Below, in pieces: positions 1 to 64,000 of a DNA stretch of 64,000 bases. Source of the stretch: an uncultured Bacteroidales bacterium (lineage in GTDB: Bacteria; Bacteroidota; Bacteroidia; Bacteroidales; Paludibacteraceae); NCBI GenBank assembly GCA_900320865.1, contig ONTT01000004.1, forward strand, positions 43,593 through 107,592. The letters run 5' to 3'. The position numbers were made by a program, and so were the translations under genes. The notes beneath the pieces are model-generated. The model searched no databases. It had not been told where the DNA came from and saw nothing but the letters and a program-made list of their open reading frames with translations. The stretch's first letter is position 1. Each line of letters begins with the position of its first letter.

Positions 1-1229
1 TCGATTTCATCATTTGCGACCATCATACGCCCGGAGACATCACTCCAAAGGCCGTAGCGGTACTGAATATGAAACGCGCCGACTGCCACTATCCATTTAA
101 GGAACTGAGTGGTTGCGGGGTGGGATTTAAATTGGCGCAAGCTTATGCACAGCGGCGAGGAATAGATATGCAAGAGGTATATCGTCTGCTCCCGCTATTA
201 GCTATGTCTATTGCCAGCGATATCGTTCCGGTAACTGGAGAGAACCGCATTCTGGCATTTTATGGTCTCCGCGCCCTTAATGCGCAACCTTCAGTAGGGC
301 TGCAAGCTATCATGCAAGTAGCTGGCATTGCGGATAAAACCATCACGATGAGTGACCTCGTCTATAAGTTCGGTCCCAGAATCAATGCGGCCGGACGAAT
401 TAAAAGCGGGGCAGAAGCCGTGCGATTACTTATCACAGACGATGCCGAAGCTGCATTACGATTCGCCAAAGATATCGACTCCTATAACCAGGACCGTCGC
501 GATTACGATAGTAAGACAACAGATGAAGCGTTAGAACAATTGCAACAAGACCCGATGAACTCGAGCAAACACACAACTGTCGTGTTCTCGCCCGAATGGC
601 ATAAAGGAGTAGTGGGTATAGCTGCAAGCCGTCTTACAGAAACTTACTATCGTCCGACTATCGTGCTTACCGCAGGAGAAGATGATATCATCAGTGGCAG
701 TGCGCGGTCAGTAAGCGATTTTGATATCTATACCGCCATTGACTCATGTCGTGACCTGCTCACCAACTTCGGAGGACATAAGTTTGCTGCCGGCTTGAGC
801 ATGCATAAAGCCGATTTGCCGGAGTTTAAGCGTAGATTCGAAGAATACGTTGCAGCTCATATAACACCGGAACAACAAGTGCCCACTTTAGATATCGAGG
901 CGGAAGTAGAACTGAGTGATATGAATTGGAAGATGTATAAGATCCTTCAATGCTTGGAACCCTTTGGTCCGGGCAATGAACGCCCATTATTCCTTTGCCG
1001 CAACCTCATTAACAACCGAAACACGCGCGCGGTAAGCGAAGGAAGACATCTTCATCTTGACCTCACCGACCGTATCGTAGCAATGGATGGTATCGCCTTT
1101 GGACAAGGAGAGAAAGCCGAACATCTGCAAAACGGCAAGAGTATCGATATATGTTTCTATCTGGAGGAAAATAGCTATCGCGGACGTACAACCCTCCAGA
1201 TGAATGCGCAAGATATTAAATTGAACTAA
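1..1229 (+). CDS. recJ: Single-stranded-DNA exonuclease RecJ, 3' part (5' end outside window)
   Basis: RecJ degrades single-stranded DNA 5'->3' in recombination and mismatch repair. The reading frame is open from base 3, and the DHH metal-binding motif (DHHTPGD) is encoded at 18-38. The ATG at 69 is therefore internal and the gene is cut by the window edge. Further family motifs follow in order: the GPRINAAGR segment of the DHH domain, SGSARS, and GGHKFAAG in the DHHA1 domain, then the C-terminal OB-fold region. The stop is at 1227-1229, four bases before tdk, so the two genes probably share a transcript. The family assignment is secure; only the N-terminal part cannot be judged. Confidence 0.95.
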
Positions 1230-1233
1230 ATAT

Positions 1234-1827
1234 ATGTATTCTGAACGAGACAGCAAAGGCCCGAGTTTACGAAAGGGATCCATTGAAGTAGTATGCGGAT
1301 CTATGTTCAGCGGAAAAACCGAAGAACTCATCCGTCGTATGAAACGTGCGAAGTTTGCTAAACTGCGCGTAGAAATCTATAAACCCGCTATTGATGTGCG
1401 TTATAGCGAAGAAGATGTAGTGAGCCATGACCGCAACGTAATTCAATCTACACCCGTTGATAGTAGCCAGAATATCCTCCTGATGGTGGATGATATTGAT
1501 GTGGTGGGAATTGATGAAGCGCAGTTCTTTGATATGGGTATTGTGGAAGTATGTAAGCAACTGGCCGATCGCGGTATACGCGTAATTTGTGCAGGACTGG
1601 ACATGGACTTCAGAGGAGTTCCGTTTGGTCCGATGCCCGCATTAATGGCTATTGCCGATGATGTATATAAAACCCATGCTATTTGCGTAAATTGCGGAGA
1701 TCTGGCTTATGTCAGCCATCGTCTCGTGGCCTCCGAAAAACGCGTCTTACTCGGCGAAACAGATAGTTACGAACCCCTCTGCCGCAATTGTTATAACAAA
1801 GCTTTGGCAGCCGAGGCAAACAACTAA
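1234..1827 (+). CDS. tdk: Thymidine kinase (type II)
   Basis: This 197-residue cytosolic enzyme phosphorylates thymidine with ATP in the pyrimidine salvage pathway. It shows the P-loop [11 protein letters not shown] near residues 27-37, the DEAQF Walker B motif near residue 93, and a C-terminal zinc-binding pair (CVNC and CRNC). Length and motif order are those of the bacterial/viral type II family. It starts four bases after recJ stops, and priA follows directly, so a recJ-tdk-priA transcription unit is likely. No separate promoter is visible. Confidence 0.95.
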
Positions 1828-1847
1828 TTACCAATTATAAGCCTTCC

Positions 1848-3869
1848 ATTATCAACTACGTTGATATCATATTACCTTTAGCTATCCGAGATTGCTATAC
1901 GTACAGCATCCCGGATAGTTTGTCTATTCCCCAACCCGGGACACGCGTTATCGTGCCCCTGATGAAGAAAGAAGTGCGCGGTGTGGTACTACGCACACAT
2001 ACAGAACCTGTTGAGGAGGCATTTGCTTCCAAAATACGGCCTATATCAGCCATCATAGATGCACCTAAAATCTCCCGAGAGCAGTTAGCACTATGGCAAT
2101 GGATCAGTGAGTATTACATGTGTACTATTGGCGAAGTCATGTCTGCTGCTCTCCCCGGTAGTTTAGATAAACGTCTGGTAGATCCTCCGAAACGGCGAAC
2201 AAGAAAGATTGCTCCTTACACAGGTCCGATTGAACCTATGCATGCTTTATCTCCTGCCCAGCAAACTGCACTCGATGAAATCGAGGATTTGTGGCAGGCA
2301 GATAAAGATATAGTGCTCCTGCATGGTGTCACATCGAGCGGGAAAACAGATATTTACATCCACCTCATTCAAGAGCAACTGAATACAGGAAAGAATGTAA
2401 TGTATCTCGTTCCGGAAATCGCTCTTACTACTCAATTAACCAGCCGACTCCAATGCATCTTTGGTGACCAACTCATCGTATATCACAGTCGGCTCACTGA
2501 TGCAGAACGAGAAGAGCGATATAAACAAATCACCAATCAACATTCAATAATCAGCAATAATTACGTAGTTATCGGAGCCCGAAGTGCCGTGTTACTACCT
2601 CTGCAGAACATTGGACTCATCATTGTCGATGAAGAGCATGATCCAAGCTATAAGCAAGTAGAACCAGCCCCCAGATATCATGCCCGCTCCACGGCGATCG
2701 TACTGGCTAGGATGCAGAAAGCCAAAGTACTTTTAGGTTCTGCAACTCCTTCCATTGAATCCTATTATTTAGCTCAAAAAGGAACATATGGTTTAGTGAC
2801 CCTCTCTGAACGCTTTGGCGGAGTGGAACTGCCGGATATCACCCTCATTGATCTCAAGCAGCAATATGAGCGCAAAGAGATGTACGATCATTTCTCCGAT
2901 CCTCTGGTAGAACGGATTCAAGAAACCTTGGAGGAACATAAACAGGTGATCCTTTTCCAGAATCGCCGCGGTTATGCTCCTCAAGTGCAATGCGTACAAT
3001 GTGGTCAAACTCCACGTTGCGTGCAATGCGATGTTACCACTACTTACCATAAGCGAGCTAACGAGCTACGTTGCCATTATTGCGGCTATCATACGCCATT
3101 GCCACCCGTTTGTCCCAATTGCGGAGGGGAATTGAAAACCATCGGTTTTGGTACGGAACGCATCGAAGATGAGATACAAACGCTCTTCCCGGATGCCCGT
3201 GTACTGCGTATGGACCTGGATACGACGCGCAATAAAACGGCATACCAAGATATCATCAATGCCTTTGCACGCCATGAATGCGATATATTGGTAGGAACAC
3301 AAATGGTAACCAAGGGACTTCATTTTGATGACGTGCGTCTTGTGGCTGTTTTGAATGCCGACCCCCTATTTAACCAACCGGATTTCCGAGCATACGAACG
3401 CGCATATCAGATGCTGGAACAAGTTGCCGGTAGAGCCGGACGAAAAGGAACAAAAGGAGAAGTATGGATTCAGACATTCTCTCCGGAAAACAGCGTGCTC
3501 CATTTTGTTCGAGCCCATGACTACAAAGCATTATATGATCAACAAATAGCCGAACGCAATCTATTCGCATATCCTCCATTTCACCGGCTCATTCGACTGC
3601 AACTACGCGACCATAACGGAGTGCGCGTACAGCACGCCGCTATCCAACTGCAAACGTATCTCACCCAGGTATTCGGAAAACGTATTTCTGCGGTTATAAC
3701 TCCCCCTGTGGATCATATCCAGGCCTATACCATACGCGAACTGACCGTTCGCATTGAACAAGGAGCAAATATCGCGGAAGCCAAACGAAGAATCAAAGAA
3801 GCAATAACTCACATTCTTTCTATACCATCTAATAAAAACGTAAAAATTATTACCGATGTCGATTGCTGA
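1848..3869 (+). CDS. priA: Primosomal protein N' (replication restart helicase PriA)
   Basis: PriA reloads the replisome at stalled forks. Visible features are Walker A GVTSSGKTD, Walker B DEEH (IIVDEEHDPSYKQ), and the zinc module with CVQC, CVQC, CHYC and CPNC, followed by helicase motifs such as GTQMVTKGLHF and QVAGRAGR. The first usual start codon is TTG at 1920. However, codons 1854-1919 encode NYVDIILPL and CYTYSIPDS, which resemble the conserved N-terminus of the 3'-DNA-binding domain. The frame is open back to 1797 with no ATG, GTG or TTG, so the real start may be a rare ATT (1848) or ATC. I place it at 1848 with low certainty. The 3' end overlaps the next gene by 14 nt. Confidence 0.9.
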   Translation: MINYVDIILPLAIRDCYTYSIPDSLSIPQPGTRVIVPLMKKEVRGVVLRTHTEPVEEAFASKIRPISAIIDAPKISREQLALWQWISEYYMCTIGEVMSAALPGSLDKRLVDPPKRRTRKIAPYTGPIEPMHALSPAQQTALDEIEDLWQADKDIVLLHGVTSSGKTDIYIHLIQEQLNTGKNVMYLVPEIALTTQLTSRLQCIFGDQLIVYHSRLTDAEREERYKQITNQHSIISNNYVVIGARSAVLLPLQNIGLIIVDEEHDPSYKQVEPAPRYHARSTAIVLARMQKAKVLLGSATPSIESYYLAQKGTYGLVTLSERFGGVELPDITLIDLKQQYERKEMYDHFSDPLVERIQETLEEHKQVILFQNRRGYAPQVQCVQCGQTPRCVQCDVTTTYHKRANELRCHYCGYHTPLPPVCPNCGGELKTIGFGTERIEDEIQTLFPDARVLRMDLDTTRNKTAYQDIINAFARHECDILVGTQMVTKGLHFDDVRLVAVLNADPLFNQPDFRAYERAYQMLEQVAGRAGRKGTKGEVWIQTFSPENSVLHFVRAHDYKALYDQQIAERNLFAYPPFHRLIRLQLRDHNGVRVQHAAIQLQTYLTQVFGKRISAVITPPVDHIQAYTIRELTVRIEQGANIAEAKRRIKEAITHILSIPSNKNVKIITDVDC

Positions 3870-4806
3870 AGATAAACGCCGAATCGCGTACATTAATGAA
3901 ATGATTGAGAGCGGACATGCTGCTCAGTTAGTCGCAGAAGGCGAGAAATACCATGCCGACCAGTTATCTTCCATTGCACAAACAATATGTGCAAACCCCA
4001 ATGTACGCGTTGTGCTCATTAGCGGCCCTTCGTCCAGCGGAAAAACAAGTACAAGTCACCGACTTTGCTTGGAACTGCTCGCGCAAGGAAAGCAACCCGT
4101 AGCACTTTCACTAGATAACTGGTATGTGGATGGTAGCCTCACTCCGCTCGATGAAAACGGCAAGAAAGACTACGAGTCTGTCTACGCAATCGATTTAAAT
4201 CAATTGGAGATAGACCTCAAAGCTCTTATTGCCGGCAAAGAGATAGCACTTCCCACATTCAATTTTGCAGAAGAAAAACGCGAATACCAGGGAGAAACGC
4301 TTTCTATAGAAGAGGATGCCATTCTCGTTATAGAAGGTATTCATGCCCTGAACCCTATATTAACCGAGCATATTGATCATAACTGCAAATTTAAGATATA
4401 TGCCGCACCAATGAGTCCTGTTTCATTAGATGGCCAAACGTGGATACCCACATGGGTTCATCGTCTTTTGCGTCGCATGAGTCGCGACCTACGCACACGT
4501 GGTAAATCCCCGCAACAAACGATTGCTTCTTGGTCTGCTGTTCGAGAAGGAGAAATAAAATGGATTGAACCTTTCCGCGAAGAAGCAGACGCTCTCTTCG
4601 ACACATCCATGACTTATGAACTGCCTGCAATCCGATATACCGTAGAAACGGCACTACAAACGGTTCCCGCCTCTTCGGAAGAATATCAAGTAGCTTATCA
4701 ATTATTGTATTATCTCAGTTTCTTTGAGGGACTTTCCGCTTCGTTTATTCCGCGCACCTCTATTCTACGTGAATTTATCGGCGGTAGCCAATTCAATGTA
4801 GGTTAA
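3856..4806 (+). CDS. Nucleoside (uridine-type) kinase, short form
   Basis: This 316-residue P-loop kinase belongs to the phosphoribulokinase/uridine kinase family. Walker A is GPSSSGKTS at residues 57-65, followed by the LSLDNWYVD segment and the FNFAEEKRE and VIEGIHALNP motifs typical of uridine kinases, so it probably phosphorylates a nucleoside in pyrimidine salvage. Many Bacteroidota relatives known to me are about 550 residues with an N-terminal TGS/threonyl-tRNA-synthetase-like part. That part is absent here and the upstream DNA is priA. The ATG overlaps the end of priA by 14 nt, suggesting translational coupling. The substrate is inferred from the family. Confidence 0.85.
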   Translation: MSIAEDKRRIAYINEMIESGHAAQLVAEGEKYHADQLSSIAQTICANPNVRVVLISGPSSSGKTSTSHRLCLELLAQGKQPVALSLDNWYVDGSLTPLDENGKKDYESVYAIDLNQLEIDLKALIAGKEIALPTFNFAEEKREYQGETLSIEEDAILVIEGIHALNPILTEHIDHNCKFKIYAAPMSPVSLDGQTWIPTWVHRLLRRMSRDLRTRGKSPQQTIASWSAVREGEIKWIEPFREEADALFDTSMTYELPAIRYTVETALQTVPASSEEYQVAYQLLYYLSFFEGLSASFIPRTSILREFIGGSQFNVG

Positions 4807-4856
4807 GTGATAAAAGATAATTTTTCGGGCGTTTTGTGGCAAAAATAATAGTTATA

Positions 4857-4888
4857 TTTGCATAAATGCAAAAAAAACACTAATTTTG
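4857..4888 (+). promoter_or_regulatory. Bacteroidota-type promoter for comF
   Basis: TTTG (-33 box) at 4857-4860 and TAATTTTG (-7 box) at 4881-4888 are separated by 20 bp. Transcription would start near 4892-4893, only about 5 nt before the comF ATG at 4898, giving an almost leaderless mRNA. The TTG at 4886 lies inside the -7 box and cannot be the start codon. Confidence 0.75.
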
Positions 4889-4897
4889 CAGCCGATT

Positions 4898-5605
4898 ATG
4901 TTGAGAAGCCTCTTTTTCCCACGATGTTGTCCTATGTGCGGAGACTACGTAGGCGAGAAGACACCAGCAGGGCTACTATGCCCCAAATGCTTATCAGAAC
5001 TACCTCGTACGGAGCAGGCTCAGAAACGACATAATAGTACTGAAATGGCTCTCTCCGGCATGAAGAGAGATATCGCTAGAGCATTGAAAATAATGCACAT
5101 GAAACAAGCTGCTGCCTTTTTGTTCTACGAGAAAGATCATCCGATCCGGCAAGTGATTCATGCCATGAAATATGCAGATCAACCATGGATTGGATACCAA
5201 CTTGGGAAACAGGCGGCCATTGAAATGCAATATGCGGATTTTTTCGATGAAATCGACCTGATTATTCCAATTCCTCTGCATCCGAAACGGCTACGGAGTA
5301 GAGGATACAATCAATCAGAGTACATTGCGCGAGGGATTAGTGATGTCACAGGCATTCCTATCGATACTACCCATGTTACGCGCAAACGCAATACGCCCAA
5401 ACAGGCTTTACAAGCCGGACAAGATCGGAAAAGCAACGTGGCAGACGCTTTTTCTGTGAATCATCCGGAGCAATTGTATCATTCGCGAATCTTAGTGGTG
5501 GACGATTTGTTAACAACCGGAGAAACGATGCGCGCCTGCTTACAAGCAATGAAAATATGTAGAGGAGCCGAGTTTAGCGTTCTGGCGCTATGCAAGGCAC
5601 AATAA
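4898..5605 (+). CDS. comF: ComF-family phosphoribosyltransferase-like protein
   Basis: This 235-residue ComF/GntX-family protein is linked to DNA uptake or salvage in other bacteria; its biochemical reaction is not firmly known. An N-terminal zinc-ribbon-like module (CCPMCG, then CPKC about 18 residues later) is followed by a type I phosphoribosyltransferase fold with the PRPP loop ILVVDDLLTTGETM near the C-terminus. The start is taken as the ATG at 4898, since an upstream in-frame TTG lies within the promoter. nadB begins 7 nt after the stop, so the two are probably co-transcribed. Confidence 0.88.
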   Translation: MLRSLFFPRCCPMCGDYVGEKTPAGLLCPKCLSELPRTEQAQKRHNSTEMALSGMKRDIARALKIMHMKQAAAFLFYEKDHPIRQVIHAMKYADQPWIGYQLGKQAAIEMQYADFFDEIDLIIPIPLHPKRLRSRGYNQSEYIARGISDVTGIPIDTTHVTRKRNTPKQALQAGQDRKSNVADAFSVNHPEQLYHSRILVVDDLLTTGETMRACLQAMKICRGAEFSVLALCKAQ

Positions 5606-5612
5606 CAATGAT

Positions 5613-7214
5613 ATGACTCGAAAGTACGATTTTTTAATTATCGGCGGAGGAGTAGCCGGTATGAGTTTTGCGCTCAAAGTAGCGCGCACACAAAAGTACA
5701 AGATTGCATTATGCTGCAAGACGACCTTGGAGGAAGCAAATACGGCTAAAGCCCAAGGAGGTATCGCTTCGGTCACCAACCTGCTCGTAGATGATTTTGA
5801 GAAGCATATTCATGATACAATGGTTGCCGGAGATTGGTTAAGTGACCCTGCAGCAGTAGAACAAGTCGTTCGCAATGCACCAAAAGGTATCGAAGAACTG
5901 GTTAACTGGGGGGTTAACTTCGATAAAAAAGAAGACGGCCTCTTCGACCTGCATCGTGAAGGTGGTCATTCGGAGTTCCGCATCCTGCATCACGCCGATG
6001 ACACCGGCGCAGAGATACAGCGCGGACTGATGGCGGCGGTGCGCAGCAATCCATATATCGAGGTGCTGGAGAACCATTTTGCCGTGGAGATTATCACGCA
6101 GCACCACTTGGGTGTCCGCGTCACACACCGCACGCCGGATATCGAGTGCTACGGCGCGTATATCCTCAATCCCGAGACACAGAAGATAGACACGTATCTA
6201 AGTCGTATCACGCTGATGGCTACCGGAGGTACCGGTGCGGTGTATGCCACGACGACGAACCCCGAGATAGCTACCGGTGACGGCATTGCGATGGTGCACC
6301 GCGCGAAGGGTGTCATCAAGGATATGGAGTTCGTGCAGTTCCATCCGACGAGCCTGTTCAATCCCCGCGAGACGCATCCGGCGTATCTTATCACAGAAGC
6401 CATGCGCGGCTACGGAGGTATATTGCGACTGCCGAACGGAGAAGAGTTCATGCAGAAATACGACCCGCGTCTGAGTCTTGCGCCTCGTGACATCGTAGCG
6501 CGTGCGATAGATAACGAGATGAAGATTCATGCTATCGACCATGTATGTTTGGATGTGACGCATAAGGATGCCGAGGAGACCAAACATCATTTCCCGAATA
6601 TCTACGCGAAATGTATGTCAATAGGCATTGACATCACCAAGCAATATATTCCGGTCGCACCATGTGCACATTACATGTGTGGTGGTATAAAAGTGGACTT
6701 GGATGGTCAATCTACTATCCATCGTTTATATGCGGTTGGCGAATGTTCATGTACAGGTCTTCACGGAGGAAATCGACTCGCATCCAATTCTCTCATTGAA
6801 GCCGTTGTATATGCCGATGCAGCTGCAAAACACAGCCTCAGCGTCATAGACAAGTACGATTTCAACGAGAAAATTCCTGCCTGGAATGATGAAGGCACGT
6901 TAAGCAATGAAGAGCGCGTGCTTATTGCGCAAGATGTAAAAGAAGTAGGACAAATAATGTCCACCTACGTAGGAATTGTTCGTTCTGACCTACGTCTACG
7001 ACGCGCCTATGAGCGTCTTGACCTGCTCTATGAAGAGACAGAAGACCTCTTCAAACGCGTCAAAGCGACAAAAGAGATATGTGAGTTGCGTAATATGATT
7101 AATGTCGGGTATCTCATTACTCGCCAAGCGATGGAACGTAAAGAAAGTCGAGGACTACATTACTCCATCGATTATCCTAAATTGCAATCGGAACACCCAC
7201 AGGAAGTTTGGTAA
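5613..7214 (+). CDS. nadB: L-aspartate oxidase
   Basis: NadB is an FAD flavoprotein that oxidises L-aspartate to iminoaspartate, the first step of de novo NAD synthesis. The 533 residues show the N-terminal FAD site IIGGGVAGMSFA, AQGGIA, the substrate-loop segment HREGGHSEFRILHHADDTG, VQFHPT, and the C-terminal VGECSCTGLHGGNRLASNSL. The flavoprotein C-terminal helical domain is complete. No nadA or nadC lies nearby. By hand count the middle of the gene (about 6001-6540) is near 57% GC, while both flanks within the gene are mostly 42-52%, hinting at a recombined central segment. Confidence 0.96.
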   Translation: MTRKYDFLIIGGGVAGMSFALKVARTQKYKIALCCKTTLEEANTAKAQGGIASVTNLLVDDFEKHIHDTMVAGDWLSDPAAVEQVVRNAPKGIEELVNWGVNFDKKEDGLFDLHREGGHSEFRILHHADDTGAEIQRGLMAAVRSNPYIEVLENHFAVEIITQHHLGVRVTHRTPDIECYGAYILNPETQKIDTYLSRITLMATGGTGAVYATTTNPEIATGDGIAMVHRAKGVIKDMEFVQFHPTSLFNPRETHPAYLITEAMRGYGGILRLPNGEEFMQKYDPRLSLAPRDIVARAIDNEMKIHAIDHVCLDVTHKDAEETKHHFPNIYAKCMSIGIDITKQYIPVAPCAHYMCGGIKVDLDGQSTIHRLYAVGECSCTGLHGGNRLASNSLIEAVVYADAAAKHSLSVIDKYDFNEKIPAWNDEGTLSNEERVLIAQDVKEVGQIMSTYVGIVRSDLRLRRAYERLDLLYEETEDLFKRVKATKEICELRNMINVGYLITRQAMERKESRGLHYSIDYPKLQSEHPQEVW

Positions 7215-7219
7215 TAGCG

Positions 7220-8038
7220 ATGAAAGGTATTAGTTTATATAGCGTTGTACCCGTTCGTGCTGAATCACGAGAAAGCGCAGAGCAAAACACGCAAATGCTA
7301 TTCGGCGAGACCTGTACCATTCTAGAGCAAAAACCTCGATGGAATCGCATTAAACTCGATAATGATGGACAAGAGGGCTGGATAGACGCCAAGATGCTTG
7401 CTCCAATGACGGAAGAGGAATATACTTCATATAGCAAAGCCTACGTTTCTGCAGCTATGGTATCTTTTCCTATGGTATTCGCTGTTAGCGAAAATAACCA
7501 ACAAACGATACCCCTTACAGCCGGTACACGCCTAACGAACTATCAGGACGGTCGATTTGAAATCCTTGGTGTTCCGTTTCGTATAGACGCATCGATGGTG
7601 ATTACGCAACCCATCGAACTGAACGAACAAAATCTTTTACAAACAGTACGTTTCTTCCTGAATATCCCATATCTATGGGGCGGAAAAAACGCGATGGGAA
7701 TGGACTGTTCCGGTTTTACGCAAATCATCATGAGCCTTTTCGGCAAGCGTTTATTGCGCAATGCGAGTGAACAAGCCACCCAGGGAACAGAACGCGCTAA
7801 TATCACTCAAGTGAAAGCCGGGGACCTGGTCTTTTTCAACCATGAAGGATTGAACGATGGAGCCGCTAATCCCCCAAAAATAACGCACGTAGGAATCGCT
7901 ATTGACTCCACGCGCGTCATTCATTGTTCCGGCCGTGTTAAGGTAGAAAAACTCGATTCCACCGGTATTTATAATATAGAGCAAGGTGGCTATTCACACC
8001 ACCTTGCATCTATCATCGATTCAGAATCTCTTCTTTAA
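7220..8038 (+). CDS. SH3-domain NlpC/P60 peptidoglycan endopeptidase
   Basis: This 272-residue cysteine peptidase probably cleaves gamma-D-glutamyl-diamino acid bonds in peptidoglycan stem peptides. Bacterial SH3-like modules occupy roughly residues 1-125 (around EGWIDAKML). The NlpC/P60 domain follows, with the catalytic Cys in MDCSGF, His in THVGIA and the third polar residue in VIHCSG. The ATG at 7220 fits better than an upstream TTG at 7208 inside nadB. No clear signal peptide is seen, so export or use in murein recycling is uncertain. Its last 26 bases overlap the convergent OmpA-family gene, and a perfect hairpin lies within its final codons. Confidence 0.9.
   Translation: MKGISLYSVVPVRAESRESAEQNTQMLFGETCTILEQKPRWNRIKLDNDGQEGWIDAKMLAPMTEEEYTSYSKAYVSAAMVSFPMVFAVSENNQQTIPLTAGTRLTNYQDGRFEILGVPFRIDASMVITQPIELNEQNLLQTVRFFLNIPYLWGGKNAMGMDCSGFTQIIMSLFGKRLLRNASEQATQGTERANITQVKAGDLVFFNHEGLNDGAANPPKITHVGIAIDSTRVIHCSGRVKVEKLDSTGIYNIEQGGYSHHLASIIDSESLL
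7981..8007. terminator. Perfect 9-bp hairpin between convergent genes
   Basis: GCAAGGTGG (7981-7989) pairs exactly with CCACCTTGC (7999-8007) across a 9-nt loop. It lies inside the last codons of the NlpC/P60 gene and 5 nt beyond the stop of the opposing OmpA-family gene. It is well placed to end the minus-strand transcript, but no T run follows on either strand, so it may act as a 3'-end stabiliser instead. Confidence 0.5.
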
Positions 8039-9851
8039 GACGTTGCGCCTCTTGAGCGGCTTCTGTCTCATTCATTCCTTTCAATCTCTCCGAAAGGTTA
8101 GGTATTTCTATCTCTATACCTACCGGCAAGTTACTCGGGTCGGTTATCTGATCGCGGTTAGCCTCATAGATAAATACCCAGAAGTCCGGATTACCATAGT
8201 GACGACGAGCAATTTGTGCCAAACGTGAGCCGGGACGAACGATCTCTGTTGTACGATAGGTCGGTACAATCTCTACGCGACGATCTTTACTCAGTTGGTG
8301 ATGGCCATTATAACGATATGGTACATCATCTCCTAAGCTGGCGATAATCATCTGGTCATCACGAACGCCTAACTCTTCCAATTCCTTTGCGACAGCTTTC
8401 GCACGGCGTAAAGCGAGACGTTTGTTGTAGTCCGGTTTTCCTAATTTACATGCGTGACCGTTCACATGAATCTTCTGGTCCGGATGATTGCGGAGTATTT
8501 CTGCTATACGAATCAGAATATCTTCGGGCTCAAGGATAGGTATAGCCTTATCCAAATCAAAGAAGATAACAGCCTTAGCCAACATATCATCCAATTGTTT
8601 AGCTACGGGGTCTTCACGAATAACCGGAGTCGGCTCAACATCACCAATATAAATCGTGTCGTGGATATAACAGAAGGTCTCACAAAGATCAATACCTGCC
8701 GAATCTGCCAACTCGAGGATGCGACGAATAACTTCTTCACGCGGATCAAGTACAATTTCTTCAGGAATCTCCTCTACTTCTTCCGTAGGCACATCTTCTA
8801 CTACGACAACAGTCGATGAGGAGGGTTGCTCTTGCTCTGCCTCTTTCTGTTGTTTACGGAGACGTTTCTGTTCTTTGTCATACTCACGCTGTGCCTTGGT
8901 GCGGTTAGCATTCACCTGCACGGTAAATTTCAAACCAGCAGCCCAGGGATGAAGGCTCTCCACTTCATTCGTACGCAATACGCCGTTGTATGTTGTGGTA
9001 TACGGCATCGGATACTTGCCGGCATCAGTCGTTAAGTCCGAGAAACCAAGCGCTTTCGTGCCGTGGGTATCCAATACGTCATTGACATAATAGGTTCCAA
9101 AAGCCGAAATGGCTAACTCTACGCGCTGATGAACGCGAATCAACATACCCAATTCTAAACTGACTGCATAATTGAGCTTCTTGAAACTCGACATAGGCAA
9201 CATACCGGATGAAGGATTAACTATCACATCCTCTACCACTTTAGGTACGTCATTCATCGTTAAGTCGAAGTATTGGTAGTACACTTCGTTGTCAAACGAA
9301 CCTCCGTTAGCTAACTTGTAATTATTATACATCGGGAAGCCCAGTTTCATGCCCAACGAAGCCGTCATACCCACCACACCGGGACGATAACGGAACTTCA
9401 ATGCTACAGGCACCTCTAACATATAGAGATTCTGGTATTCATTAATAGCATGCGGAGTAGAAGTGATCGTGTACTGACACCATGGATCCGTACCATATTG
9501 ATCATATGTTGTTTCTGTCCATGGCTTCGTAACCGCAGTACGATTGGCGTACGTCGAGAATTCAACACCCGTTCCAATACCCATCCAGGGAACGAAATAG
9601 TAGTTAATACCAACCATCGCATTGCCTGCCGGGAAACCAAGTTTATTGGTCGTATATGGAGAAGCGAATTTGGATCCCAATTGTGAGAAGCGATAACCGC
9701 CAACTCCGAGACCTCCTCCGAATTCAAAATTCCAACCATAAGCAATATTCGGTTCCTCTTGACTCGCTTGTTGAATCGAATCCGGATACTGCTTCGCCGA
9801 AAGGGAAACGGCTACTAACAAGATACTTGCGATTAAAATAGTCTTTTTCAT
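8013..9851 (-). CDS. OmpA-family outer-membrane protein with LysM domain
   Basis: This 612-residue envelope protein has a signal peptide (MKKTILIASILLVAVSLSA), an N-terminal beta-barrel-like half (about residues 30-320), a charged linker rich in Lys, Gln and Glu, and an acidic VEEIPEE stretch. An OmpA C-terminal peptidoglycan-binding domain follows (IFFDLDKAIP, then NGHACKLG, NKRLALRRAKAV and KDRRVEI). The C-terminal LysM-like segment contains RPGSRLAQIARRHYG. It probably anchors the outer membrane to murein. The start at 9851 is preceded by AGGAGG, an unusually good Shine-Dalgarno for this window. It lies 14 nt downstream of the T9SS cargo gene. Confidence 0.88.
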   Translation of the reverse strand: MKKTILIASILLVAVSLSAKQYPDSIQQASQEEPNIAYGWNFEFGGGLGVGGYRFSQLGSKFASPYTTNKLGFPAGNAMVGINYYFVPWMGIGTGVEFSTYANRTAVTKPWTETTYDQYGTDPWCQYTITSTPHAINEYQNLYMLEVPVALKFRYRPGVVGMTASLGMKLGFPMYNNYKLANGGSFDNEVYYQYFDLTMNDVPKVVEDVIVNPSSGMLPMSSFKKLNYAVSLELGMLIRVHQRVELAISAFGTYYVNDVLDTHGTKALGFSDLTTDAGKYPMPYTTTYNGVLRTNEVESLHPWAAGLKFTVQVNANRTKAQREYDKEQKRLRKQQKEAEQEQPSSSTVVVVEDVPTEEVEEIPEEIVLDPREEVIRRILELADSAGIDLCETFCYIHDTIYIGDVEPTPVIREDPVAKQLDDMLAKAVIFFDLDKAIPILEPEDILIRIAEILRNHPDQKIHVNGHACKLGKPDYNKRLALRRAKAVAKELEELGVRDDQMIIASLGDDVPYRYNGHHQLSKDRRVEIVPTYRTTEIVRPGSRLAQIARRHYGNPDFWVFIYEANRDQITDPSNLPVGIEIEIPNLSERLKGMNETEAAQEAQRLKEEILNR

Positions 9852-9865
9852 ATCCGTTCCTCCTA

Positions 9866-12800
9866 TCATTTAACGATTAATTTGTGTGTTTCAACCCTAC
9901 CGTCTTCGGTCGTAATCTGCACGAAGTATATTCCCGGTACTCTCGGAGCATTTACAATGGCCTTGGCATCAATAGTACCGATTTCGGAAATACGTTCGCC
10001 TGCCAAAGAAACGATTCTAGCCGAACCGAAAGCCTCAATCGAGAGCGGTTCGCCCACACCAACAGGTACTGGATATACCGTTGTACTCTGCGGAGCATTC
10101 GAAGTACTCTCTGCCGGTAATATAACATCACACGTGCGGTAGGAATTTCCTTTTGTATCTTTCAGCATACAGTAGAATACTCCGTTCAGGATGGCACCAC
10201 CCTCATGGTAATACTGTCCGGTTTCGCCTTCTTGCAACAGACCATTCTTATACCACTGATAGGATACAAACTCTAACTTCTCCGTAGCATCAGGAAGAGC
10301 TCCGTTGTTCGGGTTGTTATCCACAAATACAACGCGATCGTACTTGCTATATACATAGCCGCCCAGACTCGGATAGAGACGCATCAGATGCGAGGTACTA
10401 TAACATACACCGGAAGCAGACTCTGCTTGATAACCGATCTGAACATTTAGATAGAGATCACCCGTACCTAAGTTCGGCATATTATCGAACAAAATAGTTC
10501 CCGGAGTAGTAATGACTCCCGTTGTATCCTTCGCTCCCATATATTTAGCTAAATCTTCCGAATAACGAATATAGAAGACATTTGAAGGAGCACCCGGATC
10601 CTCTACATAATATACCGACATCGTACCTGTCGTCTGGCACCAACTTACATACTCGTCCAATTGGAAATTCGGCATCGTTGCCAATTCGATCTTATAGTCG
10701 GTAATATCAGGACATATACCACTTTCGTCTGTTACCGTCCAAACATCCGTTGCGGAATAGAAGACATGGGTCTTGCCATCCTCCAAAGTCATGGTGAAAG
10801 GCAGATCGTTCGCACAAACAATCGTGGTTACCTCATGATATGATTTCTTACCAAACACTTGGCTTACTGCGCCTGTAGAGGGAACCCAAGCGCAATCCGG
10901 ATTAGAGTTGCGCACTTGGCGAGTGAAAGTATAGGTCTGACCCAATTTAATCTCTCCCATCATGAATGTATATTCCAACTCTGCATTCTGACCTACCACT
11001 TTGTTTCCCGGATTCATAATCCACTCATATACGACTCCACCACTACATGTGGCTGGGGTTGTCTCATGGATAATAATCGTGTGGGGTGTTAACTTATTGT
11101 CATCTGCTTCGAAGCAGAAGGTCTCCCATGTGGCATTCTCTATGGCACCCGGAGTTAACACAGCCATGATACGAATCTTCTTCTCGTAACGCGAGCGAGT
11201 AAGCGTTGTGAAGCGAGTGTTGTCTTCTGCTTCTCGAACGAACGTGTAATCATGCCCGGCCTCTAAGGTAAGACCATTTAACGACAGAGTCATATTCGTA
11301 GCTCCGTTGATCTTCGTGAGTACATCGCCGCTTTTGAAATACCATTGATAATTATATCCTTTGTTGCTAACACCTCCGGATGCAGAAGTTGCTTGGACAA
11401 CGTATGCTTGTGCATCTTCTACCGAGCAGAAAGTAGTATCTTCATGATTGCTAATCTCGCCCGGATCGAATTTATCAAACGCATAAACAATATATTTACC
11501 CAGATATTCTACAGAAGATTGCGGAACGTAGCATATACTGTCACGGGTTTGACGTGTGAAAGTATAGACGCCCGGTTGAGTAATTGCATAATTAACAAGC
11601 GTTAAACCTTCTTGTCCGGGAATCGTATCACCATTTAATAACCATTGATAATAAACCGGTCCACCTCCTCCGTATGACTCCGTTTTGCTTTGCGCATTAA
11701 CAAATGTCGGAATTTCATCCAAGAGGATGGTATCTATCTTCGTCACGATTTCACCGGGAACGAATTCTCCAAATACCACGAACTCGAAACCGGGTTTATT
11801 CTCGATCCAATCGGTTACACAACCATTATCGTGAACCCAACTGCGAATGAGGAAATGGCCTGCCTTGTCGGTAGGGATAATAAAGTTCTCAACCCAAGAG
11901 CGATATTCAGAGGTCGAGGCATCCGAAAGTAAGGTACTTATCAAAGTCGTATCATTATTCTCATCGTCGATAGAATAAAACTCTACTTTATAATGATAGT
12001 CTCCACCATCTCCCAACCAACCGCGAGAAGCATATTCAACTCTGCTCTGCGTAGATAGTTCCCAATAAGACTCAAAGCAATAGCCCATTATTTTCCCTGT
12101 CTCTCCGGTCTCATCATCATAACTGATAAATGTACCGGCTAATAGATCCTCGACGCGGCGAGGGCGCATGTATACTACACGCACTTCAGTGTCCAGTTTC
12201 GAGTCTACTAATACATCCGTCTCTGTACAAGGGCGAACGACCTTCACATCTTTGCCGCTAATCTGAATCCATTGTTTGTCGCTCTCATCCTGGCATGTCC
12301 AAGTAATACCACCTTCTACGCTAACGGTAAAGTTATTGGTTAGATCGTTGGCGTGATTCACCGGCTCAATATCACCAGCCTCAATAAACATCGGAGCCGC
12401 CGATAACTTCGCCGCATTAGTAGATGCGAATTGCTTCAGAACAGGATAGCGGTTTTCTGCTACCGACCAAGTGGTGGGGATATTTTTGAATAACGAGAAC
12501 ATATCCTCCGTTACATCATAGCCGATAATCGCATCGTCATCAATACCTGATTTCTGATAATATAATTTACGGTCAAAGTATACATCGATATAAGTACCAT
12601 GATTGTCAAAACCAACAATGGCATTACCATTCTTTGCATAACCCACGTTGAAAACACGCGTTAACTTACCGGAGTTAAGACCAACAATAGCTCCAATCGT
12701 ATCTGCCGCATTGAGAATCAGACCCGATTGATAGCAATCCTCCATGTTTCCATTGCCAGATAACTCACCGACCAAACCACCGACGACATTCCCTGCAACC

Positions 12801-13252
12801 GGAATGAAAGCCATACTCCAACACTTGAGGATTGTACCATCGCATACACCTGCGATAGCGCCGATTCGACGTTTGTTCTTTGCAATCAAAGAGCCACCGC
12901 TGATACCCAAATTCTCTACAACGCCCGTTTTAGCGATGAAGCCGAATAAACCGACACCATCCGTCGCATCAAAAGTTCTAAAACCTTTGATTGTGTGTCC
13001 TTGACCATCGAACTTACCCTTGAATGGTTTATCTTTGGTTCCAATTGGAATCCATTTCACCCCATCCAAATCAATATCCGCAGTAAGCGTGATGTTTTGT
13101 TCATCCGCTCCCGCTGTCGCGGCATACTGGTTGGCAATCGCTACCAACTCATCAGCAGACGAAACGTTCACAGCTATAGCAGCTATAGCTTTGAACGGGC
13201 ACGCGCACGCGAACATTAAAAATAAAAAAAAGGAGAGTACTTCTTTTTTCAT
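9866..13252 (-). CDS. Large secreted surface protein with T9SS type A sorting domain
   Basis: This 1128-residue protein has an N-terminal signal peptide ending near AIAAIA. A GLUG-like beta-repeat region follows (LTADIDLDG, FKGKFDGQGHTIKGF and GLFGFI). Then come several Ig-like or PKD-like modules with recurrent YQWYFKSG/YQWLLNG and YTFTRQ motifs. The C-terminus (about 80 residues, VYPVPVGVGEPLSIEAFG to THKLIVK) is a type A type IX secretion sorting domain, which directs export and attachment at the cell surface. The function is unknown; adhesion or matrix binding is a guess from the repeats. No promoter is visible between it and tRNA-Leu upstream. Confidence 0.85.
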   Translation of the reverse strand: MKKEVLSFFLFLMFACACPFKAIAAIAVNVSSADELVAIANQYAATAGADEQNITLTADIDLDGVKWIPIGTKDKPFKGKFDGQGHTIKGFRTFDATDGVGLFGFIAKTGVVENLGISGGSLIAKNKRRIGAIAGVCDGTILKCWSMAFIPVAGNVVGGLVGELSGNGNMEDCYQSGLILNAADTIGAIVGLNSGKLTRVFNVGYAKNGNAIVGFDNHGTYIDVYFDRKLYYQKSGIDDDAIIGYDVTEDMFSLFKNIPTTWSVAENRYPVLKQFASTNAAKLSAAPMFIEAGDIEPVNHANDLTNNFTVSVEGGITWTCQDESDKQWIQISGKDVKVVRPCTETDVLVDSKLDTEVRVVYMRPRRVEDLLAGTFISYDDETGETGKIMGYCFESYWELSTQSRVEYASRGWLGDGGDYHYKVEFYSIDDENNDTTLISTLLSDASTSEYRSWVENFIIPTDKAGHFLIRSWVHDNGCVTDWIENKPGFEFVVFGEFVPGEIVTKIDTILLDEIPTFVNAQSKTESYGGGGPVYYQWLLNGDTIPGQEGLTLVNYAITQPGVYTFTRQTRDSICYVPQSSVEYLGKYIVYAFDKFDPGEISNHEDTTFCSVEDAQAYVVQATSASGGVSNKGYNYQWYFKSGDVLTKINGATNMTLSLNGLTLEAGHDYTFVREAEDNTRFTTLTRSRYEKKIRIMAVLTPGAIENATWETFCFEADDNKLTPHTIIIHETTPATCSGGVVYEWIMNPGNKVVGQNAELEYTFMMGEIKLGQTYTFTRQVRNSNPDCAWVPSTGAVSQVFGKKSYHEVTTIVCANDLPFTMTLEDGKTHVFYSATDVWTVTDESGICPDITDYKIELATMPNFQLDEYVSWCQTTGTMSVYYVEDPGAPSNVFYIRYSEDLAKYMGAKDTTGVITTPGTILFDNMPNLGTGDLYLNVQIGYQAESASGVCYSTSHLMRLYPSLGGYVYSKYDRVVFVDNNPNNGALPDATEKLEFVSYQWYKNGLLQEGETGQYYHEGGAILNGVFYCMLKDTKGNSYRTCDVILPAESTSNAPQSTTVYPVPVGVGEPLSIEAFGSARIVSLAGERISEIGTIDAKAIVNAPRVPGIYFVQITTEDGRVETHKLIVK

Positions 13253-13279
13253 GAGAAATTAATATTAGATTGTTTGTTG

Positions 13280-13365
13280 TACCGCGGGCGGGAATCGAAC
13301 CCGCACAGCCATCACTGGCCAAGGGATTTTAAGTCCCTCGTGTCTACCTATTCCACCACCGCGGC
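13280..13365 (-). tRNA. tRNA-Leu (anticodon UAA)
   Basis: The minus strand folds into an 86-nt class II tRNA. The 7-bp acceptor is formed from bases 13365-13359 and 13287-13281. It has a D arm, the anticodon stem GGGAC/ATCCC around TAA, a long variable arm (TGGCCAGTGATGGCTG) and a T arm with GGTTCGATTCC. CCA is not encoded. The T9SS cargo gene starts 27 nt beyond its 3' end with no terminator between. Confidence 0.96.
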
Positions 13366-13379
13366 AATAAAATCGGCTG

Positions 13380-13411
13380 CAAAAGTACACTTTTTTTTGC
13401 ACATATGCAAA
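13380..13411 (-). promoter_or_regulatory. Promoter for tRNA-Leu (and possibly the T9SS cargo gene)
   Basis: On the minus strand TTTG (13411-13408) and TACTTTTG (13387-13380) are 20 bp apart. Transcription would start near 13375, about 10 nt before the tRNA. Its -33 box shares a small palindrome with the divergent ychF promoter. Confidence 0.8.
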
Positions 13412-13427
13412 TTTTTTAGTAATTTTG
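13396..13427 (+). promoter_or_regulatory. Promoter for ychF
   Basis: TTTG (13396-13399) and TAATTTTG (13420-13427) are separated by 20 bp, giving a leader of about 50 nt before the ychF ATG at 13480. The two divergent -33 boxes lie back to back in TTTGCACATATGCAAA. Confidence 0.8.
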
Positions 13428-13479
13428 TGCGCTTTTTGAAAAAATATAACTCATCACACGCTAAATCGTAAAAAAAAAT

Positions 13480-14586
13480 ATGTCTTTACAATGCGGAATC
13501 GTAGGATTGCCTAACGTAGGTAAATCCACATTATTCAACTGTTTAAGCAATGCAAAAGCGCAGAGCGCTAATTTCCCATTTTGCACGATTGAACCGAATG
13601 TAGGTGTCATTACCGTTCCGGATGAACGCCTTATCAAATTAGGAGAACTTTGCAAACCTGAACGAGGAGTCATTCCGACTACTGTTGAAATTGTAGATAT
13701 TGCAGGTTTGGTTAAGGGCGCGAGCAAAGGAGAGGGACTCGGCAATAAATTCTTAGCTAATATCCGTGAGACGGATGCTATCATACATGTTCTACGCTGT
13801 TTTGATGATGAGAATGTGGTGCATGTGGATGGTTCTGTTAATCCGGTTCGAGATAAGGAAATTATTGATGCAGAACTTCAGTTAAAAGACCTGGAGACCG
13901 TTGAATCCCGCATTCAGAAATGCGAAAAAGCCGCAAAAGCAGGTGGAGACAAGAATGCAAAACTACAACTCGAAGTGCTTGTTAAATATCGTGAAGCGCT
14001 GTCTCAAGGCAAGAATGCCCGCACAGTAGAATTAGATAACAAGGACCAAGAACTGGCAGCAAAAGACTTGTTTTTATTAACCAACAAGCCGGTAATGTAT
14101 GTTTGCAACGTAGATGAAGCTTCGGCTGTAAACGGCAACGCGTATGTCGATCAAGTGCGCGAGGCGGTAAAAGACGAGGACGCGCAAGTGCTGGTTTTGG
14201 CAGCAAAAATAGAAAGCGAGATTGCGGAATTGGAGACCTATGAGGAGCGTCAGATGTTCTTGGAAGAGATTGGTTTACAGGAATCGGGTGTTAACCGTCT
14301 TATTAAAGCTGCTTACGCATTACTTAATCTTCGTACGTTCCTTACTGCAGGAAGCGATGAGGTGCGGGCTTGGACATTTAAAGCAGGATATAAAGCACCT
14401 CAATGTGCCGGAGTTATCCACACCGATTTTGAACGCGGTTTTATTCGGGCGGAAGTAATCAAATATAGCGATTTCATCGAGCTCGGAGGAGAAGCTCAAT
14501 GCCGTGCAGCCGGTAAACTGGCTACGGAAGGAAAAGATTATCTGGTACAAGACGGGGACATAATGCATTTCTTATTTAACGTATGA
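13480..14586 (+). CDS. ychF: Redox-regulated ribosome-associated ATPase YchF
   Basis: This 368-residue Obg-family P-loop protein in bacteria prefers ATP and binds ribosomes. The G1 motif is GLPNVGKST at residues 9-17, G3 is DIAGLVKGASKGEG, and a coiled-coil insertion (about residues 130-190) is followed by the C-terminal TGS-like domain (RAWTFKAGYKAPQCAGVIHTDF). Length and order match the family. The stop overlaps the ATG of the downstream antiporter by four bases (ATGA), so the two are translationally coupled. Confidence 0.96.
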   Translation: MSLQCGIVGLPNVGKSTLFNCLSNAKAQSANFPFCTIEPNVGVITVPDERLIKLGELCKPERGVIPTTVEIVDIAGLVKGASKGEGLGNKFLANIRETDAIIHVLRCFDDENVVHVDGSVNPVRDKEIIDAELQLKDLETVESRIQKCEKAAKAGGDKNAKLQLEVLVKYREALSQGKNARTVELDNKDQELAAKDLFLLTNKPVMYVCNVDEASAVNGNAYVDQVREAVKDEDAQVLVLAAKIESEIAELETYEERQMFLEEIGLQESGVNRLIKAAYALLNLRTFLTAGSDEVRAWTFKAGYKAPQCAGVIHTDFERGFIRAEVIKYSDFIELGGEAQCRAAGKLATEGKDYLVQDGDIMHFLFNV

Positions 14587-15572
14587 TAGAATCCTTATTA
14601 GCACATGGTATTTGGGTAGCGATAATTTTTATTATCGTCGGTTTCGTAGCATTGGTTAAAGGTGCAGACTTTCTTGTAGATGGTGCCTCAGCCATTGCTA
14701 AACGTTTTGGCATATCTGATTTAGTCATCGGTTTAACCGTGGTGGCATTCGGCACCTCTATGCCGGAGTTTGTCGTTAATATGGTGTCCGTTGCGGAAGG
14801 TTCTACAGACCTCGCCATAACGAATATCTTAGGATCGAATATTATCAATACCTTTGTTATCTTAGGTCTCACAGCACTTGTATATCCGGTAATATCGCAA
14901 AAACGAAGCCGGGACTTTGATATCCCGATGTCCATTATCGCCGGTATATTGGTACTTTGCTTCGTTGCCGTTCAACTCCCATTCGGTGAATCCGAACGCG
15001 GTATAGGCCGAATTGGTGGTATTGTATTGCTGCTCATGTTCTGTTATTTTCTATACAATACGTTCCGCCATGCGAAAGATCATCCGGAAGAGGCAGAAGC
15101 TGAAGCGATTAAACCTATGGGTGTCGGCAAGGCAATACTGCTCGTTTCTTGCGGTTTCATCGGGTTAGTAGTAGGTGGGGAACTGATTGTTCAGAGTGCT
15201 GTTGATATAGCTACTCGCTGCGGCGTGAGCGAAGCCATCATCGGCCTGACTATTGTCGCATTAGGAACCTCACTACCGGAATTGGCAACATCGGTTATTG
15301 CGGCATTTAAAAAGAATTCCGATATCGCATTGGGCAACGTTATCGGAAGTAATATCTTCAATGTTTTCTTTGTATTGGGAATGAGCGCAACAATACGCCC
15401 ATTGCCGGCCTATGAGGGTATCGAATTAGATGCCATTATTGCTGCATCGGGAAGCGTCATCGTATGGATGGCAGTAAAAACGAATAAGGAACGTAAGGTG
15501 CAAAGATGGGCAGGTTTGTTATTGTTGCTAATATACGGAGGATACCTAACTTATAGATTATTGAACGTATGA
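14583..15572 (+). CDS. Calcium/sodium antiporter, CaCA family (YrbG-like)
   Basis: This 329-residue inner-membrane exchanger probably moves Ca2+ or Na+ against H+ or Na+. It has about ten hydrophobic segments in two inverted halves, each with an alpha-repeat. The first contains GLTVVAFGTSMPEFVVN and the second GLTIVALGTSLPELATS, which supply the cation-binding acidic residues. A charged loop (KDHPEEAEAEAIK) separates the halves. It overlaps ychF by four bases. Its 3' end overlaps the convergent glycosyltransferase gene by 22 nt. Confidence 0.93.
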   Translation: MIESLLAHGIWVAIIFIIVGFVALVKGADFLVDGASAIAKRFGISDLVIGLTVVAFGTSMPEFVVNMVSVAEGSTDLAITNILGSNIINTFVILGLTALVYPVISQKRSRDFDIPMSIIAGILVLCFVAVQLPFGESERGIGRIGGIVLLLMFCYFLYNTFRHAKDHPEEAEAEAIKPMGVGKAILLVSCGFIGLVVGGELIVQSAVDIATRCGVSEAIIGLTIVALGTSLPELATSVIAAFKKNSDIALGNVIGSNIFNVFFVLGMSATIRPLPAYEGIELDAIIAASGSVIVWMAVKTNKERKVQRWAGLLLLLIYGGYLTYRLLNV

Positions 15573-16348
15573 CGTTCTGAATCGAAGAGCCAACCCCATT
15601 TATTGAAATACTTACACATGTTTTGGATATGTACCCAAAGCATGTGTTTGTTTTTATAGGATTCCCGAGCATGTGCATGGACAACCGTCCACTCCGGATA
15701 ATAGAGCGTGAGCCAATGGCGATGAATGGTGCGCGTTAGGTCGACATCCTCCGGATACATAAAATATCGTTCATCGAAAAGTCCCGATTCCACCGCAGCT
15801 TTTGTGCGCAAAAGCATAAAGCAGCCGCTTAAATAAGGTGCATTTATCGGACGTGTTAAGTCCTTATCTCGCAACTCGTATTTACGATTTCTTTTAGACA
15901 TCATCCATTGCGGCAAGAAACGACGCCCGAATACATCCAAAGGCGCAGGAAGACGTTTGGCCAGAAACTGCTGCGAACCATCCGGATTAAGCACTTTCGG
16001 CATGAGTTGCCCAACTTGAGGTTGACTGAGCATCCAATCGTGCATCGCATCAATATCTTCCGCTTTCACCTGAATATCGCTATTCATCACCAGGTGCAAT
16101 TCGGTCTTATAATAAGCGCTTTCACGCAAAGCGATATTGTGAGCCTTTCCATATCCCAGATTAGAGGCTATATGCATATATCGAAGCTTCGGGTTCTTAA
16201 TTTCCGATTTGGGATGTATCTCTCGATTTTCACTATTGTCCAACAAATAAATCTTGCGTAGATTTTTCACACGCAGCAATTCTTCAACGAGAGGCAGAAC
16301 TTCATGCTCCCAATTGGGATGATATAGTACGATAGAAATATTTAACAT
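15551..16348 (-). CDS. Glycosyltransferase family 2 (rhamnosyltransferase-like)
   Basis: This 265-residue GT-A enzyme is the last gene of the minus-strand glycan cluster. It has the N-terminal nucleotide-sugar region (ISIVLYHPN, LLDNSEN and NLGYGKAHNIAL), an acidic metal-site candidate in LVMNSDIQV, and FDERYFMYPEDVDLTRTIH as the acceptor-side motif typical of WbbL/rhamnosyltransferase-like GT2 proteins. The sugar is not certain. The low-complexity stretch HPKSEIKNPK near residue 48 resembles small repeat insertions seen in Bacteroidota proteins. It lies 3 nt after the preceding GT2 gene and overlaps the convergent antiporter gene by 22 nt. Confidence 0.88.
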   Translation of the reverse strand: MLNISIVLYHPNWEHEVLPLVEELLRVKNLRKIYLLDNSENREIHPKSEIKNPKLRYMHIASNLGYGKAHNIALRESAYYKTELHLVMNSDIQVKAEDIDAMHDWMLSQPQVGQLMPKVLNPDGSQQFLAKRLPAPLDVFGRRFLPQWMMSKRNRKYELRDKDLTRPINAPYLSGCFMLLRTKAAVESGLFDERYFMYPEDVDLTRTIHRHWLTLYYPEWTVVHAHARESYKNKHMLWVHIQNMCKYFNKWGWLFDSERHTFNNL

Positions 16349-16351
16349 TCT

Positions 16352-17098
16352 CTATGATTTACGAAGGAATTGCCGTACTTTGCGTAGTTGTTTGAAGGCT
16401 ACTGTCAAGTAGCCAGCGCCCACGTTATTTTTTTTGAGAGCGATATAGTCCTCCTGCGTTTTAGATAAGCGAGCTTTGGTATTTTTGTTACTTGCCCCTC
16501 CCGTCTCCATACGCACTAATACTTCAGGGATATAACAGGACTGATATCCTCCTTTGAAAATACGCAGCATCATATCATAATCCGCTGATATATGGAACCA
16601 CTCATCGTATTCGCCCACCTGCTCATATACTTTACGACGTACATAAACTGTAGGGTGAGGAGGCATCCATCCGAACTTTAGACTCAACGGGCGGAACGCA
16701 TTGCTGCGCCAACGACGAATTACTTTCTCTCCATGGCAGTATTGCAGATCGCCATAGACGACATCTACTGATTTGTTCTCAAAAGAAGCAGCAATTTGTC
16801 CGATGGAATCGGAGGAATATAGCATATCGTCGGAATGTAAAAAACCGATTACATCACCTGTAGCCATTTGAATGCCCTTATTCAACGCATTATAAATACC
16901 TTTATCTGGTTCAGAGATGTAACGCACATTCTTATGATCCGCCGCGTATTTTTCTACTATTTCACGTGTACCATCCGACGAAGCCCCATCCACAATGATG
17001 TGCTCAATGTCAGAATAGTGCTGGTTCTGTACGCTATCCAAGGCTCGTTGTACTGTCTTGGCACTATTATAAGTGATGGTTATAATAGATATCTTCAT
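16352..17098 (-). CDS. Glycosyltransferase family 2
   Basis: This 248-residue GT-A transferase begins at MKISIITITYNSAKTVQRAL. An in-frame ATG further upstream would add 17 unrelated residues inside the previous gene. Recognisable parts are VDGASSDGT, the DxD-like GFLHSDDML, and HPTVYVRRKVYEQVG with ISADYDMMLRIF for acceptor binding, similar to WcaA/colanic-acid type enzymes. It overlaps the preceding GT4 gene by 32 nt. The donor and the acceptor are unknown. Confidence 0.9.
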   Translation of the reverse strand: MKISIITITYNSAKTVQRALDSVQNQHYSDIEHIIVDGASSDGTREIVEKYAADHKNVRYISEPDKGIYNALNKGIQMATGDVIGFLHSDDMLYSSDSIGQIAASFENKSVDVVYGDLQYCHGEKVIRRWRSNAFRPLSLKFGWMPPHPTVYVRRKVYEQVGEYDEWFHISADYDMMLRIFKGGYQSCYIPEVLVRMETGGASNKNTKARLSKTQEDYIALKKNNVGAGYLTVAFKQLRKVRQFLRKS

Positions 17099-18008
17099 AT
17101 ACTTGTTTTGTTTGTGCATAGGTTTTATCCCAAGAGAAGCGCTTGGCATTTTGCATTCCTTTCTCTATAATGGACTGAGTGGGTTGAGAGAGAAGTTGCC
17201 TCACCTTGTCTGCCATAGCATCTGCCATCCGGACTGTCGTATCATGCGACACCAAGAGCTCTCCATTCCCTATCACTTCCGGGACCGAAGATGTGTTTTG
17301 CGCAATAACGGGGCATCCGGCTTTCTGAGCTTCCAAAATGGGTATTCCAAATCCCTCATAGTCTGATGGGTACAGCAGACACAAAGCTTCATTGTACATT
17401 ATATTGAGTTGTTCGCGGGTCACGTTAGAAGCCGTTCTTAGTTCAAGTCCTGTTCGTTTCGCCACTTCTTGAGCCACATCAAAACGTTTATAGGCAACTT
17501 GGCTATTTCCAATAAAAAGTAGATAGCCTTTCTTTTCAACCGATTCTATCGGATAAAATTCATCTCCGACGCCGTTATATATAACGCGAATATTTTCTTC
17601 TTTTACCCACGGATAGAAATGCAACAGATCTCGCTTGGTATTTTCACTCACACATATCACTGCTTCACTATTCCTCAACGCTCGTTCTTCTTCCCAAAGA
17701 TGTACCGCTTTTGCTAATCCGCGGCGGTAGAAATGATAGGTCAGGTCATGTACCGTTGTCACATTATACACTCCTTTCTGCGGCAGCACACGGAAATAGG
17801 AAGAATGGAAGACAGAGGGTGTTTCGGCTTTATATGCGGGTATGCGATACCTCTCCATGAACCGCATCGGTATCTGATGGTAATCCAGTTCCTTTACTGC
17901 CAAATCTTTGTCTGCCAGCGCACGGTTCAGCAATTCGGTCCATACCACCGAGATACCGCCATATCGCTGTAGCGAAAAGATAATATTGTCAAATGTGACA
18001 GGAATCAT
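17067..18008 (-). CDS. Glycosyltransferase family 4
   Basis: This 313-residue GT-B enzyme carries the N-terminal FDNIIFSLQRYGGISVVW motif common in O-antigen and capsule GT4 proteins. The C-terminal donor domain includes LLFIGNSQVAYKRFD and the E-x7-E region SDYEGFGIPILEAQKAG. It overlaps the upstream GT4 gene by four bases and the downstream GT2 by 32, so the cluster is one translation-coupled operon. The sugar specificity cannot be read. Confidence 0.9.
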   Translation of the reverse strand: MIPVTFDNIIFSLQRYGGISVVWTELLNRALADKDLAVKELDYHQIPMRFMERYRIPAYKAETPSVFHSSYFRVLPQKGVYNVTTVHDLTYHFYRRGLAKAVHLWEEERALRNSEAVICVSENTKRDLLHFYPWVKEENIRVIYNGVGDEFYPIESVEKKGYLLFIGNSQVAYKRFDVAQEVAKRTGLELRTASNVTREQLNIMYNEALCLLYPSDYEGFGIPILEAQKAGCPVIAQNTSSVPEVIGNGELLVSHDTTVRMADAMADKVRQLLSQPTQSIIEKGMQNAKRFSWDKTYAQTKQVYEDIYYNHHL

Positions 18009-19150
18009 TGCTCAATCAGTTTTTGCCAAAGAGGCATTATATTTTTCTCACTATACATGGTATGCGCGAAAGTCTGTGCTTTTTGTGCACGCTCTGCCGC
18101 TTCCTCCGGATGAGACAACAGGTATTCCAATTGCCGGGTTAGAGCCGCTATATCTCCTTCGGGAACCAACCATCCCCGCTCGTCCGCCAATAATTCCGCC
18201 GGTCCGTGCGGACAGTCAAAAGACACGCAAGGTGTACCGCACCACATGGCCTCAATAAGCGCAAGCGGAAGCCCCTCGTACCGGGATGAGAGTACGAAAA
18301 GTGAAGCCTCAGCATATTCCTCTGCCATTTTATCCACCTTTCCGGCAAGATATACACGCTGTAAGCCCATAGCTTGGATCTGTGCCTCCAATTCCGCACG
18401 TTTAGGACCTTCTCCCACAATGCGCAACTGCCATTCGGGATAGTGTTTCTCTACCGGCTGCCATGAGCGCAGAAGAAGGTCAAACCCTTTCTGCTCATGC
18501 AGCCGTCCAACCGCCAGCACCGTCTTGGTCTTTCGACTTTCGACTTTCGACTTTCTACTATTTAGCGCACAAGGATTGGGTATGACGGTCACGTTCGTGC
18601 AACCGGCTTTCTCCCAGGCTGCTTTGTCTGCTTCGGTCAGAACGACCAAGCGCTCCAAGGGTTTAACGTCTCTCACCAATTGGCGTGTGCGAATCGCCCC
18701 CAAGAGCGACCAGAAAGCGCCGGTGTGATTCGCCATCAGCAGCTGCTTTCGTTGATCCATAGCGAAGTGCATCTCCGCTATCGTGCGGCAAGGCAGGTGA
18801 CGTAGGAACGCGATCTCTTTGCCGCCGAGCGAGATACAGAGATCTATCTTATGCGTACGTATATATTTGGTTAGAGCGCGTTTGTATGCGCTCATGCGAC
18901 GCATGTGCGCGTAGTATTTGGACAGCAGCGGCTTGGTGTAGTCTGCGTTAAAGTCGATATTCAGTTCCTCCACCTGCACTTTCTCCGAAAGCGGGAAATA
19001 GCATTTCGGAGTGCCTGCCGGCACCGGCTCCGTCGTCAGGATCGTGATCTCATGCTCCGTGTGTGCTGCGAGCCAATTCACTTTCTGCGTCAATACGCGT
19101 TCCATCCCGCCGGAGTTATAGAGATGCGGGATACAATAGAGTATTCTCAT
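18005..19150 (-). CDS. Glycosyltransferase family 4 with a heptanucleotide repeat
   Basis: This 381-residue GT-B enzyme starts at MRILYCIPHLYNSGGMERVL and is preceded by GGAGG. The donor domain shows VLAVGRLHEQKGFDLLL and SRYEGLPLALIEAMWCGTP with the conserved E-x7-E acid pair. At 18531-18558 the coding strand carries four tandem 7-bp units (three TTTCGAC, one TTTCTAC on the + strand), encoding SRKSKVESRKTK between the two domains. Because 7 is not a multiple of 3, gain or loss of one unit would shift the frame. It overlaps the polymerase gene upstream by four bases. Confidence 0.9.
   Translation of the reverse strand: MRILYCIPHLYNSGGMERVLTQKVNWLAAHTEHEITILTTEPVPAGTPKCYFPLSEKVQVEELNIDFNADYTKPLLSKYYAHMRRMSAYKRALTKYIRTHKIDLCISLGGKEIAFLRHLPCRTIAEMHFAMDQRKQLLMANHTGAFWSLLGAIRTRQLVRDVKPLERLVVLTEADKAAWEKAGCTNVTVIPNPCALNSRKSKVESRKTKTVLAVGRLHEQKGFDLLLRSWQPVEKHYPEWQLRIVGEGPKRAELEAQIQAMGLQRVYLAGKVDKMAEEYAEASLFVLSSRYEGLPLALIEAMWCGTPCVSFDCPHGPAELLADERGWLVPEGDIAALTRQLEYLLSHPEEAAERAQKAQTFAHTMYSEKNIMPLWQKLIEQ
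18531..18558. repeat. 7-bp tandem repeat inside a glycosyltransferase gene
   Basis: Units TTTCGAC at 18531-18537, 18538-18544 and 18545-18551 and a variant TTTCTAC at 18552-18558 lie head to tail. They fall in the interdomain linker of the GT4 gene, in frame in this assembly. Confidence 0.85.
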
Positions 19151-20544
19151 GGCTGCACCTCCTTCTTTTTGCCCAGTCCGTTGAGCCAATGAACGATTTG
19201 CGTCTGATGCTCAGTAAGCGTCATGACGATGAGCAGAAGCAAAAGACTCCACGTCACCAATCTCGGGTCAAAGAGAAGCGGGGCACGAGGATAGATAAGC
19301 GCATGTCCTACCAAGAGGAAATACATCAAGTACCAATAGACATTGTTCTTCGCCCGATAATAGCTTTCCTTTACCCAGAGGCCGATGAGGAACATGGCAA
19401 TCGCTGTTCCAACCGCCCCAAAAGAACGGTATGCTTCGCCAATCATGTTGGTGCCGGTCCCCCAGGTAGCGTCAGGTCCTAAGAAGAGGTATGAAGGCAG
19501 ATCACCGCCATGCAACATCTGGGGCGGAAGATCGGAGTGCTCAATGATATATCCGGCAAGCCCGGGAACAGGCGAAGACAGATCAAGCGACATCCCGGTG
19601 AACCATGTCAAGTCGTTCTCTTGCGCCCACCCGAAAAGGCGGAAGAGGTTAACATCGTTCACAATCAGGTCTTCATAGATATCCCAAAACTCTTCTAAAT
19701 TAGTATGCGCCAGTTTGGCTTGCCATGCCGCAGGATCCAAACCTTCTTTACGAAGCGTCATAACCAGGAAGAGAACAATCGATCCACCGGCCACAAGACC
19801 GAGTACGTGCCACCATTTAAGGTGATACACATACATACTGAATCCCACAACAAGAATCAGCGCCAAACCGACAGCCAACTGGCGGCTTCCGGTAGAAAGG
19901 AGTATAAGCATGAATGAAGCTATCACCGCCAGATAAAACCACCATTTCTGTTTCGGCAGGCGGAAAATGAAAATCGCCAAGAAATAGCATCCGATAGTGA
20001 AGATATTGTTAAAATAGCTATATATGCCCACATCGCGCAGGTTCGCACCCTCGGCATAGACACTCTGCAGCGCCGCGAGGCCACCGGTAGCGACAAAGAG
20101 GACCCAAGCCACCATCGTAATACCGAAAAACCAGATGTATTGGCGCATGGAGATGGTAAAGGTCGGTTCGGTAGGTTCTTCCCTATTGAGTTGAAGAATG
20201 CGCGTGGCACCTAACATATACCATGCGTATCCGAAATAGGCCAAGGCCGTCGCCCTCGTTACAAAATTATCATTGAACGAGAAACTGAAGAACGACCAAT
20301 AGATACGTTCCGTAGGCGCATAGAAAACCGGATAGACGAAGTTAACGAGGAAGAACGAAAGGGCAAAGAAAAACTCAAAACCCAACCAGTTTTTCCGCTT
20401 ATTCGAAACAAAGAAAAGCACATTCTGCACAATAAAGCACACCATCAGCGTTACGCAATAATCATAACTATAAGTCCACGGCGCTTTGATATACAGCACC
20501 GTAGCGGCGATGGCAAAAGCGATATTGAGCAAATAGGTTAGCAT
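19147..20544 (-). CDS. O-antigen/oligosaccharide repeat-unit polymerase-like membrane protein
   Basis: This 465-residue protein has about a dozen hydrophobic segments, two of them right at the N-terminus (LLNIAFAIAATVLYI and the following stretch). A large periplasmic loop around residues 250-350 contains LEEFWDIYEDLIVNDVNLFR and ATWGTGTNMIGEAYRSFGAVG. This layout is that of Wzy/oligosaccharide-repeat polymerases, which link undecaprenyl-bound units. Its position among five glycosyltransferase genes supports the role. Sequence conservation in this family is low, so the call rests on topology and context. It overlaps its neighbours by 4-7 nt. Confidence 0.75.
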   Translation of the reverse strand: MLTYLLNIAFAIAATVLYIKAPWTYSYDYCVTLMVCFIVQNVLFFVSNKRKNWLGFEFFFALSFFLVNFVYPVFYAPTERIYWSFFSFSFNDNFVTRATALAYFGYAWYMLGATRILQLNREEPTEPTFTISMRQYIWFFGITMVAWVLFVATGGLAALQSVYAEGANLRDVGIYSYFNNIFTIGCYFLAIFIFRLPKQKWWFYLAVIASFMLILLSTGSRQLAVGLALILVVGFSMYVYHLKWWHVLGLVAGGSIVLFLVMTLRKEGLDPAAWQAKLAHTNLEEFWDIYEDLIVNDVNLFRLFGWAQENDLTWFTGMSLDLSSPVPGLAGYIIEHSDLPPQMLHGGDLPSYLFLGPDATWGTGTNMIGEAYRSFGAVGTAIAMFLIGLWVKESYYRAKNNVYWYLMYFLLVGHALIYPRAPLLFDPRLVTWSLLLLLIVMTLTEHQTQIVHWLNGLGKKKEVQP

Positions 20545-21446
20545 TTCTCTTTAGCACGGTGGAGGAGATAGAACAAATAAGACAGCCTTCCAAATTCAGG
20601 TTCATTTCCCCATGCCAACAAAGCACTTATGCGTCCTTCATTAGAAACGGTAGGCCGATGCATGGCTTTCCAATGATAACCACAAATCCATCTCCTCTCA
20701 TTAGCAGTCAAATCCAGCGATTTATTCATTAGCCGATAAATAGCATGATCCTGCACAATATTCACACCCATATATTCGGCTCCACCGGATACCTTGTTGG
20801 TATGCTGGCGAAATTTATTCAGGTTATCCGCCACATATGCCACTCTCCCCTGCAAGGCAATCTGTATCCAGAAGAGCCGGTCACCGCTAGCGGAATACTG
20901 CGTCACTTTCTCCATGTCCACTTTTTGCGCAGCCTCGCGTTTAAAGACTACGGCCGAGGCATTGCATATCGAACTATATCCCAACAGAAACCGCCTGACA
21001 AACGTTGCTCCCGCCATCGAAAAATCCCTTTTCCATCGGGGATCAATGGTTCGCGCAATAGGTTTTCCGTCGCTGTCAATCCATAGGCTATGGCAGAACG
21101 CCAAAGTAGCATCTTTCTGCTCGATCTCCGCCACCAGGCGAGAAAGCAAAGTGGGCTCCGCCACATCATCACTCTCCGCAATCCATACATAGTCGCCTTT
21201 CGCCATTTCCAAGCCTCGTTTCCATTGCAAGAAAGTATTGCCGGAATTGGTCTCATTGGCAATCAGCCGAACCACCTTCGGATGATTCTCATAGGACTTG
21301 AGGACAGAAAGGCTTTCATCTGTTGATGCATCGTCTAACAGGATTACCTCAAAATCGGGATAATCCTGCGCAAGAATACTCTCCATGCGCTCCTTAATAT
21401 AAGGAGCGTGGTTGTAATTCGGCATTATAACACTTACTTTCGGCAT
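20538..21446 (-). CDS. Glycosyltransferase family 2, first gene of the glycan cluster
   Basis: This 302-residue GT-A enzyme has N-terminal VSVIMPNYNHAPYIKERMES, DDASTDES, ANETNSGNTF and the metal site WIAESDD, followed by the acceptor segment SASGDRLFWIQIAL. It opens the operon running from 21446 down to 15551, with a plausible promoter about 30-60 nt upstream. The divergent LtaS-like/GDPD fusion gene faces away from it. The sugar donor is unknown. Confidence 0.9.
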   Translation of the reverse strand: MPKVSVIMPNYNHAPYIKERMESILAQDYPDFEVILLDDASTDESLSVLKSYENHPKVVRLIANETNSGNTFLQWKRGLEMAKGDYVWIAESDDVAEPTLLSRLVAEIEQKDATLAFCHSLWIDSDGKPIARTIDPRWKRDFSMAGATFVRRFLLGYSSICNASAVVFKREAAQKVDMEKVTQYSASGDRLFWIQIALQGRVAYVADNLNKFRQHTNKVSGGAEYMGVNIVQDHAIYRLMNKSLDLTANERRWICGYHWKAMHRPTVSNEGRISALLAWGNEPEFGRLSYLFYLLHRAKEKC

Positions 21447-21477
21447 TTTATTTTGACTATATGCACATTAAAGCGTG

Positions 21478-21509
21478 CAAAGATACAACTTTTTTTTAAT
21501 TTATGCAAT
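21478..21509 (-). promoter_or_regulatory. Promoter of the glycan cluster
   Basis: TATCTTTG (-7 box, 21485-21478) lies 20 bp from a weak -33 box ATTG (21509-21506) on the minus strand. It would start transcription near 21473, about 27 nt before the first glycosyltransferase. Confidence 0.6.
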
Positions 21510-21513
21510 TTTT

Positions 21514-21545
21514 TTTGCGTAAATCAAATAAATTGTGTAATTTTG
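21514..21545 (+). promoter_or_regulatory. Promoter of the sulfatase-GDPD fusion gene
   Basis: TTTG (21514-21517) and TAATTTTG (21538-21545) are separated by 20 bp. The predicted leader is about 13 nt. The in-frame ATG at 21503 lies upstream of this promoter and is rejected as the start. Confidence 0.75.
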
Positions 21546-21562
21546 CACCAAAATCAGGACAA

Positions 21563-23923
21563 ATGATGTATCCTTTACGCAAAAACACCCCTCTTTTTAT
21601 CAGGAAATGGGGCAATTGGTTGCTGGTGGTGGTTCTGCTGTTGGTTAAATCGTATCTTTTCGATATTGCCGTCACGCGTCCGGCATCCGTTTCATGGGTC
21701 CTGTATGACTGGCTGGCTAACGCTGCCGCAGCCCTGATTGTCGCTTTGCCTGTATTGCTGACGCGGCGGAAATATCCGGTGTTTGTCATTCTCGGCGTGA
21801 CGGATGTCTGGCTGACAGCCAATATCATTTATTATCGTTCCTACCGGCTGTTTATCACTTGGCACCTGCTGAAACTGACATCCAACATGGATGGTTTCTG
21901 GAACAGTATAGTTCCCTATCTGTCTGTCTCTCTGCTTGTTTTTCCTGCACTGACTGTTCTGGCTGCTGTATGTCTCTTATGGGAAAGCCAACGCGCAAGA
22001 TGGTATGAGGTGTGTACTGTTCTGGTGGCGGGGGTATTGCTCAGCATCGGCGGTTCGTACAGCCGGTGGGAGCGCAAAAGGGAACAAGGCTGTCAGGCTC
22101 CCTTTACCATGGAGTGGGTCAATCCGTGTATATTACCGCAGGATTTATCCGCGCATATCAGCGAGAACGAGCAGCAGCCCCGTATTTATATCCGTGAGCA
22201 CTCCGTCCTGTCGTATCCGCTGTATCTGCTCAATGACTGGGTCCACGAACAGCGCAAAAGAGGTGCGGTGGAGTTGAGTGCCGAAGAGCAGGAGGAGTTG
22301 CAGCGGCTGATAAACCCGGTCGCCCCGGCTAATCCGCCCGAAGGCAATCTGCTGATTATTCTCGGGGAGAGTTTCGAGTCATGGCTGCTGGATGTCAATG
22401 ATGCGGAAGGCAAACCGGTTTGTCCGGAAATAAAGCATTATATAGAAACCCACCCTGTGCTCTATGTCAAAGATGTGACTACGCAAATCGGCTATGGCAT
22501 GTCCGGCGACGGGCAGCAGATAGTGAACACAGGGCTCTATCCCACCTTGGAAGGCGTGGCATGTGTGGATTACGGCGACAACGTATATCCTAATCTGGCG
22601 CATTTCTATCCGCATAGCGCCGTAGTCAACCCATGCAGGAACGTGTGGAACCAGACGGTGGTTTCTTATTCGTACGGTTACAAGCAGTTGGTGGAACCGC
22701 AGAGTGACGACCGCTTTGCATGGAATGACAGTATCGTGATAGACAAAGTGATAGAGACTTTCAACCGCTTGCCCTCTCCGGCTTGCGTGCAGACAATCAC
22801 CATCTCCGGACATATCCCCTTTGACTCTTCGCCGGACGATATTCCTATAGCCGACACGGTGCCTGCGCTTTTCAGGCACTACCTGCAAACAGCGCATTAC
22901 ACCGACCGGCAGGTTGGACGCCTGCTGAATTGGGCGGACACGGCGCTGGTGATGCAGAACAGCACCATCGTCTTCACAGGCGACCACCGTATCTTCCATG
23001 CATGGCTGAGTGATGACATCCGCGATTACGGCCTGAGAGCCAACCTGCCGTTTGGCACCAACCAAGCCGGATGCCCGCTCATCATTGCTTCCCCCCGGAT
23101 GGATTCGCTGCGGGTGACAGACCATGGAGAACAAATAGATGTCTTCCCGACTATTCTCGGTTTCATCGGGCAAAAAGGCTATTTCTGGAAAGGGTTCGGA
23201 CGGGACTTGACGGAGCCTGAAAATGCCGATAAAACCGGCAATTCCTCCGTCCACCGCACTCTCTCTGACAAACTGATCCGGATGAATTGGTTCGAATCCC
23301 CCGATCTGCCGCACTATATCGCGCACGCCGGAGGCAGCGTCTATCGGTATATGTATTCCAACAGCATCGAAGCGGTGCGCAATAGTCTGGAACATGGACT
23401 CGGTTATATAGAGTTGGACTTGTCCCTGACGAGCGACGGACAGCTGGTGGCATGGCACGACTGGAATTTCGAATGGACGGAAGCACCTGATCATGACGAG
23501 TTTATGGCAAGAAAGATATACGGACTTTTCACCCCGATTGATTTCCCGAGGATAGACTCTATCATGACGGCTAATCCCAGTTTGACGCTGGTGACGGATA
23601 AGATTTCCGATCCTCAGATTATTGACCGTTGGCTTCATCCTTATAAGAAACGCGTGTGGGTGGAGTGTTTCTCAGACGAGGATTATTTCGCGCTCCGGGA
23701 GATGGGATACCATGTGCTGGCAAGCCGTGTCCCGCCTTTGAAGACCGATACACCTGCTGTCATCCGCAATTATGCCTTTGACTACCGCCGTTGTGCAGAC
23801 CTCTCGCAATGTGACGGAGACTGTTTTGCACTATTCGGCGGAGAGATTACGAAGAGCGATGCGGACAGTCTTTTCGCCACCGACCCGCGTATCAAGCTGG
23901 TGTACACCGATTTCTATGAATAA
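21563..23923 (+). CDS. Membrane LtaS-like sulfatase/phosphoglycerol transferase fused to a GDPD-like domain
   Basis: The predicted product has 786 residues. Five hydrophobic segments (roughly residues 15-180) are followed by an extracytoplasmic sulfatase/LtaS-type domain: NLLIILGESFESW with the nucleophile region, then GYGMSGDGQQ, TISGHIPFD, and VFTGDHRIFHAW with metal-binding Asp/His. The C-terminal 200 residues (from about 590) look like a glycerophosphodiester phosphodiesterase: IAHAGG, NSIEAVRNSLEHGLGYIELD, SDGQLVAWHDW. This joins an enzyme class that transfers phosphoglycerol-type groups to one that cleaves glycerophosphodiesters, suggesting phosphoglycerol editing of the neighbouring glycan (inference). 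Sampled lines are 58-63% GC, well above neighbours, suggesting transfer. Confidence 0.8.
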   Translation: MMYPLRKNTPLFIRKWGNWLLVVVLLLVKSYLFDIAVTRPASVSWVLYDWLANAAAALIVALPVLLTRRKYPVFVILGVTDVWLTANIIYYRSYRLFITWHLLKLTSNMDGFWNSIVPYLSVSLLVFPALTVLAAVCLLWESQRARWYEVCTVLVAGVLLSIGGSYSRWERKREQGCQAPFTMEWVNPCILPQDLSAHISENEQQPRIYIREHSVLSYPLYLLNDWVHEQRKRGAVELSAEEQEELQRLINPVAPANPPEGNLLIILGESFESWLLDVNDAEGKPVCPEIKHYIETHPVLYVKDVTTQIGYGMSGDGQQIVNTGLYPTLEGVACVDYGDNVYPNLAHFYPHSAVVNPCRNVWNQTVVSYSYGYKQLVEPQSDDRFAWNDSIVIDKVIETFNRLPSPACVQTITISGHIPFDSSPDDIPIADTVPALFRHYLQTAHYTDRQVGRLLNWADTALVMQNSTIVFTGDHRIFHAWLSDDIRDYGLRANLPFGTNQAGCPLIIASPRMDSLRVTDHGEQIDVFPTILGFIGQKGYFWKGFGRDLTEPENADKTGNSSVHRTLSDKLIRMNWFESPDLPHYIAHAGGSVYRYMYSNSIEAVRNSLEHGLGYIELDLSLTSDGQLVAWHDWNFEWTEAPDHDEFMARKIYGLFTPIDFPRIDSIMTANPSLTLVTDKISDPQIIDRWLHPYKKRVWVECFSDEDYFALREMGYHVLASRVPPLKTDTPAVIRNYAFDYRRCADLSQCDGDCFALFGGEITKSDADSLFATDPRIKLVYTDFYE

Positions 23924-23950
23924 AAAAAGTCCGAAACTCTCGTCTCGGAC
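23922..23950 (-). terminator. Rho-independent terminator downstream of rpsP
   Basis: On the minus strand GTCCGA (23950-23945) pairs with TCGGAC (23934-23929) across a 10-nt loop, followed by seven T (23928-23922). It ends the rpsP transcript and lies directly against the stop codon of the convergent fusion gene. Confidence 0.8.
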
Positions 23951-23960
23951 CTTGATTTTT

Positions 23961-23994
23961 CGGTATTTCGATATATCGTGATATCGATATTCCG
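23961..23994. repeat. Imperfect inverted repeat after rpsP
   Basis: CGGTATTTCGATAT (23961-23974) and ATATCGATATTCCG (23981-23994) pair with two mismatches around a 6-nt loop. It begins one base beyond the rpsP stop and precedes the terminator, so it may protect the mRNA 3' end. Confidence 0.55.
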
Positions 23995-23995
23995 A

Positions 23996-24559
23996 TTAAG
24001 CCTCAGCCTCCTCTGCGGGAGCCTCGCCTTTAGCCTCTGCTTCAGCAGCAGCAGCTTCCTGCGCAGCCTCTTGTGCAGCAGCAGCGAGCTCTGCGGCAGC
24101 AGCGGCACGCTTCTCTGCAATCTTAGCAGCGATAGCCTTATTGGTCTCTACCTCCTGAGCGAGAAGAGCCTTTGCGGCAGCAGCTTTCTTGTCCGCTTCT
24201 GCCTGGCTGATCTTACCAGCTTTAGCATCTTTTTGTGCTTTCCAAGCGTCGAAACGCTTTTGAGCCTCTTCTGCACTAAATGCGCCTTTTGCGACACCAC
24301 CATTGAGGTGCTTCATCAAGAGCACGCCCTCGTTAGAAAGGATGGTACGTACGGTGTCGGTCGGTTGTGCTCCAACGCCTACCCAATAAAGTGCGCGGTC
24401 GAAATCAAGGATAACGGCTGCAGGGTTAGTGTTAGGATTGAACGAACCGAGACGTTCGATAATTTTGCCGTCACGCGGCGAGCGGCTGTCAGCTACTACG
24501 ATGTGGTAGAAAGCATAGTCTTTGTGACCATGACGAGCCAAACGAATCTTTGTTGCCAT
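23996..24559 (-). CDS. rpsP: 30S ribosomal protein bS16 with long Ala/Glu-rich tail
   Basis: Residues 1-85 are the bS16 fold ([56 protein letters not shown]), a structural protein of the small subunit. Residues about 105-187 form a Lys/Ala/Glu-rich helical extension ending in AEEAEA. Typical bS16 proteins are 80-100 residues; extended versions occur in Bacteroidota, so the tail is not an artefact. It has its own strong promoter and an 80-nt leader beginning with a perfect 7-bp hairpin (24626-24644). Confidence 0.97.
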
Positions 24560-24625
24560 TTGTTTTTGCGTTGTTTGTGGGCGTTGAACTACGCGAGTTC
24601 CTGCCCGGATTAATAATAATGACGT

Positions 24626-24644
24626 GCTTTTTACACGAAAAAGC
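24626..24644 (-). promoter_or_regulatory. 5' leader hairpin of rpsP mRNA
   Basis: GCTTTTT (24626-24632) pairs with AAAAAGC (24638-24644) around a 5-nt loop at the very start of the predicted rpsP transcript. It could stabilise the 5' end or serve in autoregulation; only the fold is visible. Confidence 0.45.
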
Positions 24645-24647
24645 GTG

Positions 24648-24679
24648 CAAAAGTACTGCTTTTTTTTGAAACTACCAAA
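24648..24679 (-). promoter_or_regulatory. Promoter of rpsP
   Basis: TTTG (24679-24676) and TACTTTTG (24655-24648) on the minus strand are 20 bp apart. The whole promoter is nearly identical to that of tRNA-Asn at 40832. Confidence 0.85.
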
Positions 24680-24733
24680 TATTTGAGCAATATTTTTGCA
24701 TTTTTAACAAAAATGCGTTATTAATTAATCAAT

Positions 24734-25663
24734 TTACTCTTTTGCGTACGCTGCGACAATGCGCTTTACGAGCGGGTGGCGAACGATATCTTTCTCGTTG
24801 AATTCGATGATTTTGATACCTTTTATGTTATGAAAACGTTCCATTGCATCGCGCAATCCGGATTTTTGGGAAACAGGAAGGTCAATCTGCGTCATATCAC
24901 CGGTAACAATCATTTTTCCTCCTAATCCGAGGCGGGTGAGAAACATCTTCAGCTGCAAAGCCGTTGTGTTTTGAGCCTCATCGAGGATGACTACCGCTTC
25001 AGATAGGGTTCGCCCACGCATGAAAGCAAGCGGGGCAATTTGAATTGTACCTTTCTCCATGTATTCGGTCAGTTTTGCTGCTGGGATCATATCTTGCAGC
25101 GCATCATAAAGCGGTTGCAGATAGGGATCAATTTTCTCCTTCATGTCACCAGGCAAGAAACCCAATTTTTCGCCTGCTTCCACAGCCGGACGGGAAAGGA
25201 TAATCCGCTTCACCTCCTTTTGTTTCAGCGCCCTTACAGCCAAGGCTATCGCTGTATAGGTTTTACCACTTCCAGCCGGGCCGACCGCGAATAGCAAATC
25301 ATTCTCTTCATATGCTGCGACAAGTGCTTTTTGGTTGATAGACCGGGCATAGATTGATTTTCCGTTGACACCATGCAGAATCAAATCATCAGTGGCCTGT
25401 TCATGAGGTTTATCTCCGTGCAAAAGCATTAGGATATCTTGTTCCGTCAGTCGATTGTTTCGGATACAAAATTGTTCACATAGATGCAGTGAGTTTGCAA
25501 AATTCAAGACTGCCGATTCGGATCCTGTTACCTTCACCTGATATCCTCGTGCTACCACGCGCACTTCCGGATGCTGGTTCTTGAGACACAAGATGTTGTG
25601 ATTGTTCACCCCATAAAAAGTAGGGGTGTCTAATGCTTCATTGAGAGAAATGATTTGTTCCAT
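24734..25663 (-). CDS. PhoH-family ATPase (PhoH-like/YbeZ type)
   Basis: This 309-residue cytosolic P-loop protein has an N-terminal KH/RNA-binding-like part (about residues 1-100), Walker A GPAGSGKTYTA near residue 130, and Walker B VILDEAQNTT near 225. Family members bind RNA and are linked to ribosome and RNA maturation, often with YbeY, which is not present here. It lies 14 nt downstream of the TonB-dependent receptor gene, and they may be co-transcribed. Confidence 0.93.
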   Translation of the reverse strand: MEQIISLNEALDTPTFYGVNNHNILCLKNQHPEVRVVARGYQVKVTGSESAVLNFANSLHLCEQFCIRNNRLTEQDILMLLHGDKPHEQATDDLILHGVNGKSIYARSINQKALVAAYEENDLLFAVGPAGSGKTYTAIALAVRALKQKEVKRIILSRPAVEAGEKLGFLPGDMKEKIDPYLQPLYDALQDMIPAAKLTEYMEKGTIQIAPLAFMRGRTLSEAVVILDEAQNTTALQLKMFLTRLGLGGKMIVTGDMTQIDLPVSQKSGLRDAMERFHNIKGIKIIEFNEKDIVRHPLVKRIVAAYAKE

Positions 25664-25677
25664 GTATGTTTGTAATC

Positions 25678-28155
25678 TTAGTTTCCTGTTTGGACACCTC
25701 CGCCTCCTCCAAGACGATTGAGTTCATCCATGTTACCGACCTTACGATTCTTATGTTGCTGATACTGGCCGAACATCCACGTAATAGAGAACATCACACG
25801 TTGTTGACGTATGTAATTTCCGTACCAACTCTCATATCCCGGTGCCATTCCTTCGCTCTTGTCCACCAAGCTGAGCGAACGCGCAAGGTCTTGAATATTG
25901 AGATTGAAAATGAGTCCCTTAGGCATGTACATCTTCCTCACACCAAAACTGAGGAAATACATACTTCCCTGCCTATTATAACCAGTGGTCATCGGCGATG
26001 ACCAGTTACCGTCAAATGTCAATGTCCAGTCTTTGGGCAGATAAGCAGAAAGCGTTCCACCAACATAACCATAGTGAGTGCGGTTTTCATAGGCTGATTT
26101 GCCATCGGCATTTTTCTCATAAGACTTATTGATGAAATGTAACCAGCCCGCATTGACAGTTAATGCAAGCCAAGCGCCTTGCATGGATTTGGAACCATCT
26201 TCCGCTTTCGTATATTTCGGGACGAGCGGCAGTTCGGTAAGGGATATATTTCCGCCATGCGTGGTACATGTACCGAAATTGGTCCATTTCGTAAAGCCCA
26301 TTCCGTCCGGAAGAATCGTTGTTTTCTGCGAGAACATATCCTGCGTATGGGCGAAATTAAATGTCACATTAAGATACTGCGTCCAGGAGAAATGCAACTC
26401 GACATCGTTATTGAATTCCGGCGTCAGTTCCGTATTACCTTCCTGATAACTATACGCATCCACATAAGTCCGGAACGGGTTGAGCATCCAGTAGTTCGGT
26501 CGCTTGATGCGGCGAGTATAACTCGCGCTAACCGCAATCGGCTGCTGGAGTTTACCGAGGGGTTTGGTGGTATAGCCGATATAGGCCGTTGGGAAGGGAT
26601 TGAAATACGACCGGCGAGTAACCGAATCCGCACTAAGCCAGTTGCCCAAGCTATAGGTATATTCCCCGCGCACGCCCAGTTTAACCGACCAGTGTTCTCC
26701 GAACTGCTTGCCGACAGAAATATACGCGGCGGCTACATGCTCGTCATATCGGAAATCCTGCGGGGTCTGACTAATGGGTATATTATTGCGGATGGAGTCC
26801 GTCGTCATATGGTTGTTCGTGGACGAAAGACCATACTTCACACCACATTCAATCATGCCGGTCTTCCAAAACTTCGTTTGAAAATCGAGTTTTGCGCTAT
26901 AGATATCGATCACCTGCTTGCTATTGATATTCAGCCCCAGAGAATAAGGAATAAGCTCGTCGTACCGGGTCAGTTGGGTATTTGCAGTCTTGTTGTTATA
27001 GCGGTTATAGTCCACGTTAACCGTCAGTTCGCGCTCCAAGGCCTCGCTGAATGTATGCGTATAGTTGAGGTTCGCCGTATGTTGCGGCGATCGGATTTGG
27101 GCGCCGGTGTTGCTCACGCTCTTACTAACCGTATCGGTTCCTTCCACCGTATAGGCGAAATTCCGACCGTCAACGATCTTCTGATTCACCCGCATATAGG
27201 GCACCTGGAGAATGAAACCGAAGGTGTTGACCGAGTCGATATACCAATCGTTACCCACCTTCATCATATAATATTGGAAATCCATCGCATAGCCGGAATA
27301 GGAATAGTTCTCCAAAGTAGGGGTTTTGCGGTATGTCTCGAAGTCAATATCATTTTGCGCAAATACTTGTGTGAGTTGACCAAAGGTATAGGTTTTCTCT
27401 CCGCGGTAATTGAGATTTAATGACACCATGTCCATATTCAGCCATCGCTTGACATCGCTGAAGTACATCCCGCCGTATGCGGCTGACAAGGTACCGTTAA
27501 GCCCCTTCATCATATTGCGCTTGGTCTTAATATTGATAATACCTCCTTGACCACTCGCGTCATATTTTGCCGATGGATTCGAGATAATCTCAATTTTTTC
27601 GATAGTATTACCGTCTGTTCCATCGAGCATAGCCTTCAACTGTTGACCACTAAGATAGGAGGGTTTTCCATCAATCCAGATTTCAACGCTTTTGCCATTA
27701 ACCGTAATGTTCCCATCCTTATCGATACGGACACCCGGTGCACGACGCAGAATATCATTTCCATTCGAACCAGCAGCTAAGGGTGAGGCACTTACATTCA
27801 CTACCAGTTTATCCATCTGCCGTTCGATAAGCGGTTTCTTAGCCATCACTTCTACCTCCGCAAGTTTCTCCGTTTCTTCGCGCAACACAAAATCCGGTCC
27901 GCCATATACAGTTACATACCCTACATATGAAGCCTGGATGATATAACGATTGGCATTCACCTCCACGGCATACGCCCCGTTGTCATCGGTGATGGCACCG
28001 GTAAGCAGAGTGGAATCCTGCGCCAAGACAGAGACGGTAACGAAAGGCATGGCATTGCCTTGCGCGTCCTTGACGCTACCTTTGATGGTTTCAGCCGCTA
28101 CATAAATCCATCCGAACACAAGCAGCGCGAATGCTAATAATCCTACTTTTTTCAT
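25678..28155 (-). CDS. TonB-dependent outer-membrane receptor (OMP_b-brl_3 type)
   Basis: This 825-residue outer-membrane protein has a signal peptide (MKKVGLLAFALLVFGWIYVAA) and a carboxypeptidase-regulatory-like domain (about 24-105, GSVKDAQGNAMPFVTVSVL). A plug domain follows (about 120-215, with GNDILRRAPGVRIDKDGNITVNGKS), then a large beta-barrel with many aromatic-ended strands. The tail is Gly-rich (LNRLGGGGGVQTGN). The substrate is unknown and no SusD-like partner is adjacent. A -7-like box TATCTTTG sits at 28212-28205, inside the end of the helicase gene region, but a matching -33 box is not clear. Confidence 0.9.
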   Translation of the reverse strand: MKKVGLLAFALLVFGWIYVAAETIKGSVKDAQGNAMPFVTVSVLAQDSTLLTGAITDDNGAYAVEVNANRYIIQASYVGYVTVYGGPDFVLREETEKLAEVEVMAKKPLIERQMDKLVVNVSASPLAAGSNGNDILRRAPGVRIDKDGNITVNGKSVEIWIDGKPSYLSGQQLKAMLDGTDGNTIEKIEIISNPSAKYDASGQGGIINIKTKRNMMKGLNGTLSAAYGGMYFSDVKRWLNMDMVSLNLNYRGEKTYTFGQLTQVFAQNDIDFETYRKTPTLENYSYSGYAMDFQYYMMKVGNDWYIDSVNTFGFILQVPYMRVNQKIVDGRNFAYTVEGTDTVSKSVSNTGAQIRSPQHTANLNYTHTFSEALERELTVNVDYNRYNNKTANTQLTRYDELIPYSLGLNINSKQVIDIYSAKLDFQTKFWKTGMIECGVKYGLSSTNNHMTTDSIRNNIPISQTPQDFRYDEHVAAAYISVGKQFGEHWSVKLGVRGEYTYSLGNWLSADSVTRRSYFNPFPTAYIGYTTKPLGKLQQPIAVSASYTRRIKRPNYWMLNPFRTYVDAYSYQEGNTELTPEFNNDVELHFSWTQYLNVTFNFAHTQDMFSQKTTILPDGMGFTKWTNFGTCTTHGGNISLTELPLVPKYTKAEDGSKSMQGAWLALTVNAGWLHFINKSYEKNADGKSAYENRTHYGYVGGTLSAYLPKDWTLTFDGNWSSPMTTGYNRQGSMYFLSFGVRKMYMPKGLIFNLNIQDLARSLSLVDKSEGMAPGYESWYGNYIRQQRVMFSITWMFGQYQQHKNRKVGNMDELNRLGGGGGVQTGN

Positions 28156-28177
28156 TTTTCTTTACTTTTACAGTATC

Positions 28178-29437
28178 TCATTTGTTTTGTTTTGAATTTC
28201 TGTGCAAAGATACTGCTTTTTTATGACGAGATGTATGAAAAAACGGACTTTTCTGCTTTTTAGAGTCATTTTTAGGTCGTGCGTACTCATTTTCCGGCGG
28301 AGCATCACCCAAGGCTGTTGGTATAGACACGCGTTCAATCTCTTTCTTAAGGAATTTTTCAATACGCCCCCAATAACGCGCGTCCTCGGGTGATACCAGT
28401 GTGATGGCTTCTCCGCTATTCTCTGCGCGAGCCGTTCGGCCGATGCGATGGATATAATCTTCGGGATCGTGGGGAACATCATAATTGATGACCAGCGGTA
28501 CATCGGTGACATCAATTCCTCTCGCCACCACATCGGTAGCCACCAGCACATCTATCTTGGCATTACGGAAATCAAGCATAACCTGATCGCGTTCATGCTG
28601 CTCCAAGTCGGAATGCATCGCGCGCGCGTCAATTTTTAACATACGCAACGTACGCGTGAGTTCCTTGACTCGCTGTTTCTTACCGGCAAAAATGATAACT
28701 TTCTTCAAGTCGCGCCCCTGAAGAGCGAGTTGGACGAAACCCGGTTTTTGCGCTTCATACAACCTTGCCTGCATTTGACGAATAGTCTCCGGAGGACGAG
28801 AAACGGCTATTTGCACTTCGACCGGATTACGCATGATGGCTTTGGCCATCCGGCGGATGTTCTCCGGCATGGTAGCCGAGAACATAATAGTTTGGCGATC
28901 TTTCGGTAATTGACGGACGATAGTCATTATATCGTCATAGAAACCCATGTCGAGCATTCTATCTGCCTCATCGAGAATGAAATATTTTACACCTGAGAAA
29001 TCGATGTCATAAATATTCATCTGGCTAAGCAAACGTCCGGGCGTGGCAATGACGATATCTGCTCCTTTTTGCAGGCCTGTCACTTGTGTTCCCCACGCGC
29101 CATTATCCTTGCCTCCGTAAATAGGAACGGACGAGAAGGGAACATAATAACCGAACCCTTCCATTTGTTGGTCTATCTGCTGCGCCAATTCACGAGTAGG
29201 CGCCATGATGATCGCATTCAGTTTATTAGGATCATGGTTATCAAAAGCGAGGTTAGTAAGAAGCGGTAAAATATATGCAGCAGTTTTTCCCGTACCTGTT
29301 TGAGCACAGGAAATAACATCATGACCATCTAGTATAACAGGAATTGTTTTTTCTTGCACAGGGGTACACTCATCGAAATGCATGTCCCACAATGCATCTA
29401 AAACTTCATCCGAAAGTGCGAGTTCGTCGAAATACAT
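28178..29437 (-). CDS. DEAD-box ATP-dependent RNA helicase (RhlE-like)
   Basis: The 419 residues contain all core motifs: the Q motif near the N-terminus, AQTGTGKTAAY, PTRELAQQ, DEADRMLDMGFY, SATMP, VATDVVARGID and HRIGRTARA. The basic C-terminal tail (KKQKSPFFHTSRHKKAVSLHR) probably aids RNA binding. Such helicases serve in ribosome assembly and mRNA decay, especially in the cold. It is followed 22 nt later by the TonB-dependent receptor and lies 36 nt after the SDR gene. Confidence 0.94.
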   Translation of the reverse strand: MYFDELALSDEVLDALWDMHFDECTPVQEKTIPVILDGHDVISCAQTGTGKTAAYILPLLTNLAFDNHDPNKLNAIIMAPTRELAQQIDQQMEGFGYYVPFSSVPIYGGKDNGAWGTQVTGLQKGADIVIATPGRLLSQMNIYDIDFSGVKYFILDEADRMLDMGFYDDIMTIVRQLPKDRQTIMFSATMPENIRRMAKAIMRNPVEVQIAVSRPPETIRQMQARLYEAQKPGFVQLALQGRDLKKVIIFAGKKQRVKELTRTLRMLKIDARAMHSDLEQHERDQVMLDFRNAKIDVLVATDVVARGIDVTDVPLVINYDVPHDPEDYIHRIGRTARAENSGEAITLVSPEDARYWGRIEKFLKKEIERVSIPTALGDAPPENEYARPKNDSKKQKSPFFHTSRHKKAVSLHRNSKQNK

Positions 29438-29473
29438 GTTTACGTTCGCTTATCGTTGCCCTACCGCGTGACC

Positions 29474-31024
29474 TCACCGCTCCCAGCCTTCAAAGACCTC
29501 CGGTCCGTAGATATTATCTTCATCCGCATCGTGCAGGGGCGCCCATAACTGCGCGAAGAACGGATTTTGTTTTGCGACTCTATCCCAATGCCATGGCACT
29601 TGTTTCTCCTTGGGTTCATCCGCATAAGGATACGGCATATCCCATGGAGACCAATGTCCACCCAGCAATATCAAGCGCGGCGTAGCCGAGAATACATTCC
29701 CATTGGCGTCTTGCCATTCGAGTTGGGTATCCCACAAGGCTAATCCTTTTTCTTTCACTTTCTCGGAAACCAATTTTCCGCCACGGAACTCTGCCGCTTT
29801 TTTCAAATCCGCTACCGTAAGGTCCTCCATCGGTTTCTTCTCGTCGTATCCGTGATCCAAAAGAACATATTCTTCGCTATTATGACTTACATCGAAATGT
29901 TTCCAATCAGGAATTGCTTTGTATGCCTCCAGCGATCCATAGTACGCATTGATGCGTGGTTGCACCCCATTCTTAATCCACCACTGTGTTCCATGCTCCT
30001 TGCTATTGGCCATCGCTCGCATGGCCAACTTGACACAATGCGGGAAAAGTTTGGCAATATGTGTCTTGGACGCGAATTTAATTCCCCATGGCAACGAGGG
30101 AGCCTTTGCCATTTGCGCGAAATACTCTTTCACAGGAATATTTGCGCGGAAATGCAACAGGTTCTCCAGTTTATCCCCGTCGATATACCACATTCCGTGG
30201 AAATTACGGGTTGTAAACCAATTGGCATTGAATATCTTCTCGGGTCTCGGGCATCCGATGGCATCGAGCAAAAGTACTTCAAACTCATAGTTACTCAACC
30301 GATACTCTTGACCGGAACCGATGTTATAATAATTCTTCCAAAACTCTTCCGGCACATCAGGACGACAAACCCGCTCTAATAAACGGCCACTATCTTCCAC
30401 TGTTGCCCATTCCAAGACACCACGGATAGGCACGTGGAACATGATGGGGTCATAGTTCTTTAAAATAGCCGGATAGAGAATTCCGGACTGGCGCAATGAA
30501 GCCCAAGTTTTAATGCCGGAATTGGTGATGATTCGCTCCGCTTGTGCTTTGGTCAGTCCGTAATGATCATACGCAGAAACACAAATCGGATCACCAGCAC
30601 GTCCCCAATGGAGCGGTTCACGTCGATCACCCATCTGCGCCACAGAACCGATATAGACCACTTTGGGCTGCTTATCGTCCGGTTGCGCCAATACTGCCTT
30701 GGTGATATTTTCGGCTGCAGAAATATTGGTTCGCAAGGTTGCCTTAGGACGGTAATCGGCCTGAGGAGAAACCATGCCACCCACATGCAGCACGATATCC
30801 GCACCCGATACGCCTTTGAGCACATCGTCATAGCTGGTCAAATCTCCCCAAATAACATGCAGGGTAGAATGAGTCGCCATGAGCGGAGCCAGCAACTCTT
30901 TGTTCTTTTTGCTCGGACGAGCCAGAATACGTAATTCGTAATTTTCCGGATAGCGCAGTATTTCTGTCATACCCGCATATCCCATTGTACCGGTTGCTCC
31001 GGTTAAAAAGACTGTTGTTTTCAT
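29474..31024 (-). CDS. NAD(P)-dependent epimerase/dehydratase-like protein with C-terminal extension
   Basis: Residues 1-300 are an extended SDR fold: FLTGATGTMGYAG nucleotide-binding loop, GDLTSYDDV, VYIGSVAQMG, and the catalytic YDHYGLTKAQAE (YxxxK). Extended SDRs act on nucleotide sugars or similar substrates. The following 210 residues are not part of the usual fold. They contain many Trp and Asp, including GGHWSPWDMPYPYADEP and NPFFAQLWAPLHDADEDN, and I do not recognise them. The start overlaps the stop of the upstream antiporter gene by four bases. The substrate is unknown. Confidence 0.8.
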   Translation of the reverse strand: MKTTVFLTGATGTMGYAGMTEILRYPENYELRILARPSKKNKELLAPLMATHSTLHVIWGDLTSYDDVLKGVSGADIVLHVGGMVSPQADYRPKATLRTNISAAENITKAVLAQPDDKQPKVVYIGSVAQMGDRREPLHWGRAGDPICVSAYDHYGLTKAQAERIITNSGIKTWASLRQSGILYPAILKNYDPIMFHVPIRGVLEWATVEDSGRLLERVCRPDVPEEFWKNYYNIGSGQEYRLSNYEFEVLLLDAIGCPRPEKIFNANWFTTRNFHGMWYIDGDKLENLLHFRANIPVKEYFAQMAKAPSLPWGIKFASKTHIAKLFPHCVKLAMRAMANSKEHGTQWWIKNGVQPRINAYYGSLEAYKAIPDWKHFDVSHNSEEYVLLDHGYDEKKPMEDLTVADLKKAAEFRGGKLVSEKVKEKGLALWDTQLEWQDANGNVFSATPRLILLGGHWSPWDMPYPYADEPKEKQVPWHWDRVAKQNPFFAQLWAPLHDADEDNIYGPEVFEGWER

Positions 31025-32673
31025 TCTATATTTGTACTATTCATTTCGTTTTCAGAACCTTCTTTATTAGAGGTTGCCTTTTTATCACGACGCATCCATT
31101 GAGTAGCCCGCATCCAACGCTTCTTTGCCTTTTGTTTCATCTCTGCACGCCATAGAGCTTCTTCTTCCGCTTCATTAGCCAATTGTTTGAACGAAGCCTC
31201 AGCATCCTGGTCGCTAATCACCAACAACTGATCACCCACTTCAAGTGCACTGGAACCGGTGGGAACGAAGAAATCTTCGCCACGACGCACCATAATAATG
31301 AGCGTGCGTGGAGGTATCTGCAGTTTACTGGGGGTATTCCCAAATTCGATCATATCCGGAGTTACTTCCACTTCTCGCGCTGTAGATTGAATCTCATCCG
31401 GCAAATCCAAATCGAAATGATCTAAACGATTCTCGTTTTGCGGCGGTGTAGCCAGTTTCAGTTTGCGTGCCATCACACTCAAGGAGGTTCCTTGCACAAT
31501 AAGGGAAATAATCGTACAGAGGAAAATCACATTTAAAATGATATCCGCATTCGGTACCCCTTGCGCCTTACACATCACTCCGAAGATCACCGGAACAGCT
31601 CCTTTGAGCCCCACCCAACTAAGCATTATCCGGTCACGAGTATGCCAGCGCTTGAATGGAAGCATACAAAGCCAAACCGCTATCGGGCGCGAAATACATA
31701 TCATCACCAAGCTAATAATAAGACAAGGAAGCCACACATTGAGATGAATAAACTCCTTTGGCTGAACCATCAAACCTAACATAAGGAACATCACCAATTG
31801 GCTGAGCCAAGCCAAACCATTGAAGAACGCTTTTGTTTGGCGTTTACGCGTGAACTTGTTATTACCGATAATCAAACCGCCAACATACACCGCGAGATAG
31901 GTGTTCCCTTGCAAGTAATGAGTGATACCAAAGATGAAAATACAAGCAGTAAGCACCATGATAGGATATAGCGCTTCGTTGGCTAATTGCACCCGACGTA
32001 GCAGAAGCACCAGCCCTTCGCCCAAAGCAAAACCGAGGACTGTACCCATCACGAGTTGCACCACTATCGTTTGAATAATAGGCAACGTATCTATATGATC
32101 CGCGGTGGAAAGTACGACTCCAATGAGCGTCGTTGTGAGAACATAAGCCATCGGGTCATTGGCTCCGGATTCCAATTCCAATAATGGTCTTAAATCATGC
32201 TTCAAGCCAATACCATTAGTTCGCATGATAGAAAAGACACTGGCAGAATCCGTACTGGACATGGTAGCAGCCATCAACAAAGCCATCCAAATGGAGACTG
32301 TAGCTACAGCATGGAGCCAACCAAAAATATAATAGATTATTCCGCCAGTGATCACACAGGTCATTAAGACGCCGACTGTAGCCAAAGTCACACCAGGAGC
32401 AAGCACCGATTTTACGTCACTCAGTTTGGTATCCATTCCACCTGTGAATAGGATGATACACATTGCAACCGTACTGAGTGCTTGCGCATTCTCCGTATCA
32501 ATCTGTAATCCAGCCCCGCCAAATAAAGCGCCTATACCATCCGAGCCGAATAACATTCCGACTATTAGGAATAACAATAAGGCAGGAACTCCGAATTTAT
32601 AGCCGATTTTATCGGCAATAATACTAACGAAAAAAAGTAAAGATAATATGAGAAGTATGAATTCGACTTGCAT
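31021..32673 (-). CDS. Potassium/proton antiporter (CPA family, NhaP2/CvrA-like) with TrkA-C domain
   Basis: This 550-residue inner-membrane protein has about twelve hydrophobic segments (residues 1-390), including ALLMAATMSSTDSASVFSIM and LELESGANDPMAYVL, the ion-binding region of the CPA1/CPA2 family. A cytosolic TrkA-C/RCK-C domain follows (about 435-510, TLIIMVRRGEDFFVPTGSS and LEVGDQLLVIS), then a basic tail (KQKAKKRWMRATQWMRRDKK). It is probably a K+/H+ exchanger in ion and volume control. It overlaps the SDR gene by four bases. Confidence 0.92.
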   Translation of the reverse strand: MQVEFILLILSLLFFVSIIADKIGYKFGVPALLLFLIVGMLFGSDGIGALFGGAGLQIDTENAQALSTVAMCIILFTGGMDTKLSDVKSVLAPGVTLATVGVLMTCVITGGIIYYIFGWLHAVATVSIWMALLMAATMSSTDSASVFSIMRTNGIGLKHDLRPLLELESGANDPMAYVLTTTLIGVVLSTADHIDTLPIIQTIVVQLVMGTVLGFALGEGLVLLLRRVQLANEALYPIMVLTACIFIFGITHYLQGNTYLAVYVGGLIIGNNKFTRKRQTKAFFNGLAWLSQLVMFLMLGLMVQPKEFIHLNVWLPCLIISLVMICISRPIAVWLCMLPFKRWHTRDRIMLSWVGLKGAVPVIFGVMCKAQGVPNADIILNVIFLCTIISLIVQGTSLSVMARKLKLATPPQNENRLDHFDLDLPDEIQSTAREVEVTPDMIEFGNTPSKLQIPPRTLIIMVRRGEDFFVPTGSSALEVGDQLLVISDQDAEASFKQLANEAEEEALWRAEMKQKAKKRWMRATQWMRRDKKATSNKEGSENEMNSTNIE

Positions 32674-32688
32674 CTTACAAAAACGACT

Positions 32689-33117
32689 TTATTCCTTATT
32701 CTCGGCCAACAAAAACTCTTCGATGATGCGTACAATTTCCTCCTTGGGATACAATCCCTTCAGCAACATCGGCTTCCCATTTACAGGGATATAAAGCACC
32801 TGGGGAATTGAACTGATTCCAAAGACATATGCCAGCTCGCGCTCCTGCTCAGTATCAGCCTTATAGAATGCCACCTGGCCGCAATAAGTCTGGCTAAGCT
32901 CATCCATGATTGGAGCCAAACGTTTACATGGACCGCACCAGGTCGTATAAAAATCAATCACACAAGGTTTATCGCCCTTATACACCCAATCTCTCTCGGT
33001 CTTATAATCGAAAATGCGCGCACGAAACTGATCGGTATTGAGATATACTACATCTTCCGCAAAGAAAGGCACAGCAATCAAGACAGCCCAAATCCATATA
33101 AAAATTTTCTTTTTCAT
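32689..33117 (-). CDS. Exported thioredoxin-like protein
   Basis: The 142 residues have an N-terminal signal or anchor segment (IFIWIWAVLIAVPFFA). The thioredoxin fold carries the active site TWCGPCKR near residue 60, and the cis-Pro is in SSIPQVLYI. It probably acts as a periplasmic thiol oxidoreductase. It has its own promoter just downstream of ribD; the antiporter gene starts 15 nt after its stop. Confidence 0.92.
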   Translation of the reverse strand: MKKKIFIWIWAVLIAVPFFAEDVVYLNTDQFRARIFDYKTERDWVYKGDKPCVIDFYTTWCGPCKRLAPIMDELSQTYCGQVAFYKADTEQERELAYVFGISSIPQVLYIPVNGKPMLLKGLYPKEEIVRIIEEFLLAENKE

Positions 33118-33142
33118 AACTATTCTACTAAAAAATCGGGTG

Positions 33143-33174
33143 CAAAGGTACTACATTTTTTGCATATATGCAAA
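33143..33174 (-). promoter_or_regulatory. Promoter of the thioredoxin gene
   Basis: On the minus strand TTTG (33174-33171) and TACCTTTG (33150-33143) are 20 bp apart. The -33 box lies in the 16-bp palindrome TTTGCATATATGCAAA. The leader is about 20 nt. Confidence 0.8.
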
Positions 33175-33181
33175 TTTTGCA

Positions 33182-34240
33182 TTAGTTTTTGCCATTTTTT
33201 ATCGTGTACAGACGATGGCCGTCCACTGTTTCAAAATGGTCAGGCAGATTAATATCTGGAGCAGGAACGCCCTCCCCGATGGATAGTTCGGGCGCCACTT
33301 CGATGTGTATCTCATCCCAAAGACCTGTCTCAAAAATATGCGCCAATAGTGTGGGGCCCCCTTCGACTAAGATAGAATGAATATTCCGCTGCGCGAGGTC
33401 ATTCAAGACGAAGGGCCACTCGGTGCAATCCCGATACACGATTGTCTCGGATTCATCGGAAAAAATGCGCGCATCAGAAGGTATGCGATGATGTCTGTCT
33501 AACGTGACTCGAATAGGATTTCGTCCCTCCCAATGCGTATTTAATAACCGCGGATTATCCAACAGCACTGTGCGGGTACCCACCATGATCGCCATATTCT
33601 CAGCACGCATCCGATGAACGAGCGCTTTCGTTTGGGGAGTAGAGATGGGTAAAGCACCATTGAGATGTTCACCACCGGCAGAGGGATGAATGGGGATCGA
33701 ACGCAATCTATCTACGAATCCATCGGCTGTTTGAGCCCATTTAAGAATAACATACGGCCGATGCTTCTCATGAAGGCACAGGAAACGCTTGTTGAGTTCG
33801 CGGCATCGCTCTTCCAATACCCCCACGATCACTTCTATACCAGCCTTGCGCAACATCTCGATTCCTTTTCCGGCAACCAAGGGATTAGGATCCAACATGC
33901 CTATGACCACCCTCCCCACTCCTTTATCAATAATTAGTTTCGCGCAAGGAGGTGTTTTGCCGTAGTGCGAACAGGGCTCGAGCGAAACATAAAGGGTGCA
34001 TTTCGATAAATCGACCTCCCGATAGTTTGATTTATCGAAATTCCGAAAACAATTGACTTCCGCGTGCCCCTCGCCATAGCGTTCGTGCCAACCTTCCGCC
34101 AGAATAATCTCTTTTTCCTCCGAAGAAGAGTTAGGGTCAGGCCCGACTAAAACAGCCCCTACCATGGGGTTGGGGGCTACAAAATACTCTCCACGACGAG
34201 CAATTTCGATACAACGGGCAATATAATTTGCGTATTCCAT
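33182..34240 (-). CDS. ribD: Riboflavin biosynthesis bifunctional deaminase/reductase
   Basis: This 352-residue enzyme carries out the two steps after GTP cyclohydrolase II in riboflavin synthesis. The N-terminal deaminase (residues 1-145) has the zinc ligands GHAEVNC and PCSHYGKTPPC. The C-terminal reductase has PYVILKWAQTADGFVD, RPIRVTLDRH-like NPIRVTLDRHHRI, and SILVEGGPTLLAHIFE. The start is set at MEYANYIARC (34240), since an upstream ATG would add 13 residues unlike the family and overlap the divergent prmC. No FMN riboswitch is seen. Confidence 0.94.
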   Translation of the reverse strand: MEYANYIARCIEIARRGEYFVAPNPMVGAVLVGPDPNSSSEEKEIILAEGWHERYGEGHAEVNCFRNFDKSNYREVDLSKCTLYVSLEPCSHYGKTPPCAKLIIDKGVGRVVIGMLDPNPLVAGKGIEMLRKAGIEVIVGVLEERCRELNKRFLCLHEKHRPYVILKWAQTADGFVDRLRSIPIHPSAGGEHLNGALPISTPQTKALVHRMRAENMAIMVGTRTVLLDNPRLLNTHWEGRNPIRVTLDRHHRIPSDARIFSDESETIVYRDCTEWPFVLNDLAQRNIHSILVEGGPTLLAHIFETGLWDEIHIEVAPELSIGEGVPAPDINLPDHFETVDGHRLYTIKNGKN

Positions 34241-34258
34241 ATTTTTTTTGTAATTTTG
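34227..34258 (+). promoter_or_regulatory. Promoter of prmC
   Basis: TTTG (34227-34230) lies in the first codons of the divergent ribD, and TAATTTTG is at 34251-34258 after a 20-bp gap. The predicted transcription start is at or within a base or two of the GTG at 34263. Confidence 0.75.
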
Positions 34259-34262
34259 CAGC

Positions 34263-35117
34263 GTGAAAGAAATCATCACATATATTACTTCCCAACTGAT
34301 CGACCTTTATCCACAGGACGAAGCGCAAGCTTTGGCTTGGTGGATCGTGGAAGAAAGTACGGGGCTTTCACGCAACGAAATCCTTACAGGGTGCAAAGGT
34401 ACAAAAAATATTCCAAACCTGCAAACAATTATTGATCGTTTGCATCAATTTGAGCCAATTCAATATATTTTTGGGCACACAGTGTGGCATGGACTGGATT
34501 TAAAAGTGACTCCCGCCACACTAATCCCCCGTCCGGAAACAGCAGAACTGGTAGATAGGATTAATCATGAAGAAGCACATACTAACAATCTGCCATTGAG
34601 AGTCTTAGATATCGGTACAGGGAGTGGCTGTATTGCTATTGCGCTCAAGAAAGCACATCCAGAATGGGAAGTAATGGGAATTGACATCTCGGAAGGTGCG
34701 ATTGAAGTGGCTAAAGAGAACGCAAAGCGGAATGAAGTGGAAGTAGAGTTTCGAGTAGCGGATATATTCAGGACATTGAAAGAGCGAGAACTGCGCGATT
34801 CCATCGATAAAAACCCTTCATACGACATCGTTGTTTCTAACCCGCCCTATATCTGTGAACGGGAGAAAGAAGAGATGCGTCCAAATGTATTGGATTACGA
34901 ACCGCACTCCGCACTTTTTGTTCCGGATGAAGATCCGCTGAAGTTTTATCGTCGCATTGCATCGCTACACTTGGGTTCACTGTTGTTTTTTGAGATTAAC
35001 GAAGCGTATCCCACAGAGATAGCAACGATGTTAAGCGGACTAAATTATTCCGATATACAACTATCCAAAGATGTTTATGGAAAAGCACGAATTATCCAAG
35101 CAAGAAGCGCTCGATAA
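34263..35117 (+). CDS. prmC: Release-factor glutamine N5-methyltransferase PrmC
   Basis: This 284-residue SAM-dependent enzyme methylates the GGQ glutamine of peptide release factors. It shows the N-terminal helical domain (about 1-90), the SAM-binding motif VLDIGTGSGCIAIAL near residue 117, and the NPPY substrate motif (VVSNPPYICERE) near 195. The GTG at 34263 is chosen because homologous N-terminal sequence begins immediately after it and there is no nearby in-frame ATG. The promoter geometry makes the mRNA essentially leaderless. The 3' end overlaps recX by 47 nt. Confidence 0.93.
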   Translation: MKEIITYITSQLIDLYPQDEAQALAWWIVEESTGLSRNEILTGCKGTKNIPNLQTIIDRLHQFEPIQYIFGHTVWHGLDLKVTPATLIPRPETAELVDRINHEEAHTNNLPLRVLDIGTGSGCIAIALKKAHPEWEVMGIDISEGAIEVAKENAKRNEVEVEFRVADIFRTLKERELRDSIDKNPSYDIVVSNPPYICEREKEEMRPNVLDYEPHSALFVPDEDPLKFYRRIASLHLGSLLFFEINEAYPTEIATMLSGLNYSDIQLSKDVYGKARIIQARSAR

Positions 35118-35508
35118 GGCGCAGGCTTATTGCGCTCGCTCGGAACACTGTGCGGCTGATGTGCGTCGTAAGTTATGGGAATGGGGAGTTAATCCCAATA
35201 TCCACGATTTCATCGAAGAGAAACTCTACGAAGACAATTATCTGAATGATGTGCGTTTTTGCAAAGCCTACGTGCACGACAAGGTCGCTTACCAGCGTTG
35301 GGGCCGAATGAAGATACGTGCCGGGCTGCAAGCACTACAACTGCCTAATGCGGCCATCCAAAAAGCAATGGATGAGTTGGATGAAAAAACGTATTTCGCC
35401 AATCTGCATTTTCTCAGCCAACAACATCAATCCTACCGTGAAGATCAAAAACTACGATTTCTGCTCCAGCGAGGGTTTACCTACGATGAGATTCGAAAAT
35501 ACTTATAA
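35071..35508 (+). CDS. recX: RecX-family regulatory protein
   Basis: This 145-residue all-helical protein is of the RecX type, which modulates RecA filaments. It shows [45 protein letters not shown] and [13 protein letters not shown], followed by [14 protein letters not shown], the three-helix repeats of the family. ATGs at 35071 and 35077 are both possible; either start lies within prmC in another frame. The stop abuts and slightly overlaps convergent trmB. recA is not in the window. Confidence 0.88.
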
Positions 35509-36264
35509 AGAAGAAGATGAATAGTTACGCCCATAGGAGCGATAGGAATCGTGCTCGATCTCGATGGTGGGTTCTTCCCATTGCGATTTAGGGGTCAGTT
35601 GCCATTGGAGATACTTGATGCTCAATCCACGATCCAGCCATTGCTTCTCATAGTGCGTCTGCAGCGCTTTGGCATCGACTAAAGAGTCGGTTTCATCGGC
35701 ATATAGATCGACCGTGTTACACAGGACCGGATAGGCATTAAGCCGCAGCATTTCACAGGTATAGGTATAAAGGAACGGGCTATCTGTTTTGAGATGGATT
35801 AGCCCCTCAGGACGAACGATCTGTTGGTAGCGCTGCATGAAATAGGTGGAAGTAAGACGTTTGGTGGCCTTTTTCATCTGGGGGTCGCAGAAAGTAATCC
35901 ATATCTCATCTACTTCATCCTTAGCAAAGAAAGAGGAGATGATTTCTATATTGGTACGCAAGAAAGCTACATTTTTCAATCCACTCAATTCTGCTTCCTT
36001 CGCGCCTGCCCACATGCGCGCTCCTTTAATATCAATTCCTATGAAGTTCTTTTCGGGATACCGTTTGGCCAAGCCTACCGTATATTCTCCTCGTCCGCAA
36101 CCGAGCTCGAGAACAATCGGATTATTATTATGGAAATAGGAATCTCTCCAATGTCCGGCCATTGGATGAATTTGGTTGGAGGGCAACATTTCTCGTGCTC
36201 CACATTGGAAGACATTGGAAAATGTCTCCATCTCCGCAAATTTCTTTAATTTATTCTTTCCCAT
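35503..36264 (-). CDS. trmB: tRNA (guanine-N7-)-methyltransferase TrmB
   Basis: TrmB makes m7G46 in the tRNA variable loop. The 253 residues have the SAM motif [15 protein letters not shown] near residue 53, [12 protein letters not shown], and the catalytic-region motif [19 protein letters not shown]. It is the last gene of the pfkB-to-trmB operon, overlapping gldH by 14 nt, and converges with recX with a 6-nt overlap. Confidence 0.93.
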
Positions 36265-36709
36265 TTCGCAGAATCTCCAATCCGATATCCGTTACTCCCC
36301 TCAAGAGGCTGTCCCTCATGCCATGTGCAATATACATCGTATAAGAACCCGTATCCGCAAAATGTTTTGTTTCTTCAAGCAGAACGGGCATCTCTATAAA
36401 ACCGTTGTGTTTATTGCCCAGCCATTGACCCCGATCATCCGCCAGATAAAACTCAATTGTATCCCGACGTCCGGAGTCATCCACAAAAAGCCACATGTTT
36501 TGATACGGATATTGCTCGGTATGACGGATATAGATGAGCATCTGATAATCGGATGCGGTATCCTCGATAGAATACACGAACTGAGCCAAGGAATCCATAT
36601 GCCATTTCTCCGATGAAATCGGCGAAAAGCGGCTGTACTGAATGGAATTAGAGCATCCTGCCAGAAACAGCATGACCAGCGCGGATAAGAAGAAAATGCT
36701 CTTTTTCAT
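36251..36709 (-). CDS. gldH: Gliding-motility lipoprotein GldH
   Basis: This 152-residue lipoprotein has a lipobox (VMLFLAGC, Cys at residue 19) after a short signal peptide. The body resembles Gld[29 protein letters not shown], then [15 protein letters not shown] and [23 protein letters not shown]. GldH is an envelope protein linked to gliding and T9SS function in Bacteroidota and is also found in non-gliding members. It overlaps ricT by four bases and trmB by 14. Confidence 0.88.
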
Positions 36710-37818
36710 CGTCTATCTCTCCTTTCTCTACGGTCGCGGTTGTCATGATGTTTCTTTTTATCAAATCGAGTAACATCTCCATGGCCAGTTTGATATCCGA
36801 TCTCTGCACTGATAGCACGTGTACCTTCCAGTGTATCCGGTTTTTCTCCTCTACGATTCATGGCGATAATCTCATGCGCGCGAGCAGCAGTGAGTGTGGT
36901 CAGATTACCTGCAGTATGCGGATCGGAAGAATAGGTAACTGTCCCGGCTAGCGGGTCTGCTGCGAAGAAATAATAGGTGGCATCCTTCGTCTCCAACTCT
37001 ACGTGTCGCGCAGGAAGGGATTTAGATGCATCTTCATAAACAGGTACTTCGTAATTCAAACAACATTTGAGTTTGGCACACATACCTGCCAGTTTCTGTG
37101 GATTCGGTGATAAGTTTTGTAGTCTGGCCGCTCCTGTTCCAACGGAAGAGAAATTGATCATCCACGTAGAGCAACATAGTTCACGTCCGCAAGGGCCGGT
37201 ACCTCCAATACGCCCGGCTTCTTGGCGCGCACCAATCTGCTTCATCTCCACGCGGATACGGAAAGTCTCCGCATAAACCTTAATGAGTTGACGGAAATCG
37301 ACACGGCCGTCGGCGATGTAAAAGAAGATTGCTTTTGAACCGTCTCCCTGATACTCCACGTCTCCCACCTTCATCTCCAGTCCGAGCGACTTAGCCAATT
37401 GGCGGGCTTTGATCATCGTCTCCTGCTCCCGGGAATGCGCCTGACGAGCGCGCTCAAGATCCTCATCCGTAGCGATACGAAGCACTTGACGGATCTCGTA
37501 TCTCGAACTGTCAATATTATTCTTCTTGATTTGAAGCTCCACCAGTTTACCCGTTAACACCACTTCTCCGAGGTCGTATCCGGGATTGGCTTCCACAACA
37601 ACTTTCACTCCTTTTTCCAAGGGGAGATGGAGGCTGTTGTGGTAATATCCTTTTCGGGTATTTTTAAACTGAACCTCTATCAAATCAGTGAGTTGCGTAT
37701 TCTCGGCCAAATCGCTCAACCAATCGCTCACGGGAAGCATATGGCTGGAATTGCGTTTTGTAGCCGCAGCAGGCAACTCGTAATGTTCGTTTCCAACAGT
37801 ATATTTCTTCATATACAA
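36706..37818 (-). CDS. ricT: PSP1/RicT (YaaT) family protein
   Basis: This 370-residue protein has the PSP1 C-terminal domain: FKNTRKGYYHN near the start of the conserved part, RVDFRQLIKVYAETFRIRVEMKQIGARQEAG, and the Cys-rich GPCGRELCCSTWM with CAKLKCCLNYE. In Bacillus the homologue is part of the Ric complex, which affects mRNA processing and carries Fe-S clusters; the role here is less clear. The C-terminus is basic ([16 protein letters not shown]). It starts 4 nt after holB and overlaps gldH by 4 nt. Confidence 0.9.
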   Translation of the reverse strand: MYMKKYTVGNEHYELPAAATKRNSSHMLPVSDWLSDLAENTQLTDLIEVQFKNTRKGYYHNSLHLPLEKGVKVVVEANPGYDLGEVVLTGKLVELQIKKNNIDSSRYEIRQVLRIATDEDLERARQAHSREQETMIKARQLAKSLGLEMKVGDVEYQGDGSKAIFFYIADGRVDFRQLIKVYAETFRIRVEMKQIGARQEAGRIGGTGPCGRELCCSTWMINFSSVGTGAARLQNLSPNPQKLAGMCAKLKCCLNYEVPVYEDASKSLPARHVELETKDATYYFFAADPLAGTVTYSSDPHTAGNLTTLTAARAHEIIAMNRRGEKPDTLEGTRAISAEIGYQTGHGDVTRFDKKKHHDNRDRRERRDRR

Positions 37819-37822
37819 TGTA

Positions 37823-38986
37823 TTATGGTCGTGGTTTTTTAATTAACACTATCATTTGTAAGCAAAGGTCAAAGAAAATCACCTTTGCATTTCCGTTTTG
37901 TTCTATTTGACGTTCAGCTACATCTAACTGATTCATTATCTCCTCTACGTTTCCAGGATGAATAAATGGCGCAAACTTAGTTGAGAAGGCACGTTCTTCA
38001 TCAATTTGGTAATTGATTTCCGGCTGATGGGCGTTCATGATGAAGTTCTCTCGCACTTGCTGCTGCGCGTATTGAAGGAAGTGCTTTTGTTTCTCTCGTC
38101 CCACTTTACTATCCGCCATATCCAAAGACCATTGACGTAAGCGCTTAAGGGATTCAAATTTCTTTTGTGGGTCTGCCAGTACTCCAACGGTATAAGCATC
38201 TCGGAAGAGCGCGATGAAATCGCGTAATTCCTGCTGATTCTCATCGGATTCATCGACTTTTTTTTGCGCAGCCAGATAACTACCGTTCGCTATACGCGCA
38301 ATATCTTTTGCTTTCGAAGGATCGACACCTTGCTGCACAAGCACATCTGCTATCGTTTCATTATCAAGACGCGGCACACGAATGGTTTGCACGCGCGACT
38401 GAATGGTAGATAATAATTTCTCCGGGTGCTCGCTTACTAATAAGAAGACTGTTTTGGGTGCGGGTTCTTCCAGTATCTTAAGCAGTTTATTGGCGCAATC
38501 GGCATTCATCTTTTCCGGTTGCCAAATAATCATTACTTTATAACCCTCTCCATAGGATTTGAGACTGAGTTTGCGGAGGATTTCCCCGCTCTCTTTCTCG
38601 TAAATCATGGATTGTTTGGTTTCTATACCCAAGGCCTTATGCCAATCGTCCAAATCAAAATAATGCTTATTGAGAATTATTTCGCGCCAAGGTTCCAAAT
38701 AGGCATCGCACGTATCTCCCGCATCTGTTTTCACGATTGGAAACACAAAATGCAAATCAGGATGCTGCAGTCTCTCCCATTGCAGACAAGTAGGACAAGC
38801 CCCACAACTGTCTTCCTCCGTTCGATTCGGACAATTAAGGTATTGGGAATAGGCCAAAGCCAGTTGCAGTTTGCCAATACCGGCAATACCCGTGAAGAGT
38901 TGCGCGTGGGGAATACGCCCTTCACGCACCGCTTGACGAAGCATTTGCTTCGTAGCCTCTTGCCCTATGATATCCCGGAAAAGCAT
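37823..38986 (-). CDS. holB: DNA polymerase III delta' subunit-like clamp-loader protein
   Basis: This 387-residue AAA+ clamp-loader subunit shows a degenerate P-loop (GIAGIGKLQLALA; the usual Ser/Thr after Lys is Leu), as is common in delta'. The zinc module is CPN...CGACPTC near residues 52-67, followed by VMIIWQPEKMNADCANKLLKI and VFLLVSEHPEKLLSTIQSR, the sensor and SRC-like region. It lies 18 nt after plsC within the operon. Part of the clamp loader that places the sliding clamp on DNA. Confidence 0.9.
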   Translation of the reverse strand: MLFRDIIGQEATKQMLRQAVREGRIPHAQLFTGIAGIGKLQLALAYSQYLNCPNRTEEDSCGACPTCLQWERLQHPDLHFVFPIVKTDAGDTCDAYLEPWREIILNKHYFDLDDWHKALGIETKQSMIYEKESGEILRKLSLKSYGEGYKVMIIWQPEKMNADCANKLLKILEEPAPKTVFLLVSEHPEKLLSTIQSRVQTIRVPRLDNETIADVLVQQGVDPSKAKDIARIANGSYLAAQKKVDESDENQQELRDFIALFRDAYTVGVLADPQKKFESLKRLRQWSLDMADSKVGREKQKHFLQYAQQQVRENFIMNAHQPEINYQIDEERAFSTKFAPFIHPGNVEEIMNQLDVAERQIEQNGNAKVIFFDLCLQMIVLIKKPRP

Positions 38987-39004
38987 GCAGTTGCCTGATC
39001 TTTA

Positions 39005-39730
39005 CTATTTGCTTATTCTACCGGCGATAACTGCATTTCGTACGGCTTCAATTGCTTCGTTCGGATCGGAGAACTGTTTCAAATCGATGGGTTCACCGAT
39101 ATGCATATGTACAGGAGCACGGTAAACGAACGGTTTGCCTTTTGGCAATACCTCATAACAACCATCCAACGAAAGGGGGATTATCGGCAAGCCAAGATCC
39201 CAAGCTATTTGGAAAGCACCCCGTTTGAATCTTCCCACTTCACCATTAAGCGATCGGGTTCCTTCGGGGAATATTACCGTACAAACGCCATTCACCAATT
39301 GTTTCTCCACTTCCTTAAGACTCTCCAACGCTGCTTTTGTATTACGGCGATCGATGAAGATATGACCTGCCGCTTTGCATCCTGTTCCCACAAAAGGCAC
39401 TTTCCGCAATTCTGCTTTCATGAGCCACTTGAAAATGACAGGCAACCAGCCATATACCAACCATACATCAAACATGGATTGATGGTTCGCCACAAAGACA
39501 TAACTCTGCCCTGGCACAATATGCTCCTGTCCATCTACAGAAACCGGTAGGAACATGAGCCAGAAGAAAGAACGCGACCAAAATTGCTGTACTTTATGGA
39601 CAAACTCTGCATTCTTCCAAAAGACCGTACAAACGGTAAATACCGCTGTAAAGACAGTTAATACCATCAAAAGCGGCCATGCGATTAAATATTGCCATAA
39701 CCAATAGAAAGGGCGAAGAACATATTTCAT
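39005..39730 (-). CDS. plsC: 1-acyl-sn-glycerol-3-phosphate acyltransferase
   Basis: This 241-residue membrane enzyme makes phosphatidic acid from lysophosphatidic acid. It has a hydrophobic N-terminus, the catalytic NHQSMFD (NHx4D) near residue 82, GCKAAGHIFIDRR, and the acceptor motif VIFPEGTRS near 155. It lies 17 nt after pfkB and 18 nt before holB. Confidence 0.93.
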   Translation of the reverse strand: MKYVLRPFYWLWQYLIAWPLLMVLTVFTAVFTVCTVFWKNAEFVHKVQQFWSRSFFWLMFLPVSVDGQEHIVPGQSYVFVANHQSMFDVWLVYGWLPVIFKWLMKAELRKVPFVGTGCKAAGHIFIDRRNTKAALESLKEVEKQLVNGVCTVIFPEGTRSLNGEVGRFKRGAFQIAWDLGLPIIPLSLDGCYEVLPKGKPFVYRAPVHMHIGEPIDLKQFSDPNEAIEAVRNAVIAGRISK

Positions 39731-39747
39731 GGTGTATCAATTTTCAA

Positions 39748-40755
39748 TTAATCCTTATCATATTTCTGCATGAACCCGCGGTAGAGTGCGCATATGCGTC
39801 GAATCTCCTCCCACTGTTCATCGGGCAGTTTGGTTCCTACCACCTCCACGACTCGTCCGGCCGCAATCGTACCAATCTCAGCACAACGACGAATATCGAA
39901 ACCATCGGCAAGGGCATGCAAGAATCCTCCTGCGAAATAGTCACCCGCTCCGGTTGAATCCGTACAAGAAGTGGTAATCGCACCAATATGCACTCGTTTG
40001 CTCCCTTGCTGCACATACGATCCGTTCTTACCTACTTTAACCACCGCAATATCGCATTGCTCGGCAATCATTTGAACGGACTCTTCGGGGTTAAGATGCG
40101 TATAGGCAAAAGATTCATCTTCATTCGCAAAGACAATATCCACATATTGCTTAACCAATTTCTTGAGAAAAGCATGATTTTCGTTAATCACGTTATAGGA
40201 AGCCAAATCCAGAGATACCATGCAACCGGCTTCTTTCGCCAATCGAAGCGACTTCTCCAGTAACTCATGGTTTTGGACTAAGTAACCCTCAATATGGAAA
40301 ATATCATAACCATTGAAAGCATCTTTCGATATATCATCGGCACACAGTTCAGCCGCAGCACCCAGATACGTAGCAAAAGTCCGTTCTCCATCCGGGGTAA
40401 CTAACACGATTGAGAAACCGGACATCGCATTCATAGAGGAGAGCAACAAAATGGGCTTCACACCATTTCGAATCATGTCCTCGCGATAGAAATCTCCGAC
40501 CTCATCGTTTCCAATCTTTCCGATGAATGCCGCTTTACCTCCCAAGGCCGCTATACAGTTAATCGTGTTGGAGGCAGAACCACCGGCCACCATACGTCTA
40601 CGGACAGATAGAAAACGATACTGAATCTGCTCTGCCTGGTCTTTAGAAATAAGGTTCATGCTTCCCTTGGGGAAACCGAGTTCGCGCAAATCATCCTCAC
40701 TTACCTGAAGGAGAATATCTGTTAATGCGTTTCCTAAACCTAAAATTTTCTTCAT
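39748..40755 (-). CDS. PfkB-family sugar/adenosine kinase
   Basis: This 335-residue ribokinase-fold enzyme has the N-terminal GNALTDILLQV, the GG-containing VAGGSASNTINCIAALGG, IGKIGNDEVGDFY, and the catalytic DSTGAGDYFAGGFL near residue 283, which supplies the anion hole and the base Asp. Bacteroidota homologues are often annotated as adenosine kinase; the substrate cannot be fixed here. It is the first gene of the operon to trmB. No clear promoter lies directly upstream; a possible one is at 41054. Confidence 0.9.
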   Translation of the reverse strand: MKKILGLGNALTDILLQVSEDDLRELGFPKGSMNLISKDQAEQIQYRFLSVRRRMVAGGSASNTINCIAALGGKAAFIGKIGNDEVGDFYREDMIRNGVKPILLLSSMNAMSGFSIVLVTPDGERTFATYLGAAAELCADDISKDAFNGYDIFHIEGYLVQNHELLEKSLRLAKEAGCMVSLDLASYNVINENHAFLKKLVKQYVDIVFANEDESFAYTHLNPEESVQMIAEQCDIAVVKVGKNGSYVQQGSKRVHIGAITTSCTDSTGAGDYFAGGFLHALADGFDIRRCAEIGTIAAGRVVEVVGTKLPDEQWEEIRRICALYRGFMQKYDKD

Positions 40756-40831
40756 ATTTATTTTATTTTTGGCCCCAAACGGGGTGATTTTTCAAAAAAT
40801 GTACGTCTAAATGCATTTTTTTGCAAAAAAA

Positions 40832-40863
40832 TTTGGTAGTCTCAAAAAAAAGCAGTACTTTTG
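40832..40863 (+). promoter_or_regulatory. Promoter of tRNA-Asn
   Basis: TTTG (40832-40835) and TACTTTTG (40856-40863) are 20 bp apart, with transcription expected from about 40868. It matches the rpsP promoter at 34 of 35 positions. Confidence 0.85.
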
Positions 40864-40893
40864 CACCCGCTTTCGAAAAACGAGGGTAAAATT

Positions 40894-40967
40894 GCTTCCT
40901 TAGCTCAGTCGGTTAGAGCATCTGACTGTTAATCAGGGGGTCCTAGGTTCAAGTCCTAGAGGGAGCG
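40894..40967 (+). tRNA. tRNA-Asn (anticodon GUU)
   Basis: A 74-nt cloverleaf has acceptor GCTTCCT/AGGGAGC with one G-U pair, the D arm TAGCTCAGTCGGTTAGAGCA, the anticodon stem CTGAC/ATCAG around GTT, the T arm with GGTTCAAGTCC, and discriminator G. CCA is not encoded. A strong promoter and terminator enclose it as a single-gene unit. Confidence 0.97.
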
Positions 40968-40970
40968 CAA

Positions 40971-40999
40971 AGCACTTACAATTTGTAGGTGCTTTTTTT
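40971..40999 (+). terminator. Rho-independent terminator of tRNA-Asn
   Basis: AGCACTTACA (40971-40980) pairs with TGTAGGTGCT (40984-40993) across a 3-nt loop and runs into seven T (40993-40999). Confidence 0.92.
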
Positions 41000-41053
41000 G
41001 TGTCCTCTGTCATCCTTTACACCCTATCAAATACCACTTTTACAAAAACGGCG

Positions 41054-41085
41054 CAAAGGTACAAAAAAAAACTCATATATGCAAA
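41054..41085 (-). promoter_or_regulatory. Minus-strand promoter facing tRNA-Asn
   Basis: TTTG (41085-41082) and TACCTTTG (41061-41054) on the minus strand are 20 bp apart. Transcription from about 41050 would run antisense through the tRNA-Asn terminator and gene, and could reach pfkB (start 40755) after a leader of about 295 nt. Confidence 0.65.
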
Positions 41086-41303
41086 CTATTGCATATTTTT
41101 TCCAATAAAATATCTCCAAATCGGGTTTTCTGTACAAACGTTAAGAAGGAAGATAAGAAAGAGAAAAAAATCCGATGAAATCGATATAACTTACTATATT
41201 TTTAGTATCTTTTAAAATAAACCACACGCGACGGATATCGGCAAGTGCGCAGGGACGCCCTTTCGCACAACATACATCTTTTTTCAAAAAAAAAACGCGC
41301 GCG

Positions 41304-41335
41304 CTTGCATATATGGAAAAAAAGTAGTAATTTTG
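41304..41335 (+). promoter_or_regulatory. Promoter of the mreB operon
   Basis: CTTG (41304-41307) and TAATTTTG (41328-41335) are 20 bp apart, giving a leader of about 60 nt before the mreB ATG at 41401. Confidence 0.7.
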
Positions 41336-41400
41336 CACGATATTTCCGAAAATGGCTTTTCAGGAACGGTTTAGGCATATACATAAAATAATGATATACT

Positions 41401-42420
41401 ATGGGACTTTTTTCTTTTACTCAGGAGATCGCCATTGACTTAGGAACAGCGAACACCATCATCATGTGTGATGATAAGATTGTGGTGGATGAGCCTTCGG
41501 TAGTGGCTATTTCGATGGCCGACAACAAGATGGTTGCGGTAGGCCGCAAGGCGCAACAGATGATTGGTAAAGGCGGTACAATGATTCGTACGGTTCGCCC
41601 GTTGCGCGATGGTGTGATTGCGGATTTCTATGCGTGCGAAATGATGATTCGCGGAATGATTAAGATGATTCCTAAGCAGGCACGTTTGTTCTCTCCTTCT
41701 ATCCGTATGGTGATTTGTATTCCTTCGGGTTCGACAGAAGTCGAGATTCGTGCGGTACGCGATAGTTCGGAGCACGCAGGAGGACGTGATGTCTATATGA
41801 TCTATGAGCCGATGGCCGCTGCGATTGGTATCGGAATTGACGTAGAGAGTCCTGACGGCTGTATGATTGTAGATATAGGTGGTGGTACGACGGAGATTGC
41901 CGTTATCTCGCTGGGCGGTATTGTAAGTAACAAGTCCATCAAGATTGCCGGTGATGACTTCAACCAGGATATCATCGAGTACATGGGTCGTATGCACAAC
42001 TTGCGTATTGATGAGCCGACTGCAGAGCGCATCAAGATTCAGGTAGGTTCTGCACTTCCTGAACTGGAGGATGCTCCGGAAGACTTTATTGTAGTTGGTC
42101 CGAATAAAGTGACAGCGTTACCGATGTCTGTTCCGGTAAGTTATCAAGAGATTTCGCACTGTTTGGAGAAGAGTGTATCCAAGATCGAAGGTGCTATTCT
42201 GCAAGCATTGGAAACCACTCCGCCTGAGTTGTATTCAGATATTGTGAAACGCGGTATTTACCTGACAGGTGGAGGAGCTTTGCTGCATGGCTTGGCGAAG
42301 CGATTGACGGACAAGATCACTATTCCGTTCCATGTAGCAGATGATCCGTTGCACTCGGTAGCACGTGGAACAGGCGTAGCATTGAAGAATGTCAACAACT
42401 TCGGCTTCTTGCTGCGTTAA
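41401..42420 (+). CDS. mreB: Rod-shape determining protein MreB
   Basis: This 339-residue bacterial actin positions the elongation machinery on the inner membrane. It shows IAIDLGTANTIIM (phosphate 1), RPLRDGVIADF, IYEPMAAAIGIG, DIGGGTTEIAVISLGG (phosphate 2) and GIYLTGGGALLHGLAKRL (adenosine). The short N-terminal MGLFSFTQ is the expected membrane-binding region. It is the first gene of the mreBCD-mrdA-rodA operon. Confidence 0.97.
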   Translation: MGLFSFTQEIAIDLGTANTIIMCDDKIVVDEPSVVAISMADNKMVAVGRKAQQMIGKGGTMIRTVRPLRDGVIADFYACEMMIRGMIKMIPKQARLFSPSIRMVICIPSGSTEVEIRAVRDSSEHAGGRDVYMIYEPMAAAIGIGIDVESPDGCMIVDIGGGTTEIAVISLGGIVSNKSIKIAGDDFNQDIIEYMGRMHNLRIDEPTAERIKIQVGSALPELEDAPEDFIVVGPNKVTALPMSVPVSYQEISHCLEKSVSKIEGAILQALETTPPELYSDIVKRGIYLTGGGALLHGLAKRLTDKITIPFHVADDPLHSVARGTGVALKNVNNFGFLLR

Positions 42421-42435
42421 CCCTCGTAGCACGTC

Positions 42436-43227
42436 ATGCAGAATTTATTAAAAATACTGCTTCGATATAGCAACTTTCTTGTGTTTATTGCCTTGGAAGT
42501 TGCTGCCTTTATTCTTATAGGTTTGAATAATCCGTATCCGCGCAGTAGTGTATTAAGTACAGCGAACGATGCTATTGCTTGGCAACACAAGCAGATGAGT
42601 GAGATTAGCGGCTATTTCAGTTTGCGGAGTCAGAATGAGATTTTAGCGGAAGAAAATGCTGCGTTGCGGAATCAGATCAGTGCGATGGATTCGGCTCAAA
42701 ACCACGAGTCGATACACTATCTTCCGGCCAAAGCGGTACAGATGACAACGGATCACCTGCACAACTATATAACGATTAACCGCGGTAGTAACGATGGTCT
42801 CCAGCGTGGACAGGGAGTGCGCAATAGCGATGGAGTGGTAGGTATTGTTCGAACGGTAGGAATGAACTACAGTATTGTTTTACCTGTTATCAATACATAT
42901 ACGAATCTGAGTTGCCGTTTTTTAAAGAACGATTATATCGGAACCTTGCAATGGGATGGTAAGGACATTCGGTATGCTCTACTGAAGGATGTAGCTTCTC
43001 ACATGGTAGTGAATACAGGAGATACGATTATAACGAGTGGATTAAGTCCGGTTTTTCCTGAAGGAATACCCGTTGGAATCGTAGAAAATAGCGTATTAAA
43101 GGATGGTGATTCGTACCATACGATACGCGTGCGCTTGAGTACGAACTTCAAGCGACTGAAGTATGTAGAGATCGTGCAAAACGGCCATCAGCAAGAATTG
43201 GAGGAACTGACAAATGGAATGGACTAA
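42436..43227 (+). CDS. mreC: Rod-shape determining protein MreC
   Basis: This 263-residue bitopic inner-membrane protein has one N-terminal TM segment (FLVFIALEVAAFILIGL), a short coiled coil around residues 50-90 (LRSQNEILAEENAALRNQI) and a periplasmic double beta-barrel (GVVGIVRTVGMNYSIVLPVIN, TIITSGLSPVFPEGIPVGIV). It scaffolds the elongasome. It overlaps mreD by 14 nt. Confidence 0.94.
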   Translation: MQNLLKILLRYSNFLVFIALEVAAFILIGLNNPYPRSSVLSTANDAIAWQHKQMSEISGYFSLRSQNEILAEENAALRNQISAMDSAQNHESIHYLPAKAVQMTTDHLHNYITINRGSNDGLQRGQGVRNSDGVVGIVRTVGMNYSIVLPVINTYTNLSCRFLKNDYIGTLQWDGKDIRYALLKDVASHMVVNTGDTIITSGLSPVFPEGIPVGIVENSVLKDGDSYHTIRVRLSTNFKRLKYVEIVQNGHQQELEELTNGMD

Positions 43228-43708
43228 ACAATTCGGCCGATATATCGTTGTGATGCTGCTTCAGGTGCTGTTATTCAATCAGTTGCAGTTATGGGGTATA
43301 TGCCATCCGTATATCTATATTCTATGCCTGATGATGATGCCTATCACGCTGCCATTGAGCGTAGAGATGATTATAGGTGCCATAGCCGGACTTATTATGG
43401 ATGTTTTCTGCAATTCCATTGGTATCCACATGGCGGCATGTATTCTACTGATGTTCATTCGCCCATACTTATTGGGAGTTATTGTGAATGATAAAGATCG
43501 TCTAAATGAGCAAATCAGTTTGCGTAATTTGGGTTTAGACGGTCTCATTAAATATACTGTTATTTTAGTTATCATTCATCATCTGACGGTATTTGCTTTG
43601 GCAGCTTGGAGTTGGAGTCATATCGGAATGGTGTTATTGGAGACCGCTGTAAGTAGTGCGTTAACTATTGTTGTTATAATCGGTTACAACACGCTGAAAT
43701 ATAGATGA
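43214..43708 (+). CDS. mreD: Rod-shape determining protein MreD
   Basis: This 164-residue integral membrane protein has about five hydrophobic segments, with the conserved early part LLQVLLFNQLQLWG and GAIAGLIMDVFCNSIGIHMAA. It partners MreC in the elongasome. It overlaps mreC (14 nt) and mrdA (4 nt). Identification rests on topology, length and operon position. Confidence 0.88.
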   Translation: MEWTKQFGRYIVVMLLQVLLFNQLQLWGICHPYIYILCLMMMPITLPLSVEMIIGAIAGLIMDVFCNSIGIHMAACILLMFIRPYLLGVIVNDKDRLNEQISLRNLGLDGLIKYTVILVIIHHLTVFALAAWSWSHIGMVLLETAVSSALTIVVIIGYNTLKYR

Positions 43709-45543
43709 TTAACGATCAGAATTATAGACGCCGGTATGTAATCAGTGGCATTGCCATTGTAGTGGTCTTGGTGTATATAATTCGTCTTTTTTATCTTCAA
43801 ATCATTGATCAATCCACCAAAGACCAAGCGGATAACAACGCATTGGTTAAGCAAACTATATATCCGTCGCGCGGTTTGATTTACGATCGCAACGGAGAAT
43901 TATTGGTATTCAACCAGCCGATTTATGAAATCACGATGGTGATGCGTGAGATGGGTAAAGACTGGGATACGACAGCATTCTGCCAATGTCTTCAGATAAG
44001 CCGGACAGAGTTTGACGAACGGATTGCGGAGATTAAGGATAAGAAAAAGAACAGAGGTTATTCTCGATGGACGCCACAGGTTTTCATGAGTCAATTAAAG
44101 AAAGAGGATATTGCCACGCTGCAAGAATCCAAGTTCCTCTTCCCGGGTATTCAGATTCAGAAACGCACCTTACGTGACTATACGTATAAGGCCGCAGCGC
44201 ATGTGTTGGGTTCAGTAGGTGAAGTAAACCAAAATGATATCGATCGTGATTCATATTATGCGAGGGGCGACTACTCGGGTCGCGACGGATTGGAGAGAAC
44301 GTATGAACAACAGTTACGCGGCGAGAAAGGCGTAGAGGTGCTAATGCGCGATTCGCGCGGTCGAATGCAGGGAAGTTATCAAAACGGAGCGTTGGATAAA
44401 ACGGCTAAAGCGGGTACAGATCTTTATACCACATTAGATATCCAATTGCAGCTGTTAGCAGAGGAACTTTTAGCCGGTAAAATCGGAAGTGCCGTAGCTA
44501 TTGAGCCGAAGACAGGTGAGATATTGGCGTTGGTGTCCAATCCGAGTTGGAACCCGAAAGTGCTGGTAGGCAAAGAGCGAAGCAAGAATTACAATCAGTT
44601 ACTCAAAGACCCGACGAAGCCGTTGATGAACCGCGCTACGCAAGCTACATATCCTCCCGGTTCTACGTTTAAGACGATACAAGCGTTGGTTTGTCTGGAG
44701 CAGGGCGCTATTACCCCGAATACGTTATATCCATGCTCGGGTCCACAGAGTACACCTATCAAATGTACTCACCATCACGGATCTCCAGTAGCATTAGATA
44801 AGGCTATCGAGCAGAGTTGTAACCCATATTTCTGGTGTGCGTACCGCGATTTACTGCAAAAGGACGGATACGGGAAAGACAACGCGGATTTCCGACACCG
44901 CTATGAGTTATGGCGCGATGCAGTCATGGAGTTCGGTCTTGGTCAGCGTTTTAAAGACACGGACCTGAGTGAACAATCGGCAGGTAAAGTGCCGAATATC
45001 AAAGAGTACGACCGGACCTATGGTCCGACAGGATGGAAAGCCATCACGATTCGTTCATTGAGTATCGGTCAAGGAGAGATTCTGGTAACACCGTTACAAT
45101 TAGCGAATCAAGCCGCTACGATAGCTAATGAGGGCTATTTTATCACTCCGCATTTGAATAAGAATGATTCGATGTTAACGCATCGCCATGAGATAGGAAT
45201 TAAGCAGAAATGGTTTGCGGAGGTCAAAGAAGGTATGCACCGCGTGATGCAGTACGGAACAGGTAGATGGTATCCGATTGAGGGCATTTCACAAGCCGGC
45301 AAGACCGGTACTGCTCAGAACCCGCATGGTAAGGATCATGCAATATTTATTGGTTTTGCTCCGGTGGAAGATCCTCAAATTGCAGTAGCAGTAGTCGTTG
45401 AAAACGCAGGTTTTGGTGCTACTTGGGCATGTCCTGTAGCCAGTATGATGATGGAGCAGTATCTGACAGGTCAGGTTCAGCGCAAAGACCTGAGGAAGAA
45501 AATATCAAGTGCCGTATTGAATGAGAGCGTCAAGAAGTGGTAA
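43705..45543 (+). CDS. mrdA: Penicillin-binding protein 2 (elongasome transpeptidase)
   Basis: This 612-residue class B PBP cross-links peptidoglycan in side-wall growth. One N-terminal TM segment (ISGIAIVVVLVYIIRLFYL) precedes the dimerisation domain with SRGLIYDRNGELLVFN. The transpeptidase domain has S320-TFK-323 (PGSTFKT), the SxN motif in EQSCNPYFW, and KTGTAQNP. It overlaps mreD by 4 nt and rodA by 23 nt. Confidence 0.96.
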   Translation: MINDQNYRRRYVISGIAIVVVLVYIIRLFYLQIIDQSTKDQADNNALVKQTIYPSRGLIYDRNGELLVFNQPIYEITMVMREMGKDWDTTAFCQCLQISRTEFDERIAEIKDKKKNRGYSRWTPQVFMSQLKKEDIATLQESKFLFPGIQIQKRTLRDYTYKAAAHVLGSVGEVNQNDIDRDSYYARGDYSGRDGLERTYEQQLRGEKGVEVLMRDSRGRMQGSYQNGALDKTAKAGTDLYTTLDIQLQLLAEELLAGKIGSAVAIEPKTGEILALVSNPSWNPKVLVGKERSKNYNQLLKDPTKPLMNRATQATYPPGSTFKTIQALVCLEQGAITPNTLYPCSGPQSTPIKCTHHHGSPVALDKAIEQSCNPYFWCAYRDLLQKDGYGKDNADFRHRYELWRDAVMEFGLGQRFKDTDLSEQSAGKVPNIKEYDRTYGPTGWKAITIRSLSIGQGEILVTPLQLANQAATIANEGYFITPHLNKNDSMLTHRHEIGIKQKWFAEVKEGMHRVMQYGTGRWYPIEGISQAGKTGTAQNPHGKDHAIFIGFAPVEDPQIAVAVVVENAGFGATWACPVASMMMEQYLTGQVQRKDLRKKISSAVLNESVKKW

Positions 45544-46984
45544 CATATGGCAAAATGTCGATTGGTTGACGATCGGTATGTTTCTGGCCTTAGCAATCTT
45601 CGGTTGGATCAATATCTATGGCGCCAGCTACACCTTTGACCAAACAAGTATCGTTGATTTCTCCAACCGCGCAGGTAAACAATTCGCGTGGATTATCGGT
45701 TCTTTGCTTTTAGGCTTCGTACTGCTGATGATTGACTATAAGACCTACGATGTGCTGGCCTATATTGCATATGGAGCGATGTTGCTTTTGCTACTGGCCA
45801 CACCCTTCTTAGCGCACGATATCAAGGGATCTATGAGTTGGATATCTCTGGGTCCCGTGAATTTACAGCCGGCAGAGTTTGCCAAGTGTATCGTGGCATT
45901 GGCAATTGCCAAATACATGGGTCGATATGAATACAAACTGCGTACTTGGCGCGATTTGATCGTACCTTTTGCCATTATTGGGGTGCCGGCTTTGATCATT
46001 ATGATCCTTCAGAAAGAGACGGGTTCTGCGCTTGTCTTTGCCGCCTTCTTACTGGTTTTCTATCGCCAAGGAATGAGTGGTTATGTATTATGGGTAGGGG
46101 TTGCTGCAGTAGCTTTATTCCTGATGAGTATTCGATGGGGGCAAGTACCATTACCGTTAGGAACGGGTAGCGTAGGAATTTTAAGTTGTATGCTGCTCTT
46201 GACAGCCGTAGAGATTTATTTCATATGCAAAGAGCATCGTTTACGCTGGCAGGCATTGATACTAATAGGCAGCGTGCTGCTTGTATATGGTATCAGTTTA
46301 CTGGTCAATATATGGGTAGCGGTGCCTTTTAACTGGGTATCAATGGGCGTTGTAATTGCGCTTGTTTTATATACGATTTTTGTAAGTATCTATTGGCGCA
46401 AGTATATATTATTCATTGTAGCAGCATTCACTGTCATCTGTATCGGCTACACGCACGCGTGCGATTTCGCATTCAAGAAAGTGCTGCAACCTCACCAACG
46501 TATTCGTATAGAGGTGTTATTGGGAATGAAAGAAGATCCTTCGGGTGCAGGATATAATGTCAATCAAGCCCGTATTGCCATTGGATCAGGTAGATTCTTC
46601 GGGAAAGGTTACCTGCATGGCACGCAAACCAAATTGCAGTTTGTACCGGAACAAGACACCGATTTTATCTTCTGTACTGTAGGTGAAGAATGGGGATTTG
46701 TCGGATCCACCGGAGTTTTATTGCTGTATCTATTCTTTATCTTGCGCTTGATCATGATCGCAGAACGCCAACGCAATGTATCGACGCGTATATACGCCTA
46801 CTCGGTGGCCAGTATCTTCCTTTTCCATCTTACGATTAACGTGGGTATGGTATTGGGACTGCTACCTGTAATCGGTATTCCTTTGCCTTTCTTCAGTTAC
46901 GGAGGAAGTTCGCTATGGGGCTTTACGTTGTTATTATTCATCCTGTTGCGGTTAGATGCCGCCCGAATGGAACAGTTGAGATAA
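45521..46984 (+). CDS. rodA: Rod-shape determining protein RodA (SEDS glycosyltransferase)
   Basis: This 487-residue multi-pass SEDS protein polymerises glycan strands with PBP2. It has about ten to twelve TM segments, the family region VNLQPAEFAKCIVALAIAKYMGR, the catalytic-loop part FVPEQDTDFIFCTVGEEWGFVG, and GIPLPFFSYGGSSLWGF near the C-terminus. It is longer than the usual 370-420 residues because of an extra hydrophobic region around residues 180-310. It overlaps mrdA by 23 nt and yraN by one base. Confidence 0.95.
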   Translation: MRASRSGNIWQNVDWLTIGMFLALAIFGWINIYGASYTFDQTSIVDFSNRAGKQFAWIIGSLLLGFVLLMIDYKTYDVLAYIAYGAMLLLLLATPFLAHDIKGSMSWISLGPVNLQPAEFAKCIVALAIAKYMGRYEYKLRTWRDLIVPFAIIGVPALIIMILQKETGSALVFAAFLLVFYRQGMSGYVLWVGVAAVALFLMSIRWGQVPLPLGTGSVGILSCMLLLTAVEIYFICKEHRLRWQALILIGSVLLVYGISLLVNIWVAVPFNWVSMGVVIALVLYTIFVSIYWRKYILFIVAAFTVICIGYTHACDFAFKKVLQPHQRIRIEVLLGMKEDPSGAGYNVNQARIAIGSGRFFGKGYLHGTQTKLQFVPEQDTDFIFCTVGEEWGFVGSTGVLLLYLFFILRLIMIAERQRNVSTRIYAYSVASIFLFHLTINVGMVLGLLPVIGIPLPFFSYGGSSLWGFTLLLFILLRLDAARMEQLR

Positions 46985-47439
46985 TGAGTTTTGTAACAAA
47001 CCCGATAGGAATCCTCGGTGAAGCGGAGGCAGCCAAGATGCTGGAAGAGAAAGGCTTTCGTATCGTAGAGCACAACTGGCGCATGGGACATCTTGAGATG
47101 GATCTTATTGCGGAGAATAAGAAAGAGATCGTGTTTGTAGAAGTAAAGGCACGCACGAGCACATTCGGAGACCATATGCCGGAAGAATATGTAGATGAGA
47201 ATAAAAAAAGGAGGATGATTGCGGCAGGAAATGCCTACATCAAATACAAGCGATCCGAAAAACTCCCTCGCTTCGATATCATCGGCATTTTGGTAAACCC
47301 GAAGACAAACGAAGTGATATATAGAAGCCATTTAGAAAACGCATTTGTGCCGCACTTGAGAACCATTCACGCCAATAGTTTCAGCGGCGTATCAAGTTGG
47401 CATCATCGCGGCCATACCATAGAAAGAAAGAAAAGATAA
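46984..47439 (+). CDS. yraN: YraN/UPF0102 family endonuclease-like protein
   Basis: This 151-residue protein has the restriction-endonuclease-like core NPIGILGEAEAAKMLEEKGF, LEMDLIAENKKEIVFVEVKAR (D-ExK-type acidic residues) and RFDIIGI. UPF0102 proteins are thought to be Holliday-junction-resolvase-related nucleases, but the role is unproven. The ATG at 46984 shares one base with the rodA stop (TAATG); a longer upstream start would run inside rodA. The basic C-terminal tail ends in RGHTIERKKR. mnmG follows after 1 nt. Confidence 0.9.
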   Translation: MSFVTNPIGILGEAEAAKMLEEKGFRIVEHNWRMGHLEMDLIAENKKEIVFVEVKARTSTFGDHMPEEYVDENKKRRMIAAGNAYIKYKRSEKLPRFDIIGILVNPKTNEVIYRSHLENAFVPHLRTIHANSFSGVSSWHHRGHTIERKKR

Positions 47440-47440
47440 T

Positions 47441-49306
47441 ATGGATTTCAGATACGATGTGATAGTAGTTGGGGCCGGACATGCCGGTTGTGAAGCAGCG
47501 AGTGCTGCTGCCCGAATGGGCAGTAAGACCATGCTGATCACGATGGACATGAACAAGATTGCCCAGATGAGTTGCAATCCGGCAGTAGGCGGAATTGCGA
47601 AAGGCCAGATTGTGCGCGAGATTGATGCGCTTGGTGGACAAATGGGCATAGTAACAGACCGGAGTGCTATTCAATACAGGCTCCTCAACCAGAGTAAAGG
47701 TCCGGCCATGTGGAGTCCGCGTAGCCAAAGCGACAGAAAGCGGTTTATCGAAGAATGGGTGAAGGTTCTTTCGCACACGGAGAATCTGAATATCTGGCAG
47801 GATGTTGTAACCGGTCTTATTATCAAAGATAATAAGGTATGCGGTGTGAAGACAGCCTTAGGCATCGAGATGAAAGCCGAAGCGGTAGTACTGACCAACG
47901 GTACTTTTCTTAACGGACTGATGCACTGCGGTAAGACGCAGATAGCAGGGGGTAGAATATCTGAACCGGCTTCTTACGGGATCACCGAGCAACTGGTGGA
48001 ATTAGGCTTCAGATCGGACAGAATGAAAACAGGTACTCCGGCTCGTATAGATGCACGGTCTATTCATTTTGATGAGATGGTTCGTCAAGATGGCGATAAT
48101 GACTGGCATCAGTTCAGTTATCTGGATACAGTAAAAAGGGAGTTGAAACAAATGCCTTGTTGGATCACTTATACGAATCCCCAAACGCACGAAGCACTAC
48201 GTGCAGGATTGGCAGATTCTCCCCTTTTCAACGGTCAAATCAAGAGTATAGGTCCCCGCTATTGCCCGAGTATAGAGACAAAGATTGTTACGTTTGCCGA
48301 AAAAGACGCGCATCAACTTTTCCTGGAACCGGAGGGAGTAGACAGCAATGAATATTACGTAAACGGTTTCTCGAGCAGCCTGCCATGGCAAGTGCAGTTA
48401 GCGGGTTTGAAGACCGTGAAGGGTTTGGAAGATGTTGTGCTATATAGACCGGGCTATGCGATTGAGTACGACTTCTTCGATCCGACGCAACTGCATCACA
48501 CCTTAGAGACGAAACAGATTAAAAATCTGTTTTTCGCCGGACAGATCAATGGTACCACGGGTTATGAAGAAGCTGCAGGACAAGGTTTAGTAGCAGGAGT
48601 GAATGCCCATCTGAATGTACACGGAGGTACACCGTTTACGATGGGAAGAGATGAGAGTTACATCGGTGTGCTGATTGATGATTTGGTAAATAAGGGCGTA
48701 GATGAACCGTATCGTATGTTCACCTCGAGAGCGGAATACCGGATCTTATTGCGTCAGGATAATGCTGATGAGCGCCTAACGAAGAAGAGTTATGAGATGG
48801 GGTTGGCAGATCGAACGAGGTACGACTTATGGTGTCAAAAAGAGAAAGCATGTTCCGATTTCATCGGATTTATGCAGCAGACAGTTGTGCGTAAGGAAAG
48901 CATTGACGGATGGTTGGAATCGATTGGCAGTAATGCGCTACATGAAGGATGTAAGATCTGCGATTTGATTCTTCGTCCGCAAGTAACGATTCATGGTCTG
49001 GCGGAAGTAGTTCCGGAACTGAAGGCCCGGATGGAAGGTCTATCGGAGGAGATCATTGAGAGTTGCGAGATACAAATCAAGTACGCAGGGTATATAAAAC
49101 GCGAGCAGAACGAGGCGGCTAAGCTACAGCGCCTGGATCAAATACGTATTCCGGATGGGTTTAATTACGAGGAAGTACAGAGTTTAAGCACAGAGGCGAG
49201 ACAGAAGTTGAGCAGGATTCGTCCGAAGAGTATAGGGGAAGCACAACGCATACCCGGAGTGAGCCCGAATGACGTAAGTGTATTGCTTGTTTTGATGGGT
49301 AGATAA
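47441..49306 (+). CDS. mnmG: tRNA uridine-5-carboxymethylaminomethyl modification enzyme MnmG
   Basis: This 621-residue FAD enzyme works with MnmE to modify wobble uridine 34 in tRNA. It shows VIVVGAGHAGCEAASAAARMG, CNPAVGGIAKGQIVREIDALGG, the Cys/Arg-rich MKTGTPARID, FFAGQINGTTGYEEAAGQGLVAG and the C-terminal helical domain. mnmG (gidA) often lies near the replication origin, which agrees with the parS site just downstream. Confidence 0.97.
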   Translation: MDFRYDVIVVGAGHAGCEAASAAARMGSKTMLITMDMNKIAQMSCNPAVGGIAKGQIVREIDALGGQMGIVTDRSAIQYRLLNQSKGPAMWSPRSQSDRKRFIEEWVKVLSHTENLNIWQDVVTGLIIKDNKVCGVKTALGIEMKAEAVVLTNGTFLNGLMHCGKTQIAGGRISEPASYGITEQLVELGFRSDRMKTGTPARIDARSIHFDEMVRQDGDNDWHQFSYLDTVKRELKQMPCWITYTNPQTHEALRAGLADSPLFNGQIKSIGPRYCPSIETKIVTFAEKDAHQLFLEPEGVDSNEYYVNGFSSSLPWQVQLAGLKTVKGLEDVVLYRPGYAIEYDFFDPTQLHHTLETKQIKNLFFAGQINGTTGYEEAAGQGLVAGVNAHLNVHGGTPFTMGRDESYIGVLIDDLVNKGVDEPYRMFTSRAEYRILLRQDNADERLTKKSYEMGLADRTRYDLWCQKEKACSDFIGFMQQTVVRKESIDGWLESIGSNALHEGCKICDLILRPQVTIHGLAEVVPELKARMEGLSEEIIESCEIQIKYAGYIKREQNEAAKLQRLDQIRIPDGFNYEEVQSLSTEARQKLSRIRPKSIGEAQRIPGVSPNDVSVLLVLMGR

Positions 49307-49313
49307 GTGATTT

Positions 49314-49332
49314 TAGTTTGCAGAGCAAACTA
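49314..49332. terminator. Perfect 8-bp hairpin after mnmG
   Basis: TAGTTTGC (49314-49321) pairs with GCAAACTA (49325-49332) across an AGA loop. No T run follows, so it is a weak terminator or an mRNA 3'-end stabiliser; it lies 7 nt before parS. Confidence 0.5.
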
Positions 49333-49339
49333 CATTAAT

Positions 49340-49355
49340 TGTTCCACGTGAAACA
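49340..49355. promoter_or_regulatory. parS chromosome-partition site (ParB-binding)
   Basis: TGTTCCACGTGAAACA is a perfect match to the bacterial parS consensus TGTTNCACGTGAAACA. It sits in the 71-bp gap between mnmG and apt. parS sites are normally clustered near oriC and are bound by ParB/Spo0J. parA and parB are not in this window. Confidence 0.88.
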
Positions 49356-49377
49356 TTGACAACAAATAACGTATACT

Positions 49378-49917
49378 ATGACAGTAGAAGAAGTTAAAAA
49401 TGCTATTCGAAATGTGCCTGATTTTCCAATTCCGGGCATACAGTTCAAGGACATCACCACAGCGTTGGACAAACCGGAATGCCTGAAATGGATGCGGGAT
49501 GAAATGGTCCGTAGATATAAGAACCTGGGAATTACGCAAGTGGTAGGAATAGAGAGTAGAGGGTTTATTTTGGCTCCTGCCGTAGCAATGGAGATCGGTG
49601 CGGGATTTGTTCCCATCCGCAAGCCGAATAAATTACCGGCAGAAACGGTTTCTGTTACTTATGCCAAAGAATACGGAGAAGATGTAATCCAGATTCACAA
49701 AGACGCCTTGAACGAGAACGACGTAGTCCTTATTCATGATGATATATTGGCTACTGGAGGTTCGATGGCTGCTGCGATAGAGTTAGTTAAGAAATTGGGC
49801 GTAAAGAAGATATACGTAAACTGTTTGATCGAGTTAGAAGGTCTGCCCGGTAGAAAAGTATTATCCGAAGCAGGAGCCGAAGTGGACTGCCTGATGGGTA
49901 TAGAAGTAGATGAATAA
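49378..49917 (+). CDS. apt: Adenine phosphoribosyltransferase
   Basis: This 179-residue purine-salvage enzyme converts adenine and PRPP to AMP. It shows VPDFPIPGIQFKDITT, GIESRGFILAPAVA, FVPIRKPNKLPAET and the PRPP loop VVLIHDDILATGGSMAA. The start overlaps no neighbour; the stop overlaps uvrC by 8 nt. Confidence 0.97.
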   Translation: MTVEEVKNAIRNVPDFPIPGIQFKDITTALDKPECLKWMRDEMVRRYKNLGITQVVGIESRGFILAPAVAMEIGAGFVPIRKPNKLPAETVSVTYAKEYGEDVIQIHKDALNENDVVLIHDDILATGGSMAAAIELVKKLGVKKIYVNCLIELEGLPGRKVLSEAGAEVDCLMGIEVDE

Positions 49918-51727
49918 AAAAGATGATCATATTGCCCTATTATTGAAGCGTATTCCGGAGAGTCCGGGCGTGTACCAATACTTTGATAAGGATGGGCAGA
50001 TCATCTATGTAGGTAAGGCAAAGAATCTTCACAGGCGGGTAAACAGTTACTTCAACAAAGAGCATCAAAGCAGCAAGACGAGGCAGTTAGTAGCGCATAT
50101 TGCAGATATCAAATATGTGGTAGTTGCGAGTGAACAAGATGCCTTTCTGCTGGAGAATAATCTGATTAAGGAGTATCAACCGCGGTATAATATCTTACTA
50201 AAGGACGGAAAGAGTTATCCGAGTATCTGCATTACAAAAGAAGCTTTTCCAAGAATCTTTAAGACCCGAACTATCAATAAAAAGATCGGGGAATACTATG
50301 GACCGTACAGTTTCGGTAATACGGTTGAGATGGTATTGGAATTGATTCATAAGCTCTATCCAATACGAACTTGCAATATGCCATTAACCGCCGATTCCAT
50401 CGAGAAAAAGAAGGTACGGGTGTGTTTAAAATATCATTTGAAGAATTGCTGTGGGATCTGTGAAGGAAAAGGCAAAGAGGAGTATAGCGAATGGATAGAC
50501 CAAGCCAGAAAGTTGATCAAGGGAGATGCTCACGAGATCGGGAAGCAGTTAGAGGAACAGATGATGCGACTTGCAGTGGAGATGAAATATGAGGAAGCTG
50601 CTGACATTAAACACAAGATTGAGTTATTAGAGCAATTCAAAAGTAAGACAATTATCACGAATTCATCGGCAAAAGATGTGGATGTATTTGGTTATGACGA
50701 GCAAGACGACCGTGTATATATAAGTATGCTTCACGTCCATAACGGAAGTATCGTTCAGGGGCAGACAATCGAGTACAAACGGAAGATGGATGAGGCAAAG
50801 GAGGAGATTCTGGCTTTTGGTATGATGGAGTTGAGGCGGCAGTTAGAGAGCAACACCAAAGAGGTAATTGTTCCGTTCATTCCGGAGGTATTTGATGATA
50901 CATTGCATGTTAATATTGCGGTAAGCGGAGACAAGAAGAAATTGTTAGATTTGGCGATGCAGAATGTAAGGCAGTACAAATTAGACCGAATCAAACAGGA
51001 AGATAAACTGAATCCGGAACAAAGGGGAGTGAGGATATTGACCGAGATGCAGCAGCTGATGGGCTTACCTACTCTACCGAAATGGATTGATTGTTTCGAC
51101 AATAGTAACATACAAGGCACGAATGCAGTAGCCGGATGTGTAGTATATCGAATGGCCAAACCGAGTAAGAGTGATTACAAGCGATTTGAGATCAAAAGTG
51201 CGGATGGATCCGATGATTATTCGAGTATGCGAGAGGTGGTTCGGAGACGATATCAACACCTGATAGATGAAGGTGGGCAAATGCCGGATCTGATTATCGC
51301 GGATGGAGGTTTAGGTCAGATGCACGCGATACGAGAAGCGATAGAAGATCAATTGGGATTGCGTATTCCAATCGCGGGACTGAAGAAAAATGACAAACAT
51401 AGGACACAGACTTTGTTGTTCGGTTTTCCGCCACAGGAGATTAGCATGCCTGTGACGAGTGAAGTTTTTCGGCTATTGACGAATATTCAGGACGAAGTAC
51501 ATCGTTTTGCGATTACATTCCACAAGCAAAAACGCAGTAAAGCACTGATACACAGCGAGTTAGATGAAATTAAAGGCGTTGGTCCTGTCACAAAACAGAA
51601 AATTTTAACGCATTTTGGGTCCGTGAAACGCGCCAGAACGGCCAGTAAAGAAGAAATGGTTGCTTTGCTCGGAAAGTCCTGTGGATCAGCAATTTACGAG
51701 CAATTACAGGCAAAAATAAGTCTCTGA
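49910..51727 (+). CDS. uvrC: UvrABC excinuclease subunit C
   Basis: This 605-residue nuclease makes both incisions in nucleotide-excision repair. The N-terminal GIY-YIG domain has SPGVYQYFDKDGQIIYVGKAKNL. A Cys-rich stretch (CLKYHLKNCCGICEGKG) follows, with a UVR motif around MAVEMKYEEAADIKHKIELLE (residues about 215-240). The RNase H-like domain has CFDNSNIQGT and PDLIIADGGLGQ, and the C-terminal helix-hairpin-helix is DEIKGVGPVTKQKILTHFGS. Confidence 0.97.
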   Translation: MNKKDDHIALLLKRIPESPGVYQYFDKDGQIIYVGKAKNLHRRVNSYFNKEHQSSKTRQLVAHIADIKYVVVASEQDAFLLENNLIKEYQPRYNILLKDGKSYPSICITKEAFPRIFKTRTINKKIGEYYGPYSFGNTVEMVLELIHKLYPIRTCNMPLTADSIEKKKVRVCLKYHLKNCCGICEGKGKEEYSEWIDQARKLIKGDAHEIGKQLEEQMMRLAVEMKYEEAADIKHKIELLEQFKSKTIITNSSAKDVDVFGYDEQDDRVYISMLHVHNGSIVQGQTIEYKRKMDEAKEEILAFGMMELRRQLESNTKEVIVPFIPEVFDDTLHVNIAVSGDKKKLLDLAMQNVRQYKLDRIKQEDKLNPEQRGVRILTEMQQLMGLPTLPKWIDCFDNSNIQGTNAVAGCVVYRMAKPSKSDYKRFEIKSADGSDDYSSMREVVRRRYQHLIDEGGQMPDLIIADGGLGQMHAIREAIEDQLGLRIPIAGLKKNDKHRTQTLLFGFPPQEISMPVTSEVFRLLTNIQDEVHRFAITFHKQKRSKALIHSELDEIKGVGPVTKQKILTHFGSVKRARTASKEEMVALLGKSCGSAIYEQLQAKISL

Positions 51728-51734
51728 GAATTGA

Positions 51735-52199
51735 ATGAAAAGCAAGAATATGGCTACTTATACGATAAAATTAGACGACAATTCCAACATTTTGTTGATG
51801 AATGAGAAAAATGAAACAGTTAGTGTATTGGACTTGTTGAAGGACCATGAGCCGCATCGTGTGTTTGCGTTCGACGGACAGATGGGGGCTGGTAAGACGA
51901 CGTTCATCAAGAAGTTATGCGAAGAGATGGGTACGCTGGATGTAGTGAACAGTCCGACATTTGCCATCGTGAACGTGTATGATGTGGAACGACCGTATAA
52001 GGGCGAGGTATATCATTTCGATTGTTACCGTCTGAAGGACATCCGTGAAGCGATGGATTTCGGAGCAGAGGAATATCTGTATTCGGGTAACTACTGTTTC
52101 ATCGAATGGCCGGAGATGATAGAGGCGCTTTTGCCGGAAGACACAGTATGGGTCAAGATTGAGCCGCAAGAAAACGGCAATCGATTATTGACGATTTAA
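51735..52199 (+). CDS. tsaE: tRNA threonylcarbamoyladenosine biosynthesis ATPase TsaE
   Basis: This 154-residue ATPase supports t6A37 formation together with TsaB and TsaD. It shows Walker A FDGQMGAGKTTFIKKLC near residue 48, SPTFAIVNVYD, and the Walker-B-like region EYLYSGNYCFIEWPEMIE. The ATG at 51735 may be upstream of the real start at 51750 (MATYTIKLDD). It follows uvrC by 7 nt and converges with the nuclease gene. Confidence 0.93.
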   Translation: MKSKNMATYTIKLDDNSNILLMNEKNETVSVLDLLKDHEPHRVFAFDGQMGAGKTTFIKKLCEEMGTLDVVNSPTFAIVNVYDVERPYKGEVYHFDCYRLKDIREAMDFGAEEYLYSGNYCFIEWPEMIEALLPEDTVWVKIEPQENGNRLLTI

Positions 52200-52209
52200 T
52201 GCAACTGCT

Positions 52210-53076
52210 TTACTTACGAGAAAGGGTCCAATCGGAAACGGAATAGGTGCTTTCGATTTGCGCTTCGAGGCTATCGGGCAGATTATAGAAGAAATCAATG
52301 CCAGTTTGCGCTTCGACTTCGTCTACGGAGAGCATATAGGTCATTAAAGGACGGTTGCCGGCTTGGTTAGGCATAATAAATCCGATAGTAGTCCATCCTT
52401 GGCGCGTTTGGCGGAGAAAGACTTTATAGAAAGCAGAGGGGACAGCAATCAAATGATTCTTTCCGATAGTCGGATAATCGGCTTCTACAATAGGTCCGCA
52501 AGCGATATAGATGTTTCCGTACAGCTGCGCCCAATCACGCGCTAATTCCTCCAGATCTTTCCAATCCCCGGCATTGAGGCTATGTAACTGCGGGCACATA
52601 TTCGTCATGTAAAAACTCTCGCGCATGGCTTGATCGGACCATTTCATATCTGCGGCAGGAGCCATGTGTCCACGATCATAGCCGGAATTGGCATAGTCGC
52701 CAGTTACGACCGGGTCTCCGTTTACCAAAGGATCCGGTTTGAAATGGTTCTTGCGCTCTTGCTCTCCGCTTGTCTCCGCGTTTGTTAATTCATAAGCGAC
52801 CCAGTTAGGCACGAGCCAATCGGGGTTGTAGCTAACCGTGTAGCCAAGATGCCGGATGACCTGTTCGGGCTGGTTGTTGACCAAGCGAGGCAGTTCGTAA
52901 GGAAGCGAGGATTCTGTAGTGGCGTGAGTTGTTTCCACAAGAGCCGCAGCGGCCACAGTAGTGGGAGCGGCTTTCTCCTCAGAGGTTGTGATCAGTTCTG
53001 CGACCAAGGTAGCAATACCAATTAACACCAAGAGAATAATGGTGTATAGCGTATTCTTTTTTGACTTTTTACCCAT
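52210..53076 (-). CDS. Exported DNA/RNA non-specific endonuclease (NucA/EndA family)
   Basis: This 288-residue beta-beta-alpha-metal nuclease has a basic N-terminus (MGKKSKKN) followed by one hydrophobic segment (TLYTIILLVLIGIATLVAEL), so it is membrane-anchored or exported. The catalytic motif YDRGHMAPAADMKWS is near residues 134-148, followed by the metal-site Asn region NMCPQLHSLNAGDWKDLE. It may scavenge nucleic acids or degrade foreign DNA at the envelope. It has its own promoter and converges on tsaE. Confidence 0.92.
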   Translation of the reverse strand: MGKKSKKNTLYTIILLVLIGIATLVAELITTSEEKAAPTTVAAAALVETTHATTESSLPYELPRLVNNQPEQVIRHLGYTVSYNPDWLVPNWVAYELTNAETSGEQERKNHFKPDPLVNGDPVVTGDYANSGYDRGHMAPAADMKWSDQAMRESFYMTNMCPQLHSLNAGDWKDLEELARDWAQLYGNIYIACGPIVEADYPTIGKNHLIAVPSAFYKVFLRQTRQGWTTIGFIMPNQAGNRPLMTYMLSVDEVEAQTGIDFFYNLPDSLEAQIESTYSVSDWTLSRK

Positions 53077-53095
53077 ACTCAACAAAATTTCGTTG

Positions 53096-53127
53096 CAAAG
53101 GTACGAAAAAGTTTTGAATTGTGCAAG
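53096..53127 (-). promoter_or_regulatory. Promoter of the endonuclease gene
   Basis: On the minus strand CTTG (53127-53124) and TACCTTTG (53103-53096) are 20 bp apart. Transcription would start about 15 nt before the ATG at 53076. Confidence 0.65.
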
Positions 53128-53219
53128 AAAATGCCGTAAAAGGTGTGCTTTAGGAAACGAACGACGAGCCCATTTGGGTTAACACGTTGGTTGATTTTAT
53201 TGAGATGATGTCATTTATA

Positions 53220-53285
53220 ACCTACTAATCACCTACTAATAACCTACTAATCACCTACTATTTACCTACTAATCTTCTACTAAAG
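53220..53285. repeat. 11-bp tandem repeat (six units)
   Basis: Units based on ACCTACTAATC occupy 53220-53230, 53231-53241, 53242-53252, 53253-53263 and 53264-53274, with a decayed sixth unit at 53275-53285. The period of 11 is close to one helical turn. Confidence 0.85.
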
Positions 53286-53320
53286 ATACAATCGTGTATA
53301 GAAGGGGGAGTTGGGGCTTT

Positions 53321-53371
53321 CATTCTATTCTATTTTGTTTCATTCTATTCTATTCTATTCTATTTTGTTTT
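53321..53371. repeat. ATTCT-type pentanucleotide repeat
   Basis: CATTCTATTCTATTTTGTTT is followed directly by the same block expanded by two more TATTC units (53341-53370). The two blocks differ only in repeat number, a slipped-strand pattern. Confidence 0.8.
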
Positions 53372-53430
53372 GTATGGGAGAAAAAGAGAGAGAAAGAGTA
53401 TTAGCTGGCAAAAGTATTGCCCTGAAATAC

Positions 53431-53467
53431 GAAAAAAGAAAATGCGCAGCCTTTGGATGGCTGCGCA
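53431..53467 (-). terminator. Rho-independent terminator of the TerB-channel-AAA operon
   Basis: On the minus strand TGCGCAGCC (53467-53459) pairs perfectly with GGCTGCGCA (53451-53443) across a 7-nt loop, followed by a T-rich run (complement of 53431-53442). It lies 30 nt past the last gene of the operon. Confidence 0.88.
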
Positions 53468-53497
53468 CTTAACGAAATAAGGGAGAGGGAGAAATTA

Positions 53498-53725
53498 TCA
53501 ATTATCAAAGCAAATTTTGCATGGTCGACGTCCAGCCTTTTCTGCCTTTTCTTTCGTGGTTGCAACTACTGAACTGCTACAACGAGAGAGCCCACGACAA
53601 TTAGGTGTTTTGTGATAGCAAGCACTTTTACTTCCTTGGCATACATACACTTTAGGAGCATCGCATACAGCCGTAGTTGTAGCGAGAGAGAGCAAGAAAA
53701 ATAAGGAAATTAGAAATCGTTTCAT
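53498..53725 (-). CDS. Small exported Cys-rich protein with YHx4C...PCxxC motif
   Basis: This 75-residue protein has a clear signal peptide (MKRFLISLFFLLSLATTTAVC). The mature part has VYVCQGSKSACYHKTPNCRGL and ends in GRRPCKICF. The pattern Tyr-His-x4-Cys-x2-Leu followed by Pro-Cys-x2-Cys is one I know from small modules attached to secreted nucleases and envelope proteins, probably metal-binding. As a stand-alone protein its role is unknown. Its start overlaps the AAA+ gene by four bases, so it is the last gene of that operon. Confidence 0.75.
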   Translation of the reverse strand: MKRFLISLFFLLSLATTTAVCDAPKVYVCQGSKSACYHKTPNCRGLSRCSSSVVATTKEKAEKAGRRPCKICFDN

Positions 53726-56001
53726 ACTATATCTTCTTTCTCTATAGCCGAAAGTCGTTCTATTGTTAAGTTACTTTGCGACGCAAGGCGATTAGCTTGA
53801 TGTTCCAATGCCTTTTCAAAGACATTACGCACAAAACGACCATTGCCAAAGTTTACATCCTTATTAGCAACCGCATTCTCTAAGTATTGTTGAAGTACTT
53901 CTTTTGCTCCTTCTCCGAAATGATAGTCATACTTGCGCATGTTGACTTCGAAGATTTGTAATAACTCTTCTGCGGTGTAATCAGGGAATTCAATATATCG
54001 GTTGAAACGCGATTGCAAGCCCGGATTTGAGTCGATAAAACGTTTCATATCTGCAGTATAGCCAGCAAGAATAACTACCAATCTATCGCGGTCATCTTCC
54101 ATCCGCTTGAGCAATGTAGCAATTGCCTCTTTACCGAAATCGTTTTGACCTCCATCGACAAGAGAATAAGCCTCATCTATGAATAATATGCCATCTAATG
54201 CACTATCAATAATTTTGTTGGTCTTTACTGCTGTTTGTCCGACATATTCTGCGACAAGACCAGCACGGTCGGTTTCTACCAGATGTCCCTTCTTCAGAAC
54301 GCCTAATTCCTTGTATATGCCAGCCACAATGCGTGCAACGGTTGTTTTACCGGTACCCGGATTACCTGTAAAGACACAATGATAGGACAAAGATGACGAT
54401 TTTAGTCCTTGTTCCTCTCGTTTCTGCTGAATTTTGATAAAGTTCGTTAGCGTCTGGACCTCTTTCTTAACAGAAGCAAGTCCAATGAGAGAATCTAGTT
54501 CGCTTTTAGGCGCAGCACCCGCTTTCTTGCGAGATCTGGATTTAGAATCACTCAAACGCGCCAATATGTCGTTCAATTGTTCATGATCTTTAACAAGCAC
54601 ATCGTGCCCTTCAGGACCTTTATTTGGACCATATATACCGGCACTCTCCAATTGGTCTGCTATCTTTCCTGCACGGTTGTAACCAATTTCAAACTTTCGT
54701 TGAATCTGCGCAACAGATCTCTCTTGTTTATCGACCACAAACTTTGCCACATCAATAAATAATGGGTCATAAGAATCAGGTAGAACAATGTCTTCGGTTT
54801 TTTTTACTGGTTCAGAAGGCTTGTTCGTGGTAATCACGGCCGGTTCCTCTATATTTTCTTTCTCTGTGGCAGCAGTTCCTAATGCCTCTTGGCCACGTAA
54901 CAGGCGAATTACATCTCCTTCATTTTTCACAAGTACATTTCTCTTGTTGCCTACGACCTCAATAACGTGACATTTTTCTAAAATCTTCAATGCCTCCAGG
55001 ACTTTTCCACGACTTAGATTCATTTCGGCCTGAATATCTGAGATAATACATTTTTGTTTGTTGACGATGTATTGTCCGATTCCAACAACATCGTACGAAT
55101 TATATAAATGCCCCATTTCAAAGACGACATCCATTGTTGCAATTACATCCTTTGAGGTATCGACATTTTGATCTATGTCCTGTGCGCGATTTAAAAGGCG
55201 ACTTAAATATGCCGATTCTTGTTCTGTCACGACATCGTCCGCTTTTGCCGCTAAGGAAAGGAAACGATATAAAACAATCAGGTATTGCAACTGAATATCT
55301 CGATTATATGACTTCAGCAGGTCTGCAAAAACTAATTTGTCGGGATTATTCTTTTTATTAAAGATGTTATACGCCCCATTTATCAAATCCTCTGCCGGCT
55401 TAATGGTTTCATCCTTCATTAGTTTCAGCATGCCAAACTCAACATCTTCATTGGAATTGAGAGCATTGACGGCTAAAAACACTGCCAAGCCTTCTTTAGA
55501 TTTCATATCCATCGAACTTCCCATTCCGACAAGAGCCGTTTTAATATCTGACAAAATCATATAAGTTGATAACTTATACGAATCAGTTTTAGCAGAGATG
55601 GCTATGTTTTGTTGATCTAACCATTGGTAAAAGCCGTTCGATATCAAATAGACAAGAAATCCATTTATTGACGAAATCGTATCTTTAATTCCCTTAAAAG
55701 AATCTTCACTTATCTTTGTTTCAAAATAGTTAGGCAAAGCAGCTATGCGTTCTGCTTCTCTTTTATGACGTCTTGCGTCTATATCGTCATATTCTGATGT
55801 GTTTTGACTTGTACTCGGACGAAGAGCATAATATGCAATTATTATAAGTAGGCAAATGAATGCAAAAACAGCACTAATTAATGCGCCCGTTATCTCTTCA
55901 TTTGATATTGCGATAAAGACACCAGGTGCAAAAATGAGGAATAAAACCCATACAGTTGCGATGCCACCTCCGCCTTTTGTTTTGCGATAACGATATGCCA
56001 T
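53722..56001 (-). CDS. Membrane AAA+ ATPase (CbxX/SpoVK type) with TerB-like and two FtsK-gamma-like domains
   Basis: The protein has 759 residues. Two TM segments lie at about 15-32 and 40-60. A helical TerB-like region follows (about 100-270, LYRFLSLAAKADDVVTEQES). Two winged-helix modules like the FtsK gamma domain are at about 300-360 and 408-472; the second has YDPLFIDVAKFVVDKQE and RKFEIGYNRAGKIADQLE. The CbxX/CfqX-type AAA+ domain (502-759) has Walker A GNPGTGKT (546-553) and Walker B ILFIDEA (605-611). FtsK gamma reads DNA sequence in FtsK, so DNA binding at the membrane is plausible. The function is unknown. A sampled line at 55801 is only 33% GC, well below neighbours. Confidence 0.82.
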   Translation of the reverse strand: MAYRYRKTKGGGGIATVWVLFLIFAPGVFIAISNEEITGALISAVFAFICLLIIIAYYALRPSTSQNTSEYDDIDARRHKREAERIAALPNYFETKISEDSFKGIKDTISSINGFLVYLISNGFYQWLDQQNIAISAKTDSYKLSTYMILSDIKTALVGMGSSMDMKSKEGLAVFLAVNALNSNEDVEFGMLKLMKDETIKPAEDLINGAYNIFNKKNNPDKLVFADLLKSYNRDIQLQYLIVLYRFLSLAAKADDVVTEQESAYLSRLLNRAQDIDQNVDTSKDVIATMDVVFEMGHLYNSYDVVGIGQYIVNKQKCIISDIQAEMNLSRGKVLEALKILEKCHVIEVVGNKRNVLVKNEGDVIRLLRGQEALGTAATEKENIEEPAVITTNKPSEPVKKTEDIVLPDSYDPLFIDVAKFVVDKQERSVAQIQRKFEIGYNRAGKIADQLESAGIYGPNKGPEGHDVLVKDHEQLNDILARLSDSKSRSRKKAGAAPKSELDSLIGLASVKKEVQTLTNFIKIQQKREEQGLKSSSLSYHCVFTGNPGTGKTTVARIVAGIYKELGVLKKGHLVETDRAGLVAEYVGQTAVKTNKIIDSALDGILFIDEAYSLVDGGQNDFGKEAIATLLKRMEDDRDRLVVILAGYTADMKRFIDSNPGLQSRFNRYIEFPDYTAEELLQIFEVNMRKYDYHFGEGAKEVLQQYLENAVANKDVNFGNGRFVRNVFEKALEHQANRLASQSNLTIERLSAIEKEDIV

Positions 56002-56002
56002 A

Positions 56003-56734
56003 TTATTCTCCTTTCTTTTTCTTGTTCTCTCTTAATTCTTCCAAATAACTTGCAGTAATTACGCCGGAAGGAAGCGCAATCACAGCTACGCCCAAAATAG
56101 CAGAGAACATGCTAATAACTCGTCCTAAATCTGTGGAGGGATAAATATCTCCGTAGCCGACTGTTGTCAACGTAGTTGTTGCCCAATAGAGTGCGTCAAA
56201 GAAATCTTCAAACATAGCAGACTCCTCAACGTTAAACATAATCAATGCAGTAACAACAATGTAGGCAATCGCTATCAAGAATACAGTAAACAAGATATGG
56301 CGCTCTTTATGCAGCACTTTTAATAATATCTGCATGTTTTCCGAATAGCGCACAAATCGAAAGATACGTAAGATTTTAAGTAAGCGTGTGACACGTAACA
56401 GTTTGAATGCGCGGTTGAAGAGCGAGAACGACGGAAGGATAGACAATAAATCTACAATAGCAAACGGAGTTATAGGATAGAGCAAAAACGCTTTCCATTT
56501 TGCCGTCTTCGTTAATTTATAATCCGCTGTAAGCCAACGAAGTAGATAATCTACAATAAAGACACTAACCGAGATCCTATCTAACCATAGAAGAGTTGTC
56601 GTCTGCTCGCGGAATGCAAGAGGTACAAGGCTGATGACGATAAACACCAACATTGACCAATCGTAGATTTTACTGATTATAGAGTGGCTCTCTGTCTCTA
56701 CTATATCAAATATGCGTTTGCGCCAATCGTTCAT
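56003..56734 (-). CDS. Voltage-gated-type potassium channel
   Basis: This 243-residue six-TM channel subunit has an Arg/Lys-rich S4-like segment near residues 110-130 (FKLLRVTRLLKILRIFRFVR), a pore helix and the K+ selectivity filter TTLTTVGYGDIYP near 195. The short C-terminal cytosolic tail ends in ELRENKKKKGE with no ligand-binding domain. It opens one base before the AAA+ gene and overlaps the TerB-like gene by four bases, so all are co-translated. In a chromosomal setting it could regulate membrane potential; in this operon it may be an effector (inference). Confidence 0.9.
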   Translation of the reverse strand: MNDWRKRIFDIVETESHSIISKIYDWSMLVFIVISLVPLAFREQTTTLLWLDRISVSVFIVDYLLRWLTADYKLTKTAKWKAFLLYPITPFAIVDLLSILPSFSLFNRAFKLLRVTRLLKILRIFRFVRYSENMQILLKVLHKERHILFTVFLIAIAYIVVTALIMFNVEESAMFEDFFDALYWATTTLTTVGYGDIYPSTDLGRVISMFSAILGVAVIALPSGVITASYLEELRENKKKKGE

Positions 56735-57198
56735 TTCTTTGCAACTTTATTCACAATATTCGTGTATTCATCAAAACCCAAGCCAAACACACCTTGCAAG
56801 TCGCTTTGATGCAAGGCTTCTTGCTCATCAATAATGTTGTCGGCATACAATTTTTCCAATTGTCGAACGATAATAGATTCTACTCGTGCAAACTTATTAT
56901 TCTTTTGGAAATCGCCCTCTTCTATACGGAAGAATAGTTTGAGCATCTTGAGATTTCTCAATTCGTCGGGTGTCAGGACGTCGTCCTCTAAGATAATGTC
57001 TGCGTAATCCAATAATACATCAAGTGTTTTCTCCTTGATGTCTGTAATACGACGGATATCTTTTTCAGCCAGCACTTTGTCAAGTGCAAGCGAACTCATC
57101 TGGCCATCCATAATCAATTGCAGGGCCGTCTTAATGACTTCCGGATATTCTTTGCGCGTGATTAATTCTTGCGCGGTTTCTTGAATAGTTGTTTTCAT
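56731..57198 (-). CDS. TerB-like helical protein
   Basis: This 155-residue soluble, mostly helical protein has no signal peptide or TM segment. The centre (DYADIILEDDVLTPDELRNL, then KMLKLFFRIEEGDF) has the acidic, helix-start pattern of TerB/tellurite-resistance domains, which are often paired with channels and AAA+ ATPases in stress systems. The identity is tentative. It is the first gene of the operon, 20 nt after a T run that may act as a terminator in the leader. Its stop overlaps the channel gene by four bases. Confidence 0.6.
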   Translation of the reverse strand: MKTTIQETAQELITRKEYPEVIKTALQLIMDGQMSSLALDKVLAEKDIRRITDIKEKTLDVLLDYADIILEDDVLTPDELRNLKMLKLFFRIEEGDFQKNNKFARVESIIVRQLEKLYADNIIDEQEALHQSDLQGVFGLGFDEYTNIVNKVAKK

Positions 57199-57217
57199 TG
57201 TATATTAGGTCGCACAT

Positions 57218-57412
57218 AAAAAGTGGGCAATGATTTGCTCACACTGTGGCTGTAGGAAAAGGCCTTGAGAAAAGCAAGTCACGCCCACACAATCGTGGAC
57301 GTTCACGACTTGTCTCTTATTCTCAGTGAAACTTCCTACATTTCAGTGTTAAAAGACAAATAGCAAACGCTATAATTTCAATATGTCCATGCAGGGTTTT
57401 AAAACCTTTGCG
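57218..57412 (-). ncRNA. Structured leader RNA or 6S-like ncRNA with an alternative terminator
   Basis: From a strong promoter (57417-57448) the minus strand can form nested stems (plus-strand positions): 57362-67 with 57234-39; 57344-49 with 57241-46 (ACACTG/CAGTGT); 57333-40 with 57251-58 (TGTAGGAA/TTCCTACA); 57307-12 with 57275-80 (CAAGTC/GACTTG); 57295-300 with 57283-88. An internal bubble lies between the third and fourth. A rival stem pairs 57273-57288 with 57223-57239 (about 14 pairs) and ends in T5. The length and shape resemble 6S RNA; the rival stem resembles an attenuator. Neither identity is proven. Confidence 0.55.
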
Positions 57413-57416
57413 GGTG

Positions 57417-57448
57417 CAAAAGTACAACAAAAAAATGATATATGCAAG
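57417..57448 (-). promoter_or_regulatory. Promoter of the structured leader/TerB operon
   Basis: On the minus strand CTTG (57448-57445) and TACTTTTG (57424-57417) are 20 bp apart. Transcription would begin near 57412, about 214 nt before the first gene. Confidence 0.78.
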
Positions 57449-57474
57449 AAAAGGGGGATTTTTCTGCGAAAAAT

Positions 57475-57945
57475 GTCCAAATCCAATTTGGACGCAATGG
57501 ACAAAACTATGCCGATTGTCAATCGGCAGAATACGAAGAAGAGAGCTCGCCGGAATAGCGGCGAGGAGTGGACAGCAGGATGGAACGATACCAGCATATG
57601 ATGCCGGGGTAATAGACGAAAAGGCGCTGGATAATATCCAGCACAAGGAACAAACGTAACATCCGCATTGAGACCGAAGCGGGCGGGCGATGCGATAGCG
57701 AGACGCGAGGGCGAAGTAATCGTTCGAGCGAAGCGAGATAAGAATCGTCCTATCGCAGAGATAGGACACGAGCGGCTAATCCGCCTATGCCGCGAGTTAC
57801 ACAATAAAAAGAACGCGAGACACAGAAAAAGAAGAACACGGGCCGGACGACTCGCGAACTTAACGAAAGGGGCGCCGGAGAAAATCTCGGCAAATGGACG
57901 AAGGAGAATCCGGCATATGATGCCGGGGTAATGGACAAAGGAATA
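57475..57945. repeat. Array of perfect short hairpins with a 20-bp direct repeat
   Basis: No coding signal is seen. Perfect or near-perfect hairpins lie at 57475-57493 (8 bp), 57510-57528 (9 bp), 57546-57565 (7 bp), 57591-57607 (7 bp, one mismatch), 57626-57642 (7 bp), 57747-57767 (8 bp), 57874-57891 (7 bp, one bulge) and 57910-57926 (7 bp). The sequences differ between stems. A 20-bp block is repeated exactly at 57594-57613 and 57913-57932. Motifs like AATGGACAAAGG recur beside several stems (57495, 57608-57620, 57893, 57930). Confidence 0.75.
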
Positions 57946-57983
57946 AAAATAATTGCAGTAACTTCGGCTTTTTTGCTAAAAAT

Positions 57984-58015
57984 CTTGCAAATTTAGAAAA
58001 TTTGTAGTATTTTTG
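57984..58015 (+). promoter_or_regulatory. Promoter of the DUF3316-S41-BASS operon
   Basis: CTTG (57984-57987) and TATTTTTG (58008-58015) are 20 bp apart; the leader is about 17 nt. A TTG within the -7 box (58013) is not the start codon. It is almost identical to the promoter at 60832. Confidence 0.75.
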
Positions 58016-58036
58016 CAGCGAAATTACTGGGTATTT

Positions 58037-58933
58037 ATGAAACGGGGTATCGGTATACTGCTTATGATGCTTTGGGCGATGGGGGTTTGCGCGGAGAGCG
58101 AGCAAGCCACAGTTGCGCCGGCGGAGAGCGGGATAGCTGTGCCGGGAGAGAGCGGGACAGGTATGCCGGCTGAAAGCGTGGAGCATAGTTATGTGCTGAA
58201 GGCGAAAGTGGGAGGAGGATACCAATTGGATACCTATCTCAGTCCGTTGGGTTATAAGGGTTTGCAATTCGGTTTGGGTAGTGAGTGGTGGCAACCGTTT
58301 CGTCAAGACACGAAGTTAGGTAAAGCGGGTAAGTTAGTGAACTGGGAGCATGTAGGTAGAGCTGATATCGGTATGGCGAGATATATCAGTTCAGCGGGAT
58401 CGAATATGTTCTGGGGTTTTCAGATTGAGTGCGGTTGGGGTGCTTATTACCGCTGGAAATGGATAGAGGATCGTCTGCAGGTTTTTGTGGGACCCTATTT
58501 AGAAGGTTGTTTTGCAGCGCGATATCATGCGAATAATGTGAATAAACCGCTTTCGTTCGATGTTGCCATAGATGCTATGGCGATGGGAGGGATTAGTTGG
58601 TCGTTTTACGGAAAGAAAACGAGTTATCGGCTGCAATATACGGTACGAACGAACCTGATTGGTTTTGATTATTTGCCGGAATACGGAGAGTCGTACTATG
58701 AGATCACGGAGGGCGTTCCGGCTGTAGCACGTTGTTCCGGACATTGGAATCATCATACGGTAGAACATGACTTGAGTTTCGACATGCAGTTCCCCCACAC
58801 CACTTGGCGTATTGGAGCGGAACATTATTTTGTGTATTACAATACGAAATATATGCATTTTATGCGCAATCAGATATGCCTGGTGGTAGGTTGCTGCTGG
58901 AAGTACAAGACACGCGCTAACGCACGCTTATGA
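58037..58933 (+). CDS. Envelope protein, DUF3316-like
   Basis: This 298-residue protein has a signal peptide (MKRGIGILLMMLWAMGVCA). A short Pro/Glu/Ser-rich stretch repeats ESG (PAESG, PGESG, PAES), and a beta-rich body follows, with GQ-like strands such as YRLQYTVRTNLIGFDYLPEYGESYYEI and a Cys-rich end (VVGCCWKYK). The aromatic pattern suggests an outer-membrane barrel of the DUF3316 group, which has no known function. It overlaps the S41 gene by four bases. Confidence 0.65.
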   Translation: MKRGIGILLMMLWAMGVCAESEQATVAPAESGIAVPGESGTGMPAESVEHSYVLKAKVGGGYQLDTYLSPLGYKGLQFGLGSEWWQPFRQDTKLGKAGKLVNWEHVGRADIGMARYISSAGSNMFWGFQIECGWGAYYRWKWIEDRLQVFVGPYLEGCFAARYHANNVNKPLSFDVAIDAMAMGGISWSFYGKKTSYRLQYTVRTNLIGFDYLPEYGESYYEITEGVPAVARCSGHWNHHTVEHDLSFDMQFPHTTWRIGAEHYFVYYNTKYMHFMRNQICLVVGCCWKYKTRANARL

Positions 58934-59955
58934 TCATACGAAGAATCATACGATACGGATTGATGGGAATGCTGGCAGGATGGATTCTGACGGCGTGTCA
59001 TTCGAGTGAGGAGATGTCTTATTCGACCGATCCCGTGGAGAACGTAGAGGCGTTATGGCAGATTATCGACACCCGGTATTGCTATATTGAGGAAAAGGGG
59101 ATTGACTGGAATGCCATTCATGAGGAGTATATCGCGAAAGCAGAGATGTTGGAGAAGACAGATCCGGTAGCACTTTTCGATCTATGCGCCGGGATGTTAG
59201 ACTCGTTGCACGATGGACATGTGAATCTCTATACACCTTTTGATGTTTCGCATAGCACGGCTTGGTACGATACGTTTCCGGCTAATTATAATTCGCAGAT
59301 CCAGGCGATGTATATGCAGAATTATCGAGTGGCAGGCGGGTTATACTACTGCACGATAGCCAATGACAGTATCGGGTATATCTATTATTCGAGCTTCTCG
59401 AGCGGTTTTTCGAACAGTAATATATACTGGATTTTCACGGCGTTTAAAGACTGCAAGGGGTTGATAATAGACGTACGGAATAATGGAGGAGGAGATTTAA
59501 CCAATGCGTATAAGTTAGCTTCGCCTTTCTTTACAGAGGATCGTCTGGTGGGTTATTGGCAACATAAGACGGGTCCCGGGCATACTGATTTCTCGGAGTT
59601 GGAGGAGTTACATGCAGACGCTTCGCTGGTAGGAAGTAAATGGCTTCGACCGACGGTAGTGCTATGTAATCGAAGAAGTTATTCGGCCACGAACAGTTTT
59701 GTGAATATGATGCGGTATGCGGATCATGTGCTTTTAGTTGGCGGCACAAGCGGAGGAGGTGGAGGAATGCCGATGAGTTATGAGATGCCGTGCGGATGGA
59801 CCGTTCGTTTCTCGAGCGTACGGATGTATGATGCGGACAAGAAGGATATCGAAGAGGGTATTGAACCGGATGTGAAAGTGACGATGGTAAGTACGGATAA
59901 GGACGATATCATCGAGAAAGCGATAGAGTTAATAGAAAACGACCTGAAGCAATGA
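58930..59955 (+). CDS. S41-family peptidase lipoprotein
   Basis: This 341-residue protein has a lipoprotein signal (GMLAGWILTAC, Cys near 23). The N-terminal helical part (EALWQIIDTRYCYIEEKGIDW) is typical of Bacteroidota S41 proteases. The peptidase core has GLIIDVRNNGGGDLTNA, then NRRSYSATNSFVN with the nucleophile Ser, and GGTSGGGGG. A PDZ domain is not obvious. It is probably an envelope serine protease of the C-terminal-processing type. It overlaps both neighbours by four bases. Confidence 0.87.
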   Translation: MIIRRIIRYGLMGMLAGWILTACHSSEEMSYSTDPVENVEALWQIIDTRYCYIEEKGIDWNAIHEEYIAKAEMLEKTDPVALFDLCAGMLDSLHDGHVNLYTPFDVSHSTAWYDTFPANYNSQIQAMYMQNYRVAGGLYYCTIANDSIGYIYYSSFSSGFSNSNIYWIFTAFKDCKGLIIDVRNNGGGDLTNAYKLASPFFTEDRLVGYWQHKTGPGHTDFSELEELHADASLVGSKWLRPTVVLCNRRSYSATNSFVNMMRYADHVLLVGGTSGGGGGMPMSYEMPCGWTVRFSSVRMYDADKKDIEEGIEPDVKVTMVSTDKDDIIEKAIELIENDLKQ

Positions 59956-60827
59956 ATACCATTTTTATCGTTTTGCCGATACTGACACTACTGATGTTCG
60001 ACTTGGGTTTGGTGCTCCAACCTCAGGATTTTCGTCTTATCGCTTCTCGTCCCAAGCCGGTATTGATTGGTCTTGTTGGACAGATTATTCTTCTGCCGTT
60101 AGTAGCATGGGGAATTGTATATTTGCTTTCATTTATCCATCCCCTGTCGCCGTTGTTTATCATCGGACTGATGCTGGTAGCCTGTTGTCCGGGAGGTAGT
60201 TCGAGTAACGTGTTTTCGATGTTAGCGAAGGGTGATGTGGCGTTATCTGTTACGCTTACTGCTTTTAGCAGTATCATTACTCTTTTCACATTACCGCTTA
60301 TCATGGCGTGGGTGACGAAGGGTGTAGGAGAAGCGGTCAATATTCATCTGCCGATAGGGAAACTGCTGATACAAAATATCGTATTGATGGTTGTTCCGAT
60401 TTCAATCGGATTTGTGCTGAATATTTTCCGTCCAGCCGCTGCGGCTCGTGTGCATAATGTTTTGCGGCGTATTGCGATGCCCGCTTTGCTACTGCTCATC
60501 ACTATTTTCTTCTTTCAGCATAAACAGACCATTGTAGCTGAGATGGGATCGTTAGGTCTCACGATGACAGCCCTTATCATCGCTACGACGGGTTGCGGTG
60601 CGCTGTTATCATGGGCTTTTGGGTTAACGACCAAGGAACGTCGTACGTTAGTGATTGAGATTGGTATGCAAAACGCGGCACAAGCGATCACGATAGCTTG
60701 CAGTCCACTTATCTTCGCCAATGAGATTATCGCCATTCCGGCTATCATCTATGCGCTTATGATGAATCTGATTCTTTTGGCCTATGTCGGCTTGGCGAAA
60801 TGGCAGAATCGATTATTTTTTTGCTAA
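59952..60827 (+). CDS. BASS-family (bile acid:Na+ symporter-like) transporter
   Basis: This 291-residue inner-membrane protein has eight to ten hydrophobic segments, the family motif LVACCPGGSSSNVFSMLAKGDVALSVTLTA near residue 75, and a late EIGMQNAAQAITIA. The family moves organic anions with Na+; the substrate here is unknown. The last codons (FFC, stop) are part of the repeated promoter block at 60816-60864. Confidence 0.9.
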   Translation: MNTIFIVLPILTLLMFDLGLVLQPQDFRLIASRPKPVLIGLVGQIILLPLVAWGIVYLLSFIHPLSPLFIIGLMLVACCPGGSSSNVFSMLAKGDVALSVTLTAFSSIITLFTLPLIMAWVTKGVGEAVNIHLPIGKLLIQNIVLMVVPISIGFVLNIFRPAAAARVHNVLRRIAMPALLLLITIFFFQHKQTIVAEMGSLGLTMTALIIATTGCGALLSWAFGLTTKERRTLVIEIGMQNAAQAITIACSPLIFANEIIAIPAIIYALMMNLILLAYVGLAKWQNRLFFC

Positions 60828-60831
60828 AAAT

Positions 60832-60863
60832 CTTGCAAATTTAAAAAAATTGTAGTAATTTTG
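60832..60863 (+). promoter_or_regulatory. Promoter of the hydrolase-lolD-gldB operon
   Basis: CTTG (60832-60835) and TAATTTTG (60856-60863) are 20 bp apart; the leader is about 18 nt. The block from 60823 to 60864 repeats 57975-58016 with three mismatches. Confidence 0.78.
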
Positions 60864-60885
60864 CGCCGCAAAGGTTTTTTCGTAT

Positions 60886-61971
60886 ATGTGGGGAAAACGA
60901 ATGATAGGATTGAGTCTGCTGATGGCAGTCGTATGGACGATAAGTCGGGCTACGGAACAGGTAGTTCTTTATCCGTCTGTGGACCAGTTTGGTAAGCCGA
61001 TCGAGTTATCGGGTCGGTTGACTGCTCCTGCGGATTCGGCGAGAGGTATCATGCTATTGCTGCACGGGACCCATACGGCCAATAATGAAGCGCCGTCCAA
61101 TAAGCCGATGTACGAAGAGCGTTGGTTCGGTAAGGACTATGTATTGGTGATGCCCGATTATATGGGTTACGGCGCCACGCAAGACAGTATTCATCCGTAT
61201 CTATGCGGCGAGTTCACCGCGCGCCATTGTGTAGATATGCTGTTGGCGGTACGGCCGATGTTGGACACGATGGCTGTGAAGATAGAAACCGACAGCATTA
61301 TCATCTTTGGTTTTTCGCAAGGTGGAGCAACTGCGGTTTGGTGCCTGAAGTTATTGGAAGAACGCTATGCGGAACAATTGCCCGTGAAAGCCTGCTATGC
61401 CGGAGGTGGTCCGTATGATGTGGCATCGGAGTTTGACCATTGCGTACAGAAAAATAAAACGGGTATGCCGGTAACTATTCCGATGCTGGTTTTGGGTACA
61501 GACATGGCCTATCAGTTAGGTCTGGACACGAAAGATTATTTCACAAAGGCAACTGAGAAAATAGATAAACGATTCGTACGGGAGAAGAAGCAAGGTTTTG
61601 TAAGCGTTTGGTTTAGGACTCCGGTTCATCTGTTGAGTCATTGGTTAAGCAAGAAGGGGCGGGATAAGAGCCAACCGGCTACGCAGCGTATTTACGAGGG
61701 ATTGTTACGCTCGAGTTTGGTGCATTATCCGATTGATGACCATCCGGTAGGGCAAGAGATTATCTGTCCGAGTTGGCGACCGAAAGCAAAGACGTATATC
61801 TTCCATTCGACGAATGACAATGTGGTCGGATTTCATAATTCGGAGCATCTGCGGCGCTGTTGGGGAGAGCTGGAGAACGTACGATATGAGTTCGACAAAT
61901 TCGGCTCCCATATGAAATCCTATCAACGGTTTTCGAAAACTGCATGCAAGGAGTTGGGAATTGGGGAATAA
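60886..61971 (+). CDS. Exported alpha/beta hydrolase
   Basis: This 361-residue protein has a signal peptide ([15 protein letters not shown]). The fold shows an oxyanion-side [19 protein letters not shown], the nucleophile elbow GFSQGGATA (Ser near 145), a candidate acid in STNDNVVGF and a candidate His in GSHMKSY. It resembles secretory lipase or cutinase-like esterases; the substrate is unknown. An ATG at 60901 is a possible alternative start. It overlaps no gene but lies 19 nt before the ABC ATPase start. Confidence 0.82.
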
Positions 61972-61990
61972 AAGTGGAAAGTGGATAGTT

Positions 61991-62641
61991 ATGATAGAAG
62001 TTAAAAACATACACAAATCGTTTGGTGATTTGGAGGTACTGAAGGGTGTGAACCTGGAGGTTAAGAAAGGCGAGATCGTAGCGATCATCGGCAAGAGCGG
62101 AGCCGGTAAGACTACCCTACTCCAGATCATCGGTACATTAGATCGTCCGACGAAGGGTCAGGTGCTGATGGACGGAACGGATGTGTTTACGATGAAAGAC
62201 CGTGAGTTAGCGGCTTTCCGCAACAAACATATCGGGTTCATCTTCCAGTTCCATCAGTTATTACCGGAGTTCACGGCATTGGAGAACGTATGTATTCCGG
62301 CCATGATTGCGCGTGAGAAAGAAACGGACTATAAACCGAGAGCGGAGAAGTTACTGCGCGAGTTGGGTTTGGCGGAACGCATGGATCACAAGCCGAATGA
62401 GTTATCGGGCGGAGAGAAACAGCGTGTAGCCGCAGCGAGAGCGTTGATGATGGCACCGGATATCATTCTGGCGGATGAACCGACCGGTAGTCTGGACACG
62501 CAGAACAAGAAAGAGTTAAGTGCGCTGTTGCTGCAATTGCGCAAGGAATACGGACAGACGATATTGCTGGTCACGCATGATAAAGAGTTAGCAGGGATAG
62601 CCGACCGGACGATAGAAATCGTAGATGGAAAAATTAAGTAA
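61991..62641 (+). CDS. ABC transporter ATP-binding protein, LolD-like
   Basis: This 216-residue ATPase starts at [19 protein letters not shown] (61991), since a longer upstream start would run into the hydrolase gene's end. Walker A is [12 protein letters not shown], the Q-loop [10 protein letters not shown], the signature LSGGEKQR and Walker [10 protein letters not shown]. The sequence is of the LolD/MacB type for lipoprotein release or macrolide export, but no permease lies beside it here. gldB follows after 3 nt. Confidence 0.9.
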
Positions 62642-62644
62642 GAC

Positions 62645-63649
62645 ATGAAAAAAATCATATACATACTGCTTAGTTGTTTGGTACTGACGGGATGTCAGAA
62701 GGGACGGACGTATTGGCCGAAGGATATTGCGACGCAGGAAGTGGAAATCGTGCGTTTCGATAATGCATTGCTGAATGTACATGAAGCGACGGTAAAACAG
62801 GATATTCAGGTGCTGTATGATGAATATCCGGAGTTCATGCAAGACTGGGTGGAGAGTGTATTGGGTATTCCGTCTTATGACACGGCTTATCTGGCCGAAG
62901 TGTTACCGCAGTTTTTGAACGATACGCTATATGGGTTTAAGTACACGAACGAGCGGGAGAAAGAGCTGTTTGCGGATATCAGCGACCTGCAAAAAGAACT
63001 GAATAAGGGTTTTTCGCGTATACAATATCTTTATCCGGAAACAGAGATCCCTACCCTTTATCTGTTCATCTCGGGTTTCAACGCTTCTATCTTCTTCCGG
63101 GACGAGTATATCGGCGTGGGAGCAGATATGTATTTAGGAAGCGACTATGAGTATTATAACCGGGTGGTATATGAATACCAGAAACAGACGATGCGCAAGG
63201 AGTGTATTCCGGTGGATGTGGTGAGTGCGTACCTGTTTCATACCCTACTCTACACGAGTAAACAGAACCGTTTGTTAGACCAGATGATCTACCGCGGCAA
63301 GATCATGTATCTGACAGCACAGATCTACGATGAGTTACCGGGATACGAAGTGATGGGTTGGACCAAAGAGCAATGGGATTGGTGCGTAAAGAACGAACGA
63401 GCTATATGGCACTTGGTGATGGATAAACGGGATCTGTTCAAGACCGAGAGTCTGGTGATATCCAGTTATCTGAATGATGGTCCGTTTACTTTGGAAGTGT
63501 CGCAAGACAGCCCCGGCAGACTCGGTATTTGGTTGGGTTGGCGGATTGTGGAGAGTTTTATGGAACATAACGAGAATGTAAGTCTGCAGGAATTGATGGC
63601 AGAACCGGACGCACAAAAAATACTGGAAGAAAGTTATTATAAACCATAA
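62645..63649 (+). CDS. gldB: Gliding-motility lipoprotein GldB
   Basis: This 334-residue lipoprotein has a lipobox at LVLTGC (Cys 17). The body matches GldB: VRFDNALLNV, FSRIQYLYPETEIPTLYLFISGFN, YIGVGADMYLGSDYEYY and RLGIWLGWRIVESFME. GldB is an envelope lipoprotein needed for gliding in Flavobacterium and kept in non-gliding T9SS-bearing Bacteroidales. It lies 3 nt after the LolD-like ATPase gene. Confidence 0.92.
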   Translation: MKKIIYILLSCLVLTGCQKGRTYWPKDIATQEVEIVRFDNALLNVHEATVKQDIQVLYDEYPEFMQDWVESVLGIPSYDTAYLAEVLPQFLNDTLYGFKYTNEREKELFADISDLQKELNKGFSRIQYLYPETEIPTLYLFISGFNASIFFRDEYIGVGADMYLGSDYEYYNRVVYEYQKQTMRKECIPVDVVSAYLFHTLLYTSKQNRLLDQMIYRGKIMYLTAQIYDELPGYEVMGWTKEQWDWCVKNERAIWHLVMDKRDLFKTESLVISSYLNDGPFTLEVSQDSPGRLGIWLGWRIVESFMEHNENVSLQELMAEPDAQKILEESYYKP

Positions 63650-63655
63650 GAAAAC

Positions 63656-64000
63656 ATGCGAAAACATTGGATCGATAATTTACGTTGGGTGACCGTACTG
63701 CTGGTACTCTTTTACCACGTTATTTACTACTACAACGGCAAAGGGGTAGTAGGCGGAATAGGTGGTTTCGGAGGTCCTCAGTACCAAGATTTTGTGATGT
63801 ATCTGCTCTATCCTTGGTTCATGCCTCTTTTGTTCTTGCTGGCAGGCATCAGTGCCCGGTACGCATTGGATGCACATTCGGAGAAAGAGTGGTTTCAAAG
63901 CCGCACCCGCAAGTTATTAGTGCCTGCTACAATAGGATTATTTGTTTTTCAATGGATCGCCGGTTATTTCAACACGCATACACTTAGTTATACGAATGGA
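63656..64000 (+). CDS. Acyltransferase family 3 membrane protein, 5' part (continues outside window)
   Basis: The frame is open from the ATG at 63656 to the window end (115 codons) and is not closed here. It encodes MRKHWIDNLRWVTVLLVLFYH, MYLLYPWFMPLLFLLAGISA with KLLVPATIGLFVFQW. The RxxxxDxxRw start, FYH and the LLAGIS segment are typical of multi-pass acyltransferase-3 (OafA/YrhL-like) proteins, which O-acylate surface sugars. It follows gldB by 6 nt and is probably co-transcribed. Confidence 0.82.
   Translation, partial: MRKHWIDNLRWVTVLLVLFYHVIYYYNGKGVVGGIGGFGGPQYQDFVMYLLYPWFMPLLFLLAGISARYALDAHSEKEWFQSRTRKLLVPATIGLFVFQWIAGYFNTHTLSYTNG

Follow-up and report, generated by a model that had tools for sequence, protein, structure and literature searches.

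The window (the whole 64,000-nucleotide stretch of DNA analysed here, from an uncultured Bacteroidales bacterium) contains four closely packed minus-strand open reading frames at 56731-57198, 56003-56734, 53722-56001 and 53498-53725, with spacings of -4, +1 and -4 nt in the 5' to 3' direction. They encode, in this order, a TerB-like soluble protein (155 amino acids), a Kv-type K+ channel with six transmembrane segments (243 amino acids), a membrane-anchored CbxX/SpoVK-type AAA+ ATPase (759 amino acids) and, last before the terminator, a Cys-rich small protein (75 amino acids). The intrinsic terminator of the four-gene transcript lies at 53440-53470 on the minus strand and comprises a 12-pair hairpin with the tail TCTTTTTTCG. 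Scanning for the pattern TTG-N20-TAnnTTTG, which we take to be the Bacteroidota promoter consensus, gave a promoter-like site upstream of the first gene (57417-57447, minus strand; TTG-N20-TACTTTTG); upstream sites of a similar kind were found at five of eight other loci tested. The GC content of the operon is 0.396, compared with 0.455 for the window and a minimum of 0.426 among equally long operon-free window stretches taken in 100-nt steps. Simple repeats occupy 53206-53370, and an array of four hairpins occupies 57281-57565 on the minus strand. All of the elements that the first-pass annotation had described, namely the four genes with their overlaps, the common terminator, the low GC and the flanking simple-sequence DNA and hairpin array, were recovered on re-analysis. 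No structured RNA scored above threshold in positions 48000-64000. A K_chan_RES match in locus L042 was rejected, as it lay under the gathering score and inside the channel coding sequence.

The channel shows the Ion_trans fold (Pfam Ion_trans, 2.4e-29; Ion_trans_2, 9.5e-18), a charged S4 and the TVGYGD filter (TTVGYGD in the window) of Kv-type K+ channels, and its closest solved relatives are Kv2.1 and KCNQ channels. The name 'TerB', which the first gene had been given earlier, is weakly founded: the window protein has no Pfam TerB match, and none of six aligned members (window included) passed the PF05099 cut-off, one of them giving a sub-threshold E of 0.022. Homology between this protein and the internal TerB-like region of the AAA+ ATPase was not found (hhalign probability 3.1). 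The 75-amino-acid Cys protein has no Pfam match and an NCBIfam E of 0.15 at best; it bears one N-terminal hydrophobic segment and is probably exported.

The AAA+ ATPase and its FtsK gamma domain

The AAA+ ATPase contains two transmembrane segments (residues 14-32 and 37-55 in a simple hydropathy scan), a TerB-like region, a gamma-like winged helix, an FtsK gamma domain, and the AAA and AAA_lid_6 domains. The latter two, with their Walker motifs, assign it to the CbxX-type AAA+ superfamily; it falls under all three SpoVK/CbbX equivalog cut-offs, scoring 323.7 bits for TIGR02881 (cut-off 422.95) and 240.9 bits for TIGR02880 (cut-off 459.25). Its solved relatives are CbbX and EccA1. The AAA/AAA_lid_6 core is shared with SpoVK, CbbX and EccA, to which the window protein adds a membrane anchor and DNA-binding domains.

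The FtsK gamma domain spans residues 410-470 (54592-54774, minus strand; PF09397, 1.8e-18, 66.5 bits versus a cut-off of 30.6) and has the recognition stretch FEIGYNRAGKIADQLESAGI. It matches the gamma domain of the genome's own FtsK at 61% overall and at 17 of 20 positions in the recognition stretch. Across genomes, 17-20 of the 20 positions are identical to FtsK of the same genome, a figure to be read in light of the stretch doubling as the fold core and of an excess in genome G007 that is not significant (0.28). The earlier suggestion of a DNA-reading part in the AAA+ ATPase agrees well with this near-identity to the host FtsK. Likeness to the FtsK translocase is confined to the gamma domain; the list of 19 Pfam families matched by the protein at E up to 10 does not include the FtsK motor domain, and the ATPase is instead an AAA of the CbxX/SpoVK type. 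As judged by these domain matches, the AAA+ ATPase of this lineage evidently took in an FtsK gamma domain. Gamma-bearing AAA+ proteins were found in six genomes of a single genus (five of 178 genus genomes plus a truncated copy in G041), and all copies lie at the channel gene; the AAA protein of the relative G903 has no gamma domain. With only five of 178 genomes carrying the gamma-bearing form, the locus is accessory, and its reading as a conserved housekeeping operon, which the first-pass annotation had named as a possible refutation, was rejected.

The downstream nuclease

Behind the operon terminator, at 52210-53076 on the minus strand, lies a gene for an Endonuclease_NS (EndoG/NucA-type) nuclease with an N-terminal hydrophobic anchor. 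The PF01223 match (1.2e-55), the DRGH motif and the conserved H, N and E identify a DNA/RNA non-specific endonuclease with EXOG/EndoG/nuclease relatives. Residues H137, N168 and E176, whose roles we assign from NucA by assumption, are invariant in five of five aligned sequences (window included), and the catalytic domain is predicted to be one that should face the periplasm. The gene has its own promoter-like site (53096-53126, minus strand; TTG-N20-TACCTTTG) and a normal GC of 0.489. An anchored nuclease of this type is located downstream of the K+ channel/AAA+ pair in all five relatives whose downstream side is readable. The four genes do exist as an operon, but the set is larger than first read, with the nuclease, its most regular downstream partner, having been missed. 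At seven of 20 genus places with neighbours read, and also in G903 and G869, the nuclease is beside a channel or in the operon, and it adjoins a channel in operons of varied make-up (Kch-Nuc, AAA-Nuc and Nuc-Nav); at the remaining 13 it stands apart, four times between apparent housekeeping genes as judged by eye.

Gene order and distribution among relatives

The window and G003 have in common the -4 nt overlap between the TerB-like and channel genes and the +1 nt gap between the channel and AAA+ genes. The spacing from AAA+ to nuclease is 9 nt in G003, 7 in G007, 1 in G055, -4 in G021 and 12 in G903. TerB-like relatives occur in five of 150 genomes (own included), every one immediately upstream of the channel, and a sixth copy in G903 makes the gene channel-adjacent in six of six copies found. 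The first-pass annotation had proposed a check of co-occurrence for all four families; the TerB-like, K+ channel and AAA+ genes do co-occur, whereas the Cys gene is absent from other operons of the set. The set is patchy across the genus and sits at different locations in G000 and G003; it appears to have been reassembled over time. Some adjacency cases reflect single descent (G000/G003; G007/G055/G021; G068/G869). Eight genus relatives (G030, G026, G037, G015, G019, G079, G087 and G052) have a partnerless channel on their readable sides, which for G037 and G019 is the downstream side only, and the G093 channel is likewise without a partner on its readable sides. Label changes were not clearly fewer than chance in the channel tree (69 of 500 shuffles as low) or in the nuclease tree (50 of 500), the latter comprising 22 rows, with four unread places and a cut G068 copy left out and G073, whose nuclease is beside a Nav/Cav-type channel only, counted as in the operon.

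Additional genes were found in some relatives. Nav/Cav-type (TIEGW filter) and Kv-type channel genes share one operon in G903, G068 and G869, and a second channel pair is present in G080 and G905; the Nav/Cav-type channel occurs in 44 of 131 genus genomes searched, with no match in the window genome. Three genomes have HxsA-D-B-C behind the nuclease (a single 79-amino-acid ORF intervenes in G021), and in G144 the nuclease adjoins HxsADBC without a channel. In G007, HxsB, HxsC and HxsD score over cut-off, whereas in the window genome (82.65% complete) the best HxsB score is 32.5 bits versus a cut-off of 370. The co-occurrence has a probability of 0.0016 (three shared genomes; five and six of 91), kinship being ignored. 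HXS as a general partner was rejected: on three HXS plasmids read, the gene table, which is incomplete, shows neither a channel nor a nuclease next to it, and on a Mesorhizobium plasmid with both hxsB and an AAA gene the two lie ~9 kb apart. Defence-like genes flank the set in three relatives (HEPN-MNT; Schlafen AlbA_2; WYL, DEDDh and PIN, by eye), and none were found in the flanks of the window and G003 operons.

Comparison with phages, plasmids and known systems

Of six phage records opened, three have a distant relative of the channel placed between repressor and integrase; the 27-45% identity of the phage relatives would be expected of distant Kv channels anyway, and the Humcor1 phage has its relative outside this region. 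Three viral_contigs scans, one with a single sequence and two with alignments, gave no relatives of the AAA+, channel or TerB-like proteins, and no phage genes were recognised beside the window operon. Among the matches listed, the best coverage of the AAA+ protein is 49% in plasmids and 34% in annotated phages, short of 80%; with the empty scans, this led us to reject a phage- or plasmid-borne system. In plasmids, the closest match of the AAA+ protein is an isolated AAA gene from Bacteroides finegoldii, and the G903 TerB-like protein has no plasmid match. PADLOC (five proteins, E up to 1) found no match for the channel or the nuclease; what it did give were weak matches to AAA domains and a weak AbiEi match for the TerB-like protein (E 0.019).

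PMC6426606 and PMC7542560 describe lambda RexAB as a proposed infection- or DNA-triggered sensor that switches an inner-membrane ion channel, with Sbash gp30/31 and CarolAnn gp43/44 as relatives. Likeness to the window operon lies in this proposed logic; the window operon differs in being chromosomal and in combining a Kv-type K+ channel with an AAA+ ATPase and a nuclease. No operon protein, nor the nuclease, has a RexA or RexB match in Pfam at E up to 10, a null that rests on Pfam presumably including Rex models. TerB (PF05099) is listed for the Shango and Bunzi defence systems in PMC10952713. These two systems would resemble the operon in TerB if that weakly supported name holds here, and are absent among the PADLOC matches of the five proteins (E<=1), which is meaningful only if the library models both. 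To our knowledge, Shango and Bunzi have no channel or exported nuclease. The HXS radical-SAM system resembles the HxsB, HxsC and HxsD genes of G007, and the window genome differs in having no HxsB.

Discussion

Having a K+ channel, a DNA-reading membrane ATPase and an anchored nuclease as neighbours in some animal-gut bacteria is unusual, and the set may serve to guard the cell against foreign DNA crossing the membrane. Tentatively, and at well under even probability, we favour reading the set as an envelope/DNA-entry response operon, accessory and modular, in this Paludibacteraceae-type genus, RexAB-like with extra parts. At the inner membrane, the AAA+ ATPase would sense double-stranded DNA, by means of gamma where it has one, or alternatively some other sign of infection, by means of its TerB-like region and its variable N-terminal part, and would spend ATP on remodelling the channel and the TerB-like protein. 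The resulting K+ flux would shift the membrane potential so that the cell is protected, or halted along with the infection, and the nuclease would meanwhile cut DNA passing through the periplasm; some relatives supplement the set with a Nav/Cav-type channel or with a His-Xaa-Ser peptide system. The first-pass annotation had inferred that the AAA+/TerB part senses DNA or stress and that the channel is the effector, which gains indirect support from the phage repressor-integrase channel relatives and the three defence-like flanks. The RexAB-like reading is favoured by these same observations, the tight gene order, the constant placement of the TerB-like and gamma-bearing AAA+ genes at the channel, the nuclease adjacency, the FtsK-like recognition stretch, the patchiness and the published RexAB precedent. 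Speaking against it are the near-null PADLOC result, the partnerless channels, the 13 separate nucleases, the terminator and promoter-like site ahead of the window nuclease, the lack of defence-like flanks in the window and G003, the partly single descent of the adjacency, the gamma-less G903 protein, the distance of the phage channels, the Humcor1 placement and the empty viral-contig scans; moreover, the expected effect of a K+ channel is hyperpolarisation and not killing, in contrast to RexB. An extended version, which we regard as improbable, is DNA-gated bioelectric immunity, in which an AAA+ ATPase with a KOPS-reading domain taken over from the host FtsK would distinguish self from foreign or mis-placed DNA at the inner membrane and set the voltage-gated K+ channel, and the periplasm-facing nuclease would destroy the incomer. 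The Nav/Cav and Kv pair of relatives would then be able to produce membrane spikes, and temperate phages would employ related channels in their immunity regions.

Several other explanations were weighed. Rather unlikely is a bioelectric or ion-homeostasis module. Membrane potential would be set or signalled by the Kv-type channel, joined in relatives by the Nav/Cav-type one; the AAA+ and TerB-like proteins would serve as channel chaperones or cation sensors, and the nuclease would trim DNA outside the cell, either in biofilm or to obtain food. Such a module accounts for the mixed-channel operons, the second channel pair and the frequency of the Nav/Cav-type channel in the genus; however, it creates no need for an FtsK gamma domain, no Nav/Cav-type match was found in the window genome, and it is harder to square with the patchiness, the defence-like flanks and the repressor-integrase relatives. 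Slightly less likely is loose linkage, whereby mobile accessory genes gather in the same variable spots and the only real pairs are TerB-like/channel and channel/AAA+. The separate nucleases, the nine partnerless channel loci, the shuffled-label results for both trees and the normal GC and promoter-like site of the window nuclease point this way, against which stand the reading-frame overlaps and 1-12 nt gaps at several loci and the recurrence of the nuclease beside the channel across operons of different make-up. Quite improbable is an antagonism cassette exporting the nuclease and a His-Xaa-Ser peptide against competitors while the channel and AAA+ ATPase shield the producer: HxsA-D-B-C behind the nuclease and the channel-free G144 arrangement are in keeping with it, but the window's HxsB score is low, the nuclease seems membrane-anchored rather than released, and no immunity protein was recognised. 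A segregation or division checkpoint is very unlikely; at the septum, gamma would recognise KOPS (or XerD) of the host itself, and trapped DNA would prompt the AAA+ ATPase to act on the membrane, as the host-like recognition stretch might suggest, yet division evidently needs no such protein given its rarity in the genus, G903 lacks gamma, and the channel and nuclease are left unexplained.

Few roles are known for bacterial voltage-gated channels. A Kv channel tied to an ATPase that reads DNA and to an exported nuclease offers a concrete case in which a role of membrane electricity in defence or signalling could be tested, and relatives adding a Nav/Cav-type channel widen it. In the AAA+ ATPase, an FtsK gamma domain is employed by a protein that is not a translocase, and relatives of the operon give a genomic partner to the poorly understood His-Xaa-Ser peptide system.

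The operon and its proteins

Four genes on the minus strand encode a TerB-like protein (gene 1, 56731-57198), a predicted Kv-type K+ channel (gene 2, 56003-56734), an AAA+ ATPase (gene 3, 53722-56001) and a 75-residue Cys-rich protein (gene 4, 53498-53725). They are spaced by -4, +1 and -4 nt and followed by a terminator-type hairpin of 12 pairs with a T-rich tail (53470-53440). A promoter-like site, TTG-N20-TACTTTTG, is located 219 nt ahead of the four-gene start, and GC is 0.396 in the operon versus 0.455 in the window. The first-pass annotation had described the DNA as four genes with overlaps, a 1-nt gap, a shared terminator and low GC, flanked by simple-sequence DNA on one side and a hairpin array on the other, all of which was confirmed; it overlooked an Endonuclease_NS gene (52210-53076; PF01223, 1.2e-55) that lies 421 nt after gene 4, beyond the terminator, and has its own promoter-like site.

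Gene 2 matches Ion_trans (2.4e-29), and its closest solved relatives are the Kv2.1 and KCNQ channels. The TTVGYGD motif and the S4 residues R114, R117, K120, R123 and R129 are invariant in six aligned channels including that of the window, identifying the product, as judged from its sequence, as a Kv-type K+ channel. In a simple hydropathy scan the gene 3 protein shows two hydrophobic segments at its N terminus; it further contains a region whose TerB-like signature was spotted by eye, a degenerate winged helix similar to the FtsK gamma domain (hhalign probability 84.8, E 6.6e-6), a gamma domain proper and an intact CbxX/SpoVK-type AAA core related to the solved CbbX and EccA1. The ATPase family extends beyond the operon; a stand-alone AAA gene of Bacteroides finegoldii (NZ_OY725927.1, 38311-39981) is 69.5% identical to the window's AAA domain. 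The Pfam search gave no TerB for the window's gene 1 protein, and one of six aligned family members (G903) matched below the cut-off (E 0.022). The gene 4 protein is probably exported; apart from its own genome, 4 of the 150 searched encode weak relatives.

Solved relatives of the nuclease are EXOG, EndoG and bacterial nucleases. DRGH and H137/N168/E176, whose catalytic roles we presume from NucA, are invariant in five aligned sequences including the window's. A single N-terminal hydrophobic segment follows a Lys-rich start, which implies that the catalytic domain would face the periplasm.

The operon leader (57199-57420) is predicted to fold much more stably than shuffled versions of it (z -4.72), matches no Rfam family and is not shared with G003. 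Six overlapping copies with an 11-nt period (ACCTACTAATC) lie between terminator and nuclease (53206-53293), and a 30-nt direct repeat, 90% identical and perhaps a dispersed intergenic repeat, at 57591-57620 and 57910-57939. Separately, the relatives G007 (L042:6325-6643) and G078 (L091:1139-1457) carry long 5' leaders ahead of the TerB-like gene that are almost the same; further upstream their DNA differs.

A gamma domain related to host FtsK

The ATPase gamma domain is 61% identical over 76 columns to FtsK of the same genome. In the 20-residue recognition stretch, ATPase and own FtsK agree at 17 positions in the window's genome and G007, 18 in G003 and G041, and 20 in G055 and G021. If differences were randomly spread, the chance of so few in this stretch would be 0.0078 (window), 0.28 (G007), 0.0012 (G003), 0.0019 (G041), 0.0003 (G055) and 0.00007 (G021); these values carry the caveat that the stretch doubles as the core of the fold. 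The domain may bind KOPS, the DNA target of host FtsK. The ATPase gammas form a single branch (support 0.96), which a single capture from a related FtsK would explain most simply. The ATPase of G903 lacks gamma, which is therefore an add-on; G052 encodes a gamma-less ATPase apart from its channel. ATPases with gamma were found in 5 of 178 genus genomes, with G041 additional, and among 393 order genomes in the window's genome only (at most five candidates scored per genome).

Distribution and history of the gene set

The channel exceeded 400 bits in 16 of 91 genus genomes (150 genomes searched in all); copies in G903 and G869 were later finds outside this count. Among named records, the closest relatives occur in an uncultured Bacteroidales entry (RUG10750) and in red-deer Paludibacteraceae. 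The order TerB-like, channel, ATPase, nuclease is found in the window (plus gene 4) and G003. G007 has that order with one element inserted between channel and ATPase, and with HxsADBC, a His-Xaa-Ser radical-SAM gene set, after the nuclease; G055 and G021 have channel, ATPase, nuclease and HxsADBC, with a 79-aa ORF separating nuclease and HxsA in G021. In G903 a Nav/Cav-type channel precedes the TerB-like gene, channel, ATPase and nuclease; G869 and G068 have Nav/Cav-type channel, Kv-type channel and nuclease, the last cut in G068. In G041 a contig end cuts the series after TerB-like gene, channel and ATPase, before any nuclease position, and G078 is cut after TerB-like gene and channel. The nuclease follows the ATPase by 9 (G003), 7 (G007), 1 (G055), -4 (G021) and 12 nt (G903). 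No adjoining partner was found for the channel in G030, G026, G037, G015, G019, G079, G087 and the order-level G093 (in G037 and G019, whose contigs begin just upstream, only the downstream side counted), nor on the 5.8-kb contig of G052.

Co-occurrence of four families thus held in part: the TerB-like protein occurs in 5 of 150 genomes, with a further copy in G903, always at the channel, but the Cys-rich gene was found in no other operon of this kind. The nuclease family occupies 24 places in 23 genus genomes; among the 20 read, 7 are beside a channel or in this operon and 13 apart. In G073 it adjoins a Nav/Cav-type channel, with no Kv-type channel.

The adjacency cases are partly one descent: the G068 and G869 channels are identical, G000 (the window's genome) and G003 are close, and so are G007, G055 and G021. 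The label "in operon" needs five changes on each tree (19 channels; 22 nucleases), a count reached by 69 and 50 of 500 shuffles, respectively, and so not standing out. In G869 the nuclease groups with G000/G003 and the channel with G055/G007, tree support being modest; the set therefore appears, from these groupings, to have been reassembled. Window flanks 49013-52177 and 61990-63647, separated by ~9.8 kb, are ~1.4 kb apart in G079 around a comEC-type gene, and the G003 operon is at a different site, near a match to window 5123-7693. Flanking genes named by eye include HEPN-MNT (G055), Schlafen AlbA_2 (G007), WYL, DEDDh and PIN (G903) and ORF6N (G021); nothing of this kind was found in the window and G003 flanks.

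Nav/Cav-type (TIEGW filter) and Kv-type channels share one operon in G903, G068 and G869 (L206:5661-7631; L089:474-2016; L229:6587-8129), possibly an excitable pair. In G080 and G905 a 569-570-aa Ion_trans protein directly adjoins the Nav/Cav-type channel (L231:3332-5900; L234:5833-8321), and in G006 a 1000-aa TPR-CHAT protein follows it (L235:5475-9268). In G007, HxsB (563.5 bits), HxsC (339.9) and HxsD (63) exceeded their cut-offs; HxsA (54.4) was below its cut-off of 121.65, with repeats and a peptidoglycan-binding domain present. The G055 and G021 genes were recognised from their similarity to those of G007 and from an HxsB search. Of 150 relatives, 6 have HxsB over cut-off, five of them members of the genus; 1 of 395 class genomes does too, and the window's genome (65 contigs, 82.65% complete) does not. 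G144, from another taxonomic family, has HxsADBC beside a convergent nuclease of the same protein family as the window's.

Phage relatives and a possible mechanism

Ten phage records contain channel relatives (27-45% identical), of which six were examined for context. The Dulem virus 33 channel shares a 4-nt overlap with an Xre regulator and has an integrase nearby; in PLE2 the channel lies between an HTH regulator/metalloprotease and an integrase, an order repeated in Efs 1-1-1, whose record is unverified and carries no annotation (ORFs named by eye). Kv-type channels thus sit between repressor and integrase in three records (L249:5687-6714; L250:3034-4612; L252:3352-6676); Humcor1 lacks this arrangement, the Acinetobacter record resembles host chromosome, and the sixth, a Listeria fragment, is unannotated. 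In many prophages such intervals house superinfection-exclusion genes, and the phage channel is possibly one. Among PHROGs, a channel family matched at 5e-38, and gamma matched an FtsK-like "moron" family at 6.6e-14.

Among the literature matches listed, none dealt with this gene set in its title or abstract, which, coverage of published work being partial, is weak evidence of novelty. By analogy, we tentatively favour a logic like that of RexAB, the lambda exclusion system, in which the ATPase would act as sensor or remodeller with the Kv-type channel, and the nuclease would act in the periplasm. In RexAB, RexA is reported to open RexB once it has been activated by a complex of phage DNA and protein (PMC7542560). 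Unlike RexB, the K+ channel of the operon would rather hyperpolarise or repolarise the membrane; the outcome may therefore be a membrane potential guarded against injection rather than suicide.
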